DNA of 64,000 nt from Bacillus sp. ISL-45 (GTDB lineage: Bacteria > Bacillota > Bacilli > Bacillales > Cytobacillaceae), in contig NZ_JAGGQQ010000008.1 of the NCBI RefSeq assembly GCF_018613195.1, forward strand, positions 124,001-188,000, read 5' to 3'. The translations under genes and the position numbers were made by a program. This document shows positions 1 to 64,000 of the stretch, piece by piece. Positions within the stretch are counted from its first letter, which is position 1, and every line of letters starts with the position of its first letter. A model generated the notes under the pieces. The model was not told the DNA's origin. It saw only the letters and a list, made by a program, of their open reading frames with translations, and made no database searches.

Positions 1-1287
1 CGCCCGCTCAAAATCCTTATAAACAACAAACGTCGAAACTCCCAAATAATATATAGAAACGAGTGAGCTCGTCAGCGCGAGCCCCGGATATCCAAACGGT
101 CCAACGAGAATCCAGTTGAAGATAAGGTTCAATACAATAGTCGTAATACTGATCCTCAACACAATCGCTGTCTTGCCGCGAGCGTACATCGATTTGGAAA
201 CAATGTATTGCAACCCTTGAGTGACGATCAAAGGAATATAATAAACAAGTGCAATATACGTATTCTGTGTATCCTCTGCGGTAAAGCGCCCACGCTCGAA
301 AACAAACGAAATCGCTTCCTTACCAACGAGGAGCAGGCCAACCGCTATCGGCAGCAATGTAACAAGCGTAATCTGCATGCCCATGAACACAGTTCCCTGG
401 AACTTCTTGTGGTTGTCCACCTGTTCAGATAATAATGTAAAAATGATTGCTGCAACGGTCGTCGCATAAATCGCCTGCGGAATGCTCACCAGCAGGGAGG
501 CGTTGTTTAAGTAAGTAACAGCACCGCTCTCGGTACCTGATGCAAATGACTTATTCACGAACATATTGATCTGCCCGACAACCGAATTCAGCAGCGCCGG
601 TGCCAGCAGAACTAGGAAAGCTGAGCCAAAAGCCTTTTCCACCTTAACAGTCGGCTGCCACTCATACCCGTTCTTAAAAAGGAAAAAGAACTGGATGACC
701 ATTCCGAGGAAGGTTCCGAAAATAAAACCGTATGCCAAGCTGTAAATTCCCCATTGATCGGAGAACAGCAGCGCAAAAACCGCACCCATCAAGGTTGCCA
801 GCAATTTAGAAACCTGCGTAGGAACAAACACCCGCCGTCCCTGCAAATAAGATTCAAGAATACCGTTCACCGCGATTAAAGTCATGAACAGGAAAAAGAA
901 CTGTGTAATTTCAACGGCTACTTCTTCTGTCGTCTCCGTCATGTTGCCATAAATCAGCGGCACAATATAAGGAACGAGGAAATAACCAGCGAGGGTCACA
1001 CCAAGGAATACTAAAAAAGTGCCATTCAAAATGCCATTTGCATTCCGATCCGTTTCCTCCGGGCTTTCCTTCCGTTTTTGCACGTACATAGGAAGGAATA
1101 CATTGTTGAACCCGCCAGAAATCATCGCTACTACGAGCGTAATGAAAGAAAAAGCCAGCAAATAGCCATCCGTGTATTCGCTTGCTCCGAACTCTCTGGC
1201 AATGATACTTTCCCGCAAAAAACCTGACAGCTTAAGAACCAGAGCCAGGAGGGTGATCCAAATGGCCGTTTTTTTCAATCCTGCCAT
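1..1287 (-). CDS. murJ: MurJ/MviN-type lipid flippase, C-terminus cut by window edge
   Basis: Reading the minus strand from an ATG at 1287 gives an open frame of 429 codons that runs off the window; the family is usually about 500 residues, so the last 70 or so are missing. The start (MAGLKKTAIWITLLALVL) and the FLRESIIAREFGAS segment are typical of MurJ/MviN and related Wzx-type (MOP superfamily) transporters, and the rest alternates hydrophobic spans with short loops. Expected role is flipping undecaprenyl-linked wall precursors or SCWP repeat units across the membrane. It is the downstream member of a minus-strand set with a GT4 enzyme and csaB, which favours a wall-polymer role, but a terminator separates it from them. 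MurJ versus a dedicated polysaccharide flippase cannot be settled from sequence alone. Confidence 0.8.
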   Translation of the reverse strand, partial: MAGLKKTAIWITLLALVLKLSGFLRESIIAREFGASEYTDGYLLAFSFITLVVAMISGGFNNVFLPMYVQKRKESPEETDRNANGILNGTFLVFLGVTLAGYFLVPYIVPLIYGNMTETTEEVAVEITQFFFLFMTLIAVNGILESYLQGRRVFVPTQVSKLLATLMGAVFALLFSDQWGIYSLAYGFIFGTFLGMVIQFFFLFKNGYEWQPTVKVEKAFGSAFLVLLAPALLNSVVGQINMFVNKSFASGTESGAVTYLNNASLLVSIPQAIYATTVAAIIFTLLSEQVDNHKKFQGTVFMGMQITLVTLLPIAVGLLLVGKEAISFVFERGRFTAEDTQNTYIALVYYIPLIVTQGLQYIVSKSMYARGKTAIVLRISITTIVLNLIFNWILVGPFGYPGLALTSSLVSIYYLGVSTFVVYKDFERA

Positions 1288-1360
1288 ATCATTTCAGTCA
1301 CTTTCTATAAAAGAATTTTCATCAAAGCTCTAACATCACTTAAAAAACAGCCTAAATAAA

Positions 1361-1387
1361 AGTAAGGCGAAACAATGCCGCCTTACT
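1361..1387 (-). terminator. intrinsic terminator after the GT4 gene
   Basis: A 9-bp inverted repeat (AGTAAGGCG at 1361-1369 with CGCCTTACT at 1379-1387) is followed on the minus strand by TTTTATTTA. It lies downstream of the stop of the 1430-2605 gene and upstream of the flippase gene. Confidence 0.8.
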
Positions 1388-1429
1388 AGTTTCAAACTAT
1401 ATCATATCAGTAATCATGCTCACAAAAAA

Positions 1430-2605
1430 CTATTTACGGCCTAAAGCGCTCAAATAGATTTCTTCATATTTCTCAGCCGCGGCAATATGAGAGTATTCCT
1501 CTTCAATCTTCTGGCGAGCCTTCGCGGCGAATTCCTCACCTTTTTCAGGATTCTTCAATAAGAAAATGATCGCTTCCGCAAGCTCCTGGACGTTCTTCTC
1601 CTCAACAAGCAGGCCATCTTCTTTATCCACGATGATTTCCTTCAAGCCGCCAACTGCGCATGCAACCAGCGGTGAACCCGAACCCATCGCTTCAAGCGCG
1701 GAAATCGAAGTCGCTTCCTCAACACCCGCAGAGTGGACACTCGGCACAAGCGCAACATCGGCAAGCGCATAGTAGTCCTTAACCTTGTCGTGTGCAACAG
1801 CACCAAGCAGGTCAACCCTGTCCTCCAGTCCATTTTCAGCAACAATTTTCTTGATTTCTGACAACGCCTCGCCGCTTCCTGCATAGATTAACCTTGTGTT
1901 TGGAAATTCCTTCAGCACGGCCGGCATCGCAAGCGCAGGATAGATGACGCCATTCTTTTTCGTCAGGCGGCGCGGCACGAACAATATATGTTCATCCCGA
2001 GAGACGCCGTATTGATCACGAAGCGCATTTTTTCTATCCTTATCAGGCTTGAAGCTATGGATATCAATAAAATTGCGGATCGCGAACCCGTCAACACCAG
2101 ATACGTCCTTCACATATTGTTTCAGGCGCTGGTCAACCGTAATAATCTTACGGGTGTTTTGGTATGCCTTGATCTCGATTTCCTGCATTTCGTTCGCTTC
2201 CGGGCTGCCCTCGTCAATCGAACCTTTGCTGACAGCCTCAAAAGCCATGTAACCATGGACAGTCGAAACAACAGGAATTCCTGTCTCCAGCGCAGCCAGG
2301 GTAGTGAAAGGATCCTGGGCATTGATGACGTCATAATTCTTGTTCTTGTTTTTTAAAATAAGAGCCTTCAGTAGATTCTTACGTGCATAGTGGCTCCAAA
2401 GGATTCCGCGGCCCTTTTTTACTTTATTGATCACAAAGCTTGGACCCTGTGCGTACATTTTGCGGACAACAGGAGACACATCAGTGAACGAAAGGACATC
2501 CACTTCATGTCCGCGCTCCTCGAGTCCGGCCTTTAATGTCGCAACGTGAGTCGATAGCCCGCCAGCGTGCGGGTAGTCATAAGCGGTAGCAATAAGAATC
2601 TTCAT
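1430..2605 (-). CDS. GT4-family glycosyltransferase (SCWP locus)
   Basis: 391 residues, GT-B fold glycosyltransferase family 4. The N-terminal acceptor domain begins MKILIATAYDYPHAGGLSTH with the GG loop seen in many GT4 enzymes. The donor domain carries the FVPRRLTKKNGV strand-loop and the EX7E signature EEATSISALEAMGSG near residue 300. The start is supported by AGGAGG about 8 nt upstream on the minus strand. It lies between csaB and the flippase gene, so it probably adds a sugar to the secondary cell wall polymer or a related lipid-linked glycan on the cytoplasmic face. Donor and acceptor cannot be read from sequence. Confidence 0.85.
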   Translation of the reverse strand: MKILIATAYDYPHAGGLSTHVATLKAGLEERGHEVDVLSFTDVSPVVRKMYAQGPSFVINKVKKGRGILWSHYARKNLLKALILKNKNKNYDVINAQDPFTTLAALETGIPVVSTVHGYMAFEAVSKGSIDEGSPEANEMQEIEIKAYQNTRKIITVDQRLKQYVKDVSGVDGFAIRNFIDIHSFKPDKDRKNALRDQYGVSRDEHILFVPRRLTKKNGVIYPALAMPAVLKEFPNTRLIYAGSGEALSEIKKIVAENGLEDRVDLLGAVAHDKVKDYYALADVALVPSVHSAGVEEATSISALEAMGSGSPLVACAVGGLKEIIVDKEDGLLVEEKNVQELAEAIIFLLKNPEKGEEFAAKARQKIEEEYSHIAAAEKYEEIYLSALGRK

Positions 2606-2740
2606 AATTGCACCTCCTGGGTTATTTTGACGATGAAAAAGTTCTAGAAGTTTCTATCTATAAAAAATCCCTACTATATATACAGGTCAATATACACAGT
2701 ATTTCCAGGAATTTTTCACATCATGTAATTTGCAAATTGG

Positions 2741-2895
2741 ATCAGCAGAACCGACACTGATGTTACCAACCAGGGCAGCACATGAACCGCCGAAGTACAG
2801 TTTAAGAAGCTTAACAGGGTTCAACACAAGAACCGCCTCTAAGTCGCGATGGTAAAAACTTAACAAGGTGCGACAAAAGAACGGTCCCTATGTCT
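2741..2895. repeat. four degenerate tandem repeats in csaB-GT4 intergenic region
   Basis: The 295 bases between the two minus-strand genes contain four imperfect units, each built around an AGAACCG- or TGAACCG-type core: near 2741-2764, 2777-2800, 2823-2845 and 2873-2895. The upstream parts also match (CTTAACAGGG and CTTAACAAGG before the last two), giving a period of roughly 36-50 bases. The last unit starts GACA and ends TGTC, an inverted-repeat edge. No open reading frame or clear terminator is seen here. They may be decayed REP-type palindromes. Confidence 0.55.
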
Positions 2896-2900
2896 CTGGA

Positions 2901-4010
2901 TTACTTTCCAAAGTTCTCCTTTAGCAAATCAACATTCCGAACAGCCTCAACACGCATTTCAGCAGCATTTCCTTGGACGATCTTGCTGTATTTTTCCCTG
3001 TTGTCCAAAAGCTCTAAACCATTCGTAGTCAGTTGTTCGACATTCATTTCTTCAAGCACGGCGGAGAATTGCCACATGCCGCTGCGCTTCAGCAGGCTTT
3101 CGACCTTTTTATCATAGCTTAACCCAATATGCGGCACGCCTGTCAGTGTCGAGAAAATCAATGCGTGCAATCTCATGCCGATCGTGATCTGGCATTCGCC
3201 GATGAAGTTCAAATATTGATTTGGCGTGAAATTCGTTCCAAGGATATGGCATTTATCAGCATGTTTCATATGCTTCAGTACATTTTTGCTGGCCGTGTCG
3301 TCGTGATGGCCTTCCATCGGCACGAACACCGGCGTGATATCGCGGGCTTCGATCCAGTTATCGAGAATCTCAGCGATCTGCTCAAACTGCTTTACTTTTT
3401 CAAACCATGGACGGACAGATACGGCGACAAGATTATCCTTGCGCTCAAGCTGCAGGCTGTCCATCGCGGCCGTGTCCTTTTTCGGATGGAAAGCGAACAC
3501 GATGTCCGAAGTCACAACAGTCTCAGGGCGATTCACACCCAACTTATGCAGCAGGTCCTTCGAGAACTGGTCGCGGACCGTCACGAAATCTGCCATATTG
3601 GCAAACACTTTCATCAGGATCTTGCCCCAGGTTGAGTTTACCGGGCCAATCCCCTGGGAAAAGAACATGACCTTCGTCCCGACAAGCTTGGCCAAAAAGA
3701 CAATCAACAGATAATACGGAAGGGGACCGAAAATAAAGCGGGTAGGATATGTATCCTGCAGCAAACCGCCGCCGCCCGAGATCAGCAGGTCAGCTTCCTT
3801 CAAAGCATTGACCTTTGCTTTAAAATCCTGGCGCCAGCCGCGGTAAACGGTTTTGACATTATGTTCCTTTGCGGTCTGTTCCGGTGATAAAGAGAATACG
3901 GTAATTTCTGGCTGGTCTAAATGTTCTCGCAAGTTATCGACAATGGATTCAAGTATGGCTTCGTCACCAGTATTACCGAGACCATAAAATCCTGAGATGA
4001 CAATTTTCAA
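2901..4010 (-). CDS. csaB: polysaccharide pyruvyl transferase CsaB
   Basis: 369 residues. CsaB adds a ketal-linked pyruvate to the secondary cell wall polymer, creating the ligand that SLH domains bind (established for Bacillus anthracis and Paenibacillus). Family motifs are visible: GFYGLGNTGDEAI at residues 7-19, ISGGGGLLQD around 78-87, SQGIGPV around 118-124, and GMRLHALIF in the C-terminal domain, the conserved Arg/His segment of the family. Length is normal. It has its own promoter facing away from the plus-strand SCWP genes, with a hairpin plus T-run in its leader. Four SLH proteins encoded between 9.6 and 36.3 kb would depend on its product. Confidence 0.95.
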   Translation of the reverse strand: MKIVISGFYGLGNTGDEAILESIVDNLREHLDQPEITVFSLSPEQTAKEHNVKTVYRGWRQDFKAKVNALKEADLLISGGGGLLQDTYPTRFIFGPLPYYLLIVFLAKLVGTKVMFFSQGIGPVNSTWGKILMKVFANMADFVTVRDQFSKDLLHKLGVNRPETVVTSDIVFAFHPKKDTAAMDSLQLERKDNLVAVSVRPWFEKVKQFEQIAEILDNWIEARDITPVFVPMEGHHDDTASKNVLKHMKHADKCHILGTNFTPNQYLNFIGECQITIGMRLHALIFSTLTGVPHIGLSYDKKVESLLKRSGMWQFSAVLEEMNVEQLTTNGLELLDNREKYSKIVQGNAAEMRVEAVRNVDLLKENFGK

Positions 4011-4073
4011 AGAAGTTGCTCCTCCTTAATATAGAAAGTATTGCGTTGGTAAAACATAAGCGTAATAAGCTGT

Positions 4074-4109
4074 AAAAAAAAGAAGGTGCCGAACGAAATC
4101 GAAAGCACC
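4074..4109 (-). terminator. hairpin with T-run in csaB leader (possible attenuator)
   Basis: On the minus strand GGTGC and GCACC (4085-4109) form a 5-bp stem, followed after TTC by a run of eight T. It lies between the csaB promoter and the csaB start rather than after a gene, so it would act as a leader terminator if functional. The stem is short. Confidence 0.45.
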
Positions 4110-4132
4110 CAAAAGCTAAACAATATTTTAAC

Positions 4133-4160
4133 ATTATAACCGAAACCATTCAATGTTCAA
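4133..4160 (-). promoter_or_regulatory. sigma-A-like promoter for csaB
   Basis: On the minus strand TTGAAC (4160-4155), a 16-base spacer and TATAAT (4138-4133) match the sigma-A consensus closely. The predicted transcript begins about 120 bases before csaB. Confidence 0.65.
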
Positions 4161-4171
4161 GGGTGCATGGT

Positions 4172-4201
4172 TTGACAAGATTTGATATACTATGTTAGAA
4201 A
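4172..4201 (+). promoter_or_regulatory. candidate promoter for plus-strand SCWP genes
   Basis: A perfect -35 TTGACA at 4172-4177 has a weak -10 (TAGAAA, 4196-4201) at 18 bases. TATACT at 4186 is too close to pair with it. It is divergent from the csaB promoter, only 12 bases away. Confidence 0.4.
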
Positions 4202-4273
4202 TTAAAGCTAGATTGATCAGAAAATCACAATAAATACCTATAATTAACTGCCTTAAAAAGAGAGGTCCTTTTA

Positions 4274-5551
4274 ATGAAAAAGATTTGTGTCATTGGATTA
4301 GGTTATATCGGACTGCCAACCGCTGCGATCTTTGCAAGAGCCGGCTATGATATTGTCGGAGTCGATGTCAGCGAACGTGTAGTGAACTCTTTAAATAATG
4401 GAAATGTAACAATTGAAGAAGTCGGGCTTCCTGAGCTCGTGAAAGAAGCGGTCGAAAAAGGGAAGCTTCGCGCTTCCCTTACACCTGAGGAAGCAGATGT
4501 ATTCATCATCGCCGTGCCAACACCAATCCACCACGATTACACTGCGAATGTTGATTACGTCATCAGCGCAACGAAGGCGATCGTTCCTTTCGTTAAAAAA
4601 GGCGATGTGGTCATTGTCGAATCGACGATCCCGCCAAGAACGATGGATGATGTCGTCGCACCAATCCTTCAAGAGGCAGGTCATGACGTGCAAAACGACA
4701 TTTTCCTTGCACACTGCCCTGAGCGCGTGCTCCCAGGCCGCATCCTGATCGAATTGATTGAAAACACTCGTATTGTCGGCGGAACGACTCCTGTAGCCGC
4801 TAAAAAGGCTGCAGACGTATACCGCGCCATCGTAACGGGTGACGTGATTGAAACCGAGGCACTCACAGCGGAAATGTCCAAACTGATGGAAAACACATTC
4901 CGTGATGTCAACATTGCCCTGGCCAATGAACTCGCTAAAATCAGTGCGAAATTAGGTGTCAATGCACACGACGTGATCGAGCTTGCCAACAAGCATCCGC
5001 GCGTTAATATCCACCAGCCTGGACCAGGAGTAGGCGGACACTGCCTGGCAGTTGACCCATACTTCATCGTTGAAAAAGCACGAAATGAATCTGTGCTGAT
5101 CAAGCTGTCACGTGATATCAACAATTCTATGCCTGAATTCGTTGCTGAAAAAATCGAAGAATTGACAGTCCAGATCGAAAAGCCGAAGATCGCTGTCCTG
5201 GGATTGACCTATAAAGGAAACATCGATGACGTTCGTGAAAGCCCTGCAATCGAGATCTATCAATTGCTGGCCCGCAACCCGCGTTTCGAAACCGTGGCCC
5301 ATGACCCGCATGTCCAGCAGGATCAGGTATCATTCCCGCTTCTTTCATTAGAGGATGCGTTGAATGAAGCCCATGTTGCCGTCGTATTGGCTGACCACAA
5401 TGAATTCAAAACGCTGGATAGCAAACTTGTCGCTTCCAAAATGAAGTCGCCAGTCGTTTTCGATACAAAGAACTGCACGAACCTTGATAACGATTATGTC
5501 ACTTTGTACAGAATCGGTGATTTGTCAGGACTGAAACCAATCCAGCTCTAA
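4274..5551 (+). CDS. wecC: UDP-N-acetylmannosamine dehydrogenase-like nucleotide-sugar dehydrogenase
   Basis: 425 residues, UDP-glucose/GDP-mannose dehydrogenase superfamily. An N-terminal Rossmann motif GLGYIGLPTAAIFA (8-21) binds NAD. The central domain ends in GPGVGGHCLAVDPYF, where Cys257 is the expected catalytic thiol. The C-terminal UDP-binding domain contains GLTYKGNIDDVRESPA. The HCLAVDPYF context is typical of the WecC/UDP-ManNAc branch rather than of UDP-glucose dehydrogenases, which have SCFPKD (seen in the gene at 54605). Expected product is UDP-ManNAcA (uronate) for the wall polymer. The next gene is a WecG/TagA-type ManNAc transferase, which fits. The RBS AGAGG lies 8 nt before the ATG. 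Confidence 0.85.
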   Translation: MKKICVIGLGYIGLPTAAIFARAGYDIVGVDVSERVVNSLNNGNVTIEEVGLPELVKEAVEKGKLRASLTPEEADVFIIAVPTPIHHDYTANVDYVISATKAIVPFVKKGDVVIVESTIPPRTMDDVVAPILQEAGHDVQNDIFLAHCPERVLPGRILIELIENTRIVGGTTPVAAKKAADVYRAIVTGDVIETEALTAEMSKLMENTFRDVNIALANELAKISAKLGVNAHDVIELANKHPRVNIHQPGPGVGGHCLAVDPYFIVEKARNESVLIKLSRDINNSMPEFVAEKIEELTVQIEKPKIAVLGLTYKGNIDDVRESPAIEIYQLLARNPRFETVAHDPHVQQDQVSFPLLSLEDALNEAHVAVVLADHNEFKTLDSKLVASKMKSPVVFDTKNCTNLDNDYVTLYRIGDLSGLKPIQL

Positions 5552-5569
5552 GAGGGTTTGATACTTGCC

Positions 5570-6283
5570 ATGAAAAAAGAAAATTACCTGGGCGTCGATG
5601 TTTCGCCTTATAATTACGAAGAAATCATTGCAGACCTGCGTGAACGAATGAAGGCAGGCCTGCAATCCACGATTATCGCAGTCAACCCTGAAAAGGTCAT
5701 GGCCGCTGAAAAAAATGAAGAGCTTCGCCAGCTGATCAACTCATCAACCTACCAGATTCCAGATGGAGTAGGGATTTTGCTTGCCTCGAAAATGAAGGGC
5801 GGCAAAATTTCCTCCCGCGTCACTGGTGTCGATATGATGGACAGGCTGATCCGCTTTGCTGCCGAGGAGAACCACAAGGTCTTCCTTTACGGCGCCAAAG
5901 AAGAAGTCGTCACATCAGCGAAGCAAAAGCTTGAAGAAAAATACCCGGCCCTGGTGATTTCCGGCTACGAAAATGGGTATGAAAAAGATAATGACAAGAT
6001 TATCAATAAAATTAACGCTTCAGAAGCTGAATTGCTGTTCGTCGCGATGGGCAGCCCAAAGCAGGAACTGTGGATCCGCGAGAACATGGGCAAGCTGAAC
6101 GTAAAAGTATTCCAGGGAGTCGGCGGAAGCTTTGACGTCTTTTCAGGAAAAGTCCAGCGTGCGCCTTTATTTTTCCGCAAGCTTGGAATTGAGTGGCTGT
6201 ACCGCCTTTTAAAAGAACCAAAGCGATTCAAGCGCCAGCTGGCATTGCCGCGCTTCCTAGTAAAACTACTTGGAGCTAAATAA
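5570..6283 (+). CDS. WecG/TagA/CpsF family N-acetylmannosaminyl(uronate) transferase
   Basis: 237 residues from ATG 5570; an upstream in-frame TTG at 5558 is only one base from AGAGGG, so the ATG is preferred although its spacing is long. The GT26-family signatures are present: a VNPEKVMAAEKN segment, YQIPDGVGILLASKM with the conserved Asp-Gly, MGSPKQELWI, and GVGGSFDVFSGK. These enzymes transfer ManNAc or ManNAcA to undecaprenyl-PP-GlcNAc, an early step of wall teichoic acid, enterobacterial common antigen and SCWP assembly. It starts 18 bases after the dehydrogenase stop, so the two are probably co-transcribed and consecutive in the pathway. A terminator follows. Confidence 0.85.
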   Translation: MKKENYLGVDVSPYNYEEIIADLRERMKAGLQSTIIAVNPEKVMAAEKNEELRQLINSSTYQIPDGVGILLASKMKGGKISSRVTGVDMMDRLIRFAAEENHKVFLYGAKEEVVTSAKQKLEEKYPALVISGYENGYEKDNDKIINKINASEAELLFVAMGSPKQELWIRENMGKLNVKVFQGVGGSFDVFSGKVQRAPLFFRKLGIEWLYRLLKEPKRFKRQLALPRFLVKLLGAK

Positions 6284-6306
6284 TATTGATATATTAGAAC
6301 CAAAAT

Positions 6307-6335
6307 AAGGCTTGAACTAACTATTCAAGCCTTTT
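6307..6335 (+). terminator. intrinsic terminator after WecG/TagA gene
   Basis: A 10-bp perfect stem AAGGCTTGAA/TTCAAGCCTT (6307-6316 and 6324-6333) has a 7-base loop. The T-tail is short (TTTT). Confidence 0.65.
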
Positions 6336-6361
6336 AAATTGCCCAAAATTGTAAAAACTAC

Positions 6362-6390
6362 TTTAAACATGGTCAAAACCTGTTTATAAT
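6362..6390 (+). promoter_or_regulatory. candidate promoter for the polymerase/GT4 pair
   Basis: TTTAAA (6362-6367), a 17-base spacer and a perfect TATAAT (6385-6390) lie downstream of the 6307 terminator and 80 bases upstream of the next ATG. Confidence 0.5.
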
Positions 6391-6469
6391 TTAAAAAGTC
6401 AGACAAATTTCGTCAAAAACCTGCACTTTTATCATCTATGTCGATTAAGCACGAGAAAGGAATTTTCGA

Positions 6470-7954
6470 ATGAACTCGTTAACCTGGAGAGATTTTCCGT
6501 TCATCTTTATTGCCCTGCCGGTTCTCGTAGTGGCTTTGTTGTTTCCCGGCACGATTACAGGCCTTGGGGCAGCAGCAGTTTTAGCATTATACGCACTTGT
6601 ATCACCTAAAAATGGACTATTAATGCTGCTATTGTATTTCCCGACAAGACCATTTTTAATAGAAATCAACCCCTCACTGAAAATAGTCGGGGATCTCATC
6701 ATCCTGGCCGCATTCGCAAATGTGGCATTTACAGCGATTCGCACTGGCAACTTCAAAAGTCTGTTCAAGTTCCAGATCTTCGAATGGGCCTTCTTCGGCT
6801 TCCTAGCAGTCGGCGCTATTTCAGCATTCATCACAGGCGTTGAACCAGGAGTCATCATTTTTCAGATTCGCGCATTCGTTATTACTTACATTGTTTACTA
6901 CGTTGTAAAACGTCTTGATATCACAAAGGAAGACATCCTGAAATTCCTTTGGACGACATTTGTTATGGCAATAGTGCTCAGTCTTCATGGACTTGTCGAA
7001 AAAATGTCCCTCCGTTCCTATCTAATGCCGGAAAAATGGGTCGGCCGTTCGCTTTCCTATAATAACCGCGTCCGCATCTACGGATTGATTGATAACCCTA
7101 ACGTGCTGGCAGTGTATCTATCGTTGGCGGTCATGCTCACGGTTTATTTAAAGCAATTTGTCGCGGGGAAAACAAAACTCATCCTCAATATCGGGATGAT
7201 CCTTATGTTTGGTGTCATTACCCTTACATACTCAAGGGGAACATGGATTGGCTTTGTCATCGCCCTGGCAGTATACCTGGCTGTTTCGAAAAACTGGCAG
7301 CGCACAGGCAAACTTTTCGTTGCCGCAGTTCTGTCGATTATATTAATCAACATTCCTGTGACACAAGCAACGAACTATTTTAAAAATGCTGGAGTGGGTG
7401 AAAATATTCAGCGTAACATAACGCAGGATGAGCCACCCGAAGAAGACCATCCTTCCGATGAAGAACGGCGCATGAAGGAAACCTTTGAAATGTCAACAGT
7501 TGAGCTAAGTAAAACAACCGGACGTCTTTTCATCGTCAATAAAGGCTTTGAAATCTTCAAAGATCACCCAGCTATCGGTACGGGTTTCGCCACATTCGGT
7601 GACTCCGCGGCAAAAGGAAACGGCTCGCCTATCTACGAAGAGTACGGAATTGGACACAATATCTACTCAGATAATCAATATATCCAGATCATCGCCCAGA
7701 CAGGAGCTGCAGGTGTCATCCTGTTCGCCGTCTTCCTTCTCGGCATGCTTTTCTTCCTCTGGAAAAAGCGAAAAGACACCAGCCTGGCAACAGCCGTGCT
7801 TGCTGTCCTGATCGGTGTCTATGTCGTAGGCGTTCTCTATAATATCTGGGAAGACAAGACATTCACAACTTATTTCTTTATGATGCTGGCAGCCATCACG
7901 CACGGCATTAACTATAAAGGGTGGGGAAAAAATGAAAGTCCTTCATCTCATTAG
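6470..7954 (+). CDS. O-antigen ligase/polymerase (Wzy_C) family membrane protein
   Basis: 494 residues with about ten or more hydrophobic segments and one large hydrophilic loop near residues 300-390, the topology of the O-antigen ligase/Wzy superfamily. Family-like features are the membrane segment TYSRGTWIGFVIALAVY and, after the loop, GIGHNIYSDNQYIQIIAQTG, which matches the conserved H-N-x-Y region of this group. The loop contains an acidic stretch (DEPPEEDHPSDEER). Expected role is polymerising or transferring undecaprenyl-linked glycan units outside the membrane. The following GT4 gene overlaps it by 23 bases, indicating translational coupling. RBS AAAGGA precedes ATG 6470. Confidence 0.8.
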   Translation: MNSLTWRDFPFIFIALPVLVVALLFPGTITGLGAAAVLALYALVSPKNGLLMLLLYFPTRPFLIEINPSLKIVGDLIILAAFANVAFTAIRTGNFKSLFKFQIFEWAFFGFLAVGAISAFITGVEPGVIIFQIRAFVITYIVYYVVKRLDITKEDILKFLWTTFVMAIVLSLHGLVEKMSLRSYLMPEKWVGRSLSYNNRVRIYGLIDNPNVLAVYLSLAVMLTVYLKQFVAGKTKLILNIGMILMFGVITLTYSRGTWIGFVIALAVYLAVSKNWQRTGKLFVAAVLSIILINIPVTQATNYFKNAGVGENIQRNITQDEPPEEDHPSDEERRMKETFEMSTVELSKTTGRLFIVNKGFEIFKDHPAIGTGFATFGDSAAKGNGSPIYEEYGIGHNIYSDNQYIQIIAQTGAAGVILFAVFLLGMLFFLWKKRKDTSLATAVLAVLIGVYVVGVLYNIWEDKTFTTYFFMMLAAITHGINYKGWGKNESPSSH

Positions 7955-9020
7955 CGGCGGAGAAACAGGTGGTTCCAAAAACCACCTGCTTTCTTTATTG
8001 AAGAACCTGAATGAAACAGAAGTCCTGCTCGGAGTTTTCCAGGAAGGGAAGCTATCAGAAGAAGCAAGGCAAATGGGGATTCCGGTTATCATGTACGGCC
8101 AGTCCTCCCGCTACGATTTTTCCGTCATCAGCAAAATTAAACAAACTATCAAAGATAATCAGATTTCAATTGTCCATACACATGGCCCGCGCGCCAATTT
8201 ATTTACCTATTTCGTACGACAAACAACTCCTTTTAAGTGGATAAGCACGATTCACAGCGATCCATCCCAGGATTTTATCAAGGGCGGTATCAAGGGCAAA
8301 ATTTTCACGACGATCAATATGACTGTCATTAAAAAGATCGACCATTTTTTCGCCGTTTCTGAACGCTTCAAGCAAATGCTCGTCGGCTTCGGGCTGCCGG
8401 CTGAAAAAATCACCACGGTCTATAATGGCATTTCATTTGATGAACAGTTGGAATGCAAGCTGTCACGGGAAGAGCTTCAACTAAAAGAAGATGATTTTGT
8501 CATCTGCATGGTCGCAAGGCTGCACCCCATCAAAGGACACACCGTCGTGTTCGAAGCCCTGAAAAAAGTTCTGGCAGCAAAACAAAACGTAAAACTTCTG
8601 CTGATTGGCGACGGTCCGGAAAGGGATGACCTCGAACGCGAAGTCCGAGACAAGGGCTTAACAGAAAACGTCCGCTTCCTCGGCTTCCAGCAGGATGTCC
8701 ATTCCTACCTGTGCCTTTCAGATGTAAAATTGCTTGCTTCCTATAGTGAAAGCTTCCCGCTCGTCATTCTTGAAGCGGCCCGTGCGCATACACCGGTGAT
8801 TTCCACAGATGTCGGCGGAGTGAAGGATTTGATTGCCGAACCATCACTTGGCTGGGTAGTACCGATTAAGGATGCTGAAGCACTGGCAGGAGCCATTACA
8901 GAAGCAATCACCACAAGGAACCTTCCATCACTCGGAAATAACCTGTACGAAAAAGCATCCAGGCTTTACTCAATCGACCAGCTGGCAAAAAGCACAGAAG
9001 AAACGTACAAAAAAATTTAG
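7932..9020 (+). CDS. GT4-family glycosyltransferase
   Basis: 362 residues, GT-B fold. The N-terminal domain has GGETGGSKNHLLSLLKNL and the acceptor-side HTHGPRANLFTYF; the donor domain has VARLHPIKGH and the EX7E element in ESFPLVILEAARAHTPVI. RBS GGGTGGGG lies inside the end of the polymerase gene, and the 23-base overlap implies coupled expression. It probably builds the glycan handled by the upstream polymerase or ligase. Substrate is unknown. A terminator follows, so the SCWP/glycan unit ends here, just before the S-layer gene. Confidence 0.85.
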   Translation: MKVLHLISGGETGGSKNHLLSLLKNLNETEVLLGVFQEGKLSEEARQMGIPVIMYGQSSRYDFSVISKIKQTIKDNQISIVHTHGPRANLFTYFVRQTTPFKWISTIHSDPSQDFIKGGIKGKIFTTINMTVIKKIDHFFAVSERFKQMLVGFGLPAEKITTVYNGISFDEQLECKLSREELQLKEDDFVICMVARLHPIKGHTVVFEALKKVLAAKQNVKLLLIGDGPERDDLEREVRDKGLTENVRFLGFQQDVHSYLCLSDVKLLASYSESFPLVILEAARAHTPVISTDVGGVKDLIAEPSLGWVVPIKDAEALAGAITEAITTRNLPSLGNNLYEKASRLYSIDQLAKSTEETYKKI

Positions 9021-9062
9021 CATACACCCAAAGATTCACTCATAGTTATATCTTTGTGGGCC

Positions 9063-9093
9063 AAAAACATGTAGGGAACCCTGCATGTTTTTT
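9063..9093 (+). terminator. intrinsic terminator ending the glycan genes
   Basis: An ACATGTAGGG/CCCTGCATGT stem (one G-T pair, AA loop) is followed by TTTTTT, centred on 9077-9078. Confidence 0.8.
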
Positions 9094-9365
9094 GTTTGGG
9101 CTAAAAGTTACTTGCGTAAAGCTCGAAAAATACATAAATAATTTTTCGGTAATACCCTGAAACTTATTCCCTGTGTCTTACGTCTTAGTTAGTGGAAATA
9201 ATTACTATGTAATTTTCGCAATATTCTTCCATGGTAAATCTTCCAAAAATAGAATAATAGTAGTATAATCATCTTGTGTTGTGCTGGTAAATAGCCCATA
9301 AGACAGGAATAAAAAGCTATTTATTTAGCAATTTTATGTTTTATAGGTAGAAAAATGTAAAAAAA
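9094..9365. other. non-coding upstream region of the S-layer gene
   Basis: There is no credible gene here. The stretch is AT-rich and contains a further TATAAT at 9264-9269, with only a weak -35 (TTCCAA) at 17 bases. It could be a second, upstream promoter. Confidence 0.4.
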
Positions 9366-9395
9366 GGTTGAAATATCAACCAAGTTTGGTAGAAT
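9366..9395 (+). promoter_or_regulatory. promoter of S-layer gene with overlapping palindrome
   Basis: TTGAAA (9368-9373), a 16-base spacer and TAGAAT (9390-9395) form a good sigma-A promoter. Its -35 box is embedded in the palindrome GGTTGA-AATA-TCAACC (9366-9381), a possible operator. The resulting 5' untranslated leader would be about 215 bases, long as is usual for S-layer genes. Confidence 0.55.
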
Positions 9396-9549
9396 AGTGT
9401 ACATGTATAGTAACCCTATTTTCTTCTGTCAAATTTTAAGAATCAGAGAAATTAAGATTTTCCGTAATACATAGACAGTGAAAACGATTTCTCAGATTTG
9501 TAAATAGGACGAAGGAATAGACTATAAAACTATTACAACACGTTTTAAA

Positions 9550-9572
9550 TCCGGATCTTACCAATCCGGAGG
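9550..9572 (+). promoter_or_regulatory. leader hairpin overlapping an upstream Shine-Dalgarno
   Basis: A 7-bp perfect stem TCCGGAT/ATCCGGA (9550-9556 and 9564-9570) with a 7-base loop includes the first three bases of GGAGG (9568-9572). That GGAGG lies just before the leader ATG at 9577. Confidence 0.55.
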
Positions 9573-9576
9573 CACC

Positions 9577-9717
9577 ATGAAAAAACCTTATTTACAAAAC
9601 AGGGAGGAAACACAAAATGGCATACCAACCAAAATCTTACCGCAAATTTGTGGCGACTGCTGCTACTGCAACTCTAGTTGCATCTGCAATCGCTCCAGTT
9701 GCAGGCGCTGCATCTAA
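9577..9717 (+). CDS. possible 46-codon leader ORF overlapping S-layer start out of frame
   Basis: ATG 9577 follows GGAGG with a 4-base gap and opens a frame beginning MKKPYLQNREET. It runs past the S-layer ATG (9617) in a different frame and stops at 9715-9717. The last part is Cys-rich only because it reads the S-layer signal-peptide DNA out of frame. The peptide is not recognised; if translated, its role would be regulatory (initiation coupling or competition). It may be fortuitous. Confidence 0.3.
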   Translation: MKKPYLQNREETQNGIPTKILPQICGDCCYCNSSCICNRSSCRRCI

Positions 9718-12073
9718 TTTCACGGATGTTGCTCCAAAGTACAAAGACGCAGTAGACTACCTTGTAGCGAACAACATCACTCAAGGTGCTACAGCAACAA
9801 CTTTCGGAACTCACGAAAACATCAAGCGTGGCGATCTTGCAATCTGGCTTGCAAAAGCTCTTAAGCTTGACACTGCTTCTGCACCAGCTTCTGGTTTCGC
9901 AGACACTAAAGGCACTCGCTATGATGCATCTGTATCTGTTCTTAAAGCTAAAGGAATCGTTTCTGGTAAATCAGAAACTTCTTACGAGCCATCTGCATAC
10001 GTAACACGCGGCGAAATGGCAATTATGCTTTCAAGAGCATATGACCTAACTTCAACTGCAACTGCTCCATTCACTGACATGGGAGCTTATGCACCATATA
10101 TCAATGGACTTTTCGAGTATGAAATCACTACTGGAAAAACTCCAACAACTTTCGGAACTGCTCTTAACATCACTCGTGGAGACCTTGCAATCTTCTTAAA
10201 GCGTGCTGCTGAAGTTGTTAAGACTCCAGTTGTTGTTAGTTCAACTGCTGTAAATGGTAAAGAACTAGTTGTTAAGTTCAACCAAGCGATCGATAAAACT
10301 GATCTTTCTGGTAAAGTATCACTAACTGGTGTAACTTTCGATGAAACTAAGACAGTTGTTTCTGATGATGCTAAAACTGTAACACTAACAGTTGCAGGTA
10401 CTGGAGTTATCGATGTAACTAACGCTACATTAGAAATTGCTCCAATCAAAACTAAAGCTAATGCAGATGTTAAAACTGCTAAATACGTAACTCTATTCTC
10501 TTACAAAGATTCTTCAGCTCCAGCTGTTGCTAAGATTGAAGCTAAAGGAACTGAAGCAGTTGTTACTTTCAACGAAGCACTTGCTACTGAAGGCACTGTA
10601 AGCTTGGATGGCGCTGTTCTTTCTAGCACAGCTTCAACTACTGCTCCTTACTATGTAGTAAGCGGCAAAACTTTGACTGTTAAAAACCTAGTAGCTGAAA
10701 AGTCTTACAAGCTTGACGTTGTAGGCGCTAAAGATGCTGCTGGTAACATGTCTGGCCAAATCACTGTAAACTTCACAGTTGCTAAGCCAGTTGTTGACAG
10801 CTCTAAACCAGCTGTGTCTACATCAGTTTCTGGCAACAAGTTAACTCTTTCTTTCTCAGAAGAAGTTACTGAAGGAACAGTAACAGTTGGTGGCGTTGCA
10901 GTTGATCCTGCATTCGTTGTTGCTTCTGAAGATAAGAAGACTTACACAGTTGACGTACAGCAAGCAGGCTTGTTTGGCGGAACAACATTCTTCACAAGAG
11001 AAGTAGTTGTAAATAACTTCGCTGATACTTCTGCAAACAAAATGGACGAAGTGAAGTTCAACGCAACTTTCACTGCTGACACTACAGCTCCTAGATTTGT
11101 ATCTGCTTCTATCAAGACTCTTGTAAAAGATGATGCAAATTCAACTGCTGACCTTGATGTTATTCTTGTGACTTTTGACGATGCAGTTAAAGCTGGCGAC
11201 CTTTCAGGTGCAGGTGAGCTTGTTATCAAGTCAATCGACGGCATCTTCCAGTCTAACAACACTGTAGACTTAACTACTGCAAACGTAGCTTATGGCTATG
11301 ATGTTGATGGAAAAGACGGCATTAAAGGAAACGAAGCAAATGTTGTAGCAATCGCTTTCGACGCTAAAGAAAAGACTTCATACTCTTTCGAATTAGCTGG
11401 TAAAGTAGTTGCTGATACTTACAACAACAAAGTTGCTGACACAGTGAGCTTCTCTGCAGTTGCTCCTGAGTATTCAACTACTCCATCTTCTGATCTTAAA
11501 GACGTAACTTTCAGTGTTCCTACTTACAACAACACTGACATTACTCTTCAGTTCAACAAAAACATGAGCGATTCAGCAGTAAATGCTTCTAATTACACAC
11601 TAGGCGGCAAAGCTTTACCTGCTGGAACTACTGTAAAGTTTGTTGACAACAGATCTAAAGTTGTTATCACTTTACCGCAAGGTTCTATCACAGCTAACGG
11701 ATCTTACGCTCTTGTAGGTACTAACCTAACTGACGTAAATGGAAACACTCTTGTAAATGGTAAAGTGTCTACTACTCTAACATTGAAAGAGAACGTTGTT
11801 CCAACAGCTACTTCTGTAGTTCTAGCTGACAGCAAAAACTTCACAGTTAACTTCTCTGAAGCTCTTGTTGACACTACTACAGTAACTGGCGTAACTGTAA
11901 AAGTTAACGGAACAGTAGTCACTCCTGCTACTCTAGCAGTTGTAGGTGGAGACCTTAAAGTTACAACTGCTGACAATCTTAAGACTACTGATTCAATCAC
12001 AGTTGAATTCAAAGATACTAACCTAGTTGATGCTAACGGAAACAAAGTTGCTAACAGCACAGTTTCTAAGTAA
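9617..12073 (+). CDS. probable major S-layer protein: three SLH domains plus Ig-like repeats
   Basis: 818 residues. Signal peptide, probably cleaved near residue 31 (APVAGAA). Three N-terminal SLH domains follow (about 33-80, 95-145, 155-200), each with an ITRGD-like motif (IKRGDL, VTRGEM, ITRGDL). The remaining 600 residues are Thr/Val/Lys-rich beta-sandwich repeats of the kind found in SbsC/Sap-type S-layer proteins, with recurring SEEV, FNEAL and DxxGN segments. Only a few preferred codons (GCT, ACT, GTT, AAA) are used, suggesting very high expression. SD AGGGAGG lies 9 nt before the ATG. It should assemble on the CsaB-pyruvylated wall polymer. A strong terminator follows, so it is probably monocistronic. 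Confidence 0.9.
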   Translation: MAYQPKSYRKFVATAATATLVASAIAPVAGAASNFTDVAPKYKDAVDYLVANNITQGATATTFGTHENIKRGDLAIWLAKALKLDTASAPASGFADTKGTRYDASVSVLKAKGIVSGKSETSYEPSAYVTRGEMAIMLSRAYDLTSTATAPFTDMGAYAPYINGLFEYEITTGKTPTTFGTALNITRGDLAIFLKRAAEVVKTPVVVSSTAVNGKELVVKFNQAIDKTDLSGKVSLTGVTFDETKTVVSDDAKTVTLTVAGTGVIDVTNATLEIAPIKTKANADVKTAKYVTLFSYKDSSAPAVAKIEAKGTEAVVTFNEALATEGTVSLDGAVLSSTASTTAPYYVVSGKTLTVKNLVAEKSYKLDVVGAKDAAGNMSGQITVNFTVAKPVVDSSKPAVSTSVSGNKLTLSFSEEVTEGTVTVGGVAVDPAFVVASEDKKTYTVDVQQAGLFGGTTFFTREVVVNNFADTSANKMDEVKFNATFTADTTAPRFVSASIKTLVKDDANSTADLDVILVTFDDAVKAGDLSGAGELVIKSIDGIFQSNNTVDLTTANVAYGYDVDGKDGIKGNEANVVAIAFDAKEKTSYSFELAGKVVADTYNNKVADTVSFSAVAPEYSTTPSSDLKDVTFSVPTYNNTDITLQFNKNMSDSAVNASNYTLGGKALPAGTTVKFVDNRSKVVITLPQGSITANGSYALVGTNLTDVNGNTLVNGKVSTTLTLKENVVPTATSVVLADSKNFTVNFSEALVDTTTVTGVTVKVNGTVVTPATLAVVGGDLKVTTADNLKTTDSITVEFKDTNLVDANGNKVANSTVSK

Positions 12074-12086
12074 TCTCTAAAATAGA

Positions 12087-12122
12087 AAAGAGGATTCTCG
12101 ATAAGAGAATCCTCTTTTTTTT
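12087..12122 (+). terminator. strong intrinsic terminator of S-layer gene
   Basis: A 13-bp perfect stem (arms 12087-12099 and 12105-12117, loop GATAA) runs into a T-run ending at 12122. Confidence 0.95.
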
Positions 12123-12364
12123 CAGCCCCTGGTTGACGGTTCGAATTTGATTAACAAATTCTTAACTTATTGTTAAAATATGCCGCGGTCTGACATCTAA
12201 AGTGAATTTTCTGTAAAAACTTGATGAACTTTAGTGAAAGTTTTAAAGAGTTTAAGTATAATAGGAATTGGGTCGAAATTACTATTTTTTCAATAAGTAA
12301 TTTCTTAATTATCTGAATCTATAGAGGTTTAGATGCCCTATAATTTTAAGGGAGGATTGGTTCA

Positions 12365-14737
12365 ATGGTGTTACAGCATAAGTCTTATCGTAAATTCATT
12401 GCAAGCGCTGCCACAGCGACCATGGTCACAGCTGTAGTAGCACCGGCTATCTCAGCTGCAGGTTTCACAGATGTAACAGAAAGATATTCAGATTCTGTTG
12501 ATTTCCTTTTATCTAAAGGGGCAAAAGGATTCAGCGATTCTTACTTTGGTGTTAATGAAGAGATCAAGCGTATCGATGCTGCAATCCTAACTGCTAAGGT
12601 ATTAGGTTTGGACATCGAAAATGCTCCTGCGTCAGGATTTACAGATGTACCAACTCGTGGAGTAAAAGCAGTAAATGCTCTTAAAGCAGCAGGTATTACT
12701 TCTGGTAAAACGAAAACGACTTTTGATTCCAATAGCCCGATTACTCGTGGGGAAGTAGCAATCTGGCTTCAAAAAGGCTTTGATCTTCACGGTGGAGCTG
12801 ACCTATCCTTTAATGATGTAACAAAAAATTACGAAGCAGCCGTGAAAGCTCTAGTAGCTAATAACGTTGCTAATGGCATGTCATCAGAACAATTTGGTGT
12901 CAATCTTAACGTAAAACGCGGCGATTTTGCTATCTTCTTACATAGATCGTCAAAAGTAGTTACTGCTCCTCCGGTTGTAACACCACCGCCAGTGACACCA
13001 CCAGGCAATGGCGACCCGAACACTAACTATAAGCTTTCATTAATGCATACAAACGATACACATGCTAATCTTGATAACATTGCAAAGACAGTAACTGCTG
13101 TTAAACAGGTAAGAGCAGTAAAGCCGGATGCATTATTATTGAGTGCAGGGGATGTATTCTCAGGAACTCTTTATTTTAACGAGTTTAATGGTTTAGCAGA
13201 CTTAGAATTCATGAATCTTATGAAATATGACGCAATGACATTCGGAAACCATGAATTCGATTCTGGTACCTCTGTGTTGAATAATTTCGTTGAAGCTGCT
13301 GAATTCCCATTCGTAAGCGCTAACGTTGACTTCTCTGCAGATGCTAACCTAAGCGATGACTTTAAAGATGAAGTTTCTACAACTGCGGGTGCAAATGGAG
13401 AAATCTATAACGGCATCGTTAAGGAAGTAAATGGCGAGAAGATTGGTATCTTCGGTCTAACTACTGCCGAAACAGTAGAAATCTCAAGCCCTGGAGAAGA
13501 TGTAGTATTTGAAGACTATATCGAAGCGGCTAAAGAGGCAGTCGCAGCATTTGAAGCTGCTGGCGTTAATAAGATCGTTGCACTATCTCACCTTGGTTTC
13601 ATGGATGGCGGAGGTGACAATGATGTAACGCTTGCCAAGTCTGTAGAAGGTATTGACGTAATCGTCGGTGGTCACTCTCATGACAAGATTACTGCGCCAG
13701 TAATCGATACAACAGGCGAAGAAGCAACTGTTATCGTACAAGCTAACGAATACAATAAATTCCTTGGAACTCTTGATGTAGAATTCGACAAGGATGGCAA
13801 GGTTGTAGGACATTTAGGAAGCCTTATTGATGTTAAGACTGTTGAAGCTGATGCTGAAGCTGCTGCAATGCTGAAGCCTTATGCAGATAAAGTTGCGGAA
13901 ATTAAAGACTTACCAGTAGGTGAAGCAGCGGTAAAACTAGTTGGTGGAAACCCGGCAGCTAGAACAGCTGAAACAAACCTAGGTAATGCCATAACAGATG
14001 GAATGCTGGCAAAAGCGAAGCAAATCAATCCAAATACAGTAATTGCATTGCAAAATGGCGGCGGAATCCGTACTTCAGTAGAACCTGGTCCTCTTACATT
14101 GGGAGAAGTATTGACAGTAATGCCTTTCGGTAACGCACTTGGTATCATGAAACTTACTGGCTCTGAAATTGTAGCAGCACTTGAGCATTCTGTTAAGGAT
14201 GCACCTGCAGCACATGGTGGTTTCCTTCAGGTTTCTGGCATGAAGTTCACTTACGACAGCAGAAAAGACGCTGGTGAAAGAGTCGTATCGGTTTCTGTTC
14301 AAGACAAAGATGGAAACTACTCTTCACTTGTAGCTGATCAAGAGTACTTTGTAGCTACTAACATCTTCACAGCAAAAGGTGGAGATGGTTATGATATGTT
14401 TAAAGTTGCATACGATGAAGGCCGTGTAAGTGAGCCAGGCTTTGTTGATTGGGAAGTTTTCAGTGAGTATGTAAAATCACAGCCAAACCAAACAATCTCT
14501 CCAGTTGTTGAAGGCCGTATCATCGATGTTGCAACAGCGCCAGAAGTAGTAGACGCTGCTAATTTCAATGGAACAGCTGACGCTCCAAATGTATTCGAAG
14601 GTGACGTTAGAGTGGACGTTACTGGCGTAGCTACTCTAGAAAACGCAGTAGTAAAAGGTGACCTTTACCTAAAAGGAAACTCGACTGTCACACTCACAAA
14701 CGTAACAGTTGAGGGCGAAACAATTTTAGAAGACTAA
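12365..14737 (+). CDS. SLH-anchored 5'-nucleotidase / UDP-sugar hydrolase
   Basis: 790 residues. Signal peptide (APAISAAG), then three SLH domains to about residue 200 that resemble those of the preceding S-layer protein, then a Pro linker (PPVVTPPPVTPPG). A calcineurin-like metallophosphoesterase domain follows: MHTNDTHANLDN about 226, GNHEFDSG about 294, GGHSHDKI about 435. The 5'-nucleotidase C-terminal domain has ALQNGGGIRTSVEPG about 562 and FTAKGGDGYDMF. A short beta-rich tail (about 735-790) resembles stacked-strand repeats. It should dephosphorylate nucleotides at the cell surface while tethered to the wall polymer. The next gene is a secreted nuclease, suggesting joint use of extracellular nucleic acid. 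A TATAAT at 12257 lies upstream without a clear -35. Confidence 0.92.
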   Translation: MVLQHKSYRKFIASAATATMVTAVVAPAISAAGFTDVTERYSDSVDFLLSKGAKGFSDSYFGVNEEIKRIDAAILTAKVLGLDIENAPASGFTDVPTRGVKAVNALKAAGITSGKTKTTFDSNSPITRGEVAIWLQKGFDLHGGADLSFNDVTKNYEAAVKALVANNVANGMSSEQFGVNLNVKRGDFAIFLHRSSKVVTAPPVVTPPPVTPPGNGDPNTNYKLSLMHTNDTHANLDNIAKTVTAVKQVRAVKPDALLLSAGDVFSGTLYFNEFNGLADLEFMNLMKYDAMTFGNHEFDSGTSVLNNFVEAAEFPFVSANVDFSADANLSDDFKDEVSTTAGANGEIYNGIVKEVNGEKIGIFGLTTAETVEISSPGEDVVFEDYIEAAKEAVAAFEAAGVNKIVALSHLGFMDGGGDNDVTLAKSVEGIDVIVGGHSHDKITAPVIDTTGEEATVIVQANEYNKFLGTLDVEFDKDGKVVGHLGSLIDVKTVEADAEAAAMLKPYADKVAEIKDLPVGEAAVKLVGGNPAARTAETNLGNAITDGMLAKAKQINPNTVIALQNGGGIRTSVEPGPLTLGEVLTVMPFGNALGIMKLTGSEIVAALEHSVKDAPAAHGGFLQVSGMKFTYDSRKDAGERVVSVSVQDKDGNYSSLVADQEYFVATNIFTAKGGDGYDMFKVAYDEGRVSEPGFVDWEVFSEYVKSQPNQTISPVVEGRIIDVATAPEVVDAANFNGTADAPNVFEGDVRVDVTGVATLENAVVKGDLYLKGNSTVTLTNVTVEGETILED

Positions 14738-14743
14738 TAGAAA

Positions 14744-14776
14744 ATAGCCTCTGGCAAGCGACACGCTGGAGGCTAT
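14744..14776 (+). terminator. probable terminator after 5'-nucleotidase gene
   Basis: An 8-bp stem ATAGCCTC/GAGGCTAT (14744-14751, 14769-14776) is preceded by AAAA and followed only by CTCTATCGAATTTTT, so termination may be partial. Confidence 0.5.
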
Positions 14777-14880
14777 CTCTATCGAATTTTTAAAAGTCAG
14801 ACTTTCGACCTGTGAAAAAAGGTGGCAGGCGCCATCCGAAAAATCACCAACTAAAACTTCTTTAAAAGGAGACTTATTTA

Positions 14881-17800
14881 ATGATTAACCGATCGCAAAG
14901 GAAGTCATTAAGCATTCTGTTAACACTAGCTTTAGTCGTTAACCTTTTCTTGCCTTTTGTTTCACAGCAGGTAAAAGCAGCTACAGTTGCTACTGATTTA
15001 TTCATTTCAGAGTATATTGAAGGCGGCAGCAACAATAAGGCGATTGAATTATTCAATGGTACTGGACATGACGTAAATCTGAAAGAATATAAGTTAGAAT
15101 TATATTCTAACGGTGCGACTACTCCTTCAAATCCTTTAGATTTTGGAACATTAACCGATGCTGAAGCAACATTAGCAAACGGCGAGACTTTTGTTATTGT
15201 CAATGCAGGTTCAGTTGCTGACTTAAAGGCTAAAGGAAATCTGGAACACACCATCACTTATTTCAATGGTGATGATGCAATTGTTTTAACACATAATGGT
15301 GTAGTTATTGACTCTTTTGGCCAGGTAGGTGTAGATCCAGGAACTGCCTGGGGAGCTACAGATGTTAAGACTGTAGACCAAACCCTTGTAAGAAAGACCA
15401 CGGTTACAGTTGGGGATAAAGATCCATCTGACGCTTTTGACCCTGCTACAGAGTGGGATTCACTAGGGAAGGATGTTTTCACAAACATTGGCTCCCACAC
15501 AATGGACGGCTTTTCAGCTGTACCAACTAAAGTATCCTCTGTAACTGCTTCAGTAACAGCTACTGCAGTAAAAGCAGGAACTGAGGTAGAACTGACTACT
15601 ACAACTGAAGGCGCAACAATCTACTACACAGTAGACGGTTCTGAGCCGACAACAGAATCAACAGTATACTCAGCACCGATTACAATCAATGGCGATACAA
15701 CAATCAAGGCATTCGCTGTGGCATCAGACCTTGAAAATAGTGATGTGGCAACATTCTCTTACACAGTTTTACAGCAAAAAACAATTGCTGAAGTAAGGGC
15801 AATGAACACAGGTGATTATGCCCTAACAACTGGTATTGTTACGGCTGTACAAGGCAGAAACATCTTCATCCAGGACGAAACTGCCGGAATCGTTCTTTAT
15901 GGATCTCTTGATGTCCAGCCTGGTGATGAAGTAGAGGCTTCAGGTCAGTTAACAGAGTACAATACTCTTTTAGAGCTAGAAGTAACTTCTGCGGATGTTA
16001 AAGTCCTTGGAAAAAAGGAAATTCCAGCTGCTAAAGAATTAACTGCAGCAGAAATATCTGAACAATATGAAGCTATGCTTATAAAAGTAGGCAAGTCAGT
16101 AGTTGAAAGCTACTCTGGCGGTAACTATACTCTTGTAGATGCAAACGGTGACTCTTATCAGGTCCGTCCAGATGCACAAGAGTGGTTAGAACTTGAAACA
16201 TCTTATGATTCAATTACAGGAGTCCTTGGTTCATATAAAGACGTTTACCAGCTTATGCCTCGTTCACAAGCTGATATCGTCCTTGACCCAAGCTTTGTCC
16301 GTCCAGTAGTGGCTGCGCCGGGCGCTGGTTTCGTCAACGTTGGTGATGAAGTAACATTGACTTCTGATACAGAGGGCGCAACAATTTACTACACAACTGA
16401 TGGCAGTGAACCAACAACAAGCAGTGCTGTGTACAGTGCCCCAATCGAGATTAGTGCTGACACGACGATCAAAGCATTTGCTGTAAAAGAAGGCTTAACA
16501 AGCAGCAAGGTTTATACGTATGATTACATCATTCAAAAAGATGTTGTCCGTATCCATGACATTCAGGGTGCAGGGCACTACTCTAAGTATCAAGGCTTCA
16601 ATGTAAACGGCGTTGAAGGTGTTGTAACCTACGTATTAGACAGCAGGAACTTCTTCATACAAGATTTACAAGGTGACGGAGACGACAAAACAGCTGAAGG
16701 TATCCTTGTATACAAATACAATCACGGATTGACTCCTGGAGATGTTGTAAAGGTTTCCGGAGAGGTTAAAGAATTCCATGTAGAAGGCTATTCTGATAAA
16801 GCAGAAGTTGATCTTCCTTCAACAGAAATCAGTGCATCAACGATTGAAAAAGTCAGAAGCGGCGAAACTCTTCCTACTCCTGTTGTAATTGGTGTTGACC
16901 GCACAGCTCCAACAGAAGTAATTGACAACGATGGATTAGCAATTTTTGATCCAGCAGAAGATGCAATTGACTTTTATGAAAGCTTGGAAGGTATGCTCGT
17001 ACAGGTGGATGATGCAAAAATCGTTGCACCTCAAAGGTATGGCGAAGTTGTCGTGATTCCTGGAACAATGGAAGCTAACACTCCTGCAGGTGGAATGCGC
17101 ATTTCTGAAGGAGACTTCAACCCTGAAAGAATCACAATCGACATGAACGACGACAATTTTATTGCAAAAATGGGCGACCAATTCAATGGTTCCATTACAG
17201 GTGTCATGGGCTACGGCTATAGCAACTATAAGGTTTTAACAAAGAAAACCAGCCTGCCGGCATTAGTTGAAGGCTCAAACACACGTGAAATTACTTCAAT
17301 TGTACCTGCTGAAGGTAAGTTGACTGTAGCTTCATACAATGTTGAAAACTTCTCGCCAAAGGTAGACCCAGCAAAAGTTACAAAGCTTGCTCAAGCAATT
17401 GTAACGAATCTTAAAAAGCCAGATATCGTTGGCCTGACTGAAGTACAGGACAATGACGGCCCAACAGACAGCGGCACAACAGATGGTTCTGAAAGTGCTA
17501 AATTATTGATAGACACAATCGTATCTCTCGGTGGTCCGACTTATGCTTACACTGAAATCGCACCACATGATAAGACAGATGGCGGACAGCCTGGCGGTAA
17601 CATCCGTGTCGGCTTCCTTTACAATACAGAGCGTGTTGAATTAATGGAAGCGCCGAAAGGTACGGCTGACCAGGCAGTGGGCTTTGAAAATGGAAAACTG
17701 ACATTGAACCCAGGCCGTATTGATCCAACAAACCCTGCTTTTGAAGACAGCCGTAAATCACTTGCAGCTCAATTCAAATTCCAGGGCAAGAGTGTCATTG

Positions 17801-18624
17801 TTGTAGCAAACCACTTCAACTCAAAAGGCGGAGACCAGCCGTTATTCGGTAAAAACCAGCCGCCTGTATTGAAGAGTGAAGTACAGCGCATGGAAATTGC
17901 GAAAATTGTAAATGGATTCGTTCAGGATGTAAAAGCAAAGGATCCAAATGCGAACGTCATCCTGTTAGGTGACTTCAATGACTTTGAATGGTCCAATCCA
18001 TTACAAGCATTAAAAGGCAGCGAACTAGTGAACATGGTTGAAAAAGTACCTGCAGACCAAAGATATTCTTACTCTTACCAGGGCAATGCTCAAGTACTTG
18101 ACCATATCCTTGTAACGAAAAATATGGAAGCAGCAACGACTGTTAACATGGTTCACATCAACTCTGGATTCATGGAAGAGCATGGCCGCGCAAGTGACCA
18201 CGACCCGCTATTGATCCAGACTGACTTGAAGGCGATAGAAAAGGTTTATAACAAAGTCTATAACCTTACCGGCTTTAAGACAAAGAAACTAGTAGTTGGA
18301 ACAACAAACAGCTTGATCAACATCGATGCTACTTCAGTCATCACAGACGGCATCTGGCTGAAAAAATCAGCAGATGTAAAAGGCGCTGGCCTTGCTACTG
18401 CATTAGTAGCAATCAGCCCTGCACAAAGCGGTGCTATCATCGAACTAAGCGGAGCAACTGTGAAAGAAGTATTCATCGACAATGCAAATGTCACTGAAAT
18501 ACACGGAGCAGAAAACGTCCAAACATGGAATGTCAAAGACGGCGTAGACACATCCAACATCAAATTCTACGACTCAGAAGGCAACCTGCTTGAATCACCA
18601 TTTCAAATGGCTTTAGCTAGTTAA
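14881..18624 (+). CDS. large secreted nuclease (lamin-tail, chitobiase-C, OB and endo/exonuclease/phosphatase domains)
   Basis: 1247 residues. Signal peptide to about residue 34 (VSQQVKAAT). A lamin-tail domain follows (LFISEYIEGGSNNKAIELFN), then two copies of a chitobiase C-terminal-like module (ATIYYTVDGSEPTT about 243; ATIYYTTDGSEPTT about 500), each followed by an OB-like module (GRNIFIQDE; SRNFFIQDL). The catalytic endonuclease/exonuclease/phosphatase domain spans about 812-1110: VASYNVENFSP, LTEVQDNDG, NHFNSKGGD, LLGDFNDFEW and GRASDHDPLL, which hold the metal and catalytic residues. The architecture recalls YhcR/ExeM-type extracellular nucleases. No SLH or LPXTG anchor is visible in the 110-residue tail. 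RBS AAAAGGAG precedes the ATG. Probably works with the upstream 5'-nucleotidase. Confidence 0.9.
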   Translation: MINRSQRKSLSILLTLALVVNLFLPFVSQQVKAATVATDLFISEYIEGGSNNKAIELFNGTGHDVNLKEYKLELYSNGATTPSNPLDFGTLTDAEATLANGETFVIVNAGSVADLKAKGNLEHTITYFNGDDAIVLTHNGVVIDSFGQVGVDPGTAWGATDVKTVDQTLVRKTTVTVGDKDPSDAFDPATEWDSLGKDVFTNIGSHTMDGFSAVPTKVSSVTASVTATAVKAGTEVELTTTTEGATIYYTVDGSEPTTESTVYSAPITINGDTTIKAFAVASDLENSDVATFSYTVLQQKTIAEVRAMNTGDYALTTGIVTAVQGRNIFIQDETAGIVLYGSLDVQPGDEVEASGQLTEYNTLLELEVTSADVKVLGKKEIPAAKELTAAEISEQYEAMLIKVGKSVVESYSGGNYTLVDANGDSYQVRPDAQEWLELETSYDSITGVLGSYKDVYQLMPRSQADIVLDPSFVRPVVAAPGAGFVNVGDEVTLTSDTEGATIYYTTDGSEPTTSSAVYSAPIEISADTTIKAFAVKEGLTSSKVYTYDYIIQKDVVRIHDIQGAGHYSKYQGFNVNGVEGVVTYVLDSRNFFIQDLQGDGDDKTAEGILVYKYNHGLTPGDVVKVSGEVKEFHVEGYSDKAEVDLPSTEISASTIEKVRSGETLPTPVVIGVDRTAPTEVIDNDGLAIFDPAEDAIDFYESLEGMLVQVDDAKIVAPQRYGEVVVIPGTMEANTPAGGMRISEGDFNPERITIDMNDDNFIAKMGDQFNGSITGVMGYGYSNYKVLTKKTSLPALVEGSNTREITSIVPAEGKLTVASYNVENFSPKVDPAKVTKLAQAIVTNLKKPDIVGLTEVQDNDGPTDSGTTDGSESAKLLIDTIVSLGGPTYAYTEIAPHDKTDGGQPGGNIRVGFLYNTERVELMEAPKGTADQAVGFENGKLTLNPGRIDPTNPAFEDSRKSLAAQFKFQGKSVIVVANHFNSKGGDQPLFGKNQPPVLKSEVQRMEIAKIVNGFVQDVKAKDPNANVILLGDFNDFEWSNPLQALKGSELVNMVEKVPADQRYSYSYQGNAQVLDHILVTKNMEAATTVNMVHINSGFMEEHGRASDHDPLLIQTDLKAIEKVYNKVYNLTGFKTKKLVVGTTNSLINIDATSVITDGIWLKKSADVKGAGLATALVAISPAQSGAIIELSGATVKEVFIDNANVTEIHGAENVQTWNVKDGVDTSNIKFYDSEGNLLESPFQMALAS

Positions 18625-18630
18625 AACAGA

Positions 18631-18669
18631 GTGACAGGCACCTCCCATTTTATGGGAGGTGCCTGTCAC
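18631..18669. repeat. REP-like palindrome, copy 1
   Basis: Perfect 17-bp arms starting GTGACAGGCACCTCCCA, loop TTTTA. It lies 6 bases after the nuclease stop and 21 bases before the transposase ATG, forming the left flank of the transposase gene. Confidence 0.95.
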
Positions 18670-18690
18670 CCCTAAATAGGAGGATATACT

Positions 18691-19248
18691 ATGCCCAGAA
18701 AAAGAAGAGAATGGGTTCCTTATGCTTACCATCACATCTATTCGAGAGGCAACAACAGACAAAATATCTTCAAGGATCAAGAGGATATGGAAGAGGTTTT
18801 TCGTCTGTTAAGTATGATACATCTAAAATACCCAATATCCATAAGCGCTTACGCAGTCATGACCAACCATTATCATTTCCTGCTAAAGTCCGAGCAGGTC
18901 ACGATATCAACAATAATGAGTATGTTCAACAGGCGCTATACAGATTATTTTAATCGCAAATATAACCACGTCGGCCACTTATTCCAACATCGGTTCGGAA
19001 GTTCTCCTGTACTTTACCCACTAGACCTTCTCAAGGTAAGCAAATACATCCACAGAAACCCGATCTCCACTAATCCACCTATCGTCAAGTACATGGAAAA
19101 TTACCCATACAGCAGCTTTCAATACTACAAGAAAAGAATCCAGCCTCCAAACCCGTTCATAAACCTAATAGACCTGCCCGCAAGCTTCAATCTCCAACTT
19201 AACCAAACCTATGAGCAATATTGCAAATATGTAGAAAGTAATACGTGA
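18691..19248 (+). CDS. REP-associated tyrosine transposase (RAYT, Y1/HUH)
   Basis: 185 residues, Y1_Tnp (IS200-like) superfamily. The HUH motif is NHYHFLL (about 59-65) and the catalytic Tyr is in KYIHRNPI (about 117). The N-terminal HHIYSRGNNRQNIF segment is typical of the TnpA_REP branch. Such proteins bind and nick hairpins of their cognate REP sequences and are domesticated rather than forming classical insertion sequences. Both flanks are copies of the GTGACAGGCACC palindrome, and four more copies occur within 18 kb, so those palindromes are very probably its substrate. RBS AGGAGG precedes the ATG. The frame is intact, and its stop overlaps the first base of palindrome copy 2. Confidence 0.9.
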   Translation: MPRKRREWVPYAYHHIYSRGNNRQNIFKDQEDMEEVFRLLSMIHLKYPISISAYAVMTNHYHFLLKSEQVTISTIMSMFNRRYTDYFNRKYNHVGHLFQHRFGSSPVLYPLDLLKVSKYIHRNPISTNPPIVKYMENYPYSSFQYYKKRIQPPNPFINLIDLPASFNLQLNQTYEQYCKYVESNT

Positions 19249-19296
19249 AAAGGTGACAGGCACCTCCCAGTAGCTGGGAGGTGCCTGTCACCTTTT
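19248..19296. repeat. REP-like palindrome, copy 2 (bidirectional terminator)
   Basis: Perfect 23-bp arms (19248-19270 and 19274-19296), loop TAG, with A-run left and T-run right. It fills almost exactly the gap between the transposase stop and the stop of the convergent SLH gene (19299), so it can terminate both. Confidence 0.95.
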
Positions 19297-19298
19297 AC

Positions 19299-21281
19299 TT
19301 AATATCCAGGATATCTTCCACCAAGAGTAATAGCGTGAAAGCTGTTTCCATCTGCATCCTTGATCTTGGCGGCTCCTGTTGATGTAATGGTTACTTCGGC
19401 ATAGCCGTCATGCGGAATTTTCGGTCCATCGAAGGTTAAATCGACATATTGATCAACACTATTGGCTGAATAGGCCGTTATGTTCCTGGTTGGTACATCA
19501 CTATCAGGAACGGTAATGGTAAAATCAACGCCATCCACTAACCCTTCTAACCAAACGTTTTCGCTGAAATGCAGCCTCAGTGTATTTTGAAAATTAGGAT
19601 CATCTGAAGACGAGTAAACCCACGCTTGTTTCAGATAAGGAAGCTGATTCGCCCCATCGACTACAGCCTGTAATGAAGCGTAATCTGTAATGGTAGCAGC
19701 GTTCATCTTAATTTCGCTTAGGTAATTATGTTTATTCTCATAGATGATACTCGTAAGTTTCCTGTTATAAACCAATGAACTTAAATATTCACTTACATAA
19801 TCTACAACGTTAACAGAATCCGGAGAGAAGGCGAGATGGACTAAATGCTCAACCCTTACTGCTTCTGAAGATGAGTATATAGTAGAAGAGAAATCTCCTA
19901 CATCATTTCTTGCAGGGGCCTGATATTGGACAGTATCTTTAAGTTCTGCTTGCAGCTTATGTGAATTATTAAATGTAATCGGCGCATTAAAATGAAGAAC
20001 GAGCAATGGATTATCCTCCACAGTCGTATCCCATTCAATCGATGCAAGGTCTGCTTTGTTATAGTCCTGATCTGAGCTTTCATTTGTGACTTGCAGCACA
20101 TCTATAACTTCGTTTATTTGTGTAGTTGCAAGTGTTGCAGCACTTAACTCTGCATTGAATTTTATTTTAATGGTACTGGAAACTGTATCTTTATCATAAA
20201 CGAAACGATAGTGATTGAAATTCTTGATATCTATTTGAGCAATTTGATGCTCTTTGAATGAAATGATTTTGCCATTCGAATCTGTTTCATATACCTGGAT
20301 ATACCGGCCGACTTGAGCATTTTTAATTTCGGCTGACCTTGTAAATGAAATCACACTGGCAGGGAGATCACTTCCAGCATTCGGCGTTGAAACAGATTGT
20401 TCAGAAACCTGATAATAGGTAGGATTGACTGTTTCAGATTCCAAGAAAATGGCAGTTGATCCATATGTGAAACCTAAAGCGGATAAAACAGCTAATTGGG
20501 CTGCAGGTCCTTCAACTGGCGCAGTAGTTCCACCGTCATTCTGCCCCGGAGGAGTGCTTTCTCCAGGAGGAGGGGTAACAATGCTAGGAGGTGGTGTAAC
20601 TGTCTCATCTGCTGGAGGAACATTCACGCTGTCTTCTGGCACTTCAATAAAATCTGACACTGTTTGATTCTCCGCACGATAAATAAATGCCGCCATTTGT
20701 CCTCTCGTTACAGCCTTACCAGGTGCGAAGGATGCAGCAGAAACACCAGCAGTGATTTTATTTTCCAGGATTGATCCTACATAACCCGAGAACCAACTGT
20801 TAGCAGGAACGTCAGTGAAGCTGGTTTTCACGCTTGAAGCTTTCAGGCTATAGCCAAGGCTCAACATTTTAGCCATTTCTGCCCTTGTTACCGGCTTGCC
20901 AGGAAGGAAATGCTCCTTGTCCAACCCGCTCATGATGCCCTTTTCGACTAAAGCTGCAACAGAGCTGTAGTACCAAACTCCAGATGGAACATCTTTAAAC
21001 TCGGGGTTTTTAGCAGCCTTTCCATCCAACTCCAAAGCTGAAGCAAGAATCACCGCAGCCTGGGCACGTGTAATCTCTTGATTCGGCCGATATGTACCGT
21101 CAGCAAATCCTTTTATAATCCCTTTCTCAGTCAGGTCAAGAACCGCTTCTGAAAAATAATTGCCAGAGTATACGTCTGAAAATCCGTTAGACGCTGCTTC
21201 TGCGCTATAAGGCACGGCACTGGCAGCTACGACTGCAGACACACCAGCAGCCAAAAATTTATTGTACTTATCTCTCTTCAT
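19299..21281 (-). CDS. SLH-domain surface protein of unknown function
   Basis: 660 residues. Signal peptide (residues 1 to about 29, YSAEAAS). Three canonical SLH domains lie between about 31 and 205: GFADGTYRPNQEITRAQAA, PGKPVTRAEMAKML and PGKAVTRGQMAAFIYRAE. A Pro/Gly linker follows (PPPSIVTPPPGESTPPG), then about 400 residues with no family I recognise, containing beta-rich segments such as LRLHFSENVWLEG. The C-terminus could be an S-layer-like Ig or adhesion region. SD AGGGGGA lies upstream on the minus strand. It should sit on the pyruvylated wall polymer. It is convergent with the transposase and shares its palindromic terminator. Confidence 0.85.
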   Translation of the reverse strand: MKRDKYNKFLAAGVSAVVAASAVPYSAEAASNGFSDVYSGNYFSEAVLDLTEKGIIKGFADGTYRPNQEITRAQAAVILASALELDGKAAKNPEFKDVPSGVWYYSSVAALVEKGIMSGLDKEHFLPGKPVTRAEMAKMLSLGYSLKASSVKTSFTDVPANSWFSGYVGSILENKITAGVSAASFAPGKAVTRGQMAAFIYRAENQTVSDFIEVPEDSVNVPPADETVTPPPSIVTPPPGESTPPGQNDGGTTAPVEGPAAQLAVLSALGFTYGSTAIFLESETVNPTYYQVSEQSVSTPNAGSDLPASVISFTRSAEIKNAQVGRYIQVYETDSNGKIISFKEHQIAQIDIKNFNHYRFVYDKDTVSSTIKIKFNAELSAATLATTQINEVIDVLQVTNESSDQDYNKADLASIEWDTTVEDNPLLVLHFNAPITFNNSHKLQAELKDTVQYQAPARNDVGDFSSTIYSSSEAVRVEHLVHLAFSPDSVNVVDYVSEYLSSLVYNRKLTSIIYENKHNYLSEIKMNAATITDYASLQAVVDGANQLPYLKQAWVYSSSDDPNFQNTLRLHFSENVWLEGLVDGVDFTITVPDSDVPTRNITAYSANSVDQYVDLTFDGPKIPHDGYAEVTITSTGAAKIKDADGNSFHAITLGGRYPGY

Positions 21282-21427
21282 GAAATAAATTTCCCCCTAA
21301 ACTTTAAAAAGTGCACAAACTCAATTTCTATGATTGAAAAACAACCTCTCTTTCTATCAATATTAAAGCCTGTGAAATATTGCCCATCATTCTTATCGGA
21401 AGATATTTCAGGAAATTTAGACAAAAA

Positions 21428-21466
21428 GTGACAGGCACCTCCCAGCTACTGGGAGGTGCCTGTCAC
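21428..21466. repeat. REP-like palindrome, copy 3
   Basis: Perfect 18-bp arms (GTGACAGGCACCTCCCAG and its complement), loop CTA. Unlike the other copies it lies between two divergent gene starts, not at a gene end. Confidence 0.95.
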
Positions 21467-21537
21467 CTATACGTAAACTATCATGTATTGTATAATTATC
21501 AAGACTAAATCTAGCAAACATAATTAGGTGAAAATAG

Positions 21538-22536
21538 ATGACATATAGAGTGTGGGCGATCAGACTGGTAGTGACTCTAGTTTTGCTTGTTGCTGGCATC
21601 GGGGGATTCAACTACTGGATGGATCCGATGTGGATGTATGGCGGGGCGCATGAGTTCAACGATGTCCAGGACACGATCAATGAACGCCAGCAGAAAACAA
21701 ATCGGATAAAGTTCCAGCCTTTCAGCGTCGATACTCTGTTGATTGGCAGCAGCCGGAGCACCTATATCGACCAGCATGAATTCGAGGGCATGGATGTGTA
21801 CAATTATTCTGTGGCAAATATGTCGGTGAAAGAATATGAGAGTTATATTGCCTTCGCAAAAGAAAATAGCAAGAAAGAAATCAAGACAGTCATTATCGGT
21901 CTGGACTTCTTCAAATCAAGCTTGGCAGAGAGTAAGGCGCCATTATCCATCTATCCTTATGCAAAAACACTGGACGAGCCATTTGTACGCTGGAAAAATA
22001 TCATTTCATATGATCTTACGAGATACTCTTTCTATAACTTTAAAGCTTCCATAAAAGATGAACCTGTCTTCGTCAGGACCTATGACCGGCAGAATGTCGC
22101 CAGCACGATCAGACTCTCAAAAGAGGATGCAGACGAAGAGCTGCAGAAAAAGGTAGAGAAATTCACGACAACCTTCTACGGAGATTATGAATACAACCCG
22201 AACTACAAAAAAATCCTGCAAAATATAAAAGACAAGAATCCGGACACAAAATTCATTGTGTTCACTACTCCGATATCGGAGCCGTTATTCCAGGCGCTGA
22301 TCGATTCAGGTGCCTACCCGCATTATGAAAGATGGCTCAGCGAAGTTACCGCTGTATTCGGCAGCGTCTATAATTTCATGGACATCAACACTGTAACAAA
22401 AGATACCTCAAACTACTTCGACGGCCACCACTTCTACCCAGAAGTCGGAACAATGATCGCCCGTCGCATCAGCATGGATAACCCGCCAGACGTCCCATCA
22501 GACTTCGGCAAAATAGTGACAGGCACCTCCCAGTAA
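21538..22536 (+). CDS. membrane-anchored SGNH-like protein (possible acyltransferase/esterase)
   Basis: 332 residues. One N-terminal transmembrane segment (about 7-25), with the rest extracellular. The block LLIGSSRSTYID resembles the SGNH/GDSL nucleophile region (GSSRS), and DGHHFYPEVGTMIARRI near the C-terminus places an Asp and His where the catalytic D-x-x-H usually lies. The pattern fits AlgJ/DltD-like proteins that acylate or deacylate surface polymers. The stop codon (TAA 22534-22536) is the loop of palindrome copy 4, and the last six residues (VTGTSQ) are encoded by its left arm, so the original C-terminus may have been altered. SD AGGTG lies 8 nt before the ATG. Confidence 0.75.
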   Translation: MTYRVWAIRLVVTLVLLVAGIGGFNYWMDPMWMYGGAHEFNDVQDTINERQQKTNRIKFQPFSVDTLLIGSSRSTYIDQHEFEGMDVYNYSVANMSVKEYESYIAFAKENSKKEIKTVIIGLDFFKSSLAESKAPLSIYPYAKTLDEPFVRWKNIISYDLTRYSFYNFKASIKDEPVFVRTYDRQNVASTIRLSKEDADEELQKKVEKFTTTFYGDYEYNPNYKKILQNIKDKNPDTKFIVFTTPISEPLFQALIDSGAYPHYERWLSEVTAVFGSVYNFMDINTVTKDTSNYFDGHHFYPEVGTMIARRISMDNPPDVPSDFGKIVTGTSQ

Positions 22537-22558
22537 CTGGGAGGTGCCTGTCACTATT
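22512..22558. repeat. REP-like palindrome, copy 4 (supplies a stop codon)
   Basis: Perfect 22-bp arms (22512-22533, 22537-22558). The 3-base loop is TAA, which is the in-frame stop of the SGNH-like gene. Confidence 0.95.
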
Positions 22559-22644
22559 AATATTGTCCTATTTTTGAAAAATATATAATATTTTGTCAAA
22601 AATTGTTGTATAGTTATTTAGAACCATAACTTTATAACTATTCC

Positions 22645-22735
22645 GTATAAGGGCAAACTCGTCGAAAGGCGGGGACGCAAAGCTTCGGGTCTAAGGTAGG
22701 TCTTTCCTATTATGACAGCCGGGTTGCCGAGAAAC
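22645..22735 (+). promoter_or_regulatory. cyclic di-GMP-I (GEMM) riboswitch
   Basis: The conserved GEMM blocks occur in order: AAGGGCAAAC, a hairpin closed by CGAAAG, GGGACGCAAAGC, CTTCGGGTCTAAGG, then the P3 arm with ATGACAGCCGGGTTGCC closing on GGCAAAC. The Gly-side base equivalent to G20 of the Vibrio Vc2 aptamer (third G of GGGCAAAC) is G, so c-di-GMP rather than cGAMP is expected. It lies about 90 bases upstream of the RHS toxin start, on the same strand. Confidence 0.92.
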
Positions 22736-22749
22736 TTTACTCCTAGAAA

Positions 22750-22815
22750 TACTCCTTTTATTACCGGTAGCCAAACGGGCAGTCATGTCCTTTTTTATGC
22801 GGTAAGGAAGGGGTA
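22750..22815 (+). promoter_or_regulatory. Shine-Dalgarno-sequestering stem (riboswitch expression platform)
   Basis: TACTCCTT (22750-22757) pairs with AAGGGGTA (22808-22815, one G-T), and TTACCG (22761-22766) pairs with CGGTAA (22800-22805), separated by a small internal loop. The 3' strand contains the whole RBS AAGGAAGGGG (22804-22813) of the RHS gene, so the stem would block translation. The loop also holds a TTTTTT run at 22791-22796. Confidence 0.65.
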
Positions 22816-22821
22816 TTTTTT

Positions 22822-25800
22822 GTGAGGTTAAAAAGAAGTATTAGTATTTTCTTTGCTGTATTGCTGCTGTTTAGCAGTATAGCAGTCTATCCGGCAAATG
22901 CGTTTGCGGAGAAAAAGGCTTATGAGCAGGAGTTTTATTCAAATCCAGACAATCTGCTCAGCTTGCTGCCGGAAACCAATTCATACAAGCCAGCCATGAA
23001 TCCGGCGCAGGGAATCTCACCTGCTGGAGTTCCGAATGCATCTCCGGAGGTTCCGAACAGCGATGTTTCCCCGAGGAGGCAGCAGGAAGCTCCGCCAGTT
23101 GACAATTCAGCTGAAGAACCGCCGGTGAAGATCGAATCTGGCTTCCTTGAACTGAAGGAAGAGAATGTATCCGTACCTCAGGTGCTTCAGCCTTTCGGGA
23201 TCACCAGGGATTATTCCAGCAACAATGAAGAATCTGGACCATTCGGAAAAGGGTGGACCACAAGTCTTGATTCAAGGCTTCAGATGTATGCTGAATATGC
23301 GATGGGTGAGTTCCGCCAGGATGGCAGCACCCAGAATTATGATTTTGAAAAGAAAGATCCGAATGGTTATATCACCGAGTATGACGGTGATAAAATGACC
23401 AACTATGAACTCCATAAAGGTGAATACAAACCAGCTGAAAATGGAGATGTGCTTACAAGGAAAGAGAAGGACGAATATACCGTCGTCACGAAGGATAAAA
23501 CGACTTATACCTATTATGGATATTATGCTCCATGGCGGGAAGAACAAAGCGCTAAAGCAGGTAAAATGATCAAGCGTACCGACCGTTATGGCAATTCTAT
23601 TAAATACGATTACAATAACTCCGGCCAGCTGACCGCCATGACTGATGATTCAGGCCGCACTGTAAAAATCAACTGGCAGGGCAAGCAAATAAGTGAAATC
23701 ATCAATCCTGAAAACAAAAAGATTGTTTTTACTTATGATGATGCAAAGCGTTTAAAGAAAGTCGATTATCCAGGCAATAAAACGACGATCTATTCTTATG
23801 ATAGCGCTGGCAGGATCTCTGGGATCACTAATGGGGAAAATGAGACCACTTCTTTTACATACGACAGCAAGAACCGCGTCGAAATAGTTAAGGGCCCGGA
23901 TGGAAAATTGATCTGTTCTTATGAATATTCCACTGATGGCTCCAATAAGCTGACTAAGGTTATTAAAGAAAATGCGCTAAATGACAAGTGGACATACGAA
24001 ATTAAAAATGACAAAGTGGCGAAGGCGACAAATCCGATCGGGGATGTAACCAGCTTTTCTTATAACGACAATGGCAAAATGACAAAAATGGTTTCCAAGA
24101 CGGGTACCGAGTCCTTTACTTATGATGACAAAGACAGACTGGAAACAAAGACCGATATTTTCGGGACAAAAACAACTTACAAGTATGAAGACCCTTGGAA
24201 TCTTGTAAAATCCATTTCCGATACCAATGGGAAGTCAGTTTCCTTTAAATATGGCCAAAATGGAAAGCTGGAGAAGAAAACGGAGAATGGAATTGAATCG
24301 GCCTATGGTTACGATTCCAAGGGCAAAATGCTCTGGACAAAGGATTCCTCAGGACATCAAATGGACTTTGTCTATGATTCTTTTGGGAATTTACGCGAAG
24401 TAAAAAATGCAAAATCAGAAACGACTTATTATAACTTCAATACAATGGGGCAGCTCCAGAACGTGCAGGAGCCGAGCGGACAAAAAGAAATCTATGAATA
24501 TAATGCTGATGGATATGTTTCCAAAGTCACTTTTGCTGACGGGAAATCCATAGGATACACATATGATAAAGCCGGCCGTCTGAAAACCTTGACGGATAAG
24601 CAGGGCCGGGAGACTGTCCATAACTATTATTCAACCGGAAGGCTTAAGGATATCACGAATCCGGCTGGCCAGACCTTCTCATACACTTATGATGATGCAG
24701 GAAGGGTGAAAAACGTTACAGGGCCGGGGAACCAGGCATCATCCTATGAATGGGACGAGCTTGGTAGATTGCTAAACTATCAATCTATTCAGGGGACGAC
24801 CTCCTATGTTTACGGAGAGCATGGTCCGGATAAAGTGGTTTCCCCTGGCGGCACTCTGGAATACAAATATGATCCCAATGGCCAGGTAGAACAGGTGAAG
24901 GATCAGCTTGGCCGTACGACAGTTTATACCTACACGGCAGCACAGCAGGTCGAAACCATTAAAGATCCTTCAGGAAGAATCCAGAAATATCAATACGATT
25001 CGGCCGGCCGCCTTAAAAAGGAAACCTCTTTTGATGGCCAGACCGTTGAGTATGGATACAACGATTTGGGACTGTTAGAGGAGAAAGTGTATAGCGACAA
25101 AACGAAGGAAGCTTACTTTTACGATGCTGCCCGCCAGCTATACAAAAAAACCTTCCGTGATGGAACGGAAGAATGGTATACCTACTATCCAGGCGGGAAG
25201 ATTGAGACTGTAAAAAATGCCCTTGGTGAAGTGACAAGATACGTCTACGATCGGAATGGACAGGTATCTGAAGTCACGAATCCAGAAGGCGGGAAGACTT
25301 CCTATAAATATACGCCAGATGGCCTTCTGGCTTTGAGCGTCAATGCGCTTGAGCAGGAGACCAGCTATGAATACGACGAATTGGGCCGCCTGAAAAAAAT
25401 CACAGGCCCAGAGGACAGCACACAGACCTATAAGTACGACAGTCTGAACAGGCTGGTAGAGTCAACTGATGTAAAGGGCGGAGTCCACAAATGGGCCTAT
25501 GATATAGAGGACAATACGACAGTATACGAACGCCCAGATGGAAACAAGCTGAAGTATAAGTACGATCAGAGCGGCCAGCTGATTGAATTTGTCAATGCCA
25601 TGGGAGAAAAAACAAGCTGGCAATATGACAAAGCAGGTCGTCCGAAAGAAATCGCAGACGCATTAGGGCAGAAAACAACCCTTTTATACAATGAACTCGA
25701 CCAGATTGTTAAGGAAACAATGCCGGGCAATATCGTCATAGAGTATAAATACAACGAAATGGGTCAGCTGGCTGAAGTTACCGACCCTTTAAAACTTAAA

Positions 25801-28800
25801 ACAACATTAAACTATGATTCTTTCGGGCGTGTGACCACCATGACCGATGTGAAGGGAGAAACCGTCTATTCATATGATGTGATGGGCCGGCTCCTTTCAA
25901 TGAAAAATCCGCTTGAACACGAGATCAAGTGGGAATACGACAAGCTTGGCAGGGTTGAAAAGGTTTTAGACCCGCTTGGCGGACTGACAGAGTTCCGCTA
26001 TAACGCGCTTGGACAGCCGGAATACTTGAAAAAGGCAAACGGCGCTGAGCAGCATATGGAGTATGACTTGCTCGGAAGGCTGAAGAGCCAGAGGGACCCG
26101 CTTGGAAGGGAAACGGTCTATGCCTATGATGAATTCGGCAATCTTAAGGAAACAACAGATCCTTTGGGCCAGAAAACAAAGATGGAATACAGCCCTGCTG
26201 GTGAACTGCTTAAAGTGATCGATCCAGCTGGCCATGAAACTCAGTACCAGTATGACGCGCTTGGACAGCTGACAAAAATCATCAATCCACTGAACCAGGA
26301 AACGGCTTATCAATATGATAAGGCTGGCAGGATGACTCAAGTGAAACTGCCGAATAAGGCGGTTACTGCTTACAAATATGATGATCTTGGACGTGCAACA
26401 GAAATCATTGATCCCATGGACGGCATTACAACCAGAAAGTATGATGCCGGTGGAAATGTGATCGAGGAAATTGATCCTATGGGCAAGAGTACGACCTTCG
26501 CATATGATCCTGCAGGACGTATTCTCTCCCAAAAGGACCGCCGCGGCGAGACAACCAGCTTTGAGTATCACGATAAAGAAGGGTTGATGAAAATCATCGA
26601 TCCTGCCGGCGGGGTGGTCACTCAAAAATTCGATGCCCTTCAGCAGCTGGTAGAGGAAATGGACCCGCTTGGGCATAAGACGACCTATAAGTACGACGCC
26701 CTCAGCAGGTTAACAGAAGTGAAGGATGCACTCGGCCATTCTGAAAAAAGAACGTATGACTCTGTCGGGAATGTTTTAGCTTTTACAAACAAGAAGGGCA
26801 GCAGCACAAAGTATGAGTACGACCTAGCGGGTAACATGACAGGAATGGTAAACCCTGCAGGCGGAAGGTTCTCTTACCAATATGATGCGCTGAACCGTTT
26901 GACTGCGGAGACCAATCCAGATGGCGGACGAACTGTATATCAATACGACAAGGTTGGCAATCTTCTTCAGGAAAAAGATCCAGAAGGAGGATCCTGGTCT
27001 TATCAATATGATGCTCTTGGGCGGAATACGAAAGCAAGCGATCCGCTACAGCGAGTGACCAATTACCAATTTGACGCTGCTGGGAACATCAAGGAAATCA
27101 CGGATCCTGCTGGCGGTGTAACTTCCTTCGAATATGACTTGCTGTCGAGGGTCATCAACAGGACAAATCCGGAAGGTGAAAGCTGGAAATATAAATACAA
27201 CAAGGCCGGATATCTTTTAGAGGAGATCGACCCGCTCGGAAACAAAACAAAATATGAATATGATGCAGAAGGCAATCTGTTGAGTGAGACAGACCCGCTG
27301 CAGCATCAAACTTCTTATCAGTATGACGAAATTGGGCGTCCTGTAGAACAGACGGATGCAAAAGGCTTTAAAACAAGCTGGACGTATGACAAAGCGGGGA
27401 ATCTTTTAACTGCGGAGGATGCTGCTGGGGCGGTTACCAAGTTCAAATACGACCCAGTAAACCGTTTGACAGAACAGATCTCGCCGCTTGGCAACAGCAG
27501 TAAATTCAGCTATGACCAGGTTGGCAATGTCATCAAAGAAACAAATCCGGCAGGAAGCAGCACAACCTATCAATATAACTCTTTGAATCTATTAACTGGT
27601 GTTGTCGACGCGATGGCCGGGACAGCTCAGTATGAATATGATCAAATGGGACAGCTCCTTAAGCAGACGGATCCTAACGGGAACAGCAGGAGCTGGCAGT
27701 ACGACAAAAATGGACAGGCAGTAAGTGAAACGAATGCCTTGGGTTACCAGAAAGGGTACTCGTATGATGCAGCAGGCCAGGTGAAAAATATGGTCTCTCC
27801 TAATGGCATTGCTGCTCAGTTCTCCTATACGCCTCTTGGGCAGGTAAGCGCAATCGATTATGGTGATGAGCTTGTTTCCTACCAGTATGATATGGCGGGA
27901 AGAATGACTGCAATGGCTTCACCTGCTTCCGAAGAAAAATATCAATATGATGCGCTCGGAAGGCTTGTCCTGCAGGATAATGTGAAATTGGGCAAACAGC
28001 TTGCCTATCAATATGATGCAGTCGGGAATATGCTTGAAGTCACAAATAGCGAGGACCGCACAACCGTTTATACGTATGACGAGCGGAACCAAATGTCTAG
28101 TGTCAAAGATCCGGATGATCATCTTACGACATTTGAATACGATGGTCTTGGCAGGGAAATAAACAGGAATCTTGCCAACGGAAACGGTATTTCCAGAAGC
28201 TATGATCAAGACGGTAATCTTGCCAGCATCATCAATAAAAATGCAGATGGCATACTCTCTTCTTTTGATTATCAGTATGATAAAAACGGCAACCGAATCC
28301 TTCAGACAGAAGAAGACGGAGCCCAGACTAAATACAAGTATGACCAAATGGACAGGCTGATCGAAGTCCTGTATCCAGAAGAGAAAATCCGCTCATTAAA
28401 ACAGGAACCCGACACACCTAATGACGGAAAAAATGAAGGCAGCAGTGAGGAAAAGAAAACAGGGACATCCAAGGGCCAGAAACAAAAGGCAGCTGCAACA
28501 TCCTATTCCATTGCGAAGAATGACGGTAATGGGCAGGGGAATGGCAGCGAACCTAGTCCGAAGCCAGATAACGATGCTGCGGATGATGCTGAACCAAATC
28601 CTGATGCTGAAGAAAACCAGGACGAAACTGCTTCTGGAAAAGAAGACAGCAAGGATCAACCAGGTCAGGGAAGCGGCAACGGCAACGGAAATGGCAATGG
28701 CAATGATGCTGGCGAAGAAGAGTCCGGATCCGATCAGGAAAAGGGCAATGGAGACCAGAAAGATTCGGAAAAAGGAAATGGCAATGACAACGGTAATGGC

Positions 28801-31260
28801 AAGCCAGAAACCGAAACAGGAAAAGACAAGAGTGGAAATGGAAACAATGGTAATGGTAAAGACAGCAAGGGCAAAGGGAAAAACGAGAAATCACCGCTGG
28901 CATGCGGGCCAGATGGAAGCATGGAACTTGACCCTGAGTCCATCCAGAACAACGATCTGCCAGACTATTTAATCGAGCCGCAAAGCAAGGTACAATACAC
29001 GTACGATGCAGCAGGCAACCGCCTGTCGATGACCAATGATGAAGTTACGGTTCATTATGCATACAATGCCTTGAATCAGCTGACTTCGGACGGCAGCACG
29101 AACTATTCGTATGATAAGAATGGAAACATCATCTCAAAAGCAGGCAATGAAGGTGAAGTTAACTATTCATATAACAACACAGACCAGTTAACTTTGGCAG
29201 AGTTTGAGGATGAAAGCTATGTCAGCTATTCCTACGATGGTTTGGGCCGGAGAGTTTACCGGGAGGAAATGTCCTGGAAGGATCGTGACGGGATCAAAAA
29301 GGGGCAGGGCAAGGAGAAGGGCAATAACGGAAAAGGCGAAGAAAAAAGAAATGAAAACGCCAATAAGCAGAACGGTAAAGGAAACGGAAAAGCCTCCTGC
29401 GCTGATGAAGCTGTAAAACCTGGAAAGGGACAGGGACCATTCAATAATCCGGGACAGGGCAAGAAAATCGGACTGTACAAGAAATATGGCGAAAATGGCC
29501 AGGACCATGTTTACCATAAGGAAACTACTTATTTATATGAAGGATTATCAAATGTCCTCAATAAAGAGTACAGCGCATCTGGTTCTCCATATGCCGAATA
29601 TTATAACGGCCCGGATAATCAGATTGTTTCCCGTAAAATGTTCGGCCTGCATGGTTTGTCCAACCCAGCGCATGACCCGGATTTGAAAACAACTGGCGGT
29701 CTTCTGTACTATCAGTATGATGGGACAAGAACCGTTTCGGAAGTGACTGACCGCCATGGCGACATCATTGAGCGGTACCGTTACGACGCCTTTGGAGGCA
29801 TCTTTACAGGAACGACCTCTCCATACAATTATCATGGCTACACAGGCATGAGGTATGATGGGAAGACAGGCCTTGTGGACATGAATGCGCGCTGGTATGC
29901 ACCGGCTGCAGGAAGGTTCATGACGGAAGACACGTATCCGGGAGAACAGAACCGTACACAGACATTGAACCGATATTCCTATGTCCTGAACAATCCTGTG
30001 AACCTATGGGACCCGACAGGACATATGGCCGAAGCGGTTGTCGGCACAAGCATTACAATGCCGGGAGGATTTGCAGATTTACCTGAATGGGTTAGGCCAT
30101 ATCAAACAGGAGAAGTCGTAGATCCGGATAACAAACGCTTTTCTACCATGTGGGTAGCAAAGTACAAAAGTCCAATCTATAACGAAACACCAACAGCCCT
30201 GATTTCGACTGAACAGGAAGAGAGATTCTACCGTCAGACATACCAGAAGACAAAGACAACCACATGGTATTATGATTATCAGAGATATGAAGATATGGTA
30301 GAACATCGACAGCCGCGAGGGCTGATCTATACCGATTATTTCCAGGAAACCCTCACATACCAGTGGAGCGATGAACTAAGTGCCGAGGAAGTAGCCAATC
30401 AAAACCAGGAAGATATCGCCAACTATGGAATCCCGCCCTATGCCAGCATCGTCTCAAGGCAGGTATCCATGCCGCAGCAGTATAATCGGTATGTGCAGAA
30501 GCAAATCGAGCAGCACTTTAAATCGATCCAGCCAGCTGCGCCTAAACCGCCAAAAGCAAAATCCGGCAAGGGCAAGGGAACACTATCATTTGGCCTTGAT
30601 TTCATTCCGTTCGTGGGCACAGCCAAAGCCTTCCAGCAAGCCTTCATCGGCCAGGATCTGGTAACAGGCAAGACCCTTTCCACAGGAGAAAGATGGGCAG
30701 AAGGAATAGGCGGAGTGATGTCCTTCATCCCAATCCCAGGCATGAAGCATGTAGGGAAATACGGGGTCGAGGGATTAATTTCTATTTCTGATGACGCATG
30801 GGGTGCAGGCAAGCAGCTTGTTGAGCACTCGGATGATTACGTTCCGTTGCTTAAGGAGCCTGCAGCCGGGGACAATATAGGGATTATGTTGAGGCCTCAG
30901 GGTACGGGTAATAATAATGTTAAATCTCCTAACCTACAGACAGGTAAAGGATATGATGCAGGTGATGCTCCTGTACGTATTGAAGGTCCATGGACAATTA
31001 ATGATTTAAAGCAAGGTTTATTGGGGCATTCGCCAAGGGGACTTAATAAACCAGATTTACATCATGGTGGACAAATGCCAGGCGGAGCAAAGCATGAGAT
31101 AATTCCTTCGCAACATCGAAATAATTCAACGCTTCACCAGAATAAATATAATCAAGGTGTTACTCCTGAAATGCGTCAATCAGATAGGCAGTTGCATTGG
31201 TGGTATAGAGCTAGGGAACAAGGTGCCGATGAAATATTACCGGAATGGATCTACGATTAA
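22822..31260 (+). CDS. RHS/YD-repeat polymorphic toxin (WapA-like) with HNH/LHH-type C-terminal nuclease
   Basis: 2812 residues from GTG 22822 (RBS AAGGAAGGGG, 8 nt). Signal peptide (to about residue 30, YPANAFAE). A DUF6531-like entry region (ITRDYSSNNEESGPFGKGW) is followed by dozens of YD repeats to about residue 1850 that form the RHS shell. Two Gly/Asn/Lys-rich low-complexity inserts interrupt it (about 1855-2045 and 2150-2225). The RHS-associated core ends near 2400 (YNYHGYTGMRYD, NARWYAPAAGRFMTED, YVLNNPVNLWDPTG). A PT-TG-like pre-toxin segment follows (SFIPFVGTAKAFQQAFIG), and the tip has PDLHHGG (His2747/His2748), IIPSQHRN and a further LH, resembling LHH-type HNH/Endo VII nucleases. 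It is a contact-dependent toxin exported to kill relatives; an immunity gene follows. Control by c-di-GMP is predicted from the leader. Confidence 0.92.
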   Translation: MRLKRSISIFFAVLLLFSSIAVYPANAFAEKKAYEQEFYSNPDNLLSLLPETNSYKPAMNPAQGISPAGVPNASPEVPNSDVSPRRQQEAPPVDNSAEEPPVKIESGFLELKEENVSVPQVLQPFGITRDYSSNNEESGPFGKGWTTSLDSRLQMYAEYAMGEFRQDGSTQNYDFEKKDPNGYITEYDGDKMTNYELHKGEYKPAENGDVLTRKEKDEYTVVTKDKTTYTYYGYYAPWREEQSAKAGKMIKRTDRYGNSIKYDYNNSGQLTAMTDDSGRTVKINWQGKQISEIINPENKKIVFTYDDAKRLKKVDYPGNKTTIYSYDSAGRISGITNGENETTSFTYDSKNRVEIVKGPDGKLICSYEYSTDGSNKLTKVIKENALNDKWTYEIKNDKVAKATNPIGDVTSFSYNDNGKMTKMVSKTGTESFTYDDKDRLETKTDIFGTKTTYKYEDPWNLVKSISDTNGKSVSFKYGQNGKLEKKTENGIESAYGYDSKGKMLWTKDSSGHQMDFVYDSFGNLREVKNAKSETTYYNFNTMGQLQNVQEPSGQKEIYEYNADGYVSKVTFADGKSIGYTYDKAGRLKTLTDKQGRETVHNYYSTGRLKDITNPAGQTFSYTYDDAGRVKNVTGPGNQASSYEWDELGRLLNYQSIQGTTSYVYGEHGPDKVVSPGGTLEYKYDPNGQVEQVKDQLGRTTVYTYTAAQQVETIKDPSGRIQKYQYDSAGRLKKETSFDGQTVEYGYNDLGLLEEKVYSDKTKEAYFYDAARQLYKKTFRDGTEEWYTYYPGGKIETVKNALGEVTRYVYDRNGQVSEVTNPEGGKTSYKYTPDGLLALSVNALEQETSYEYDELGRLKKITGPEDSTQTYKYDSLNRLVESTDVKGGVHKWAYDIEDNTTVYERPDGNKLKYKYDQSGQLIEFVNAMGEKTSWQYDKAGRPKEIADALGQKTTLLYNELDQIVKETMPGNIVIEYKYNEMGQLAEVTDPLKLKTTLNYDSFGRVTTMTDVKGETVYSYDVMGRLLSMKNPLEHEIKWEYDKLGRVEKVLDPLGGLTEFRYNALGQPEYLKKANGAEQHMEYDLLGRLKSQRDPLGRETVYAYDEFGNLKETTDPLGQKTKMEYSPAGELLKVIDPAGHETQYQYDALGQLTKIINPLNQETAYQYDKAGRMTQVKLPNKAVTAYKYDDLGRATEIIDPMDGITTRKYDAGGNVIEEIDPMGKSTTFAYDPAGRILSQKDRRGETTSFEYHDKEGLMKIIDPAGGVVTQKFDALQQLVEEMDPLGHKTTYKYDALSRLTEVKDALGHSEKRTYDSVGNVLAFTNKKGSSTKYEYDLAGNMTGMVNPAGGRFSYQYDALNRLTAETNPDGGRTVYQYDKVGNLLQEKDPEGGSWSYQYDALGRNTKASDPLQRVTNYQFDAAGNIKEITDPAGGVTSFEYDLLSRVINRTNPEGESWKYKYNKAGYLLEEIDPLGNKTKYEYDAEGNLLSETDPLQHQTSYQYDEIGRPVEQTDAKGFKTSWTYDKAGNLLTAEDAAGAVTKFKYDPVNRLTEQISPLGNSSKFSYDQVGNVIKETNPAGSSTTYQYNSLNLLTGVVDAMAGTAQYEYDQMGQLLKQTDPNGNSRSWQYDKNGQAVSETNALGYQKGYSYDAAGQVKNMVSPNGIAAQFSYTPLGQVSAIDYGDELVSYQYDMAGRMTAMASPASEEKYQYDALGRLVLQDNVKLGKQLAYQYDAVGNMLEVTNSEDRTTVYTYDERNQMSSVKDPDDHLTTFEYDGLGREINRNLANGNGISRSYDQDGNLASIINKNADGILSSFDYQYDKNGNRILQTEEDGAQTKYKYDQMDRLIEVLYPEEKIRSLKQEPDTPNDGKNEGSSEEKKTGTSKGQKQKAAATSYSIAKNDGNGQGNGSEPSPKPDNDAADDAEPNPDAEENQDETASGKEDSKDQPGQGSGNGNGNGNGNDAGEEESGSDQEKGNGDQKDSEKGNGNDNGNGKPETETGKDKSGNGNNGNGKDSKGKGKNEKSPLACGPDGSMELDPESIQNNDLPDYLIEPQSKVQYTYDAAGNRLSMTNDEVTVHYAYNALNQLTSDGSTNYSYDKNGNIISKAGNEGEVNYSYNNTDQLTLAEFEDESYVSYSYDGLGRRVYREEMSWKDRDGIKKGQGKEKGNNGKGEEKRNENANKQNGKGNGKASCADEAVKPGKGQGPFNNPGQGKKIGLYKKYGENGQDHVYHKETTYLYEGLSNVLNKEYSASGSPYAEYYNGPDNQIVSRKMFGLHGLSNPAHDPDLKTTGGLLYYQYDGTRTVSEVTDRHGDIIERYRYDAFGGIFTGTTSPYNYHGYTGMRYDGKTGLVDMNARWYAPAAGRFMTEDTYPGEQNRTQTLNRYSYVLNNPVNLWDPTGHMAEAVVGTSITMPGGFADLPEWVRPYQTGEVVDPDNKRFSTMWVAKYKSPIYNETPTALISTEQEERFYRQTYQKTKTTTWYYDYQRYEDMVEHRQPRGLIYTDYFQETLTYQWSDELSAEEVANQNQEDIANYGIPPYASIVSRQVSMPQQYNRYVQKQIEQHFKSIQPAAPKPPKAKSGKGKGTLSFGLDFIPFVGTAKAFQQAFIGQDLVTGKTLSTGERWAEGIGGVMSFIPIPGMKHVGKYGVEGLISISDDAWGAGKQLVEHSDDYVPLLKEPAAGDNIGIMLRPQGTGNNNVKSPNLQTGKGYDAGDAPVRIEGPWTINDLKQGLLGHSPRGLNKPDLHHGGQMPGGAKHEIIPSQHRNNSTLHQNKYNQGVTPEMRQSDRQLHWWYRAREQGADEILPEWIYD

Positions 31261-31284
31261 TAATCTTTTTTGGAGTTGAATAGA

Positions 31285-31728
31285 ATGGACTATGTTGAGT
31301 TTCTTGAAATTGTTAATGAAACCAGAAATAAAAGACCGATATGGTTTGGACTTGAGTCAGAACCTAAAGGTAATGATAGTCAAATTGAGAAAGTTGAAAA
31401 AGCATTATCTCTTTCCCTGCCCGAAGAATATAAACGCTTTGTAAAAGAGTTTGGGGGTGGCTATTTCGCATTCACAAATATATTCTCAGTGAATGATCTT
31501 AGTGATTGGTTTATTGTCAACTTAAATGATCAAATTGGACTTGTTAAAACAAATTCCTTTTTAGCTTTTTCCGATATTGAAACTGGTGATTATTATGGGT
31601 TTACGCTTGAGAAAGGGGTTTGTGGTTCGAGAGTTATGTTCTATGACCATGAAATTAATAAAGTTGAAGAAACAAAGTATGAAAACTTATATGAATATAT
31701 TGTAGACGTTGGACTTAATCCTAGGTAA
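31285..31728 (+). CDS. SUKH (SMI1/KNR4-like) immunity protein
   Basis: 147 residues from ATG 31285, with GGAG 9 nt upstream; an earlier in-frame TTG at 31270 precedes that SD and is less likely. The hallmarks of the SUKH fold are the segment IEKVEKALSLSLPEEYKRF and the following FGGGYF, a tryptophan in LSDWFIVN, and an acidic C-terminal helix. SUKH proteins are the commonest immunity family next to HNH-type polymorphic toxins, and the gene begins 24 bases after the toxin stop. It should bind and neutralise the C-terminal nuclease in the cytoplasm. A terminator follows, closing the toxin-immunity unit. Confidence 0.88.
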   Translation: MDYVEFLEIVNETRNKRPIWFGLESEPKGNDSQIEKVEKALSLSLPEEYKRFVKEFGGGYFAFTNIFSVNDLSDWFIVNLNDQIGLVKTNSFLAFSDIETGDYYGFTLEKGVCGSRVMFYDHEINKVEETKYENLYEYIVDVGLNPR

Positions 31729-31752
31729 ATGTATCTATTTGTTACTTTAGAG

Positions 31753-31790
31753 CCTCGAAAAGTTTAAAACTTTCGAGGTTCTTTATTTTT
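31753..31790 (+). terminator. terminator of the RHS-immunity unit
   Basis: An 8-bp stem CCTCGAAA/TTTCGAGG (31753-31760, 31771-31778), extended by A-T pairs, is followed by TTCTTTATTTTT. Confidence 0.8.
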
Positions 31791-31799
31791 AGGGGTGAT

Positions 31800-31910
31800 A
31801 TGGGTGCAAGTGTAAAACCAATTAGCTCATTTGATAATCGAAGTGCAGGTGCTTATTTAGACCATAAGTTATTAAATTATCTGCATGGAACAAAAGTAAG
31901 AGTTATATAA
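31800..31910 (+). CDS. 36-codon orphan fragment, possible displaced toxin piece
   Basis: ATG 31800 has AGGGG 4 bases upstream and opens a 36-residue frame (MGASVKPISSFDNRSAG at its start). I do not recognise it. Lying just behind a polymorphic toxin operon and in front of other decayed modules, it may be a leftover of an older toxin C-terminus. It may also be chance. Confidence 0.3.
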   Translation: MGASVKPISSFDNRSAGAYLDHKLLNYLHGTKVRVI

Positions 31911-31999
31911 CGGAGGGATTAGAGAATGAGTGAGTTTTCTTTTAAGATGAAATTTTTTATTCACAGATTGCATTGTTTCAGTATGGGCTTGATAACCCT

Positions 32000-32122
32000 T
32001 TAATGATTGGAATGAAAATCATGTAAATTAGGGTTTTCGTTGAGAGATCGTTCAGTTTCCCGTGCTTTATATACATTTGAAAAGGTTTCGTCTGTCATGT
32101 TCTCCAGTTCTTTTCCTGCTGC
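32000..32122 (-). pseudogene. remnant paralogue of the 33132-33986 membrane protein gene
   Basis: The minus-strand frame from 32122 to the stop at 32000-32002 begins AAGKELENMTDETFSNVYKA. That matches SAGKELEASTDKTFNYIYDS in the C-terminal region of the protein encoded at 33132-33986 (11 of 20 identical, no gaps), on the same strand. An in-frame stop lies directly upstream (32123-32125), so only a short tail survives. Confidence 0.6.
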
Positions 32123-32151
32123 TTAGACTCAGACTTACATATCTCTGCATT

Positions 32152-32256
32152 AATCACTTGGGATTCCTCCAAAGAATACAATATGGTTTATTAGGTGGAG
32201 AGCCTATCCCAAGAATACTTGGTAAAATTAATCAAACTAAAAATTTTTTTCTGTAA
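32152..32256 (+). pseudogene. possible 3' tail of a displaced toxin
   Basis: The plus-strand frame ending ...GGEPIPRILGKINQ and stopping at 32254-32256 lies 12 bases before the immunity-like gene at 32269, the usual toxin-immunity spacing. The family is not recognised and the upstream part of the frame reads through the antisense remnant, so only the last 30 or so codons could be real. Confidence 0.25.
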
Positions 32257-32268
32257 GGATGTGACAAG

Positions 32269-32759
32269 GTGAAACTAGATAATAATGTGTTAGAGAGAAT
32301 AAAAAACATAAATTGGTTTGAAAACTGCGGTATGCAAGTAAACACTCAAATTAACATTCCAATAATTTATGTTAACTCATGGGAGGATGCTAAAGAAACA
32401 TACCAACTTCCTGATTGGGAAAATACAACTTTAGAAGCAAGGAATGAATTAACAAGTTTTCTACATAGTAAGTTTCGAGCGCAATATTCAATTTGGAATC
32501 AATTAGTTAGAGATGCTAAAACGTTTATTGATGTTGAGGTTATACCAAAAATTAATATTATAAAAGAAACAAATAATTTAGATGAAATATTTATTGATAG
32601 TGTAAAATGGGATATTTTAAACGCAATTATGGAAGGAACATTCAAAAATTGAATCTTAGAAAGACATTTTTCCTTGATTTACTAACTATTTATGAATCGG
32701 GAAATTTTGCTTGCGGTTGGAATGGAAAGTGGCCAGAAGGATCATTATTAGTTTATTAA
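32269..32759 (+). pseudogene. frameshifted immunity-like gene
   Basis: From GTG 32269 (AAGGA 9 nt upstream) a 127-residue frame ends at 32652 after NAIMEGTFKN. Directly afterwards, in another frame, IQKLNLRKTFFLDLLTIYES and then CGWNGKWPEGSLLVY continue to a stop at 32757-32759. The Trp/Gly-rich ending (CGWxGKWPxG then VY) looks to me like the normal C-terminus of a small family often found as immunity proteins in Bacillus toxin loci (from memory, unnamed). A single shift near 32640 (the sequence there has an A5 run) would rejoin the halves into a protein of about 160 residues. Either the gene is broken or there is a sequencing error. Confidence 0.6.
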
Positions 32760-32821
32760 TGGTACCGAATGAAACCATAAGAGAATAATTTTCTCTTTCG
32801 AAAATTACTAGGGGGATTAGA

Positions 32822-33071
32822 ATGGGGTTGCAGGAAACAAATGAGATTGATGTAATTAGTTTTAATAAAAATAATGGTGTAGTTACCTTAGGGATAATTG
32901 ATGCTTTGGATTGGGAAGATTTATTCTGTTTATGAGGTAGCAAGTGGAAATGATTTTGAAATTAAAGTATATTATAAAAATACTCTTCCACAATCAAGTT
33001 ACAATTTCCTTGAACAAGTATCCGGGATTATAAAAGGAGCTGGATTCGAATTCAGCTATGAAGTTGGTTAA
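32822..33071 (+). pseudogene. DUF6572-like gene with internal deletion and frameshift
   Basis: ATG 32822 follows a GGGGG-type SD. The frame begins MGLQETNEIDVISFNKNNG and continues VVTLGIIDALDWED, then stops early (LFCL). The other frame picks up immediately with KIYSVYEVASGNDFEIKVYY and ends at 33071 after GAGFEFSYEVG. Both halves match the start and end of DUF6572-type proteins as I remember them (small proteins common in toxin-immunity loci), but the central stretch of some 20 codons is gone. The break is at a GGAAGATTTATT junction, suggesting a deletion. Confidence 0.6.
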
Positions 33072-33084
33072 TAGTTCTGCGATA

Positions 33085-33129
33085 AAAGTGACAGGCACCT
33101 CCCAGCTTCTGGGAGGTGCCTGTCACTTT
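33085..33129. repeat. REP-like palindrome, copy 5
   Basis: Perfect 21-bp arms (33085-33105, 33109-33129), loop CTT. It separates the decayed modules from the stop of the minus-strand gene at 33132 and acts as its likely terminator. Outside the arms, TCTGCGATAAA left and TTTATATCGCAGA right extend the dyad imperfectly. Confidence 0.95.
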
Positions 33130-33131
33130 GT

Positions 33132-33986
33132 TTATATCGCAGACTTCGCTTTATCAATCAAAGCATTTTCACGTGCTGCTTTGGCGTTTTCGTATTGTGT
33201 CTTGAATTCGTTTGCTTCTGATGAGCTGAAACCTCTTGCTGTCAGGTCACTGACAAGGGAGTCGTAGATATAATTGAAGGTTTTGTCTGTGCTTGCTTCT
33301 AGTTCCTTGCCGGCTGATGTGTATTTGCGATAGAAATAGGTGAATGAAATGGATTCGCCGCTTTCCTTTTTCGCGCTGTACTCAGAGAAGGCTGTATTTA
33401 CAAGCGCGTCGATCTTCGCGTTCGCCTGTGCCTGCAGCTCTTCGAATGATGGACGGTAAGCGGCCTTAATCATTTCTGCTGTTACTTCAGGCTTCTTTTT
33501 TTCGACAGTCTTTTCTTCTTCTGCTGCATCCTCATCCGCCTTTTCCTCTTTCCCAGCAGACTCATCCTTTTTCTTGCCTTCCGTTACCTTTGTAGAAGTT
33601 TTCTTTGATTCCGTATCCTTTTTGCTTGCATCTGTATTAGAAGCTGAGCTTGTCCCGGCTTCGTTTCCACTGCCTGTATCAGAACTGGCAGCTTCGCTAT
33701 TGCTATCGTTTACAGTACCAGCCGAAGCAGCCTTGGAACCATCTGCTGCAGTATCTCCGCTGTCTCCGTCACTGTTTTCGGCTCCGTCTCCTTCACCTTC
33801 CTCTGTACCTTCAACCAAACTATCCAAATCAGGCAAAGCTACCTTGTATTCCGTCTTGGTGATTTCCTCTACCTTTTCATCGGCAACATCGTATTCCTTC
33901 ACATTCAGAAAATAATATAGTACACCTGCTGTACCCGCCAGCAGGATCAGGACCGTGGCAATAGCGATTTTAAACGACTTCTTCAT
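33132..33986 (-). CDS. single-pass membrane protein with Ser/Glu/Asp/Lys-rich linker, function unknown
   Basis: 284 residues. A short cytoplasmic start (MKKSFK) and one transmembrane helix (about 7-27, IAIATVLILLAGTAGVLYYF) are followed by a long low-complexity acidic/Ser-rich stretch (about 60-165, runs such as EGEGDGAENSDGDSGD and EEKADEDAAEEEKTVEKKKP). A folded-looking alpha-helical C-terminal part comes last (about 165-284, with FEELQAQANAKIDALV and AKKESGESISFTYFYRKYTS). I recognise no family. The helical domain probably sits outside the membrane at a distance set by the linker. A partial copy of the C-terminal domain survives 1 kb downstream at 32000-32122. SD AAGGAGAG lies upstream. 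Confidence 0.75.
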   Translation of the reverse strand: MKKSFKIAIATVLILLAGTAGVLYYFLNVKEYDVADEKVEEITKTEYKVALPDLDSLVEGTEEGEGDGAENSDGDSGDTAADGSKAASAGTVNDSNSEAASSDTGSGNEAGTSSASNTDASKKDTESKKTSTKVTEGKKKDESAGKEEKADEDAAEEEKTVEKKKPEVTAEMIKAAYRPSFEELQAQANAKIDALVNTAFSEYSAKKESGESISFTYFYRKYTSAGKELEASTDKTFNYIYDSLVSDLTARGFSSSEANEFKTQYENAKAARENALIDKAKSAI

Positions 33987-34114
33987 TCTGGGTGTTCTCT
34001 CCTTTTATTTGACAAATTCCTTAAAAACATTTAAATATTACCATAATATTGTCGGTAAAAGGAACGCTTTCTAGAAAAAGGTTATCGGAAAAATCTTCAA
34101 ATTAGCAAATTCCG

Positions 34115-34143
34115 TTGAATATGGTAAAAAAAACTAGTATGAT
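34115..34143 (+). promoter_or_regulatory. promoter of the C-terminal-SLH protein gene
   Basis: TTGAAT (34115-34120), a 17-base spacer and TATGAT (34138-34143) lie 72 bases before the TTG start. Confidence 0.55.
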
Positions 34144-34215
34144 AGTCTCATATTAAATAGACTCTACACAGAGAAAACGAAGTTAGAGCCAATAAGCAAA
34201 ACGGGGGAAAAAAGA

Positions 34216-36285
34216 TTGAAAAAGTATCCATTCAGCAACAAGGCAATCAAAGCGATTATCGCAGCATCGATCGCACTATCACCACTGGCATCCACTGGAA
34301 CAATACTGCAGCAAACGACAGTATCTGCTGCCGAAGTAACAACTGTTGATACAGCGGTCCAGCGCGTGACTCTTATTTATAGCAATCTTGGTGAGCAGGA
34401 GCTATTCAAGACAGTGGCTGAATCACTTAAGAACGATTTCACCTTCACATCAGAAGATTGGACATATGTCCTGACACAGCCAGTCAGAACCCAGATGCAG
34501 GCAAGCATGGATGCTGCCGGTGCTGATGTTGTGGCTGAACAAGTTGTAAAAGAAATCGCTGCATTCGTCTATGACTCTAACGCCACAAATCTTGCGACTA
34601 ACTACGCGGCATTCAAAGCATCAGCCAGCGGACAAGCAATTACTAAGGTTATGGGAGCCGGAAAGATTGACTTGATGCTTCAATTATTAGTAGATACAGA
34701 AAAGCTGCTATGGAGCGAAAAGTACGAAGATAAACTTCTAACCGCTCTGGAAAACGGCACTTTGGAAACTGTAATTGATGAGATCAGGGCTGAGGTCATC
34801 GCCTCCAACCCGGCTTACGAGCAACTGAACAAAGACCTTGCTGCCAAAATGGGCACAAACTTTGAAGGTCTCCTTCAAATAAAGAACCGTATTAATGAAA
34901 AGTTGGTTGCAAAGGGCATTATCACGTCAACTGACCTTGAAACATTAAAGGATGCTTTCCTGATTGCGGCGCTAAAGGCTGGCAACCCTAACGATGGCGG
35001 ATCGACCCCTCCTCCTGGCGGTGGCGGCGGCGGAACATTGCCACCAACTAACCCGGATCCGAATGTAATCTCGCTTCCTAAGGATGCTGCGGAGGTAGTA
35101 CGCGAGAAGAATCCATCCGGTATGGTAGAAGTAGTAACAAAGATTGTTCCTGAAAAGGTTGCAGACATCGTGGCCCTGATCACTGGCGAAAAGAACACGG
35201 TAGAGGTAGTCCTTGAAGCAGCAGCACCGGGCGAAAAGGCAAAGGCAGAAGTTCCAGCTGCATTGTTCACAGAAGCAGCTAAGAAAAACCCAAATGCAGT
35301 AATTGAAATCTCAACTGCAGAAGCTTCTTATAAATTGCCTGCTTCTGAGATCAAGATTGCTGACCTGGCTGCAAAGCTTGGCACAACAGCAGATAATGTC
35401 AAAATCAATATCTCAGTGAATGTCGTAAACAAAACGGTCAAAGGCTTAACCCTTGCTTCCGATGTCATCGACTTTACAATCGAAGCTGTTGCAGGAACAA
35501 GGAAAGAATACATCTCTACATTCTCTTCATATGTAGAGCGTGAAATCATGGGCGACACAGACTTCAATAAAGGCAAATCTGTCGCGGTAAGATTGAATGC
35601 AGATGGAACATTCTCTGCGATCCCAACTCTTTTCGATGGCAAAACAGCAACAATCAAGTCACTGACAAACTCTGAATACACAATCGTTGAAAACAGCAAA
35701 ACATTCACAGATGTGAAGAGCGGCTGGGCGAAGGAATATATCGACACACTTGCTTCCAAGTACATCGTGTATGGAAAAGCAACTGGTGAATACGAGCCAG
35801 GCAAGCACATGACTCGTGCTGAATTCGCAGTCCTGCTGGTCCGGGCCCTGGGCCTTCCAACAGCTAAGTACGATGGAAGTTTCAAGGATGTTAAAGGAAT
35901 CGAATGGTTCGCTAAAAATGGCGAACTGACTGCAGCGGTTAAGTACGGTGTGATCAAAGGGAAGGGCGATGGCACATTCGCTCCGAACGAGAAAATCACT
36001 CGTGCCCAGGCAGCGGCAATGATTGAGCGCGCGATGAAGATTTCCTTCGTGAAATATGATTTCAGCCAGCTGGATAAAACGAAGACACTGAACGACTTCA
36101 AGGATGCCAAGCAGGTTGGCTCATGGGCGAAGTCAGGTGTCGAAGCGGTTTATCAGGCAGGAATCGTCAAAGGTAAAGGGGACGGTACATTCAATCCGAA
36201 TGGCTACACGCAGCGGAATGAAATGGCAGCCATCCTTGCTAACTTCCTGGTAACGGCGAAACTATTAGACGACACGTTCAAATAA
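34216..36285 (+). CDS. surface protein with three C-terminal SLH domains
   Basis: 689 residues from TTG 34216 (SD GGGGG, about 8 nt). Signal peptide to about residue 40 (TTVSAAE). The N-terminal part (about 40-250) is helical and unrecognised; a Gly/Pro linker (PPPGGGGGGTLPPTNPDPN) follows; the middle (about 285-490) is a beta-rich region reminiscent of putative surface-exposed repeats. Three SLH domains lie between about 495 and 685: KHMTRAEFAVLLVRALG, NEKITRAQAAAMIERA and YTQRNEMAAILANF, the last with a degenerate TRAE motif. SLH domains at the C-terminus, opposite to the other three SLH proteins here, suggest an enzyme- or adhesin-type display protein. The stop is directly followed by palindrome copy 6. 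Confidence 0.85.
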   Translation: MKKYPFSNKAIKAIIAASIALSPLASTGTILQQTTVSAAEVTTVDTAVQRVTLIYSNLGEQELFKTVAESLKNDFTFTSEDWTYVLTQPVRTQMQASMDAAGADVVAEQVVKEIAAFVYDSNATNLATNYAAFKASASGQAITKVMGAGKIDLMLQLLVDTEKLLWSEKYEDKLLTALENGTLETVIDEIRAEVIASNPAYEQLNKDLAAKMGTNFEGLLQIKNRINEKLVAKGIITSTDLETLKDAFLIAALKAGNPNDGGSTPPPGGGGGGTLPPTNPDPNVISLPKDAAEVVREKNPSGMVEVVTKIVPEKVADIVALITGEKNTVEVVLEAAAPGEKAKAEVPAALFTEAAKKNPNAVIEISTAEASYKLPASEIKIADLAAKLGTTADNVKINISVNVVNKTVKGLTLASDVIDFTIEAVAGTRKEYISTFSSYVEREIMGDTDFNKGKSVAVRLNADGTFSAIPTLFDGKTATIKSLTNSEYTIVENSKTFTDVKSGWAKEYIDTLASKYIVYGKATGEYEPGKHMTRAEFAVLLVRALGLPTAKYDGSFKDVKGIEWFAKNGELTAAVKYGVIKGKGDGTFAPNEKITRAQAAAMIERAMKISFVKYDFSQLDKTKTLNDFKDAKQVGSWAKSGVEAVYQAGIVKGKGDGTFNPNGYTQRNEMAAILANFLVTAKLLDDTFK

Positions 36286-36334
36286 AAAAGTGACAGGCAC
36301 CTTCCAGCTTACTGGAAGGTGCCTGTCACTTTTT
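36285..36334. repeat. REP-like palindrome, copy 6 (compensatory variant)
   Basis: Perfect 23-bp arms (36285-36307, 36312-36334), loop CTTA. The arm reads CTTCCAG/CTGGAAG where the other copies read CTCCCAG/CTGGGAG, so both strands changed together. It overlaps the stop codons of the two convergent genes around it and ends in T-runs on either strand. Confidence 0.95.
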
Positions 36335-37118
36335 ATTTACTTATTAAATAGTCCGTTACATATTTACTCCAAATTTCATGGCCTTGTTCGTTTGGCTGGC
36401 TGTAATCAGGTGTGATGTATTCTTTTATTTCTTCTGTTTTGGTATTTGGCCACGCTTCCCAGTGGTCGAGGTAAGGGATCTCATTTTCCTCTGCGTAGTT
36501 TTTCAGGGCCTCTACTTGTTTTGGATAATATACCGCATTATAGATTGGGTGTGGAGGCATTAGCATAAACACGGTGTCAGGCTTCGCTTCTAATGTTCCA
36601 TCGATCACCTGTTGGATATTGTCCAATGAATTCTCAATAGTAACTTCACCGTTATCCATCAAGGTGAATGGCTCGAATAATACCATGTCTGCCAGTGATC
36701 CCGAAACCTGAGCTGTTCCTTCCTCATCAATAAATTCAAGTGAAGTCAAATTGAAGGTCTGGATGTCAACTTCCATATGTTCTCCACCATAAGCAGCAAT
36801 CAATTGCTCCTTAGTTGAAGAAGCCCAGCCTGATTGTTCATCGCCAAGGGCTGCAGAACCTACTAATAATATTTTATAAGTCCGGTTTTCATCCAATGCC
36901 TTTTTAAAGTTCTCCGCAGCTTGTTCAGGCCAATTGCGGGTTAAATCTAGTAAAGCATCAGCAGGGCTGGAAGTTACTTCTGCCTCTTTTGTCACCACAA
37001 CAGCAGGACTAACATCGTTATTTCCTGATACAGTAGTCTTCTTAGTCCAATGCATATTTCCCCATAATAGTACACCCATACACACAACCGCGAGCAGAGT
37101 GGTGAAAAAAGCTTTCAT
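36333..37118 (-). CDS. membrane-anchored SGNH/GDSL-type hydrolase
   Basis: 261 residues. An N-terminal membrane anchor or signal (about 4-20, FFTTLLAVVCMGVLLWG) is followed by an extracellular domain. The nucleophile block is LLVGSAALGD (about 102-111), and the C-terminal DYSQPNEQGHEIWSKYV supplies an N/D-x-x-GH-type catalytic His. MLMPPHPIYNAVYYP is the central strand-loop. Proteins of this kind are common beside Bacillus capsule operons (wzz-kinase-phosphatase), here divergent from it, and probably modify (de-acetylate) the secreted polysaccharide. Substrate not known. The stop codon lies inside palindrome copy 6. Confidence 0.8.
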   Translation of the reverse strand: MKAFFTTLLAVVCMGVLLWGNMHWTKKTTVSGNNDVSPAVVVTKEAEVTSSPADALLDLTRNWPEQAAENFKKALDENRTYKILLVGSAALGDEQSGWASSTKEQLIAAYGGEHMEVDIQTFNLTSLEFIDEEGTAQVSGSLADMVLFEPFTLMDNGEVTIENSLDNIQQVIDGTLEAKPDTVFMLMPPHPIYNAVYYPKQVEALKNYAEENEIPYLDHWEAWPNTKTEEIKEYITPDYSQPNEQGHEIWSKYVTDYLISK

Positions 37119-37343
37119 ATATATAGTCCTCCAAAACTAGTTATCTTCCTCATCTATTGTAGGATTAAACTATTAATTATTTCCAGTTACAAAATATACC
37201 TTTCCATTGTATATATAACCCTGTTAAACTATTTTAAGGAAGTAAAGTTACACCTTTATTAAAATTATGACAATATACAACAAATTATACTATAAAATAT
37301 GGTATTATTATTAGGGAATTTTTATAAAAATTGGAGGATTGTA

Positions 37344-38093
37344 ATGGAAGAGACAATAAGTTTGAAAGAATTGCTGCAAACGTTGAAAAAGCGGTTGAGT
37401 TTAATAGCAGTAATCACTCTTTTGGCTGTGACCGTGAGCGGCATCATTAGCTTCTTTTTATTAACGCCTATCTATCAGGCATCTACACAATTGCTTGTCA
37501 ATCAATCGAAGAATGATCAATCCATGTATAGTGTTGGTGAAGTACAGACCAACCTGCAATTAATCAATACTTATAATGTCATCATCAAAAGCCCGGCCAT
37601 CCTTGATTTAGTTATCGATGAATTAAACCTGGACATGACAACAGCTGAACTGAATGGAAAGATTTCTGTTCAAAGTGAGCAGAACTCCCAGGTAGTGAAT
37701 ATTGCAGTACAAGATGCTGATGCAAACCAGGCTGCGGACATTGCCAATAAAATTGCAGAAGTTTTCACACGAGAAATTACTAACATCATGAAAGTCGACA
37801 ATGTCAGCATCCTTGCCAAAGCGGTGGTTGTGGACAATCAGTCGCCAATCAAACCACAACCGCTGCTTAATATCGCGATCGCGATGGTAGTAGGATTAAT
37901 GGCTGGCGTCGGTCTTGCCTTCTTACTGGAGTACTTGGACAATACAATCAAAAATGAGCAGGATGTTGAAAAGACACTCGGTTTACCACTCCTTGGTGTA
38001 ATCGCCCAAATTGACGATTCGCATCTTCAAAATAAAGTGAGCGGCCGAAATGAGCGAAAAGCTAGAGTAAGAGGTGAATCTGTTGGTTCTTAG
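37344..38093 (+). CDS. Wzz-type chain-length regulator / tyrosine-kinase modulator (YwqC/CapA-like)
   Basis: 249 residues from ATG 37344 (GGAGG 7 nt upstream; a longer in-frame version from 37299 lacks an RBS). Wzz domain with a transmembrane helix near 25-45, an extracellular region, and a second helix near 175-195 preceded by the Pro-rich NQSPIKPQPLL typical of the family. In Firmicutes this half of the bacterial tyrosine kinase is a separate membrane protein that activates the cytoplasmic kinase and sets polysaccharide chain length. The kinase gene overlaps its end. First gene of the exopolysaccharide operon; its promoter (ATGACA/TATAAA near 37267-37296) is weakly defined. Confidence 0.88.
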   Translation: MEETISLKELLQTLKKRLSLIAVITLLAVTVSGIISFFLLTPIYQASTQLLVNQSKNDQSMYSVGEVQTNLQLINTYNVIIKSPAILDLVIDELNLDMTTAELNGKISVQSEQNSQVVNIAVQDADANQAADIANKIAEVFTREITNIMKVDNVSILAKAVVVDNQSPIKPQPLLNIAIAMVVGLMAGVGLAFLLEYLDNTIKNEQDVEKTLGLPLLGVIAQIDDSHLQNKVSGRNERKARVRGESVGS

Positions 38094-38787
38094 AAAAGAA
38101 AACAAAAAGATGGTAATGGATAATCGCCGTAAGCTTGTCTCTGCCCTGGATCCAAAATCCCCAATCACTGAACAGTACAGGACAATCAGGACAAATATCC
38201 AGTTTGCCTCCATTGATAAAGAATTAAATACGATCATGGTAACATCTGCAGGACCAGGGGACGGAAAGTCAACGACTGCAGCAAATCTGGCAGTTACTTT
38301 CGCACAACAGGGGAAAAGCGTTCTTTTAGTGGATGCCGACTTAAGGAAGCCGACTGCTCACTATACATTTAACCTTACTAACACTGTGGGTTTAACGAGC
38401 GTGTTGACGAAGCAGATTACATTGGATGAAGCATTTGTGGAGTCCAGTATCTCTGATCTTTCCATCCTGCCAAGCGGACCGATTCCTCCTAACCCAGCTG
38501 AGCTATTAAGCTCTGTTTCGATGGATACCTTCTTGAAACAAGCAATGGAACAGTTTGATCATGTCATTTTCGATACCCCGCCGGTATTGGCAGTAACGGA
38601 TGCGCAGATCCTTGCGAATAAATGCGATGGAGTCATACTGGTGGTATCCAGCGGCAAGACAGAAGTCGAAGAGGCTACGAAAGCGAAAGAGATGCTCATT
38701 GCATCACAAGGGAAGTTGTTAGGAGCTGTACTGAACAATAAGAAGCTGACCGATTCAGACTATTATTATTACTACGGAAAAAAATAA
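38083..38787 (+). CDS. CpsD/CapB-family protein tyrosine kinase (YwqD/PtkA-like)
   Basis: 234 residues from TTG 38083 (AAGAGG 8 nt upstream; an in-frame GTG at 38074 overlaps that SD). P-loop kinase: Walker A SAGPGDGKSTTAAN (about 60), Walker A' LLVDADLRKPTA, Walker B VIFDTPPVLAVTD, and a C-terminal autophosphorylation cluster SDYYYYYGKK. The gene overlaps the modulator gene by 11 bases. The cycle of autophosphorylation and dephosphorylation by the next gene's product controls polysaccharide export and sugar-nucleotide enzymes such as Ugd in Bacillus subtilis; an ugd is present in this operon. Confidence 0.93.
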   Translation: MVLRKENKKMVMDNRRKLVSALDPKSPITEQYRTIRTNIQFASIDKELNTIMVTSAGPGDGKSTTAANLAVTFAQQGKSVLLVDADLRKPTAHYTFNLTNTVGLTSVLTKQITLDEAFVESSISDLSILPSGPIPPNPAELLSSVSMDTFLKQAMEQFDHVIFDTPPVLAVTDAQILANKCDGVILVVSSGKTEVEEATKAKEMLIASQGKLLGAVLNNKKLTDSDYYYYYGKK

Positions 38788-38896
38788 CTAGTTTCGACAT
38801 ATCCTGACAAATTACACCCTTTACCGTATATTTTGTCGGTGGTAATATGATAAAAGACTCAACAAAATACCATTATATTGGAAGGGAGTGTTAGTG

Positions 38897-39661
38897 ATGA
38901 TAGATATACATTGTCATATATTACCGGGAATTGATGATGGAGCGAGAACCCTGGAGGACTCTGTAGCACTGGCAAAAGCGGCAGTCCAAGAAGGAATTGA
39001 TATAATCATTGCGACACCCCACCATAAAAATGGCCGATATGATAACCCTAAAGAGACGATTAAGGAAAAAACGGAGATATTAAACCTTCTGTTACAGGAA
39101 GAAGGGATTCCGTTGGAAATATTGCCTGGACAGGAGCCGGCAATCCATGGGGAAATCATCGAAGGATTGGATAATGGGGAAATCCAGACGCTTAATGGGA
39201 CACAATATCTCTTCATAGAATTGCCATCAGGCCATGTGCCGAGATATACAGAAAAGCTGTTATTTGATATCCAGCTTAAAGGATTGATTCCGATCATCGT
39301 CCATCCTGAACGCAATCAGGAAATTGTCGAGAAGCCGGATTTGTTATATCAATTCATTAAAAAAGGATCTCTTGCTCAATTGACAGCTTCCAGCATCAGC
39401 GGGAAGTTCGGCAAGAAGGTAAAGAGTTTTTCAGAACAATTAATCGAAGCAAACCTCGTTCATTTTATTGCTTCAGACGCACACAATCTCACAAACCGTG
39501 CTTTTCATATGGTGAGTGCGTTTGACCATATAGAATCCCGCTATGGAATGGATATGGTTTACCTATTAAAGGAGAACGCTGAATTAATCGTTGAAGGACA
39601 GAATGTATATAGAGAAGTCCCGCAACATGTCAAAAAGAAAAAATTCCTGGGGATATTCTAA
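38897..39661 (+). CDS. PHP-type protein tyrosine phosphatase (CapC/YwqE-like)
   Basis: 254 residues from ATG 38897 (GGGAG 8 nt upstream; an in-frame GTG at 38888 overlaps the SD). The metal-binding motifs of the PHP family are in order: DIHCHILPGIDDGA at the N-terminus, ATPHH about 42, a Glu in GQEPAIHG, HPERN about 137 and SDAHN about 195. This is the manganese-dependent phosphatase that reverses the tyrosine kinase encoded upstream. It follows that gene by 100 bases and ends the regulatory trio of the operon; a structured RNA and terminator separate it from the biosynthetic genes. Confidence 0.92.
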   Translation: MIDIHCHILPGIDDGARTLEDSVALAKAAVQEGIDIIIATPHHKNGRYDNPKETIKEKTEILNLLLQEEGIPLEILPGQEPAIHGEIIEGLDNGEIQTLNGTQYLFIELPSGHVPRYTEKLLFDIQLKGLIPIIVHPERNQEIVEKPDLLYQFIKKGSLAQLTASSISGKFGKKVKSFSEQLIEANLVHFIASDAHNLTNRAFHMVSAFDHIESRYGMDMVYLLKENAELIVEGQNVYREVPQHVKKKKFLGIF

Positions 39662-39708
39662 GATTACTCATATGATTTAGATAACCAGAATTAAAATACA
39701 TCAATGTC

Positions 39709-39840
39709 AGTTCTACTGACCGGCGATGCCTCCTGCCCGTTACCCATGGAGGCACTCGACCATGCTGTGGGATTGACAAGTTCTCTCCTTAGACACTTCG
39801 GTTGTCAGTAGTGTGGTGTGAGGGTGGGTTAGATGCCCGA
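39709..39840 (+). ncRNA. EAR (eps-associated RNA, epsC motif) antitermination element
   Basis: A compact GC-rich island in an AT-rich gap. CTACTGAC (39713-39720) pairs with GTCAGTAG (39804-39811) as an outer helix; TGCCTCC (39727-39733) pairs with GGAGGCA (39748-39754); GACAA (39775-39779) pairs with TTGTC (39802-39806) as an alternative. A distal GGGTGGGTTAGATGCCC follows. Position (after the kinase/phosphatase genes, before the sugar-nucleotide genes) and length match EAR in Bacillus eps operons, which lets RNA polymerase read through distant terminators. The assignment rests on structure, location and memory of the motif, not on a covariance search. Confidence 0.75.
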
Positions 39841-39865
39841 TTTTTACCAATATAAAAATAAATAG

Positions 39866-39922
39866 ATATCTAATGAAAGAACATGTAATGACATGTGTGT
39901 TTTCATTAGATATTTATTTTTT
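39866..39922 (+). terminator. strong intrinsic terminator directly after the EAR element
   Basis: A 13-bp outer stem (39866-39878 with 39901-39913) contains an inner ACATGT/ACATGT hairpin and is followed by TTATTTTTTTG. It lies inside the operon, between the phosphatase and gtaB, so transcription of the 16 kb beyond must overcome it or start anew. Confidence 0.88.
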
Positions 39923-39990
39923 GCCGTTGATGCTTTAGTTACCAAAAGCGATATTTAGTTTAGCGAAAATTTACGTATGGGGGAATATTC

Positions 39991-40884
39991 GTGAAGAAAG
40001 TTAGAAAAGCCATTATCCCTGCTGCAGGACTTGGAACAAGATTTTTACCAGCAACTAAGGCAATGCCTAAAGAAATGCTGCCAATTGTAGATAAGCCAAC
40101 GATTCAATACATAGTTGAAGAGGCGATTGAGTCAGGGATTGAAGATATTATTATCGTTACAGGAAAAGGAAAGCGTGCGATTGAGGATCACTTTGATTTT
40201 GCTCAAGAACTGGAACAAAATTTAATGGAAAAAGGAAAAGTAGAATTACTGGACAAAGTCCGCTACTCTACAAATCTTGCTGATATCCATTATATTCGTC
40301 AAAAAGAACCTAAGGGACTTGGTCATGCAGTATGGTGTGCGCGTAACTTCATTGGGGACGAGCCGTTTGCAGTGTTGCTCGGTGACGATATCGTTCAAAG
40401 TGAAACTCCGTGCTTAAAGCAGTTGATTAATCAATTTGAAGAAACTCTATCATCCGTGATAGGTGTTCAAACGGTTGCAGATAATGAAACTCATCGTTAT
40501 GGAATCATTGATCCTCTAACACAGGAAAATCGCCGCTACCAAGTTGACAATTTCGTGGAAAAACCAGCACCAGGAACTGCACCATCTAATCTTGCTATTA
40601 TGGGCCGTTATGTTCTTACTCCTGAGATTTTTATGTTCCTGGATAAGCAAGAAAAAGGAGCAGGAGGAGAAATCCAGCTTACAGATGCAATTCAGCAGTT
40701 GAATCAAATCCAAAGAGTATTTGCATATGACTTTGAAGGTAAACGGTATGATGTTGGTGAAAAAATTGGGTTTATTAAAACAACTATCGAATTTGCTTTA
40801 CAGCATGAAGATCTTCAAGAAGATGTTTTAGACTACATGAAAGAATTGATTTCCATTCATGAAAAAGATCTTATAAAGCTATAA
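39991..40884 (+). CDS. gtaB: UTP-glucose-1-phosphate uridylyltransferase
   Basis: 297 residues from GTG 39991 (GGGGG, about 8 nt). The GalU/GtaB signature [20 protein letters not shown] is at residues 7-26, with [12 protein letters not shown] following, the DDI metal site in [10 protein letters not shown] (about 130) and [12 protein letters not shown]. The enzyme makes UDP-glucose from UTP and glucose-1-phosphate, feeding the Ugd encoded near the end of the operon and possibly the priming transferase. First gene past the EAR-terminator pair. Length matches the family. Confidence 0.95.
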
Positions 40885-40903
40885 AGTGAAAGAAGGGCTA
40901 GAA

Positions 40904-41575
40904 GTGTCAAATTATGCGCAGAAAGAATATTTGCTTGTTGAAAACAGCGATATTGTAAAAAATACTTCATCAAGTTATCTATTTGCAAAAAGAATAGTTG
41001 ATTTCGTTGGGTCAATTTTAGGTTTACTAATACTGAGCATTGTTTTTATAGCAGTTGCGATACTGATAAAAATTGAAGACCCAAAAGGACCGATTTTCTT
41101 TACCCAAAAAAGAATTGGACTGAACGGTAAAGAATTCCAAATGTATAAATTTCGATCTATGGTTTCTGATGCTGAAGAAAAATTAAAAGAGTTATTAAAA
41201 TATAACGAAGTCTCAGGTGCCATGTTTAAAATGAAAGATGATCCTAGGATTACAAAGGTAGGCAAGTTTATTAGAAAGACAAGTATTGATGAACTTCCAC
41301 AACTTTTTAATGTGATTAAGGGTGAGATGAGTTTGGTTGGTCCTAGACCACCACTTCCTCGAGAGGTAGAATTGTATTCAAACTATGACAAACAACGATT
41401 GTTGGTCACACCTGGGTGTACTGGGTTATGGCAGGTTAGTGGACGCAATAGCCTTGGTTTTGATGAAATGGTCAAACTAGACCTTAAGTATATCGAAAAA
41501 AGAACGCTTCTTTTTGATTTGAAAATCATAATAAAGACAGTTCTAGTTTTGTTCGGATCTAAAGATGCATATTAG
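40904..41575 (+). CDS. priming undecaprenyl-phosphate sugar phosphotransferase
   Basis: 223 residues from GTG 40904 (GAAGGG 6 nt upstream); a GTG at 40886 would add six residues. Bacterial sugar transferase (PglC/WbaP C-terminal) family: a membrane helix about 27-48, then KRIGLNGKEFQMYKFRSM, ITKVGKFIRKTSIDELPQ and LFNVIKGEMSLVGPRPPLP. It lacks the long N-terminal membrane region of WbaP, so it is the short EpsL/PglC form. It transfers a sugar-1-phosphate (hexose or HexNAc, not deducible) to undecaprenyl phosphate and starts the repeat unit. It begins 19 bases after gtaB. Confidence 0.9.
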   Translation: MSNYAQKEYLLVENSDIVKNTSSSYLFAKRIVDFVGSILGLLILSIVFIAVAILIKIEDPKGPIFFTQKRIGLNGKEFQMYKFRSMVSDAEEKLKELLKYNEVSGAMFKMKDDPRITKVGKFIRKTSIDELPQLFNVIKGEMSLVGPRPPLPREVELYSNYDKQRLLVTPGCTGLWQVSGRNSLGFDEMVKLDLKYIEKRTLLFDLKIIIKTVLVLFGSKDAY

Positions 41576-41593
41576 AAATGAGGTATAATACGG

Positions 41594-42538
41594 ATGATGA
41601 ATAAAGATTCCAAAATTTATGTTGCTGGTCATCGAGGACTCGTAGGATCGGCAATCGTAAGAAGGTTAGAAGAAAAAGGTTATACAAATCTTGTGTATAA
41701 GACAAGCAAAGATTTAGATCTACGTGACAAAAATGCTGTTGACAGCTTTTTTGCAGAAGAAAAGCCAGAGTTTGTTTTTCTCGCTGCTGCGAAAGTTGGA
41801 GGTATTATCGCTAATAATGTATATCCTGCTGATTTTATTCGAGACAACCTTCTTATTCAAACAAATATTATTGATGCTGCCTATCGAAATAACGTAACGA
41901 AACTCTTATTTCTAGGAAGTACATGTATATATCCGAAAATGGCTCCACAGCCTTTAAAAGAAGAGTATCTTCTCACAGGAGAGCTTGAGCCAACTAATGA
42001 GCCATATGCCATTGCAAAAATTGCTGGAATCAAAATGTGTGAATCATATAACCGCCAATATGGTACACAATATATCTCAGTAATGCCAACAAATTTATAT
42101 GGAGAAAATGATAACTTTGATTTACACACGTCTCATGTTTTGCCTGCATTAATTAGAAAGTTTCATGAAGCAAAAGAAAATAACAAACCGTTTGTGGAGG
42201 TTTGGGGTACGGGAACACCTAAACGCGAGTTTTTATATTCAGATGATCTAGCAGATGCCTGCGTATATCTTATGACCACATACTCAGGGAATGAAATTGT
42301 AAATATTGGTGTTGGAGAAGATATTGCTATTAAAGAATTAGCTGAGAAAGTAAAAGCAACTGTTGGATATACTGGAGAAATCCAGTTTGATACATCGAAG
42401 CCAGACGGCACACCAAGGAAATTAGTAGATGTCACAAGACTTAATTCTTTAGGATGGAAGGCTAACACTTCATTAGATGAAGGATTAAAGAAAGCCTATC
42501 AATGGTTTTTAGACAATCAATTAACAAAAGTGAAATAA
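41594..42538 (+). CDS. fcl: GDP-L-fucose synthase
   Basis: 314 residues, extended short-chain dehydrogenase. NADP site [19 protein letters not shown] near the N-terminus, GSTCIYPK with the family's catalytic Cys/Ser region, YAIAKIAG giving the YxxxK pair, and [13 protein letters not shown] with the second catalytic His. It converts GDP-4-keto-6-deoxymannose into GDP-L-fucose. GDP-mannose dehydratase (next gene) and manC (10 kb downstream) supply the preceding steps. Two adjacent ATG codons (41594, 41597) follow the SD GAGGT. Length typical. Confidence 0.95.
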
Positions 42539-42557
42539 CATAATTCGGAGGCTTATA

Positions 42558-43637
42558 ATGAAAAAAGCATTGATTACTGGAGTCACAGGACAAGATGGGT
42601 CATATTTGGCCGAATTCTTATTAGAAAAAGGTTACGAGGTTCATGGAATCATTCGTCGTAGCTCCTCATATAACCAAGAACGATTAGAAGACCTTCTGAC
42701 AGAAGATGAGGCTAACGCTTTATTAAATAACTCCAACTTCCACCTTCACTATGGTGATGTAACAGATGCATTGAATATAACGAAGATAATTGGTGAAGTT
42801 CAACCTGATGAAATCTATAACCTTGCCGCTCAATCTCATGTTCGTGTATCTTTTGATATGCCAGGTTATACATTAGATGTAGACGCAAAGGGTACATTAA
42901 ATATTCTTGAAGCTGTTAGAATTTTAGGTTTGACAGAGAAAACTAGAGTTTACCAAGCTTCAACATCAGAACTTTTTGGGAAAGTACAAGAAGTACCTCA
43001 AAAGGAAACAACACCTTTTTACCCACGTAGTCCATATGGAGTAGCAAAAATTTATGGATTCTGGATTACTAAGAATTACCGAGAATCCTATAATATGTTT
43101 GCGGTTAACGGAATCCTATTCAACCATGAATCAGAACGACGTGGTGAAACATTCGTAACCCGTAAGATTACTCTTGCTGCGGCACGTATTGCACAAGGTA
43201 AACAGAAAAAACTGTCTTTAGGTAACTTGGAATCCTTACGTGACTGGGGCTATGCAAAAGACTATGTAGAATGTATGTGGTTAATTCTTCAGCACGATAA
43301 ACCAGAAGATTTCGTAATCGCAACTGGAGAAATGCATACTGTACGTGAATTTGTCGAGCTTGCATTTAAGCATGTTGGTATTGAAATTGAGTGGACAGGT
43401 TCAGGTGTTGAAGAACAAGGTGTTAACAAAGCAACGGGCGAAGTGATTGTTGATGTCGATCCTAAATTCTTCAGGCCTGCTGAAGTTGAACAGCTTTTAG
43501 GAGATCCTAATAAAGCTAAAACCCTTTTAGGATGGAATCCCACAAAAACCTCTTTTAGTGAATTAGTCCACAAAATGGTCCGTTTTGATATGGAAAAAGT
43601 TAAAACAGAAACTAGGATTAAAAGGATGTTTGACTAA
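42558..43637 (+). CDS. gmd: GDP-mannose 4,6-dehydratase
   Basis: 359 residues. Signature [19 protein letters not shown] (8-26) for [34 protein letters not shown] carrying the catalytic Ser/Thr and Glu, [10 protein letters not shown] with YxxxK, and [17 protein letters not shown] for GDP-mannose. It produces GDP-4-keto-6-deoxy-D-mannose for Fcl. SD GGAGG is in front of the ATG, 20 bases after fcl. Length and motifs are complete, so the fucose branch appears functional. Confidence 0.96.
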
Positions 43638-43664
43638 AATAAAATGTATTGAGTGGAAGATAGT

Positions 43665-44192
43665 ATGCTAAAGAAATTAAGAGTAGATATAGATCGAATG
43701 TATAGTGGAAAGTTTAGCCGTCTAAGTATATTTAAAATGGTTTTTACACATTCAAACCTACAGTGTTTAATATTATTTAGGATACAAGAGTCGTTATTTC
43801 AAAAAAAGATTCCTTTGCTTCCAAGTATAATAAAATTTTTAAATCAGCTTTTGACAGGTGCTGAAATAGGACTCCCAGTAAGTATAGGTAAAGGCTTAGT
43901 GATTCGTCATTCCAATGGTATAGTTTTAGGAAATGGAGTTAAAATAGGAGAAGATTGCACATTATTGCACCAAATTACTCTAGGTGAGAAGTACGGTGAT
44001 GGTAAAGATAGTAAACATCTATATCCTAATATTGGAGACCGTGTAGTCATAAGTTGTGGGGCTAAAATATTGGGTGGCATTAAAGTTGGTAATGATGTAA
44101 CAATTGGGGCTAATGCAGTGGTTTTAAAAGACGTAAAAGCTAATTGTATAGCTGTAGGAATACCAGCAAAAATATTAGATAAGAAGGACTAG
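43665..44192 (+). CDS. serine-acetyltransferase-like O-acetyltransferase (hexapeptide repeat)
   Basis: 175 residues from ATG 43665; an upstream in-frame GTG at 43653 has no good SD. The N-terminal helical part is shorter than in CysE. A left-handed beta-helix follows, with imperfect hexapeptides (GLPVSIGKGLVIRHSNG, IVLGNGVKIGEDCTLL, GGIKVGNDVTIGANAVVLKD); the His in RHSNG is the usual catalytic residue. Within a polysaccharide operon this family acetylates a sugar of the repeat unit rather than serine. The stop codon is inside an intrinsic terminator stem. From this gene on the DNA is clearly more AT-rich. Confidence 0.85.
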   Translation: MLKKLRVDIDRMYSGKFSRLSIFKMVFTHSNLQCLILFRIQESLFQKKIPLLPSIIKFLNQLLTGAEIGLPVSIGKGLVIRHSNGIVLGNGVKIGEDCTLLHQITLGEKYGDGKDSKHLYPNIGDRVVISCGAKILGGIKVGNDVTIGANAVVLKDVKANCIAVGIPAKILDKKD

Positions 44193-44209
44193 GTCTCTAG
44201 TCCTTTTTT
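44184..44209 (+). terminator. perfect intrinsic terminator inside the operon
   Basis: AAGGACTAG/CTAGTCCTT (44184-44192, 44197-44205) with loop GTCT and six T (44204-44209). It overlaps the acetyltransferase stop and precedes the flippase gene. Confidence 0.9.
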
Positions 44210-44232
44210 GAATAAGGATGGCAGTTTGTAAA

Positions 44233-45732
44233 ATGCGCGTTTTTGAAAAGATAAAAGTGTTTAAAAAAAATCGGGATCTTAATAATATTATATTTAGCTT
44301 ACTGGCATATGTAATAATTCCTTTTGGTACGATAATTTCAACCCCTATATTAATAATGTATTTAGGATTAGAAGATTACGGGTACTGGATACTTATTAAT
44401 TCGATTATAGCCATTATGGGGGTTTCTAATTTTGGATTAGGTAACTCTATAATTAAATTTGGATCTAAGTATATAAAATTAAATGAGTCCACTAAATATA
44501 AAGATCTCATCTCAACAACATTATTTATGACATTAGTTATTTCCGTAGCTTTAGTTCTAATTTCTATAGTTATGGACTTATTCTTTGTGGATATCTTAGA
44601 CGAATTTAAAGAAATAAACATATCTTTTACTTTAATAACCGTAATTGTTAGTTTAAAAATAATATCTGGAATTTTTTCATCAATAATAATGTCATATCAA
44701 CGCTATGACCTCACTAACAAGATTAATATTATTGTAAATTTAATTCTAGTTTTTATCTCAACTCTAATAGCTGTATACAGTTCAAAATTAGAATACTTAA
44801 TAACAGTTTTATTGTGTGTTACGATTATCTCCCTAGTTGTACACTATTTCAAAGCTCGACAAATATTGGGAGGAATACAGATTACATTACGGTTTGACAA
44901 AACTGTATTTAAGAGTATATTGAGTTTTGGAGGATTTTCTTGGCTTCAATCTATTATTAGTATAGTTTACAACCAAGTAGATAAAATTATAGTTAGTGTT
45001 ATGTTAGGTCCACAAATGCTGGGGGTATATACTGCTTGCTTACAAATTGCTTTAAAAATTCATGAAATACCGACAGCTGCGGGAGCTTTTTTATTCCCAA
45101 AATTTAGTGAGAGTTTAGAAGAAGGAAGCAGTGCCTATAAAAAGCTGTATATAAATGCCTCTATATTATTATTATTATTTTTATTTATTTTTAGCTTTCC
45201 ACTCTTTATATTCGTGGAAGAAATTTTGGAATTATGGATTGATGAAGAATTTTCTGATAGTTATAGTCAGTTATTGAAAGCTTTAATAGTTTCTATATCT
45301 ACTGGAACTTTATTTGTAATTCCATTTTACTTTTTAAATGGTTTAGGATACGTTAGGTTGAACACCATAGTTAATGGAGCACTCTCAATTGTAAGTGTAA
45401 TAAGTACCATAATATTAATTCCTTATTTAGACATACTAGGAGCAGCGTATGGAAGATTAATGGGATTACCGATAATAATATTTATAATTATTTATATAAT
45501 CGAAAATAAAATATTAAAGGAAGCCATATCTTTAAAGATTTTTTCATTTTTAATAATATTGGAAGCCTTTTTTATTATCCCTATATATATGCTAGAAAGA
45601 TATTTAAACTATAACTCAGTGTATGCCTTTATTAGCATAGTATTTATTATAATTGGAATACATTGTATATATAGTATACCTGTCTTTAAATTAATAAAGA
45701 AGAGGTTTAAGTATGAAACTGAATCTAAATGA
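44233..45732 (+). CDS. Wzx-type polysaccharide flippase
   Basis: 499 residues from ATG 44233 (alternative ATG 44218 lies directly on AAGG, too close). About 12-14 transmembrane segments, MOP-superfamily polysaccharide transporter; the N-terminal IFSLLAYVIIPFGTIISTPI and LGLEDYGYWILINS match the usual YG.W pattern of the family. It should flip undecaprenyl-PP-linked repeat units to the outer face for the polymerase encoded next. It follows an intrinsic terminator with no obvious new promoter, so its expression probably depends on read-through. The polymerase gene starts before its stop (20-base overlap). Confidence 0.87.
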   Translation: MRVFEKIKVFKKNRDLNNIIFSLLAYVIIPFGTIISTPILIMYLGLEDYGYWILINSIIAIMGVSNFGLGNSIIKFGSKYIKLNESTKYKDLISTTLFMTLVISVALVLISIVMDLFFVDILDEFKEINISFTLITVIVSLKIISGIFSSIIMSYQRYDLTNKINIIVNLILVFISTLIAVYSSKLEYLITVLLCVTIISLVVHYFKARQILGGIQITLRFDKTVFKSILSFGGFSWLQSIISIVYNQVDKIIVSVMLGPQMLGVYTACLQIALKIHEIPTAAGAFLFPKFSESLEEGSSAYKKLYINASILLLLFLFIFSFPLFIFVEEILELWIDEEFSDSYSQLLKALIVSISTGTLFVIPFYFLNGLGYVRLNTIVNGALSIVSVISTIILIPYLDILGAAYGRLMGLPIIIFIIIYIIENKILKEAISLKIFSFLIILEAFFIIPIYMLERYLNYNSVYAFISIVFIIIGIHCIYSIPVFKLIKKRFKYETESK

Positions 45733-46930
45733 TACTCAAAACCAAATAGTAGCTTGTTTATTAGTAGCTACTACATTATTTATTAGTCCATCTCTGCTAA
45801 GTCTATCTTATAGTTTTGTAGGAATAATCTTAGCTTTACTTAGTCTCTTTACTTTTATTGTGCTATTTAAGAAACACACAAATATTTTTCCTATAGCATT
45901 AAGTATAATAGTTTTTAATTGTTTATATTGGTTTTTTATTTTAATGCAAACGCTAATTATCTCTGATACAGAATCAGAATATTTGTTACAAACATCAATC
46001 ATTAATCTTACACTACTGATGGTTTACTCTATTTTACTTAGTGATAAAGATTTGAATTATTCCTATTTTAGGAATTTTATTAAATTAATTTACTTATTAT
46101 GCCTTTCATTTGCTATAACATCATTACTATCCCAAGTAATGAACTTTGAAAAGTTAAATTTTATGCAAGTTAACATAGGGTCCTATCATACTGGTGGAAC
46201 TATTTATTTTCCTGTTACAGCGATCTATGGAATCATGCATACTGGTGATTTGGCACTTCCTAAGTTCCAACTATTTTTTAGGGAATCAGGAATTGCCCAA
46301 GCTTTTATAATTTGGAGTATATTTAACTTAAAAAAATTCAACTTAAACAAGAAGAGAATTTATTTTATACTTCACTTTGGATTAATAGGTACATTTTCTA
46401 CCACTGCCATAGCAATTTATTTTGTGACCTTAGCATATTTTTTGATATTAAGAGGGAAAATGAAATTTAAACAAGCATTTTTAAGCTTAGTTATATTATT
46501 TGGCGCTTATTTCGGTGTAATGAATCTACCTTATGTGGGGATACAAGATAAGTTGATCACACATTCAGCTTCAATTGAAGATAGATTAATAAATAATTTA
46601 GACGGTGCAAGGGAATTACTTATAAATCCATTGGGCACAGGTTTTAAGGCTAACGATAATGAAAATGATGGTATTAGTATTATTGCATTATCTAGTAAAA
46701 TTGGGTTAGTTGGTTTAATACTAGTTATTTTAACTTTTTTTGGTCCACTAATGTTTTCGAAAGAAAAGAGAGTATATTTTGGTTCGATTCTACCGATTTT
46801 TCTTACAGCCCTACTAGCCCAGCCTATAGCAGGTGATACAATGATTGGAGTTATATTGCTATCTTTAATTTTTAATAAAGATAATTATTTAAAAGAAGGG
46901 GAACAAAATGAAGAAAATTTTGCTTTATGA
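45713..46930 (+). CDS. Wzy-like polysaccharide polymerase
   Basis: 405 residues, highly hydrophobic with about ten or more membrane segments and no cofactor motif. As in other Wzy proteins, sequence conservation is low; the assignment rests on topology, the long extracytoplasmic loop (about 140-190), the ending (PLGTGFKANDNENDGISIIA then further helices), and its place between wzx and the glycosyltransferases. It would polymerise lipid-linked repeat units outside the membrane. It overlaps wzx upstream and the next glycosyltransferase by 23 bases, so translation is coupled. Strongly AT-rich. Confidence 0.78.
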   Translation: MKLNLNDTQNQIVACLLVATTLFISPSLLSLSYSFVGIILALLSLFTFIVLFKKHTNIFPIALSIIVFNCLYWFFILMQTLIISDTESEYLLQTSIINLTLLMVYSILLSDKDLNYSYFRNFIKLIYLLCLSFAITSLLSQVMNFEKLNFMQVNIGSYHTGGTIYFPVTAIYGIMHTGDLALPKFQLFFRESGIAQAFIIWSIFNLKKFNLNKKRIYFILHFGLIGTFSTTAIAIYFVTLAYFLILRGKMKFKQAFLSLVILFGAYFGVMNLPYVGIQDKLITHSASIEDRLINNLDGARELLINPLGTGFKANDNENDGISIIALSSKIGLVGLILVILTFFGPLMFSKEKRVYFGSILPIFLTALLAQPIAGDTMIGVILLSLIFNKDNYLKEGEQNEENFAL

Positions 46931-48032
46931 TGCATCCAATAGTGGGCATCATTTTTTTTATAACTATACAGTCTTAAAATCCTTAAGACGATATAATGAT
47001 AAATTAGATATCACTTTTGTTTCTCCCGTTACCGAACAAGCTCAAATATCAAAAATCTCTACTTTAAATGTAAAGTTAATTAATAATGCCGAGTATTTCT
47101 ATGCTAAAAATAATAAAGTTATTAGTTTTTTAAGATATGCTAAAATACTAAATTTAATTAGAAAGGAAAAAATTGATATTATTCATTTTCTTTACTTAGA
47201 TAGTGAAATACTGAATATGTTCATATTAAGACGTTTTACCTTGTTTACAAAAGTTATGGGGACTCTTCATTGGTATCCATCAAATACGAAAAAAAGGTAT
47301 ATGATTAGTTCTCTTATTAATAATAAAATTCTCAACACAATAATTGTACATGGTGAATATACAAAAAATAAAATTTTTCGACATTCTAATACCTCAAAGG
47401 TACATTCTATAACATATCCAAACTTTCATGGTAATTCATACGAAATGATAACAAGTAAATATGAAAAAATAAGACTATTAGCATTCGGTGGACTGAGGTT
47501 TGACAAAGGAATTGATTTGCTTATAAAATCCTTGGAAAATGTAAGTCATGATTATGAATTATTAATTGCAGGGCAAGAGGACTATTTTACAAAGAGTGAT
47601 TTAGAGAATTTAATAAAGGAAAGAGGTATAGAAAGTAAGGTAAAAATGGATTTAAGGTATTTATCAGACAAGGAACTTGATGATTACTTTAATAAGTCTG
47701 ACATTGTTGTATTACCATATAGGAGATACTTTTCCGGGCAAAGTGGTCCACTAACAGAGGGTGTTGCTAGAAATAAGATCATCCTAGGTCCAAATACAGG
47801 AGAAGTTGGCTTTACTATTGATAAGTATAATTTAGGTAGAACATTTGTGCCGGAAGATATCGATGATCTAGCAAAAGAAATAAAGTACTTGATAGAGAAT
47901 TTTAGGGAGCAAAAAGAATCTTTATTACCTTATCAAGAAGATTATAAAAAATTACTATCTATTGATACATTTATAAATTCATATATTTCGATTTATAATG
48001 AAACACTTACTAGTTTGGAGGATAAAGAGTGA
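46908..48032 (+). CDS. GT4-family glycosyltransferase
   Basis: 374 residues. GT-B fold: the N-terminal DASNSGHHFFYNYTV loop, then LLAFGGLRFDKGIDLLIKSL opening the donor domain, LIAGQEDYF, and PYRRYFSGQSGPLTEGVARN where the GT4 EX7E region normally lies (only one Glu is evident). SD AAGGGG is inside the polymerase gene. Overlaps the following gene by 4 bases (GTGA). Adds one sugar of the repeat unit; which one is not deducible. Confidence 0.82.
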   Translation: MKKILLYDASNSGHHFFYNYTVLKSLRRYNDKLDITFVSPVTEQAQISKISTLNVKLINNAEYFYAKNNKVISFLRYAKILNLIRKEKIDIIHFLYLDSEILNMFILRRFTLFTKVMGTLHWYPSNTKKRYMISSLINNKILNTIIVHGEYTKNKIFRHSNTSKVHSITYPNFHGNSYEMITSKYEKIRLLAFGGLRFDKGIDLLIKSLENVSHDYELLIAGQEDYFTKSDLENLIKERGIESKVKMDLRYLSDKELDDYFNKSDIVVLPYRRYFSGQSGPLTEGVARNKIILGPNTGEVGFTIDKYNLGRTFVPEDIDDLAKEIKYLIENFREQKESLLPYQEDYKKLLSIDTFINSYISIYNETLTSLEDKE

Positions 48033-48958
48033 ATTTAGCACCAATCATTTTATTTGTTTATAACCGCCCAGATGAAACATATAAGACCATCAAGTTATTA
48101 GAAAAAAATGTTCTGGCAGATCAAAGTCATTTGTTTGTATTTTCAGATGGTCCAAAAACTGAAGGGCAAATTACTAAAGTAAGTAAGGTAAGAGAAATTA
48201 TAGCTAATATAGAGGGGTTTAAACAAGTTACGGTAATAAATTCTGATTCAAATAAAGGTCTCGCTACTTCTGTAATAACAGGAGTTACGTCTGTTATAGA
48301 GAGGTACGGAAAAGTCATTGTTTTAGAGGACGATTTAGAAACCTCCATTTATTTTCTTAAGTTTATGAACCAAGCATTAGATTATTTTCAACATCACCAA
48401 GATATATGGTCTATATCAGGTTATACACCAAATATAGAATTACCTAAAGACTATTATAGCAATATATATAGTATCCCCAGAGCATGCTCTTGGGGATGGG
48501 GAACTTGGAAAGATAGATGGGATAAAAATGATTGGGAATTGGAGAATTATGAACAACTCTTAAATAATAAAGATAAGAGAAAACAATTTAATAAGCCAGG
48601 AAACGACATGAGTTATATGTTAATCGATCAAAAGAAAAAACTAATCGATTCTTGGGCTATTAGATGGTGTTATAGTCAATTTATTAATAATGCATATACA
48701 ATTTATCCGAAGTATTCATTTATTAAAAATACTGGTTTTTCTGGAGAAAGTACACATGGATCATTATCCAAAAAGTATGATGTGCAAATATGTCAAACCT
48801 ATAGTATAGAGTTTGACAAAGTTATTCCTCAAGATAAAGTTATAATGAAATTTGCTGAGTTCTATAATATGACAATTATAAATTATATAGGAAGAATTTT
48901 AAAAACCTTGGGTTTGTATAAAAAAGTAAAAGTAATTATAAAAAAAGTAAGGAAGTAA
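48029..48958 (+). CDS. GT2-like (GT-A fold) glycosyltransferase
   Basis: 309 residues. GT-A fold: start LAPIILFVYNRPDETYKTI, SDGPKTEG (about 33-40), NSDSNKGLATSVITGV, and VIVLEDDLETS with the metal-binding DD (EDDL) near residue 98. A downstream ACSWGWGTWKDRWDKNDWE block is characteristic of a subgroup found in polysaccharide loci (GNT-I-like region). It starts with GTG in a 4-base overlap with the preceding gene. Transfers a sugar to the growing lipid-linked unit; substrate unknown. Confidence 0.83.
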   Translation: MNLAPIILFVYNRPDETYKTIKLLEKNVLADQSHLFVFSDGPKTEGQITKVSKVREIIANIEGFKQVTVINSDSNKGLATSVITGVTSVIERYGKVIVLEDDLETSIYFLKFMNQALDYFQHHQDIWSISGYTPNIELPKDYYSNIYSIPRACSWGWGTWKDRWDKNDWELENYEQLLNNKDKRKQFNKPGNDMSYMLIDQKKKLIDSWAIRWCYSQFINNAYTIYPKYSFIKNTGFSGESTHGSLSKKYDVQICQTYSIEFDKVIPQDKVIMKFAEFYNMTIINYIGRILKTLGLYKKVKVIIKKVRK

Positions 48959-48962
48959 AACT

Positions 48963-50075
48963 ATGAACATTTTTGTGAATGCAACTGCTGCGGATGTAGG
49001 AGGCCTAAAAAGTATAGTAGATCATTTTTTAACCCATATCTCAAAAAGCGAAGAAGAAAATATTTATTATATCTTTGTTAGTAATGATCACTTCAATAAT
49101 TTTAAAAGTGAAAAAATAAAGATAATTAATACAAATTCAAAAAAATGGATTAAAAGGTTGCTTTGGGATTCTTATGGAATGAAAAGGTGGGCTAATAAAA
49201 ATAACATTATTCCTGACCAAATTATTTCCCTACAAAATACGGCTGTTAACTTTAAAAACGTTAATCAAATTATATACCTTCATACACCCATTCCTTTTGT
49301 GGAGTATGAATGGAAAATAACAAAAAAAAACGAAAGGAAACTATGGTTCTACAAAAATATATATCCTTTTTTTATTAAACTTTTTCTGAATAATAATTGT
49401 AGTATAGTTGTACAGGCAAATTGGTTAAAGAAAAGAGTTTCATCAAGAATAAAAGTAAGTGAAAACCGAATTTTCGTTATTAAACCAGATTTTTCATTAA
49501 AACAGGAAGATACAGATATGCTGCTAAATGTTGATTCTAACAGGAGATTCTCAGATCAAATAAGCATGTTTTATCCTGCAATTGATTATGTTTATAAAAA
49601 TCATTTGACTATTCTCAAAGCTCTAAAGAAATTAAAAGATGAAAATATTAGCTTATATCAAAAATTGGTTTTTGTAATTACAGTGGATGAGCAATCTGAT
49701 ACTTATAAATATGCTAAAAAACTTGGTATACATGATGCGGTTAAGTTTCTAGGGAAGGTACCCTTTTCTGAAATAGTAAAAGAATATAAAAGATCTAATT
49801 TTGTTCTTTTTCCGAGCTATATTGAAACTGCAGGTCTTCCACTATTAGAGGCTGCATACTTTAAGAAATTGATTATCTGCTCTGACGAAGTCTATGCAAG
49901 AGAATTAATAGGTGATTATAAGGGAGTTCATTTCACTCCAGCATTAAATGTCGACGAGTGGAAAAGAAAAATAGAACACCATGCAGAAGCAAATATTCCG
50001 TTATATGAATATACAATAGATAAGAGTGCTAATAGTTGGGATCAATTATTAAAATTAGTGAAAAAAGGGGATTAA
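48963..50075 (+). CDS. GT4-family glycosyltransferase
   Basis: 370 residues. GT-B fold: start MNIFVNATAADVGGLKSIVD with the GG acceptor loop, IIYLHTPIPFVEYEW, MFYPAIDYVYKNHLTILKAL at the donor-domain entry, KFLGKVPFSEIVKEYK, and FPSYIETAGLPLLEAAYFKK carrying the EX7E motif (E-TAGLPLL-E). It begins 5 bases after the previous gene. Probably uses a hexose or deoxyhexose nucleotide; not deducible. Confidence 0.87.
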   Translation: MNIFVNATAADVGGLKSIVDHFLTHISKSEEENIYYIFVSNDHFNNFKSEKIKIINTNSKKWIKRLLWDSYGMKRWANKNNIIPDQIISLQNTAVNFKNVNQIIYLHTPIPFVEYEWKITKKNERKLWFYKNIYPFFIKLFLNNNCSIVVQANWLKKRVSSRIKVSENRIFVIKPDFSLKQEDTDMLLNVDSNRRFSDQISMFYPAIDYVYKNHLTILKALKKLKDENISLYQKLVFVITVDEQSDTYKYAKKLGIHDAVKFLGKVPFSEIVKEYKRSNFVLFPSYIETAGLPLLEAAYFKKLIICSDEVYARELIGDYKGVHFTPALNVDEWKRKIEHHAEANIPLYEYTIDKSANSWDQLLKLVKKGD

Positions 50076-50076
50076 T

Positions 50077-50640
50077 TTGAAAATTAACCTAGCAAATTAT
50101 AACCAAAGTAATTATAGTAGGGGGAAAAGTGGATTTTATATCCTATTGTGGTGGATTATGCAAGGAACCTTATTTAGATTTTCGTTCCATAACATGTATG
50201 GATGGAGAAGTTTATTACTTAAACTCTTTGGTGCGAAAATTGGAAAATCGGTGAAAATCAGGCCTTCAGCAAAATTCACTTATCCTTGGAAGGTTTCAAT
50301 TGGTGATCATACTTGGATAGGAGATAATGTTAAACTTTATAGTTTAGATCATATAAATATAGGTAGTCATTGTGTTGTTTCCCAAGAATCCTATTTATGT
50401 ACAGGTAGCCATAAGATTGATGATCCTAATTTTAGTTTAATAACAAAACCAATAGTAATTAAGGATGGGGCTTGGATTGCTAGCGATGTCTTTGTTTATC
50501 CAGGTATAACAATTAATAACATGGCAGTAGTAGCTGCAAGAAGTACTGTAACTAAAGATATACCAGCCAATGAGGTGCATGCTGGCAATCCAGCAAAATA
50601 TGTAAAGAAAAGGTTTAAGGATGAGGAGTTTTATGGCTAA
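50077..50640 (+). CDS. WcaF-like hexapeptide acetyltransferase
   Basis: 187 residues from TTG 50077 (AAAGGGG 6 nt upstream). Left-handed beta-helix acetyltransferase of the WcaF/NodL group: SFHNMYGWRSLLLKLFGAKI, then IGDHTWIGDNVKLYSLDHI, CTGSHKIDDPNF with the catalytic His, IVIKDGAWIASDVFVYPGI and VHAGNPAKYVKKRF at the end. WcaF acetylates a fucose in colanic acid; with GDP-fucose genes in this operon, fucose acetylation is plausible but not shown. Overlaps the next gene by 8 bases. Confidence 0.88.
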   Translation: MKINLANYNQSNYSRGKSGFYILLWWIMQGTLFRFSFHNMYGWRSLLLKLFGAKIGKSVKIRPSAKFTYPWKVSIGDHTWIGDNVKLYSLDHINIGSHCVVSQESYLCTGSHKIDDPNFSLITKPIVIKDGAWIASDVFVYPGITINNMAVVAARSTVTKDIPANEVHAGNPAKYVKKRFKDEEFYG

Positions 50641-51886
50641 AAAAAAGAAAATTACTTTTGTAATCAATTATTTCTATCCAGATTTGGCATCAACTGGTCA
50701 ATTAATGACCGATTTATGTACACACCTCCAAAATGAATTTGAAATTACTGTTATTGCATCTCAACCTGGTTATGCTGGGGAGAAAAACACTAAAAAAAAT
50801 AAAGTTTTTGAAATAGATTATTTGGAAAATATTAAGGTAGTTCGTTTACATCTTCCGGCTGTAGATAAGACATCGAAGATTAGTCGAATGAAATATATAT
50901 TCTCTTATTTTGTTTTAGCTATAATTGCCTTAATTAAAGAGAAAAGAACAAATGTTATCTACACTATATCTCAGCCCCCTATTTTAGGTGGCTTAATAGG
51001 AACAATAGGTAAATTCTTAAAGCGTTCTAAACACATTTATAATATTCAAGATTTCAATCCTGAACAAGCAGCTGCAATTAGTTATACAAGTAAAGAATCA
51101 GTTTTTAAGGTTGCTGTAGCCATAGATAAATTGAATTGTAGTTATGCAGATAACATTATTGTTGTTGGAAATGATATGAGTGAAACCTTAAAGAAAAGAT
51201 TCATTGGGAGAAAAATTCCTAAACATGTAGTTATCAACAATTGGACCGACGAAAAGGAAATAGTACCTATAAGCAAAAGTGATCCTAATGTTAATGGCTT
51301 TCTTAAAGAACATGATTTAGAGAATAAATTTATTATAATGTATTCTGGTAACCTTGGATTATATTATGACCTGGAAAATTTAATAAAGATTACAGAACAT
51401 TTTTATGAAAATCGAGACATAGCTTTTGTTTTTGTCGGAGAAGGTGCAGTAAAAAAGGAAATGCAGGATTTTGTTCAAAAAAATAACGTCCGAAATGTAT
51501 ATTTCCTTCCTTATCAGCCTAAGGAGTTTATAAAATACTCATTGAACGCTGCTGACATTCACTTAGTTGTAAATCAAAAAGGTATAAAAGGTGTTTCGGT
51601 TCCAAGTAAAATCTATGGTGTAATGGCAGCAGGAAAACCCATACTTGGTGTATTGGAAAACGGTAGTGAAGCACAAATGCTTATTGATAATAGCAATTGT
51701 GGCATCGTTCTAGAGCCCCAGGATTATACTGGTATTATAAAAGCTATAGAGTCTTATTATAAAATGGATAGGGAAACGTTACAGCAGAAAGGGTTAAATG
51801 GTAGGAAGTACCTTGAAACGAGTCTAAGAAGGGAAATATCTATTAATAAATATAAAGATGTATTAAAGGAAGTATCGGAATCTTGA
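50633..51886 (+). CDS. GT4 glycosyltransferase (WcaI/WbuB-like)
   Basis: 417 residues from ATG 50633 (GAGGAG 4 nt upstream; an ATG at 50621 sits on AAGG). GT-B fold with the WbuB-type start FVINYFYPDLASTGQLMTDL, VIASQPGYAG, TISQPPILGGLIGTIGK, IYNIQDFNPEQAAAISY, MYSGNLGLYYDLENLI and VSVPSKIYGVMAAGKPILGV. The subgroup includes the L-fucosyltransferase WbuB and WcaI of colanic acid, which suits a fucose-containing polymer. Position directly after the WcaF-like acetyltransferase repeats a colanic-acid-like pairing. Confidence 0.88.
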   Translation: MAKKKKITFVINYFYPDLASTGQLMTDLCTHLQNEFEITVIASQPGYAGEKNTKKNKVFEIDYLENIKVVRLHLPAVDKTSKISRMKYIFSYFVLAIIALIKEKRTNVIYTISQPPILGGLIGTIGKFLKRSKHIYNIQDFNPEQAAAISYTSKESVFKVAVAIDKLNCSYADNIIVVGNDMSETLKKRFIGRKIPKHVVINNWTDEKEIVPISKSDPNVNGFLKEHDLENKFIIMYSGNLGLYYDLENLIKITEHFYENRDIAFVFVGEGAVKKEMQDFVQKNNVRNVYFLPYQPKEFIKYSLNAADIHLVVNQKGIKGVSVPSKIYGVMAAGKPILGVLENGSEAQMLIDNSNCGIVLEPQDYTGIIKAIESYYKMDRETLQQKGLNGRKYLETSLRREISINKYKDVLKEVSES

Positions 51887-51969
51887 TATCAAACGATGTG
51901 AGGGTAAAACAATTTTATTAAGAATTAAAATCATTAGGGCTAAATTAGAATTTTTTTGAGGTGTTAATA

Positions 51970-53358
51970 TTGAAACTAGTATTACTTTCAGGTGGATCGG
52001 GTAAGAGGCTATGGCCACTATCAAATGACACTAGATCAAAGCAATTTTTAAAAGTATTACAAAGTGATAATGAAGAAAAGCAATCGATGGTTCAACGGGT
52101 ATGGGGTCAGTTAAAAACAGTTGGCCTTGCTAATTCATCTGTTATTGCTACATCCAAAATGCAAAGAGATATGATTCATAGTCAGGTAGGAATGGATGTT
52201 CCTCTAATAATAGAGCCAGAACGTCGAGATACCTTTCCGGCTATTGCTTTAGCTTCTGCTTATTTAGCATCTGTTGAAAAAGCACCTTCAGATGAAATTA
52301 TTGTTGTCCTTCCAGTTGATCCGTACGTGGAGGATGGTTTTTTTGAAAAAGTAAAAGAACTAGAGAAGGTATTAATAGAGACCGATGCAGATTTAGCATT
52401 AATAGGAGTTAAGCCGACATATCCTTCATCTAAATATGGATATATTGTTCCTCATAGTGAGTCAAATAGTAATGAATACATTACTGTAAATCATTTTACT
52501 GAGAAACCAAGCGAAGAAAAAGCTCAAACATTGATTGATTTAAATGCTCTTTGGAATTGTGGGGTATTTGCTTTTAAATTAAGCTTTTTAATTAATATTA
52601 TGAATCAAAAAGGCTTGCCAATTGAATATGACGAGCTTGAAATGATGTATAATACGCTTCCTAAGATAAGTTTTGATTATGAAGTAGTGGAAAAGGCTGA
52701 GCATATTGTCGCTATTCCTTATGATGGTTATTGGAAGGACCTCGGTACTTGGAATACCCTTACAGAAGAAATGGCAACATCTCAGTTAGGTAAAGGTGTA
52801 TTAAGTGATGATTCTATTAACACCCATTTGATTAATGAACTTGATATCCCAGTGACTGTACTGGGCGTAAAAGATATAGTTGTTGCAGCTAGCCCTGATG
52901 GAATATTGGTTGCCGATAAAGCATCTAGTCCGAAAATTAAGGATTTAATTAGTGGATTTGAACAGCCACCTATGTATGAGGAACGGATATGGGGTTGGTC
53001 CAGAGTCCTGGATTATGCAAAGTATGATAATGGGGATGAGATGGTAACAAAACGTATATGTATTCATGAAGGAAAGAATTCTAGTTACCATTATCATAAC
53101 TTACGAGATGAAGTATGGACGATAGTGCGTGGCGAAGGTGAATTAGCATTGGATGACCACATTACACGAGTTAAGGCGGGCGATATCATTCATCTTCCAG
53201 CGGGGAAGAAGCATGGAATTAAAGCCTTATCTGAACTAGAATTTATTGAAGTGCAAACAGGCTTCGGAATAAGTGATGAAGATTTCACACGTCTTTATTT
53301 TAAATGGGAAGACGTTATGGCGCATTTTAGTAAATCTAAGGCAAAAGTAATTGTTTAA
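51970..53358 (+). CDS. manC: mannose-1-phosphate guanylyltransferase with C-terminal cupin (ManC type)
   Basis: 462 residues from TTG 51970 (GAGG 8 nt upstream). N-terminal nucleotidyltransferase: LSGGSGKRLWPLSNDTRSKQ (5-24), EPERRDTFPAIALA, VLPVDPYVED, FTEKPSEEKA and LWNCGVFAF. C-terminal mannose-6-phosphate isomerase-like cupin: SSYHYHNLRDEVWTIV and IHLPAGKKHGI, which supply metal-binding His/Glu residues. It makes GDP-mannose, and possibly mannose-6-phosphate, for Gmd and Fcl. The cupin may or may not keep isomerase activity. An intrinsic terminator follows its stop. Confidence 0.92.
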   Translation: MKLVLLSGGSGKRLWPLSNDTRSKQFLKVLQSDNEEKQSMVQRVWGQLKTVGLANSSVIATSKMQRDMIHSQVGMDVPLIIEPERRDTFPAIALASAYLASVEKAPSDEIIVVLPVDPYVEDGFFEKVKELEKVLIETDADLALIGVKPTYPSSKYGYIVPHSESNSNEYITVNHFTEKPSEEKAQTLIDLNALWNCGVFAFKLSFLINIMNQKGLPIEYDELEMMYNTLPKISFDYEVVEKAEHIVAIPYDGYWKDLGTWNTLTEEMATSQLGKGVLSDDSINTHLINELDIPVTVLGVKDIVVAASPDGILVADKASSPKIKDLISGFEQPPMYEERIWGWSRVLDYAKYDNGDEMVTKRICIHEGKNSSYHYHNLRDEVWTIVRGEGELALDDHITRVKAGDIIHLPAGKKHGIKALSELEFIEVQTGFGISDEDFTRLYFKWEDVMAHFSKSKAKVIV

Positions 53359-53365
53359 TTTTTGT

Positions 53366-53394
53366 GGGAAAGGCGATGGCTCTTTCCCTTTTTT
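53366..53394 (+). terminator. intrinsic terminator inside the operon, after manC
   Basis: GGGAAAG/CTTTCCC (53366-53372, 53382-53388) with a 9-base loop and TTTTTT. More operon genes follow, so it is either a partial terminator or is overridden. Confidence 0.85.
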
Positions 53395-53411
53395 ATTGGA
53401 GTCGAAGTGAT

Positions 53412-54506
53412 ATGAAAGTAATTGCTTACTACATTTCTGATTATGGCTATGGGCATGCGTCTCGGAGTATAGCTATTATAAGAGAACTTCTTCTTCGGAA
53501 TTCTAATATAAGAATTATTGTTTGCCATTCATTTGCAATTTCTTTTATGAAAAATTCAATTCGTTCTAGCAGAGTTTCTTTCCGGGAAGTAAATACAGAC
53601 ATAGGGTATTTTTTAAAAAGCGACTCCATTTATCCTTATAAAAAGTTGTTATTAGAAGAATACCTCAAGTTTACTAATGAGTTGGATTGTCGTCTTTTAG
53701 TGGAAGAAGGATTTTTAAAGAGTAACCATGTGGATCTAGTCCTATCTGATATTAGCCCTTTACCTTTTCAATCGGCTAGAAACTTGGGTATTCCTTCTAT
53801 AGGCCTTTCAAATTTCACATGGTACACAGCATACCGAGGGTTGATTGAGGAATCTGAACTGACTCCACTTAAAGAGGCCTATAGTAAAATGACCTATTTC
53901 TTTTCATTAGCAGGAAGCAACGAAACCTGGGGGTTCGATTCCAAAGAGTATGGTTTCTTTTCTAGAAAAGTTGATTTATCAGAAATTAATAGTATTAGAA
54001 ATCAGGTTGATAAAAGTTATGAAAAAAAGATTGTCTTTTTAGGGCTTGGGATGAAAGTTGATCAGGCAACTCTTGATTTACTCCCTATATGGGATAGTCC
54101 TGATATAGAATTTGTTGTTTCTTCAAATGTCCCAGTTATTAGAGAGAATGTGCAACAAATCCCGCTAGATTACGTTGAAACTCAAAACTATATAGCATCA
54201 TCAAATTTAGTCATAACAAAAGCAGGTTGGGGTATGGTAGGTGAAGCATTAAACAATAATGTCCCACTATTAATACTAGAAAGACCTTTAATGACTGAAG
54301 ATCAATCTACTATTACTTATTTGAAAAAATATAACGCATGCGAAGTAATCGATTGGAATGAATTTAAAAACCTTCAAGTTGATTATTCATTTATTGATCG
54401 TTTAAATAAGAACTTGATTAGAGATAAACATACTTTTAAAAACTCTGTTAATAGAATTGCAGAAGATATCCTTAAAGTTTTAAATGAACAAGAGCAATTA
54501 GTATAA
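53412..54506 (+). CDS. GT28/MGT-like glycosyltransferase
   Basis: 364 residues from ATG 53412 (GGAG 10 nt upstream), just after the terminator. GT-B protein with start YYISDYGYGHASRSIAIIREL, whose YGYGHASR loop recalls MurG/UGT-type acceptor sites. The C-terminal half has FLGLGMKVDQATLDLL, PLDYVETQNYIASSNLVITK and AGWGMVGEALNNNVPLLILE, a donor-binding pattern of the GT28 C-terminal domain. It differs from the GT4 enzymes elsewhere in the operon. Function in the pathway is unknown; it could also act on a related glycolipid. Confidence 0.75.
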   Translation: MKVIAYYISDYGYGHASRSIAIIRELLLRNSNIRIIVCHSFAISFMKNSIRSSRVSFREVNTDIGYFLKSDSIYPYKKLLLEEYLKFTNELDCRLLVEEGFLKSNHVDLVLSDISPLPFQSARNLGIPSIGLSNFTWYTAYRGLIEESELTPLKEAYSKMTYFFSLAGSNETWGFDSKEYGFFSRKVDLSEINSIRNQVDKSYEKKIVFLGLGMKVDQATLDLLPIWDSPDIEFVVSSNVPVIRENVQQIPLDYVETQNYIASSNLVITKAGWGMVGEALNNNVPLLILERPLMTEDQSTITYLKKYNACEVIDWNEFKNLQVDYSFIDRLNKNLIRDKHTFKNSVNRIAEDILKVLNEQEQLV

Positions 54507-54604
54507 TTTGGGATATGCACCTGGACGCTAGTTTCTTTATAATAGAGGGGTAATCATTTATTTATCCAAAAATTTATTCAAATAATTTAAAGGTGAGATG
54601 GTAT

Positions 54605-55924
54605 ATGAAAATAGCTGTTGCCGGAACAGGATATGTTGGATTAGTAACCGGCGTTTGTCTTGCTGAAAATGGGCATAAAGTTACTTGTGTTGATATAGAT
54701 GAGAATAAAGTAGCAATAATGAGAGCTGGGGTTTCACCCATTTATGAGCCAGGGCTTGAAGAATTAATGCAGAAGAATATGCAGAGCCTTCATTTTACTA
54801 CAGACTATCAGGAAGCCTATAGAGATGCGGATGTTGTTTTTATTGGGGTGGGAACTCCAGAAAAACAAGATGGTTCTGCTAATTTAACATATGTGTATGG
54901 AGTGGCAGAACAAATAGCTGAAAGTATTGAAAAGGATTGTGTAGTGGTTGTTAAGTCCACTGTTCCGATTGGGACTAATGATAAAATTGAAGAATTAATC
55001 AAAAGCAAATTGAAGAATAATGTAAATGTATACATTGCTTCGAACCCGGAATTCTTGGCTCAAGGTACGGCAGTGAGAGATACTTTGCATGCGTCGAGAA
55101 TTGTTGTAGGAGTAGAAGATTCCTATCCTGGTAAAGTACTAAAAGAGGTTTACAAGAATTTCGATGCACCAATTATTGTGACTAACAGAAAAAGTGCAGA
55201 GATGATTAAGTACGCTTCTAACGACTTTCTTGCTTTGAAAATATCATTCATCAATGAGATTGCTAACTTGTGTGAAATTATCGGGGCTGATATTGAAGAC
55301 GTGGCACTTGGTATGGGCTTTGATAGCCGTATCGGAAACAGATTCTTAAATGCCGGGATTGGCTATGGAGGTTCTTGCTTCCCTAAAGATACGAAAGCAC
55401 TTCACTGGTTAGCCAACTTCCATGATCATGAACTGAAGACGGTTAAAGCCGCAATTGATGTTAATGAAAATCAAAAGCTCAAATTAATTAAAAAGTCTCG
55501 TAAATACTATGATAGTTTACAAGGTCTGAATGTTGCCGTGCTAGGTTTGACCTTTAAACCGGGTACAGATGATTTAAGAGAAGCTCCTACTCTGGTTAAT
55601 ATTCCACTTATGCTGGAAGATGGGGCAAATGTTAGAGCATGGGATCCAGTTGGAGTTAACAACTTTAAAAAGTTGTACCCAAATGAAGTTACGTACTGTG
55701 ATTCAATTGAGAGTACTATAAAGGGTGCAGATATTTGCTTCATTTTTACAGAATGGGATGAGGTTAAAGACTTTGAATTATCCAAGTACTCAGAGCTGAT
55801 GAAATCTCCAATTGTCTTGGATGGTAGAAACTGCTATGACCTCGAGAGTACAAAAAACGCCAGTATGATCTATGATTCAATTGGTAGAGAGACAGTGAAT
55901 AGTCTCGAACCGTCATTAGTTTAA
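54605..55924 (+). CDS. ugd: UDP-glucose 6-dehydrogenase
   Basis: 439 residues from ATG 54605; an in-frame GTG at 54593 falls inside the SD (AAAGGTGAG). Rossmann motif GTGYVGLVTGVCLAENGH (8-25), VGTPEKQDGSANL, GYGGSCFPKDTKAL with the catalytic Cys, and LTFKPGTDDLREAPT in the C-terminal domain. It oxidises UDP-glucose (from GtaB) to UDP-glucuronate and is a classical target of the Bacillus tyrosine kinase encoded at the operon start. A strong terminator follows. Confidence 0.95.
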   Translation: MKIAVAGTGYVGLVTGVCLAENGHKVTCVDIDENKVAIMRAGVSPIYEPGLEELMQKNMQSLHFTTDYQEAYRDADVVFIGVGTPEKQDGSANLTYVYGVAEQIAESIEKDCVVVVKSTVPIGTNDKIEELIKSKLKNNVNVYIASNPEFLAQGTAVRDTLHASRIVVGVEDSYPGKVLKEVYKNFDAPIIVTNRKSAEMIKYASNDFLALKISFINEIANLCEIIGADIEDVALGMGFDSRIGNRFLNAGIGYGGSCFPKDTKALHWLANFHDHELKTVKAAIDVNENQKLKLIKKSRKYYDSLQGLNVAVLGLTFKPGTDDLREAPTLVNIPLMLEDGANVRAWDPVGVNNFKKLYPNEVTYCDSIESTIKGADICFIFTEWDEVKDFELSKYSELMKSPIVLDGRNCYDLESTKNASMIYDSIGRETVNSLEPSLV

Positions 55925-55941
55925 AAATAAAACTTCTAGTT

Positions 55942-55969
55942 GCCCCTTCTCTCTGAGAAGGGGCTTTTT
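55942..55969 (+). terminator. strong terminator after ugd
   Basis: A 10-bp perfect GC-rich stem GCCCCTTCTC/GAGAAGGGGC with loop TCT is followed by TTTTT. Confidence 0.95.
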
Positions 55970-55995
55970 ACATATGCATATAATGGAGGATTAAC

Positions 55996-57735
55996 ATGGA
56001 TTGGAAAGAAACATTAGAGAAATGGACTTCATTTAGTGAATTAGAAAACGAATTATCAGATAAATTAGATGAATTATCGAAGACAGCAACGGAGCTGGAA
56101 GATAGCTTCTATAAACATCTGGAATTCGGCACCGGAGGCATGCGTGGCGAATTAGGACCTGGTACAAATCGTATGAATATCTATACGATTCGCCGTGCTG
56201 CTGAGGGGCTTGCGCTGTATATTGTCGAACAGGGAGAAGAAGCCAGGAAGCGTGGGGTTGCTATTGCTTACGATTCGCGCCATAAATCACCTGAATTTGC
56301 CCTGGAAGTTGCAAAGACGGTTGGAAACCATGGAATTAAAGCGTATCTATTTGAAGAATTGCGTCCAACACCAGAGCTATCATTCGCTGTAAGATCTTTA
56401 AATGCTATTGCTGGAGTGGTCATAACAGCAAGCCATAATCCACCTGAGTACAATGGTTTTAAAGTATATGGTGAAGATGGAGGACAGGTTCCTCCAGAGG
56501 CTGCGGATATAATTATTCAATATGTAAATGCTGTAGAGAATGAACTAACGGTAGAGGTACCGACTGAGGAGGAACTTTTAGAGAACGGTTTGTTAACTTA
56601 TATTGGTGAAGAAATTGATCAAGAGTATGTTTCAAACCTAAAATCTTTGCAATTGAATGCTGACATAGTAAAAAGTGTTGCGGATGATTTGAAGATTGTT
56701 TTTTCTCCTTTGCACGGAACAGGGAATAAGCCGGTTTGGGAAGGGTTGAAGGCGTTTGGTTTTACGAATGTAACAGTGGTAAATGAACAGGAACTGCCTG
56801 ATCCGAACTTTTCAACGGTGAAATCTCCTAATCCTGAAGAGCATGCTGCTTTTGAGGTAGCAATCCGCTATGGAAAAGAAGTGGATTCAGATATTTTGAT
56901 GGCTACTGATCCCGATGCTGATCGCCTCGGTGTCGCGGTGAGGGACTTGCATGGGGATTATGTAGTCCTGTCTGGTAACCAGATGGGTGCATTAATGCTG
57001 GAATACTTATTATCACAGAAGAAAGAAAAAGGACAATTGCCTGATAATGGGGTCGTAATCAAGACCAATGTAACCTCTGAAATTGGTGGGGCTATTGCGG
57101 CTGAGTACGGCATTCCTACCATTGATACCCTGACTGGATTTAAGTTTATTGGTGAGAAAATCAATGAGTTTGAGAACACGGGAGAGCATACTTTCCTATT
57201 TGGCTATGAAGAGAGCTATGGATACTTAATTGGTGATTTTGTTCGCGATAAAGATGCGGTACAGTCTGCGGTTTTTGCTGCAGAAGTGGCGGCTTTTTAT
57301 AAAGCAAAAGGAATGACATTGTATGAAGGTTTGCTCGAAATCTTTGAGAAGTATGGATATTACCAAGAGGGTCTCGAAACAATCACTTTAAAAGGTAAAG
57401 ACGGAGCAGAGCAAATTGCAACGCTTATGAGTCGTTTCCGTGAAGAAACGTTAAAGGAAATAGCTGCAATTGAAGTAACTGTGATTGAAGATTACCTGGA
57501 GAGTACACAATTGGATTTAAGAGGCAATAATGAGAGTGCTATTGAATTGCCAAAATCAAACGTTCTTAAGTATCACCTAGCTGACGGATCCTGGTTCTGC
57601 TTGCGTCCATCCGGCACAGAACCAAAAGCTAAGTTCTACTTTGGTGTTAAAGCGGAGACACTGGAGACAAGTCGTGAGAAATTGGTCAGCATAAAAGAAG
57701 CAGTTATAAATAAGGTCCAAGAGGTATTATCGTAG
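55996..57735 (+). CDS. pgcA: phosphoglucomutase/phosphomannomutase
   Basis: 579 residues, alpha-D-phosphohexomutase superfamily, PgcA-like length. Four active-site elements: [15 protein letters not shown] (phosphoserine loop, about 135-150), [13 protein letters not shown] (metal loop, about 303), [20 protein letters not shown] (sugar loop, about 395) and [13 protein letters not shown] (phosphate loop near the C-terminus). It interconverts hexose 6- and 1-phosphates and can supply glucose-1-phosphate to GtaB and mannose-1-phosphate to ManC, completing both sugar-nucleotide branches. It sits behind the ugd terminator with SD GGAGG; the DNA is less AT-rich again. Confidence 0.93.
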
Positions 57736-57746
57736 AAAAGAAATAT

Positions 57747-57783
57747 AGCCTATCGAAGATTTATTTAAATTTTTCGATAGGCT
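57747..57783 (+). terminator. terminator after the phosphohexomutase gene
   Basis: An 11-bp stem AGCCTATCGAA/TTCGATAGGCT (57747-57757, 57773-57783). The T-tail is short. End of the exopolysaccharide region. Confidence 0.8.
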
Positions 57784-57792
57784 TTAAATCAT

Positions 57793-57993
57793 TTAGGGAC
57801 TAAATATATTTATCATTAATTTTATCCATCCAAACAAAGAAATCCATAGCGGTATACTAAGTGAAATTCCCCATGAAAAGCCAACTGCAAAATTACCTTC
57901 TCGATTCACTTCATCACATCCCAGTAATTTTGAGAAACTTATATAATGATATTCCCCTTGTCCAGGAGTATAACCTTTATTTGGAATGGGAAT
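57793..57993 (-). pseudogene. C-terminal remnant of a membrane protein
   Basis: On the minus strand a 66-codon frame without a start codon begins IPIPNKGYTPGQGEYHYISF directly after an in-frame stop (57994-57996) and ends with a hydrophobic stretch (SWGISLSIPLWISLFGWIK) before TAA at 57793-57795. The composition is protein-like (Gly-Tyr-Thr-Pro-Gly turn, amphipathic segment, one membrane helix), which suggests a decayed gene. Family not recognised. Confidence 0.45.
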
Positions 57994-58603
57994 TTAATCC
58001 ACAAATATTGGTTTGTTATGACACTCATAGACAAAATGGGGGAGATCTGGTAACCCAAGCTCTTTTCTCCACTCGTAATTGTATATAATTTGTCGGAATG
58101 TTTGAGAATGAAGGAAGGTTCATCCAGTGTAGTTGGTGAATGCGGCTATTTTGGTGGCCAGGAAGCGAGGTACGGCTGGTCTTCCTTTTTGACTCACCAT
58201 CGTGAATGAAAATTGATGAATTAGAACTTGGTTGAAACATTATTGGATGTGGTTAATCCCTTATCTGGGCAGCAGTGCCGCCTTTGTTCTCGCAGTGTTG
58301 AGATTGATAGAGGAATAGAAGGTTAGTAGCAGGGCTTTCAAAAGGATTATGGGGCATTTTTTACCAAAAGAATGCACTCAAGTTTGCACGAGCTTCAACA
58401 TGAATCGGCCACCTGGTTGTGGAAAAACCCTTCTGGCTGAAAACATTTCGGATCATACATGGTTCAGCTTACGGCGAGAACCATATCATGTTTCCCAACC
58501 TTTAATTCTTGCAACATTCTCCACTAAATACAATCCTCCTTTCGACTCAATTCTAACCAAACAAGAAAATAATTTTCATTTTTTAATAAATACTGAAATT
58601 TAA
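57994..58603. other. degenerate intergenic stretch
   Basis: About 600 bases with no convincing gene. Short open frames on both strands lack RBS and protein-like composition. The stretch probably continues the decay of the membrane-protein remnant. Confidence 0.5.
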
Positions 58604-58633
58604 TTGTAAGATTTTCATATTTATGTTTATAAT
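58604..58633 (+). promoter_or_regulatory. promoter of the glycosidase gene
   Basis: TTGTAA (58604-58609), an 18-base spacer and a perfect TATAAT (58628-58633). Confidence 0.6.
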
Positions 58634-58638
58634 GGCAT

Positions 58639-58652
58639 TGAAAGCGCTACCA
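58639..58652 (+). promoter_or_regulatory. cre site (CcpA operator)
   Basis: TGAAAGCGCTACCA matches the cre consensus TGWAANCGNTNWCA at 13 of 14 positions and lies at the predicted transcription start, where CcpA represses. Confidence 0.7.
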
Positions 58653-58708
58653 AATATCAAAGTCTAATAGTCTGATAGCGATAAATTGAATCGAAGGGAA
58701 GGATGTAT

Positions 58709-61072
58709 GTGAAAAAAAAGTTGAATGTTGTTACTGGTTCAATTCTTGCTTCAAGTCTGGTGTTATCTTCTTTTGGGGGTGTAGGAAATACCAAGGCTAA
58801 AAGTGAGGTGCCGGTAAATGTTTTAGCGGTCGTGGATCAGTCTGGGGATATGCTGAAGATTGATTCTTTGAATCAGCGTTCGAATGACCATAAGCTGATA
58901 GCGTTCAATGACACATTTAGCTATTACACGGAAACGGATAAAGGAAGCTTTGAAATTGTGCTGGAAAAGAGCGGCCTTAATACATACCGTGTGTTGAAAC
59001 AGACGGATGGAGACAGTGCAATTCCTGAAAATGGTCTGGTTCTTTCCACTGGCGATTTGACGACACCCGAAATTGAAGCTTTCCTGGCACAATTAGAAGT
59101 TGGCGAAATCGTGACACTCCATGAGCCGATGAAGAAGGAAGAGCAAATGCAGTCAAACGCGGTAGATCCAACTGCTCAGTCCAATCCAGCAGGAGCCGTT
59201 TTTGACGGGTTCCGGGGTCCAGATCAGCTCATCGTTTATACACCTTCCTTCGGTGAAACAACAAAGACGAATCCATATGGATATGAAATAACAGTAGAGA
59301 ATGGCTATGTAACAAAGCTGGGCGGAGGAAGCTCAAAGATTCCTGAGAATGGATTCGTAGTCAGCGGGCACGGCATTGCCTCCAAATGGATTTCGGCGAA
59401 TTCGATAATCGGGGCAAAAGTAACAGTAAGTGATACTGGAGAAGTGAAGATCGTCCAGGATGTAGAAAGTTTCCAATATCAAAGCAGGCAGTCCATCCAA
59501 AAGGCGAAGGACAACATCGCGAAGGCTAAGGCAGAGTTCCTTGATGTTGCGATGAGTGATGCAGAGGAAGCTGTAAAAAAGGCTGAGGACCTTCTAAAAG
59601 AAGCAGCAGCAATGAATGCAAGTGATCCAGTCCGTTCCCTGGATATGACACGCCAGGCCACTCAGTATGCTTACGATGCATATTATTACTCGCTTCCATC
59701 CAATGTGGCAGAACAGCGGGCGATTTGGTACCGTCCAGAAGAGACCACTCTTGATGGAGTGAAACAAGTACTTGACCGGATGGAGAAGGCAGGATTCAAT
59801 TCGGTCTATCTTGAAACTACATTTTGGGGCTATACCATTTATCCAAGTGAAACAATGAAAGAGTATGGTCTTCCTGAGCAGCACCCTAGATTCAAGGATG
59901 GTGACTACGGCACTTATGGAAAAGACTTGCTGAAAGCATATATTGAAGAAGGAAAGAAACGTGGTCTCTCCGTTCAAGCTTGGACTGATGGCTTCATGAT
60001 CGGCCATGGTTCATTGGGCTTGCCGTCACAATTCGCCAAATACCCGGAGTGGGCAGCAATCCAGCGTTCCAATACAACAGGTCAGCCAAAGCCTGATAGT
60101 TCCAACCAATATTACTGGCTCGACATAGCCCAGCCGGAAGTACAAAAGTTCATGCTTGATATTTATAAAGAAATGCAAGCTGATTACGATATTAAAGGCT
60201 TGAATATCGACTACATGCGTTATCCGCACCATAAATTTGAACAAGGTTACGGTTACAGTGATACCGTAAGAAGCCTGTATAAACAACAATCAGGGATTGA
60301 TCCACTTGCTATCAACCCGACCGACACCCCGGCAGAATGGCAAGACTGGCAAAATTGGATTCAGCAAAAAGAAAATGAGTTCGTCGATAAGCTTCACGAT
60401 CAATCTAAGGCTATCAACAAGAAGTTCATGTTAACAGCGACTCCTGAACCGGGACCTGAGGCTGTGTTGATCAGTGACTGGAAGGATGATCTGGATGGTG
60501 TCATTCCTCAAGCATATGGCCATGATTTCAATAGCATCCAAAAGACTGTTCAGGCCAGCAAAAAGCTGATGCCTGAAGGAACGGTTTATTATACTGGAAT
60601 CTACTCTTTCTATCATCACCTTAGCGAGATGGCAAGCGTCGATGATGTCTTATCGGCTCGGTTCGGAACCTCGGGGGTAAATATGTTTGCATTTGGCCAG
60701 GCGAGCGCTCCTTCTGTTGATGCGCTGGGTAAAGGCCCTTGGAGGGAAAAAGCGGTTAATCCTGGAGAGGAACCAATTCTGGCTTCGTTTGCGGTATTGA
60801 AGGATATCCAGGAAGAAATCAATCTCCTCTACAGACCACAGGGAGCAGTAGAGGTAGTAGAAGCCAATCGAATCAGACAGTCTGTCAAAGACCTGGAAAT
60901 AGCGATCAAGAAAAACCCTGCAGACAGCGAAGCCAAGTATGAAGCACTGCTTTCAAGAATAGAAAATGCGATGGCAAGTGGAAAGCTGAATGAAGCAGTG
61001 GGAGCAAGAATGGAAACTCAGATAGCTGAAACAAGAACATGGGTAAATTATTTCTTGAAGCATCAAAATTAA
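58709..61072 (+). CDS. secreted GH10-like (GHL10/DUF187) glycoside hydrolase
   Basis: 787 residues from GTG 58709 (GGGAAGG 6 nt upstream; ATG 58703 lies on the SD). Signal peptide to about residue 32. Residues 33-250 are an N-terminal beta-rich region, followed by a helical segment (about 255-320, KAKAEFLDVAMSDAEEAVKK). The catalytic TIM-barrel domain of the YngK/GHL10 family spans about 335-670: EQRAIWYRPEETTLDGVK, GFNSVYLETTFWG, LSVQAWTDGF, GLNIDYMRYP (probable catalytic acid) and GVIPQAYGHD. A helical tail follows. It should cleave an extracellular glycan or peptidoglycan-related polymer; the linkage is unknown. A cre-controlled promoter and the sugar ABC genes downstream suggest that it feeds the transporter. 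Confidence 0.85.
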   Translation: MKKKLNVVTGSILASSLVLSSFGGVGNTKAKSEVPVNVLAVVDQSGDMLKIDSLNQRSNDHKLIAFNDTFSYYTETDKGSFEIVLEKSGLNTYRVLKQTDGDSAIPENGLVLSTGDLTTPEIEAFLAQLEVGEIVTLHEPMKKEEQMQSNAVDPTAQSNPAGAVFDGFRGPDQLIVYTPSFGETTKTNPYGYEITVENGYVTKLGGGSSKIPENGFVVSGHGIASKWISANSIIGAKVTVSDTGEVKIVQDVESFQYQSRQSIQKAKDNIAKAKAEFLDVAMSDAEEAVKKAEDLLKEAAAMNASDPVRSLDMTRQATQYAYDAYYYSLPSNVAEQRAIWYRPEETTLDGVKQVLDRMEKAGFNSVYLETTFWGYTIYPSETMKEYGLPEQHPRFKDGDYGTYGKDLLKAYIEEGKKRGLSVQAWTDGFMIGHGSLGLPSQFAKYPEWAAIQRSNTTGQPKPDSSNQYYWLDIAQPEVQKFMLDIYKEMQADYDIKGLNIDYMRYPHHKFEQGYGYSDTVRSLYKQQSGIDPLAINPTDTPAEWQDWQNWIQQKENEFVDKLHDQSKAINKKFMLTATPEPGPEAVLISDWKDDLDGVIPQAYGHDFNSIQKTVQASKKLMPEGTVYYTGIYSFYHHLSEMASVDDVLSARFGTSGVNMFAFGQASAPSVDALGKGPWREKAVNPGEEPILASFAVLKDIQEEINLLYRPQGAVEVVEANRIRQSVKDLEIAIKKNPADSEAKYEALLSRIENAMASGKLNEAVGARMETQIAETRTWVNYFLKHQN

Positions 61073-61076
61073 TTGT

Positions 61077-61112
61077 ACGAAAAGAGGAGATCTTTAGATC
61101 TGCTCTTTTCGT
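61077..61112 (+). terminator. terminator after the glycosidase gene
   Basis: A 10-bp stem ACGAAAAGAG/CTCTTTTCGT (61077-61086, 61103-61112) has an inner AGATCT pair and a weak T-tail. Confidence 0.65.
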
Positions 61113-61184
61113 TTATGAATATTGTCTAAAATAGAAATTAATTTTCATAAATAAATAAAAAACTAAAAAAAATTACAAAAATGA

Positions 61185-61213
61185 TTGAAAGGATAAAAGG
61201 TTGCTTTTATAAT
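61185..61213 (+). promoter_or_regulatory. promoter of the sugar ABC operon
   Basis: TTGAAA (61185-61190), a 17-base spacer and TATAAT (61208-61213): near-perfect sigma-A promoter. Confidence 0.8.
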
Positions 61214-61220
61214 AGAAATC

Positions 61221-61234
61221 AGAAAACGCTTTCA
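61221..61234 (+). promoter_or_regulatory. cre site (CcpA operator)
   Basis: AGAAAACGCTTTCA matches the cre consensus at 13 of 14 positions and overlaps the predicted start of transcription, the same geometry as at the glycosidase promoter. Confidence 0.75.
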
Positions 61235-61259
61235 AAAACATTCCTAGGGGGAAAAAGAA

Positions 61260-62597
61260 ATGAAGAAAACGGCAAAGAAATTCGTTGCTGGTTCAATTGC
61301 TGCGGCACTGTCACTTAGCTTGATGGCTTGTAACAAAGAGGAAGCAAACGGAACAGACTCAAAAGACGATGCTGCGAAATCTGGGGAGCTATCCGGAAAG
61401 GTCACACTTTGGACAGCGTCTCTTGCCGGAGAACCATTCGATACATACTTCAAGGAATTAGAGAAGGACTTCGAAGACCAGCATCCAAAGCTGGATGTCA
61501 TCATTCAGGACGTACCACAAAATGAAATGGAACAAAAAGTCCTTACTTCGCTCACAGGCAGTGATGTACCTGATGTTGTAAACCTGAACCCTCACTATAT
61601 GTCTAATATTGCAGCACAGGGCGGTTTGCTGGATTTGACGGGTGAAATCAGTGATGAAGCAAACAGTGCATATGTAGAAGGTCCCTTTGAGTCAGGTAAA
61701 TACGATGGAGGGCTGTACGCTCTACCTTGGTACCTGACAACGACTGTTGCGTGGTATAATAATGATCACTTCTCAAAAGCGGGTGTAACTGAGCTTCCTA
61801 CTACAACACAGGGACTCTATGACACTGCTAAGAAGGTTAAAGAAGCAACTGGAAAGCCTGCATACTATCCAGTAATCAATGATGGAAATGCAATCATGGA
61901 AAAAATGGTTTCGCTATCAAATGGGGAGCCAATTGTAAAGGATGGCAAAGCGAATCTTGAAGGAAACAAGGCAGTACTTGAATTCTTCGAGCTAACGCAA
62001 AAGATGTATCAGGAAGGAATCATTCCTCAGGAAGCAGCGGAAGGTTCAATCAAGACTGGCCAGGAACAGTATATGGCTGGAAACATTTCAATGCTTGAAG
62101 GCGGCGTGACTTTCCTTGGACCGGTTGAATCAGGAGCTCCTGATGTATTCAAGGCTTCTAAAGCTGGCCAGCCGCTGAACGATGCAGATGCACCAGTGAA
62201 CGTGGCTGTCATGAACTTTGCGGTACCTGCTAAGACAAAGAACAAGGAAGCAGCTGTTGCCTTGGCTGAATTCGTGACGAATGCTGAAAACCAGCTTGAG
62301 TTCGCAAAGGTTGCCGGAACAATTCTTCCTTCAACAAAAGCATCATTAGAAGATGATTACTTCGCAAACCCTGGTGATTCACCAAAAGGCCTTGGCATGC
62401 TTGAAGCATCTAAGTCGCTGAGCCGCGCGGAAGTATTGATTCCTCCAACTGAAAACAGTGCAGACCTTCGTGCTGCGACAAAGAATATTTTCACCCAGAA
62501 CCTGCAAGGCAAGGTAACGCCTGAAGAAGCACTTAAAGAGCTTGCAGCAGAGTGGAACAAGGCTTTCGAAAAAACAGGTGAAAAAGTTACTTTCTAA
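61260..62597 (+). CDS. ABC transporter sugar-binding lipoprotein
   Basis: 445 residues. Lipoprotein signal with lipobox LSLMAC (Cys about 24), a short acidic linker, then a family-1 (MalE-type) solute-binding fold: GKVTLWTASLAGEPFDTYF, DVPDVVNLNPHYMSNIAAQG, LYALPWYLTTTVAWYNNDHF and VAVMNFAVPAKTKNKEAAVA. It delivers an oligosaccharide to the permeases encoded next. A hairpin terminator between this gene and the permeases would keep the binding protein in excess, as is common. Start ATG follows AGGGGG. No ATPase gene is seen within the window; a shared MsmX-type ATPase is common in Bacillus. Confidence 0.92.
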   Translation: MKKTAKKFVAGSIAAALSLSLMACNKEEANGTDSKDDAAKSGELSGKVTLWTASLAGEPFDTYFKELEKDFEDQHPKLDVIIQDVPQNEMEQKVLTSLTGSDVPDVVNLNPHYMSNIAAQGGLLDLTGEISDEANSAYVEGPFESGKYDGGLYALPWYLTTTVAWYNNDHFSKAGVTELPTTTQGLYDTAKKVKEATGKPAYYPVINDGNAIMEKMVSLSNGEPIVKDGKANLEGNKAVLEFFELTQKMYQEGIIPQEAAEGSIKTGQEQYMAGNISMLEGGVTFLGPVESGAPDVFKASKAGQPLNDADAPVNVAVMNFAVPAKTKNKEAAVALAEFVTNAENQLEFAKVAGTILPSTKASLEDDYFANPGDSPKGLGMLEASKSLSRAEVLIPPTENSADLRAATKNIFTQNLQGKVTPEEALKELAAEWNKAFEKTGEKVTF

Positions 62598-62689
62598 TTA
62601 AATTCAGGAACGGGCTAGTGGCAGCCTGAATGTTTCGGAATGAGGGAACCAACTATCCCGAATGCTAATACCTGTTTTGTTTGTGAAAA

Positions 62690-62729
62690 GAGACTAGCTT
62701 TTTGCCAAAAGAGCTAGTCTCTACTTTTT
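62690..62729 (+). terminator. intra-operon terminator/attenuator between SBP and permease
   Basis: A stem of at least 10 bp, GAGACTAGCT/AGCTAGTCTC (62690-62699, 62712-62721), is followed by TACTTTTT. Probably a partial terminator or mRNA-stabilising hairpin. Confidence 0.8.
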
Positions 62730-62746
62730 AAAAGGAGAGGTTCAAA

Positions 62747-63685
62747 ATGAACAGAGAACCTGTTGTCATGCAAAACATCGAGATTAAGTCCATTCCCAAA
62801 AAACGCAAATGGGGAATGGGGCAGATTACACCATGGCTGTTTTTGCTTCCATCGATCCTAATATTGGGAACCTTCCTTGTATACCCAATTGTTGAAGCTT
62901 TCAAATGGAGTTTCCTGGACTATAAGATCATCGCTGGCACTGGCGAGTTTGTAGGACTTGAGAATTTCAAGGAAATTTTTACGGATAAATATTTCTGGAA
63001 TGCATTGATCAATACTCTTGTTTTCCTTGTGATTGTATTGCCGCTGAATGTATTCTTGCCGATGATCCTGGCTGTTCTTGTCAACCAGCAAATCAGAGGT
63101 GCCGGCACATTTCGGGTCCTTTATTATTTGCCGGTCATTACACCGATGGTCGTTGCGGCGTTGATGTGGAAAATGCTTTACTCACAAAATGGAATTATCG
63201 CTGACCTATTACTGAAGATAGGGTTATTCGATTCTCCGACCAACCTGCTGGTCCAATCCTCTACCGCCCTCGCAGCGGTATCTGCTATTACTGTCTGGAA
63301 AGGACTAGGCTATTATATGATCATATATTTAGCTGGTCTCCAGTCGATTCCGAAGGATGTTTATGAGTCAGCTGATATTGACGGGGCTTCGGTATGGCAG
63401 CAATTCACCAGAATCACCATCCCTATGCTAACCCCATCAATCACTCTGGTATCCGTCATGACAATCATTGCAGGTATGAAAGTGTTCGAAGAAATTGCCC
63501 TGACGACTGGCGGCGGACCTGCAGGAGCCACTACGACACTTGTCATGTATATTTACGCCAAATTCAACAGCCTGGATGTGAGTATCGCTTCAGCTGCTGG
63601 CCTAGTACTATTGTTGATGGCCATTGCTGCATCGCTCCTTCAAATGAAATTGACCAGTAAGCGGGAAGATGACTTGAGAGCATAA
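62747..63685 (+). CDS. sugar ABC transporter permease (MalF/UgpA type)
   Basis: 312 residues, six predicted membrane helices. Start MNREPVVMQNIEIKSI, first helix WLFLLPSILILGTFLVYPIV, then the binding-protein-dependent permease domain with the EAA loop ESADIDGASVWQQFTRITIP (about 208-227) that docks on the ATPase. SD AGGAGAGG is upstream. Pairs with the second permease encoded 19 bases downstream to form the channel for the substrate of the preceding lipoprotein. Confidence 0.92.
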   Translation: MNREPVVMQNIEIKSIPKKRKWGMGQITPWLFLLPSILILGTFLVYPIVEAFKWSFLDYKIIAGTGEFVGLENFKEIFTDKYFWNALINTLVFLVIVLPLNVFLPMILAVLVNQQIRGAGTFRVLYYLPVITPMVVAALMWKMLYSQNGIIADLLLKIGLFDSPTNLLVQSSTALAAVSAITVWKGLGYYMIIYLAGLQSIPKDVYESADIDGASVWQQFTRITIPMLTPSITLVSVMTIIAGMKVFEEIALTTGGGPAGATTTLVMYIYAKFNSLDVSIASAAGLVLLLMAIAASLLQMKLTSKREDDLRA

Positions 63686-63703
63686 CGATAGGGGAGAGCA
63701 AAT

Positions 63704-64000
63704 ATGAATTCTAAGCGTTTGAGACAAAAGATATGGCTTTATGCTTTGATGGTTTTTATTACAGTCCTGACAGTAGGGCCATTCCTTATCACATTGTTTA
63801 TGGCCATGAAATCTCCTGGTGAGGGGATTTATAGCAGCATGCTTCCGAAAGATCCGACAATCGAGAATTTTGTGACTTCGTTTGAAAAAGCAAACTTTGC
63901 CACGTACTTCCTGAATACCGCAATCGTAACAGGCCTTGCGATTCCATTGAACTTACTTTTTTGCAGTCTGGCGGCGTATCCGCTTGCAAGGATGGATTTC
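63704..64000 (+). CDS. second sugar ABC permease (MalG type), cut by window edge
   Basis: The first 99 codons are present and the frame is open to the end of the window. ATG 63704 has AGGGGAG 7 nt upstream. Start MNSKRLRQKIWLYALMVFIT, first helix VFITVLTVGPFLITLFMAMK, then LPKDPTIENFVTSFEKANF and NTAIVTGLAIPLNLLFCSLA, the usual beginning of MalG/UgpE-type permeases. The EAA loop lies outside the window. Confidence 0.92.
   Translation, partial: MNSKRLRQKIWLYALMVFITVLTVGPFLITLFMAMKSPGEGIYSSMLPKDPTIENFVTSFEKANFATYFLNTAIVTGLAIPLNLLFCSLAAYPLARMDF

Follow-up and report, generated by a model that had tools for sequence, protein, structure and literature searches.

A c-di-GMP-I riboswitch aptamer lies in front of an RHS polymorphic toxin gene in the 64,000-nucleotide stretch of Bacillus sp. 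ISL-45 DNA analyzed here (the window), and a class-I aptamer is similarly placed at 20 of 20 distinct loci coding for the same RHS N-terminal type. This conserved pairing strongly supports the view that c-di-GMP would set the output of the toxin, and the leader probably acts as an OFF switch for the whole RHS protein, and possibly also for the immunity gene behind it. The known targets of c-di-GMP riboswitches are motility, adhesion, and matrix genes, and our literature search found no paper linking these riboswitches to RHS or WapA toxins.

The aptamer and the RHS toxin gene

The aptamer (22642 to 22731, plus strand) matches RF01051 with 81.6 bits (the gathering score is 35) and an E value of 1.7e-14 in the whole window (1e-16 in a 401-base stretch); the alignment covers the full model (positions 1 to 87) and has no broken pairs marked, bearing out the GEMM aptamer called in a first-pass annotation. 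It ends 90 nt upstream of the RHS gene on the same strand, and the residue at what we take to be position G20 in the Vc2 numbering is a G, as in c-di-GMP binders and unlike cGAMP binders. The genome contains 12 c-di-GMP-I riboswitches, 15 GGDEF domains, and seven EAL domains, so that neither c-di-GMP signaling nor this class of riboswitch is unusual for the host. An inverted repeat seen by eye, ATAGTTAT-N16-ATAACTAT (22610 to 22641, no strand assigned), adjoins the aptamer and may be an operator, a promoter region, or an extra leader helix; its arms are identical in the window and in the leaders of G007, G006, and G004, and are weak in copy 1 of B. suaedaesalsae. Matches to mir-944 and similar RNAs below their cutoffs were rejected as chance matches to a palindrome at 22516 to 22554.

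The RHS gene (22822 to 31260, plus strand) has a GTG start and codes for 2,812 residues with no internal stops, directly downstream of the aptamer as first annotated. Reading from the N terminus, it includes a signal-peptide-like segment of 29 residues (22822 to 22908, by eye from the translation), DUF6531 (residues 101 to 172; 23122 to 23337; E = 3.3e-10), an RHS repeat-associated core (TIGR03696, residues 2321 to 2401; 29782 to 30024; E = 2.6e-18), a pre-toxin PT-TG domain (PF14449, residues 2586 to 2649; 30577 to 30768; E = 5.5e-13), and a variable C-terminal toxin domain (30769 to 31257), all on the plus strand. The C-terminal domain is weakly like the LHH nucleases of the HNH/Endo VII group (PF14411, E = 0.0081, with 16.8 bits falling under the cutoff of 23.3). 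There are 36 RHS-repeat stretches in the gene, and all 42 RHS_repeat matches in the genome (E of 0.001 or better) fall inside it. Behind it on the plus strand is a SUKH-type immunity gene (31285 to 31728; PF14568, E = 8e-21) with an ATG at 31285 in a reading frame that opens with TTG at 31270; between 30600 and 31800 no terminator-like site was found, and there are three weak promoter-like matches on the plus strand. The repeats and core, together with the variable C terminus and the adjacent immunity gene, place the protein among the RHS polymorphic toxins.

The WapA/Rhs proteins, such as B. subtilis WapA, are of secreted type, with an RHS core, a variable C-terminal toxin, and an immunity gene behind. 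The protein described here is alike in each of these respects, and by analogy with WapA/Rhs its action may be contact dependent. Spare cassettes located downstream in relatives are a further feature in common. A search for RF01051 in 14 control genomes, B. subtilis included, gave no matches, and B. subtilis wapA thus appears to be without such a leader. The exopolysaccharide operon that had been placed 6 kb away is real, starting at 37299, 6.0 kb beyond the RHS stop codon, and coding for Wzz, a kinase-like AAA protein, and CpsB/CapC, after which an epsC RNA (39721 to 39839) lies within the operon.

Conservation of the pairing among relatives

A comparison of related rhs leaders, suggested by the first-pass annotation, yielded the 20 paired loci, which span 11 genus labels plus a separately named Cohnella and others. 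The aptamer is kept even where the proteins are just 28 to 39% identical in their N termini, and the C termini are mutually dissimilar: among 13 RHS genes compared, no pair is alike in the last 120 residues at an E value of 1e-3, and Pfam searches with the C termini of 10 of the 13 gave TreTu, EndoU, AHH, GIY-YIG, weak LHH, a pre-toxin domain only, or nothing. The aptamer adjoins the portion of the gene that stays constant, and exchange of the toxin cassette would therefore leave control by the aptamer in place. The 20 loci include two leaders, counted for the association, that precede frame-broken genes, in UBA6259 (346 codons) and Cohnella luojiensis (84 codons). Searching genome contigs with a single protein gave no matches, and with an alignment it gave 24 loci, the best eight of which (L075 to L082) were examined and the weaker 16 (L083 to L098) left out.

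More distant RHS genes are preceded by a same-strand class-I aptamer in only 2 of 20 cases (Fisher P = 3.4e-9 for the contrast, a descriptive value only, as the loci are related by descent). These controls are 20 upstream regions (all 17 of L058 to L074 and 3 of the 15 in L025 to L039) with the start of the open reading frame in view in every one; they replace a first set of 32 weaker RHS matches (L025 to L039 and L058 to L074; no aptamers), discarded as the leader was in view in just two. One of the two aptamer-bearing controls, L125, also has an ACTCC...GGAGT hairpin before the start codon, like the relatives of the window, and in the other, L108, the aptamer is 438 nt upstream; a third, L115, has a class-I aptamer on the opposite strand, and the remaining 17 have none. 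The pairing is recurrent in many Bacillus-like genera, in which the toxin is probably off when cells settle and on when they are motile.

Predicted switching by the leader

Between the aptamer and the gene is a hairpin with a terminator-like stem and a T-run (22748 to 22817, plus strand; −26.6 kcal/mol), which starts 16 nt beyond the aptamer end, lies entirely 3′ of it, and uses no aptamer bases. The energy scan covered the downstream part only, and a fold of the full leader gives the same hairpin; the surrounding stretch (22735 to 22830) has a z score of −4.0, and none of 200 shuffles is equally stable. The Shine-Dalgarno sequence AAGGAAGGGG (22804 to 22813, plus strand), read from the sequence, is within the 3′ arm. 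In minimum-energy folds of leader prefixes of 148 to 172 nt, the aptamer 3′ strand (22712 to 22729) doubles as an antiterminator strand, forming 16 pairs with a complementary switching strand (22765 to 22786), both on the plus strand. The strongest duplex that the final 18 nt of the aptamer can form with the platform is −20.7 kcal/mol, a value reached in 8 of 500 mononucleotide shuffles.

These computed structures have the strand layout of Cd1, the transcriptional OFF switch of the Clostridioides difficile flagellar operon, in which both terminator strands (T and H) are downstream of the aptamer and the antiterminator contains the aptamer 3′ strand (A) and T (PMC9262584). The two leaders are alike in aptamer class and in this geometry; however, Cd1 controls flagella, whereas the window leader precedes an RHS toxin gene and its hairpin 3′ arm also holds the Shine-Dalgarno sequence. 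In the pilM ON switch, by contrast, an aptamer strand forms part of the terminator (PMC9262584). As the window layout is that of Cd1 and not of pilM, we infer that binding of c-di-GMP shuts down toxin production. At low c-di-GMP, pairing of the aptamer 3′ strand with the switching strand would keep the 5′ arm of the hairpin off its 3′ arm, RNA polymerase would read through, and the Shine-Dalgarno sequence would be accessible, so that toxin would be produced in motile or dispersing cells. At high c-di-GMP, the ligand-bound aptamer would retain its own 3′ strand, the hairpin would fold, and transcription would end at the T-run immediately 5′ of the GTG start; any full-length RNA made would have its Shine-Dalgarno sequence buried. 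Once the leader is complete, its lowest-energy fold contains the hairpin whether or not ligand is present, and the ON state would thus depend on kinetics.

Support for this direction is moderate over 19 leaders and weak for the window alone. Among 17 nonduplicate leaders, predicted aptamer-platform pairing exceeds that with shuffled platforms (Fisher P = 1.5e-6) and with shuffled aptamers (P = 3.1e-4), and without the two broken-gene leaders from Cohnella and UBA6259 (n = 15) the values are 8.0e-6 and 1.8e-3; the hairpin bounds were set by hand in 9 of the 19. For the window, 12 of 100 shuffled platforms and 9 of 100 shuffled aptamers match the real pairing. Among the other leaders, support for the OFF direction is slight or absent in G437, G503, and the G464/G276 pair. 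A thermodynamic sign score came out positive for all 19 leaders when the whole hairpin was included, and was discarded since an added aptamer always gives more alternatives and biases the score to positive. For calibration on the B. thuringiensis ON switches, a B. cereus group/Listeria marker family was sought and was absent from all 398 genomes searched; a text search for an aptamer motif retrieved no paper, and the published strand schemes served as the reference.

Alternative readings

An ON switch, in which c-di-GMP binding promotes read-through and sessile cells, rich in c-di-GMP, are the toxin producers, is a possibility we consider unlikely. One precedent is Bc2 of B. thuringiensis, a proven ON switch before a collagen adhesin gene (PMC4933901); like the window leader, it is a c-di-GMP-I riboswitch in front of a Bacillus surface-protein gene with an intrinsic terminator adjoining the open reading frame, although its target is an adhesin and not a toxin. 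Bc1 has a mixed response, with a terminator structure that is opened by c-di-GMP, terminators that change, and a ribosome site that becomes trapped. The G542 leader, in which the complement of the aptamer strand sits 5′ of the hairpin, might also be of the ON type, and the neighbors of the RHS gene include surface-protein genes as well as the polysaccharide operon. Against this, the window hairpin takes no strand from the aptamer as the pilM terminator does, and Bc2 has its terminator at +151 to +197 and its aptamer 76 nt past the start site, which in our own reading suggests overlap with the aptamer 3′ end. In C. difficile, all of the class-I riboswitches tested are reported to be OFF switches; one gene behind such a riboswitch rose with c-di-GMP, an effect the authors attribute to the promoter (PMC6200980).

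It is improbable that the aptamer is present and the RHS gene escapes effective c-di-GMP control, through a decayed platform or a dominant other promoter: a single weak plus-strand promoter-like match before the aptamer, at the level seen in shuffles, fits such a reading, but retention of the aptamer across strongly diverged N termini speaks against it. Least credible is another cyclic dinucleotide, cGAMP, as the ligand. The cGAMP binders share the same aptamer fold, and one relative, L081, has an A at the G20 equivalent; however, by the numbering that we assume, a G is found there in the window and in 18 of the 19 other aptamers, and the 15 GGDEF domains of the genome also stand against cGAMP. 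With the OFF switch preferred, toxin output should fall in sessile cells, where c-di-GMP is high. The proposal that c-di-GMP controls the toxin gains from the conserved pairing, whereas its companion, biofilm-linked deployment, is not favored by the OFF-switch geometry.

Implications

In Vibrio cholerae, tfoY is located behind a class-I riboswitch. Low c-di-GMP is reported to induce the type VI secretion system there via TfoY, which also fosters motility (PMC6618264). The parallel is that cells low in c-di-GMP would be equipped for antibacterial toxin delivery as well as for motility; the TfoY pathway relies on a regulatory protein and a secretion apparatus, whereas the aptamer described here is on the toxin mRNA itself, a link held at every locus examined in this RHS lineage. 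This suggests a testable rule for the timing of expression: Gram-positive RHS toxins of this kind would probably be produced when c-di-GMP is low, much as the type VI system is armed in Vibrio. A bolder and rather doubtful extension is that this whole lineage of secreted RHS toxins in the Bacilli has a dedicated c-di-GMP OFF switch by which neither toxin nor immunity protein would be replenished in sessile, high-c-di-GMP cells, the immunity gene being close behind with no terminator-like site seen between, leaving motile or dispersing cells armed against settled siblings and rivals. If true, a second messenger would set kin by lifestyle, whatever toxin cassette is loaded.

A c-di-GMP-I riboswitch precedes the RHS toxin gene

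The first-pass annotation placed a c-di-GMP-I riboswitch upstream of an RHS toxin gene, and the covariance model bears this out: positions 22642 to 22731 (+ strand) match the Rfam c-di-GMP-I model over its full length at 81.6 bits (gathering score 35), with no broken pairs marked in the alignment. The only other Rfam match at gathering level within the window is an epsC RNA (39721 to 39839). The aptamer ends 90 nt ahead of the GTG start of a 2,812-residue open reading frame, and an inverted repeat, ATAGTTAT-N16-ATAACTAT (22610 to 22641), abuts its 5′ side, with arms conserved in three same-genus relatives.

The toxin gene (22822 to 31260, + strand) codes for a protein with an N-terminus judged by eye to be signal-peptide-like and, from domain searches, DUF6531, 36 RHS-repeat stretches, an Rhs-associated core, and a pre-toxin TG domain. 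Over its final 160 residues, similarity to the LHH nuclease family stays below the cut-off (E 0.0081), and a SUKH-type immunity gene (31285 to 31728) follows. At E 0.001 or better the genome contains 42 RHS-repeat matches, every one of them inside the toxin gene. Four SLH-domain proteins (9617 to 12073, 12365 to 14737, 19299 to 21281, and 34216 to 36285) flank it, and it is thus part of a cell-surface gene cluster. Between the immunity gene and position 33088 there are short open reading frames and remnants (31800 to 33070), including one at 32269 to 32652 with no Pfam match, that could be decayed toxin/immunity cassettes. We also note a near-perfect palindrome, GTGACAGGCACC...GGTGCCTGTCAC. 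Exact matches to its pattern occur at 13 genomic sites, every one on C27, one of 27 contigs. The six copies in the window (18631 to 18669, 19253 to 19291, 21428 to 21466, 22516 to 22554, 33088 to 33126, and 36290 to 36329) are located around the S-layer and RHS genes, and one overlaps the stop codon of the gene preceding the riboswitch; the inner-stem letters covary on both sides in most copies (TCCC/GGGA, ATCC/GGAT, and TTCC/GGAA).

Twelve c-di-GMP-I matches exceed the cut-off in the host genome, which also encodes 15 GGDEF and 7 EAL domains, indicating that the host uses the c-di-GMP signal. Judged by eye from translations, the genes behind the other riboswitches resemble, among others, a Flp/Tad-type pilus locus, a response regulator, a 1,701-residue secreted protein, and small membrane proteins. 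Similar tiny (∼45-residue) membrane-protein-like reading frames lie behind two of them, L013 (G000:C27:345837-345920, minus strand) and L018 (G000:C27:304638-304721, minus strand). The G20-equivalent is an A in the L018 aptamer (by eye), and is likewise A, not G, in the aptamer of the second Bacillus suaedaesalsae RHS copy (L081, 4719 to 4806); A at this position is associated with cGAMP or mixed specificity.

The aptamer is conserved with the RHS N-terminus but not with the toxin tail

Relatives were sought with the first 293 residues of the RHS protein, which lie ahead of most RHS repeats, giving matches in 4 of 21 genus genomes and 20 of 193 family genomes; a five-row alignment query matched 69 of 397 order-drawn genomes, with 24 loci in named contigs. 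Full N-terminal relatives from the family and order searches score at least 209 bits, apart from one truncated by a contig end (51 bits), and a clear gap separates them from generic RHS matches (<50 bits). Removing duplicates by contig and position leaves 20 loci of the full N-terminal type: those of the window, G007, G006, G004, G127 (Neobacillus rhizosphaerae), G029 (Bacillus canaveralius), G195 (B. suaedaesalsae, two loci), G437, G239, G193, G464, G542, G276, G503, G211, G402, Ornithinibacillus californiensis, Bacillales UBA6259, and Cohnella luojiensis. Eleven genus labels are represented across the genome handles.

A same-strand class-I aptamer lies upstream in all 20 loci (18 of RF01051 and two of the c-di-GMP-I-GGC family); among 20 more distantly related RHS genes for which the sequence covers the start, only 2 have one (Fisher P = 3.4e-9, a descriptive value only because the loci share ancestry). 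The RHS frame behind the aptamer is intact in 18 of the 20, as far as the sequence reaches, and is broken after 346 codons in UBA6259 (L078) and after 84 codons in C. luojiensis (L080), which could reflect decay or assembly error. At L125 (2283 to 2371, minus strand), one of the more distant RHS genes is likewise preceded by a c-di-GMP-I aptamer, with an ACTCC...GGAG-T7-GTG hairpin ahead of the gene's start, suggesting that this leader type also occurs in a second RHS subfamily.

When the C-terminal 120 residues encoded by 13 genes (the window's and those of 12 relatives) are compared, no two are alike at E 1e-3. In most of them the core ends in a motif like NRYAYVxNNPxNxWDPTG, from which G402 departs. 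Pfam searches of 10 of the 13 tails give TreTu (one), EndoU (two, one below the cut-off), AHH (one), GIY-YIG (one), LHH below the cut-off (one), a pre-toxin domain only (one), and nothing in three. Judged from these sequences, RHS toxins of the aptamer-bearing type are polymorphic. Downstream of the RHS relatives at L040 and L041 there are more RHS core pieces with other tails and small genes, as expected of spare cassettes. With the riboswitch attached to the constant front of the gene, it would control whichever tail is present.

Leader folding and the direction of switching

A hairpin is predicted behind the aptamer (22748 to 22817; −26.6 kcal/mol), and the region from 22735 to 22830 folds with a z score of −4.0, with none of 200 shuffles equally stable. 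The 3′ arm holds the Shine-Dalgarno sequence AAGGAAGGGG; TTTT and the GTG start come next, and a single hairpin could therefore both end transcription and mask the ribosome site. The hairpin similarly closes with a GGAG site and T-run before the start in G007, G006, G004, B. canaveralius, G211, and both B. suaedaesalsae copies; in other relatives the terminator is separate from the ribosome site. In ligand-free folds of 148- to 172-nt window prefixes, aptamer positions 22712 to 22729 (AUGAC/GCC/GGUUGCCG) pair with 22765 to 22786 (CGGUAGCC/GGC/GUCAU), and in the longer transcript the hairpin is preferred over this aptamer-platform helix, the platform being the leader downstream of the aptamer. 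The GGUUGCCG:CGGUAACC portion of the helix is retained in G007 and G004, and strong aptamer-platform pairing of different sequence is present in N. rhizosphaerae and, before its broken gene, in Cohnella.

These alternatives bear on whether c-di-GMP lowers (OFF) or raises (ON) toxin output. As described in PMC9262584, both terminator strands (T and H) of the OFF switch Cd1 lie downstream of the aptamer and the antiterminator joins aptamer strand A to T, whereas in the ON switch pilM an aptamer strand forms part of the terminator; the computed folds of the window leader match the Cd1 scheme. Pairing was evaluated in 19 leaders (the leader of G006 being that of G007), with hairpin bounds set by hand in 9, and any aptamer-platform pairing was scored, which is broader than the 3′ strand alone. 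Over 17 leaders, leaving out the near-duplicates G004 and G276, pairing exceeds that with shuffled platforms (Fisher P = 1.5e-6) and with shuffled aptamers (P = 3.1e-4), and without the two broken-gene leaders (15 remaining) the values are 8.0e-6 and 1.8e-3, respectively. Individual leaders vary: at most 1 of 100 shuffled platforms is as good in 5 of the 19 leaders, with 12 of 100 for the window and 74 of 100 for G503, and shuffled aptamers are as good in 9 of 100 for the window and 63 to 69 of 100 for G437, G464, and G276. Precedents for both directions are known: the Clostridioides difficile class-I riboswitches tested are described as uniformly OFF, with one gene rising via its promoter (PMC6200980), and in B. 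thuringiensis Bc2 is a proven ON switch (PMC4933901) and Bc1 has a mixed response. We favor the OFF reading for the window leader on the modeled folds, but it is not proven.

Implications for toxin deployment

None of the open-licence PMC papers listed by the literature searches deals, judged from its title and, for the narrower searches, the opening of its abstract, with a c-di-GMP riboswitch paired with an RHS, WapA, or polymorphic toxin. Biofilm-linked toxin deployment had been proposed from the sequence, and the favored, unproven OFF reading points the opposite way: low c-di-GMP would give high toxin output. Vibrio cholerae turns on its type VI system when c-di-GMP is low, and the system's regulator TfoY promotes motility as well (PMC6618264). 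If OFF, the riboswitch described here would do the same job, but by acting directly on the toxin mRNA.
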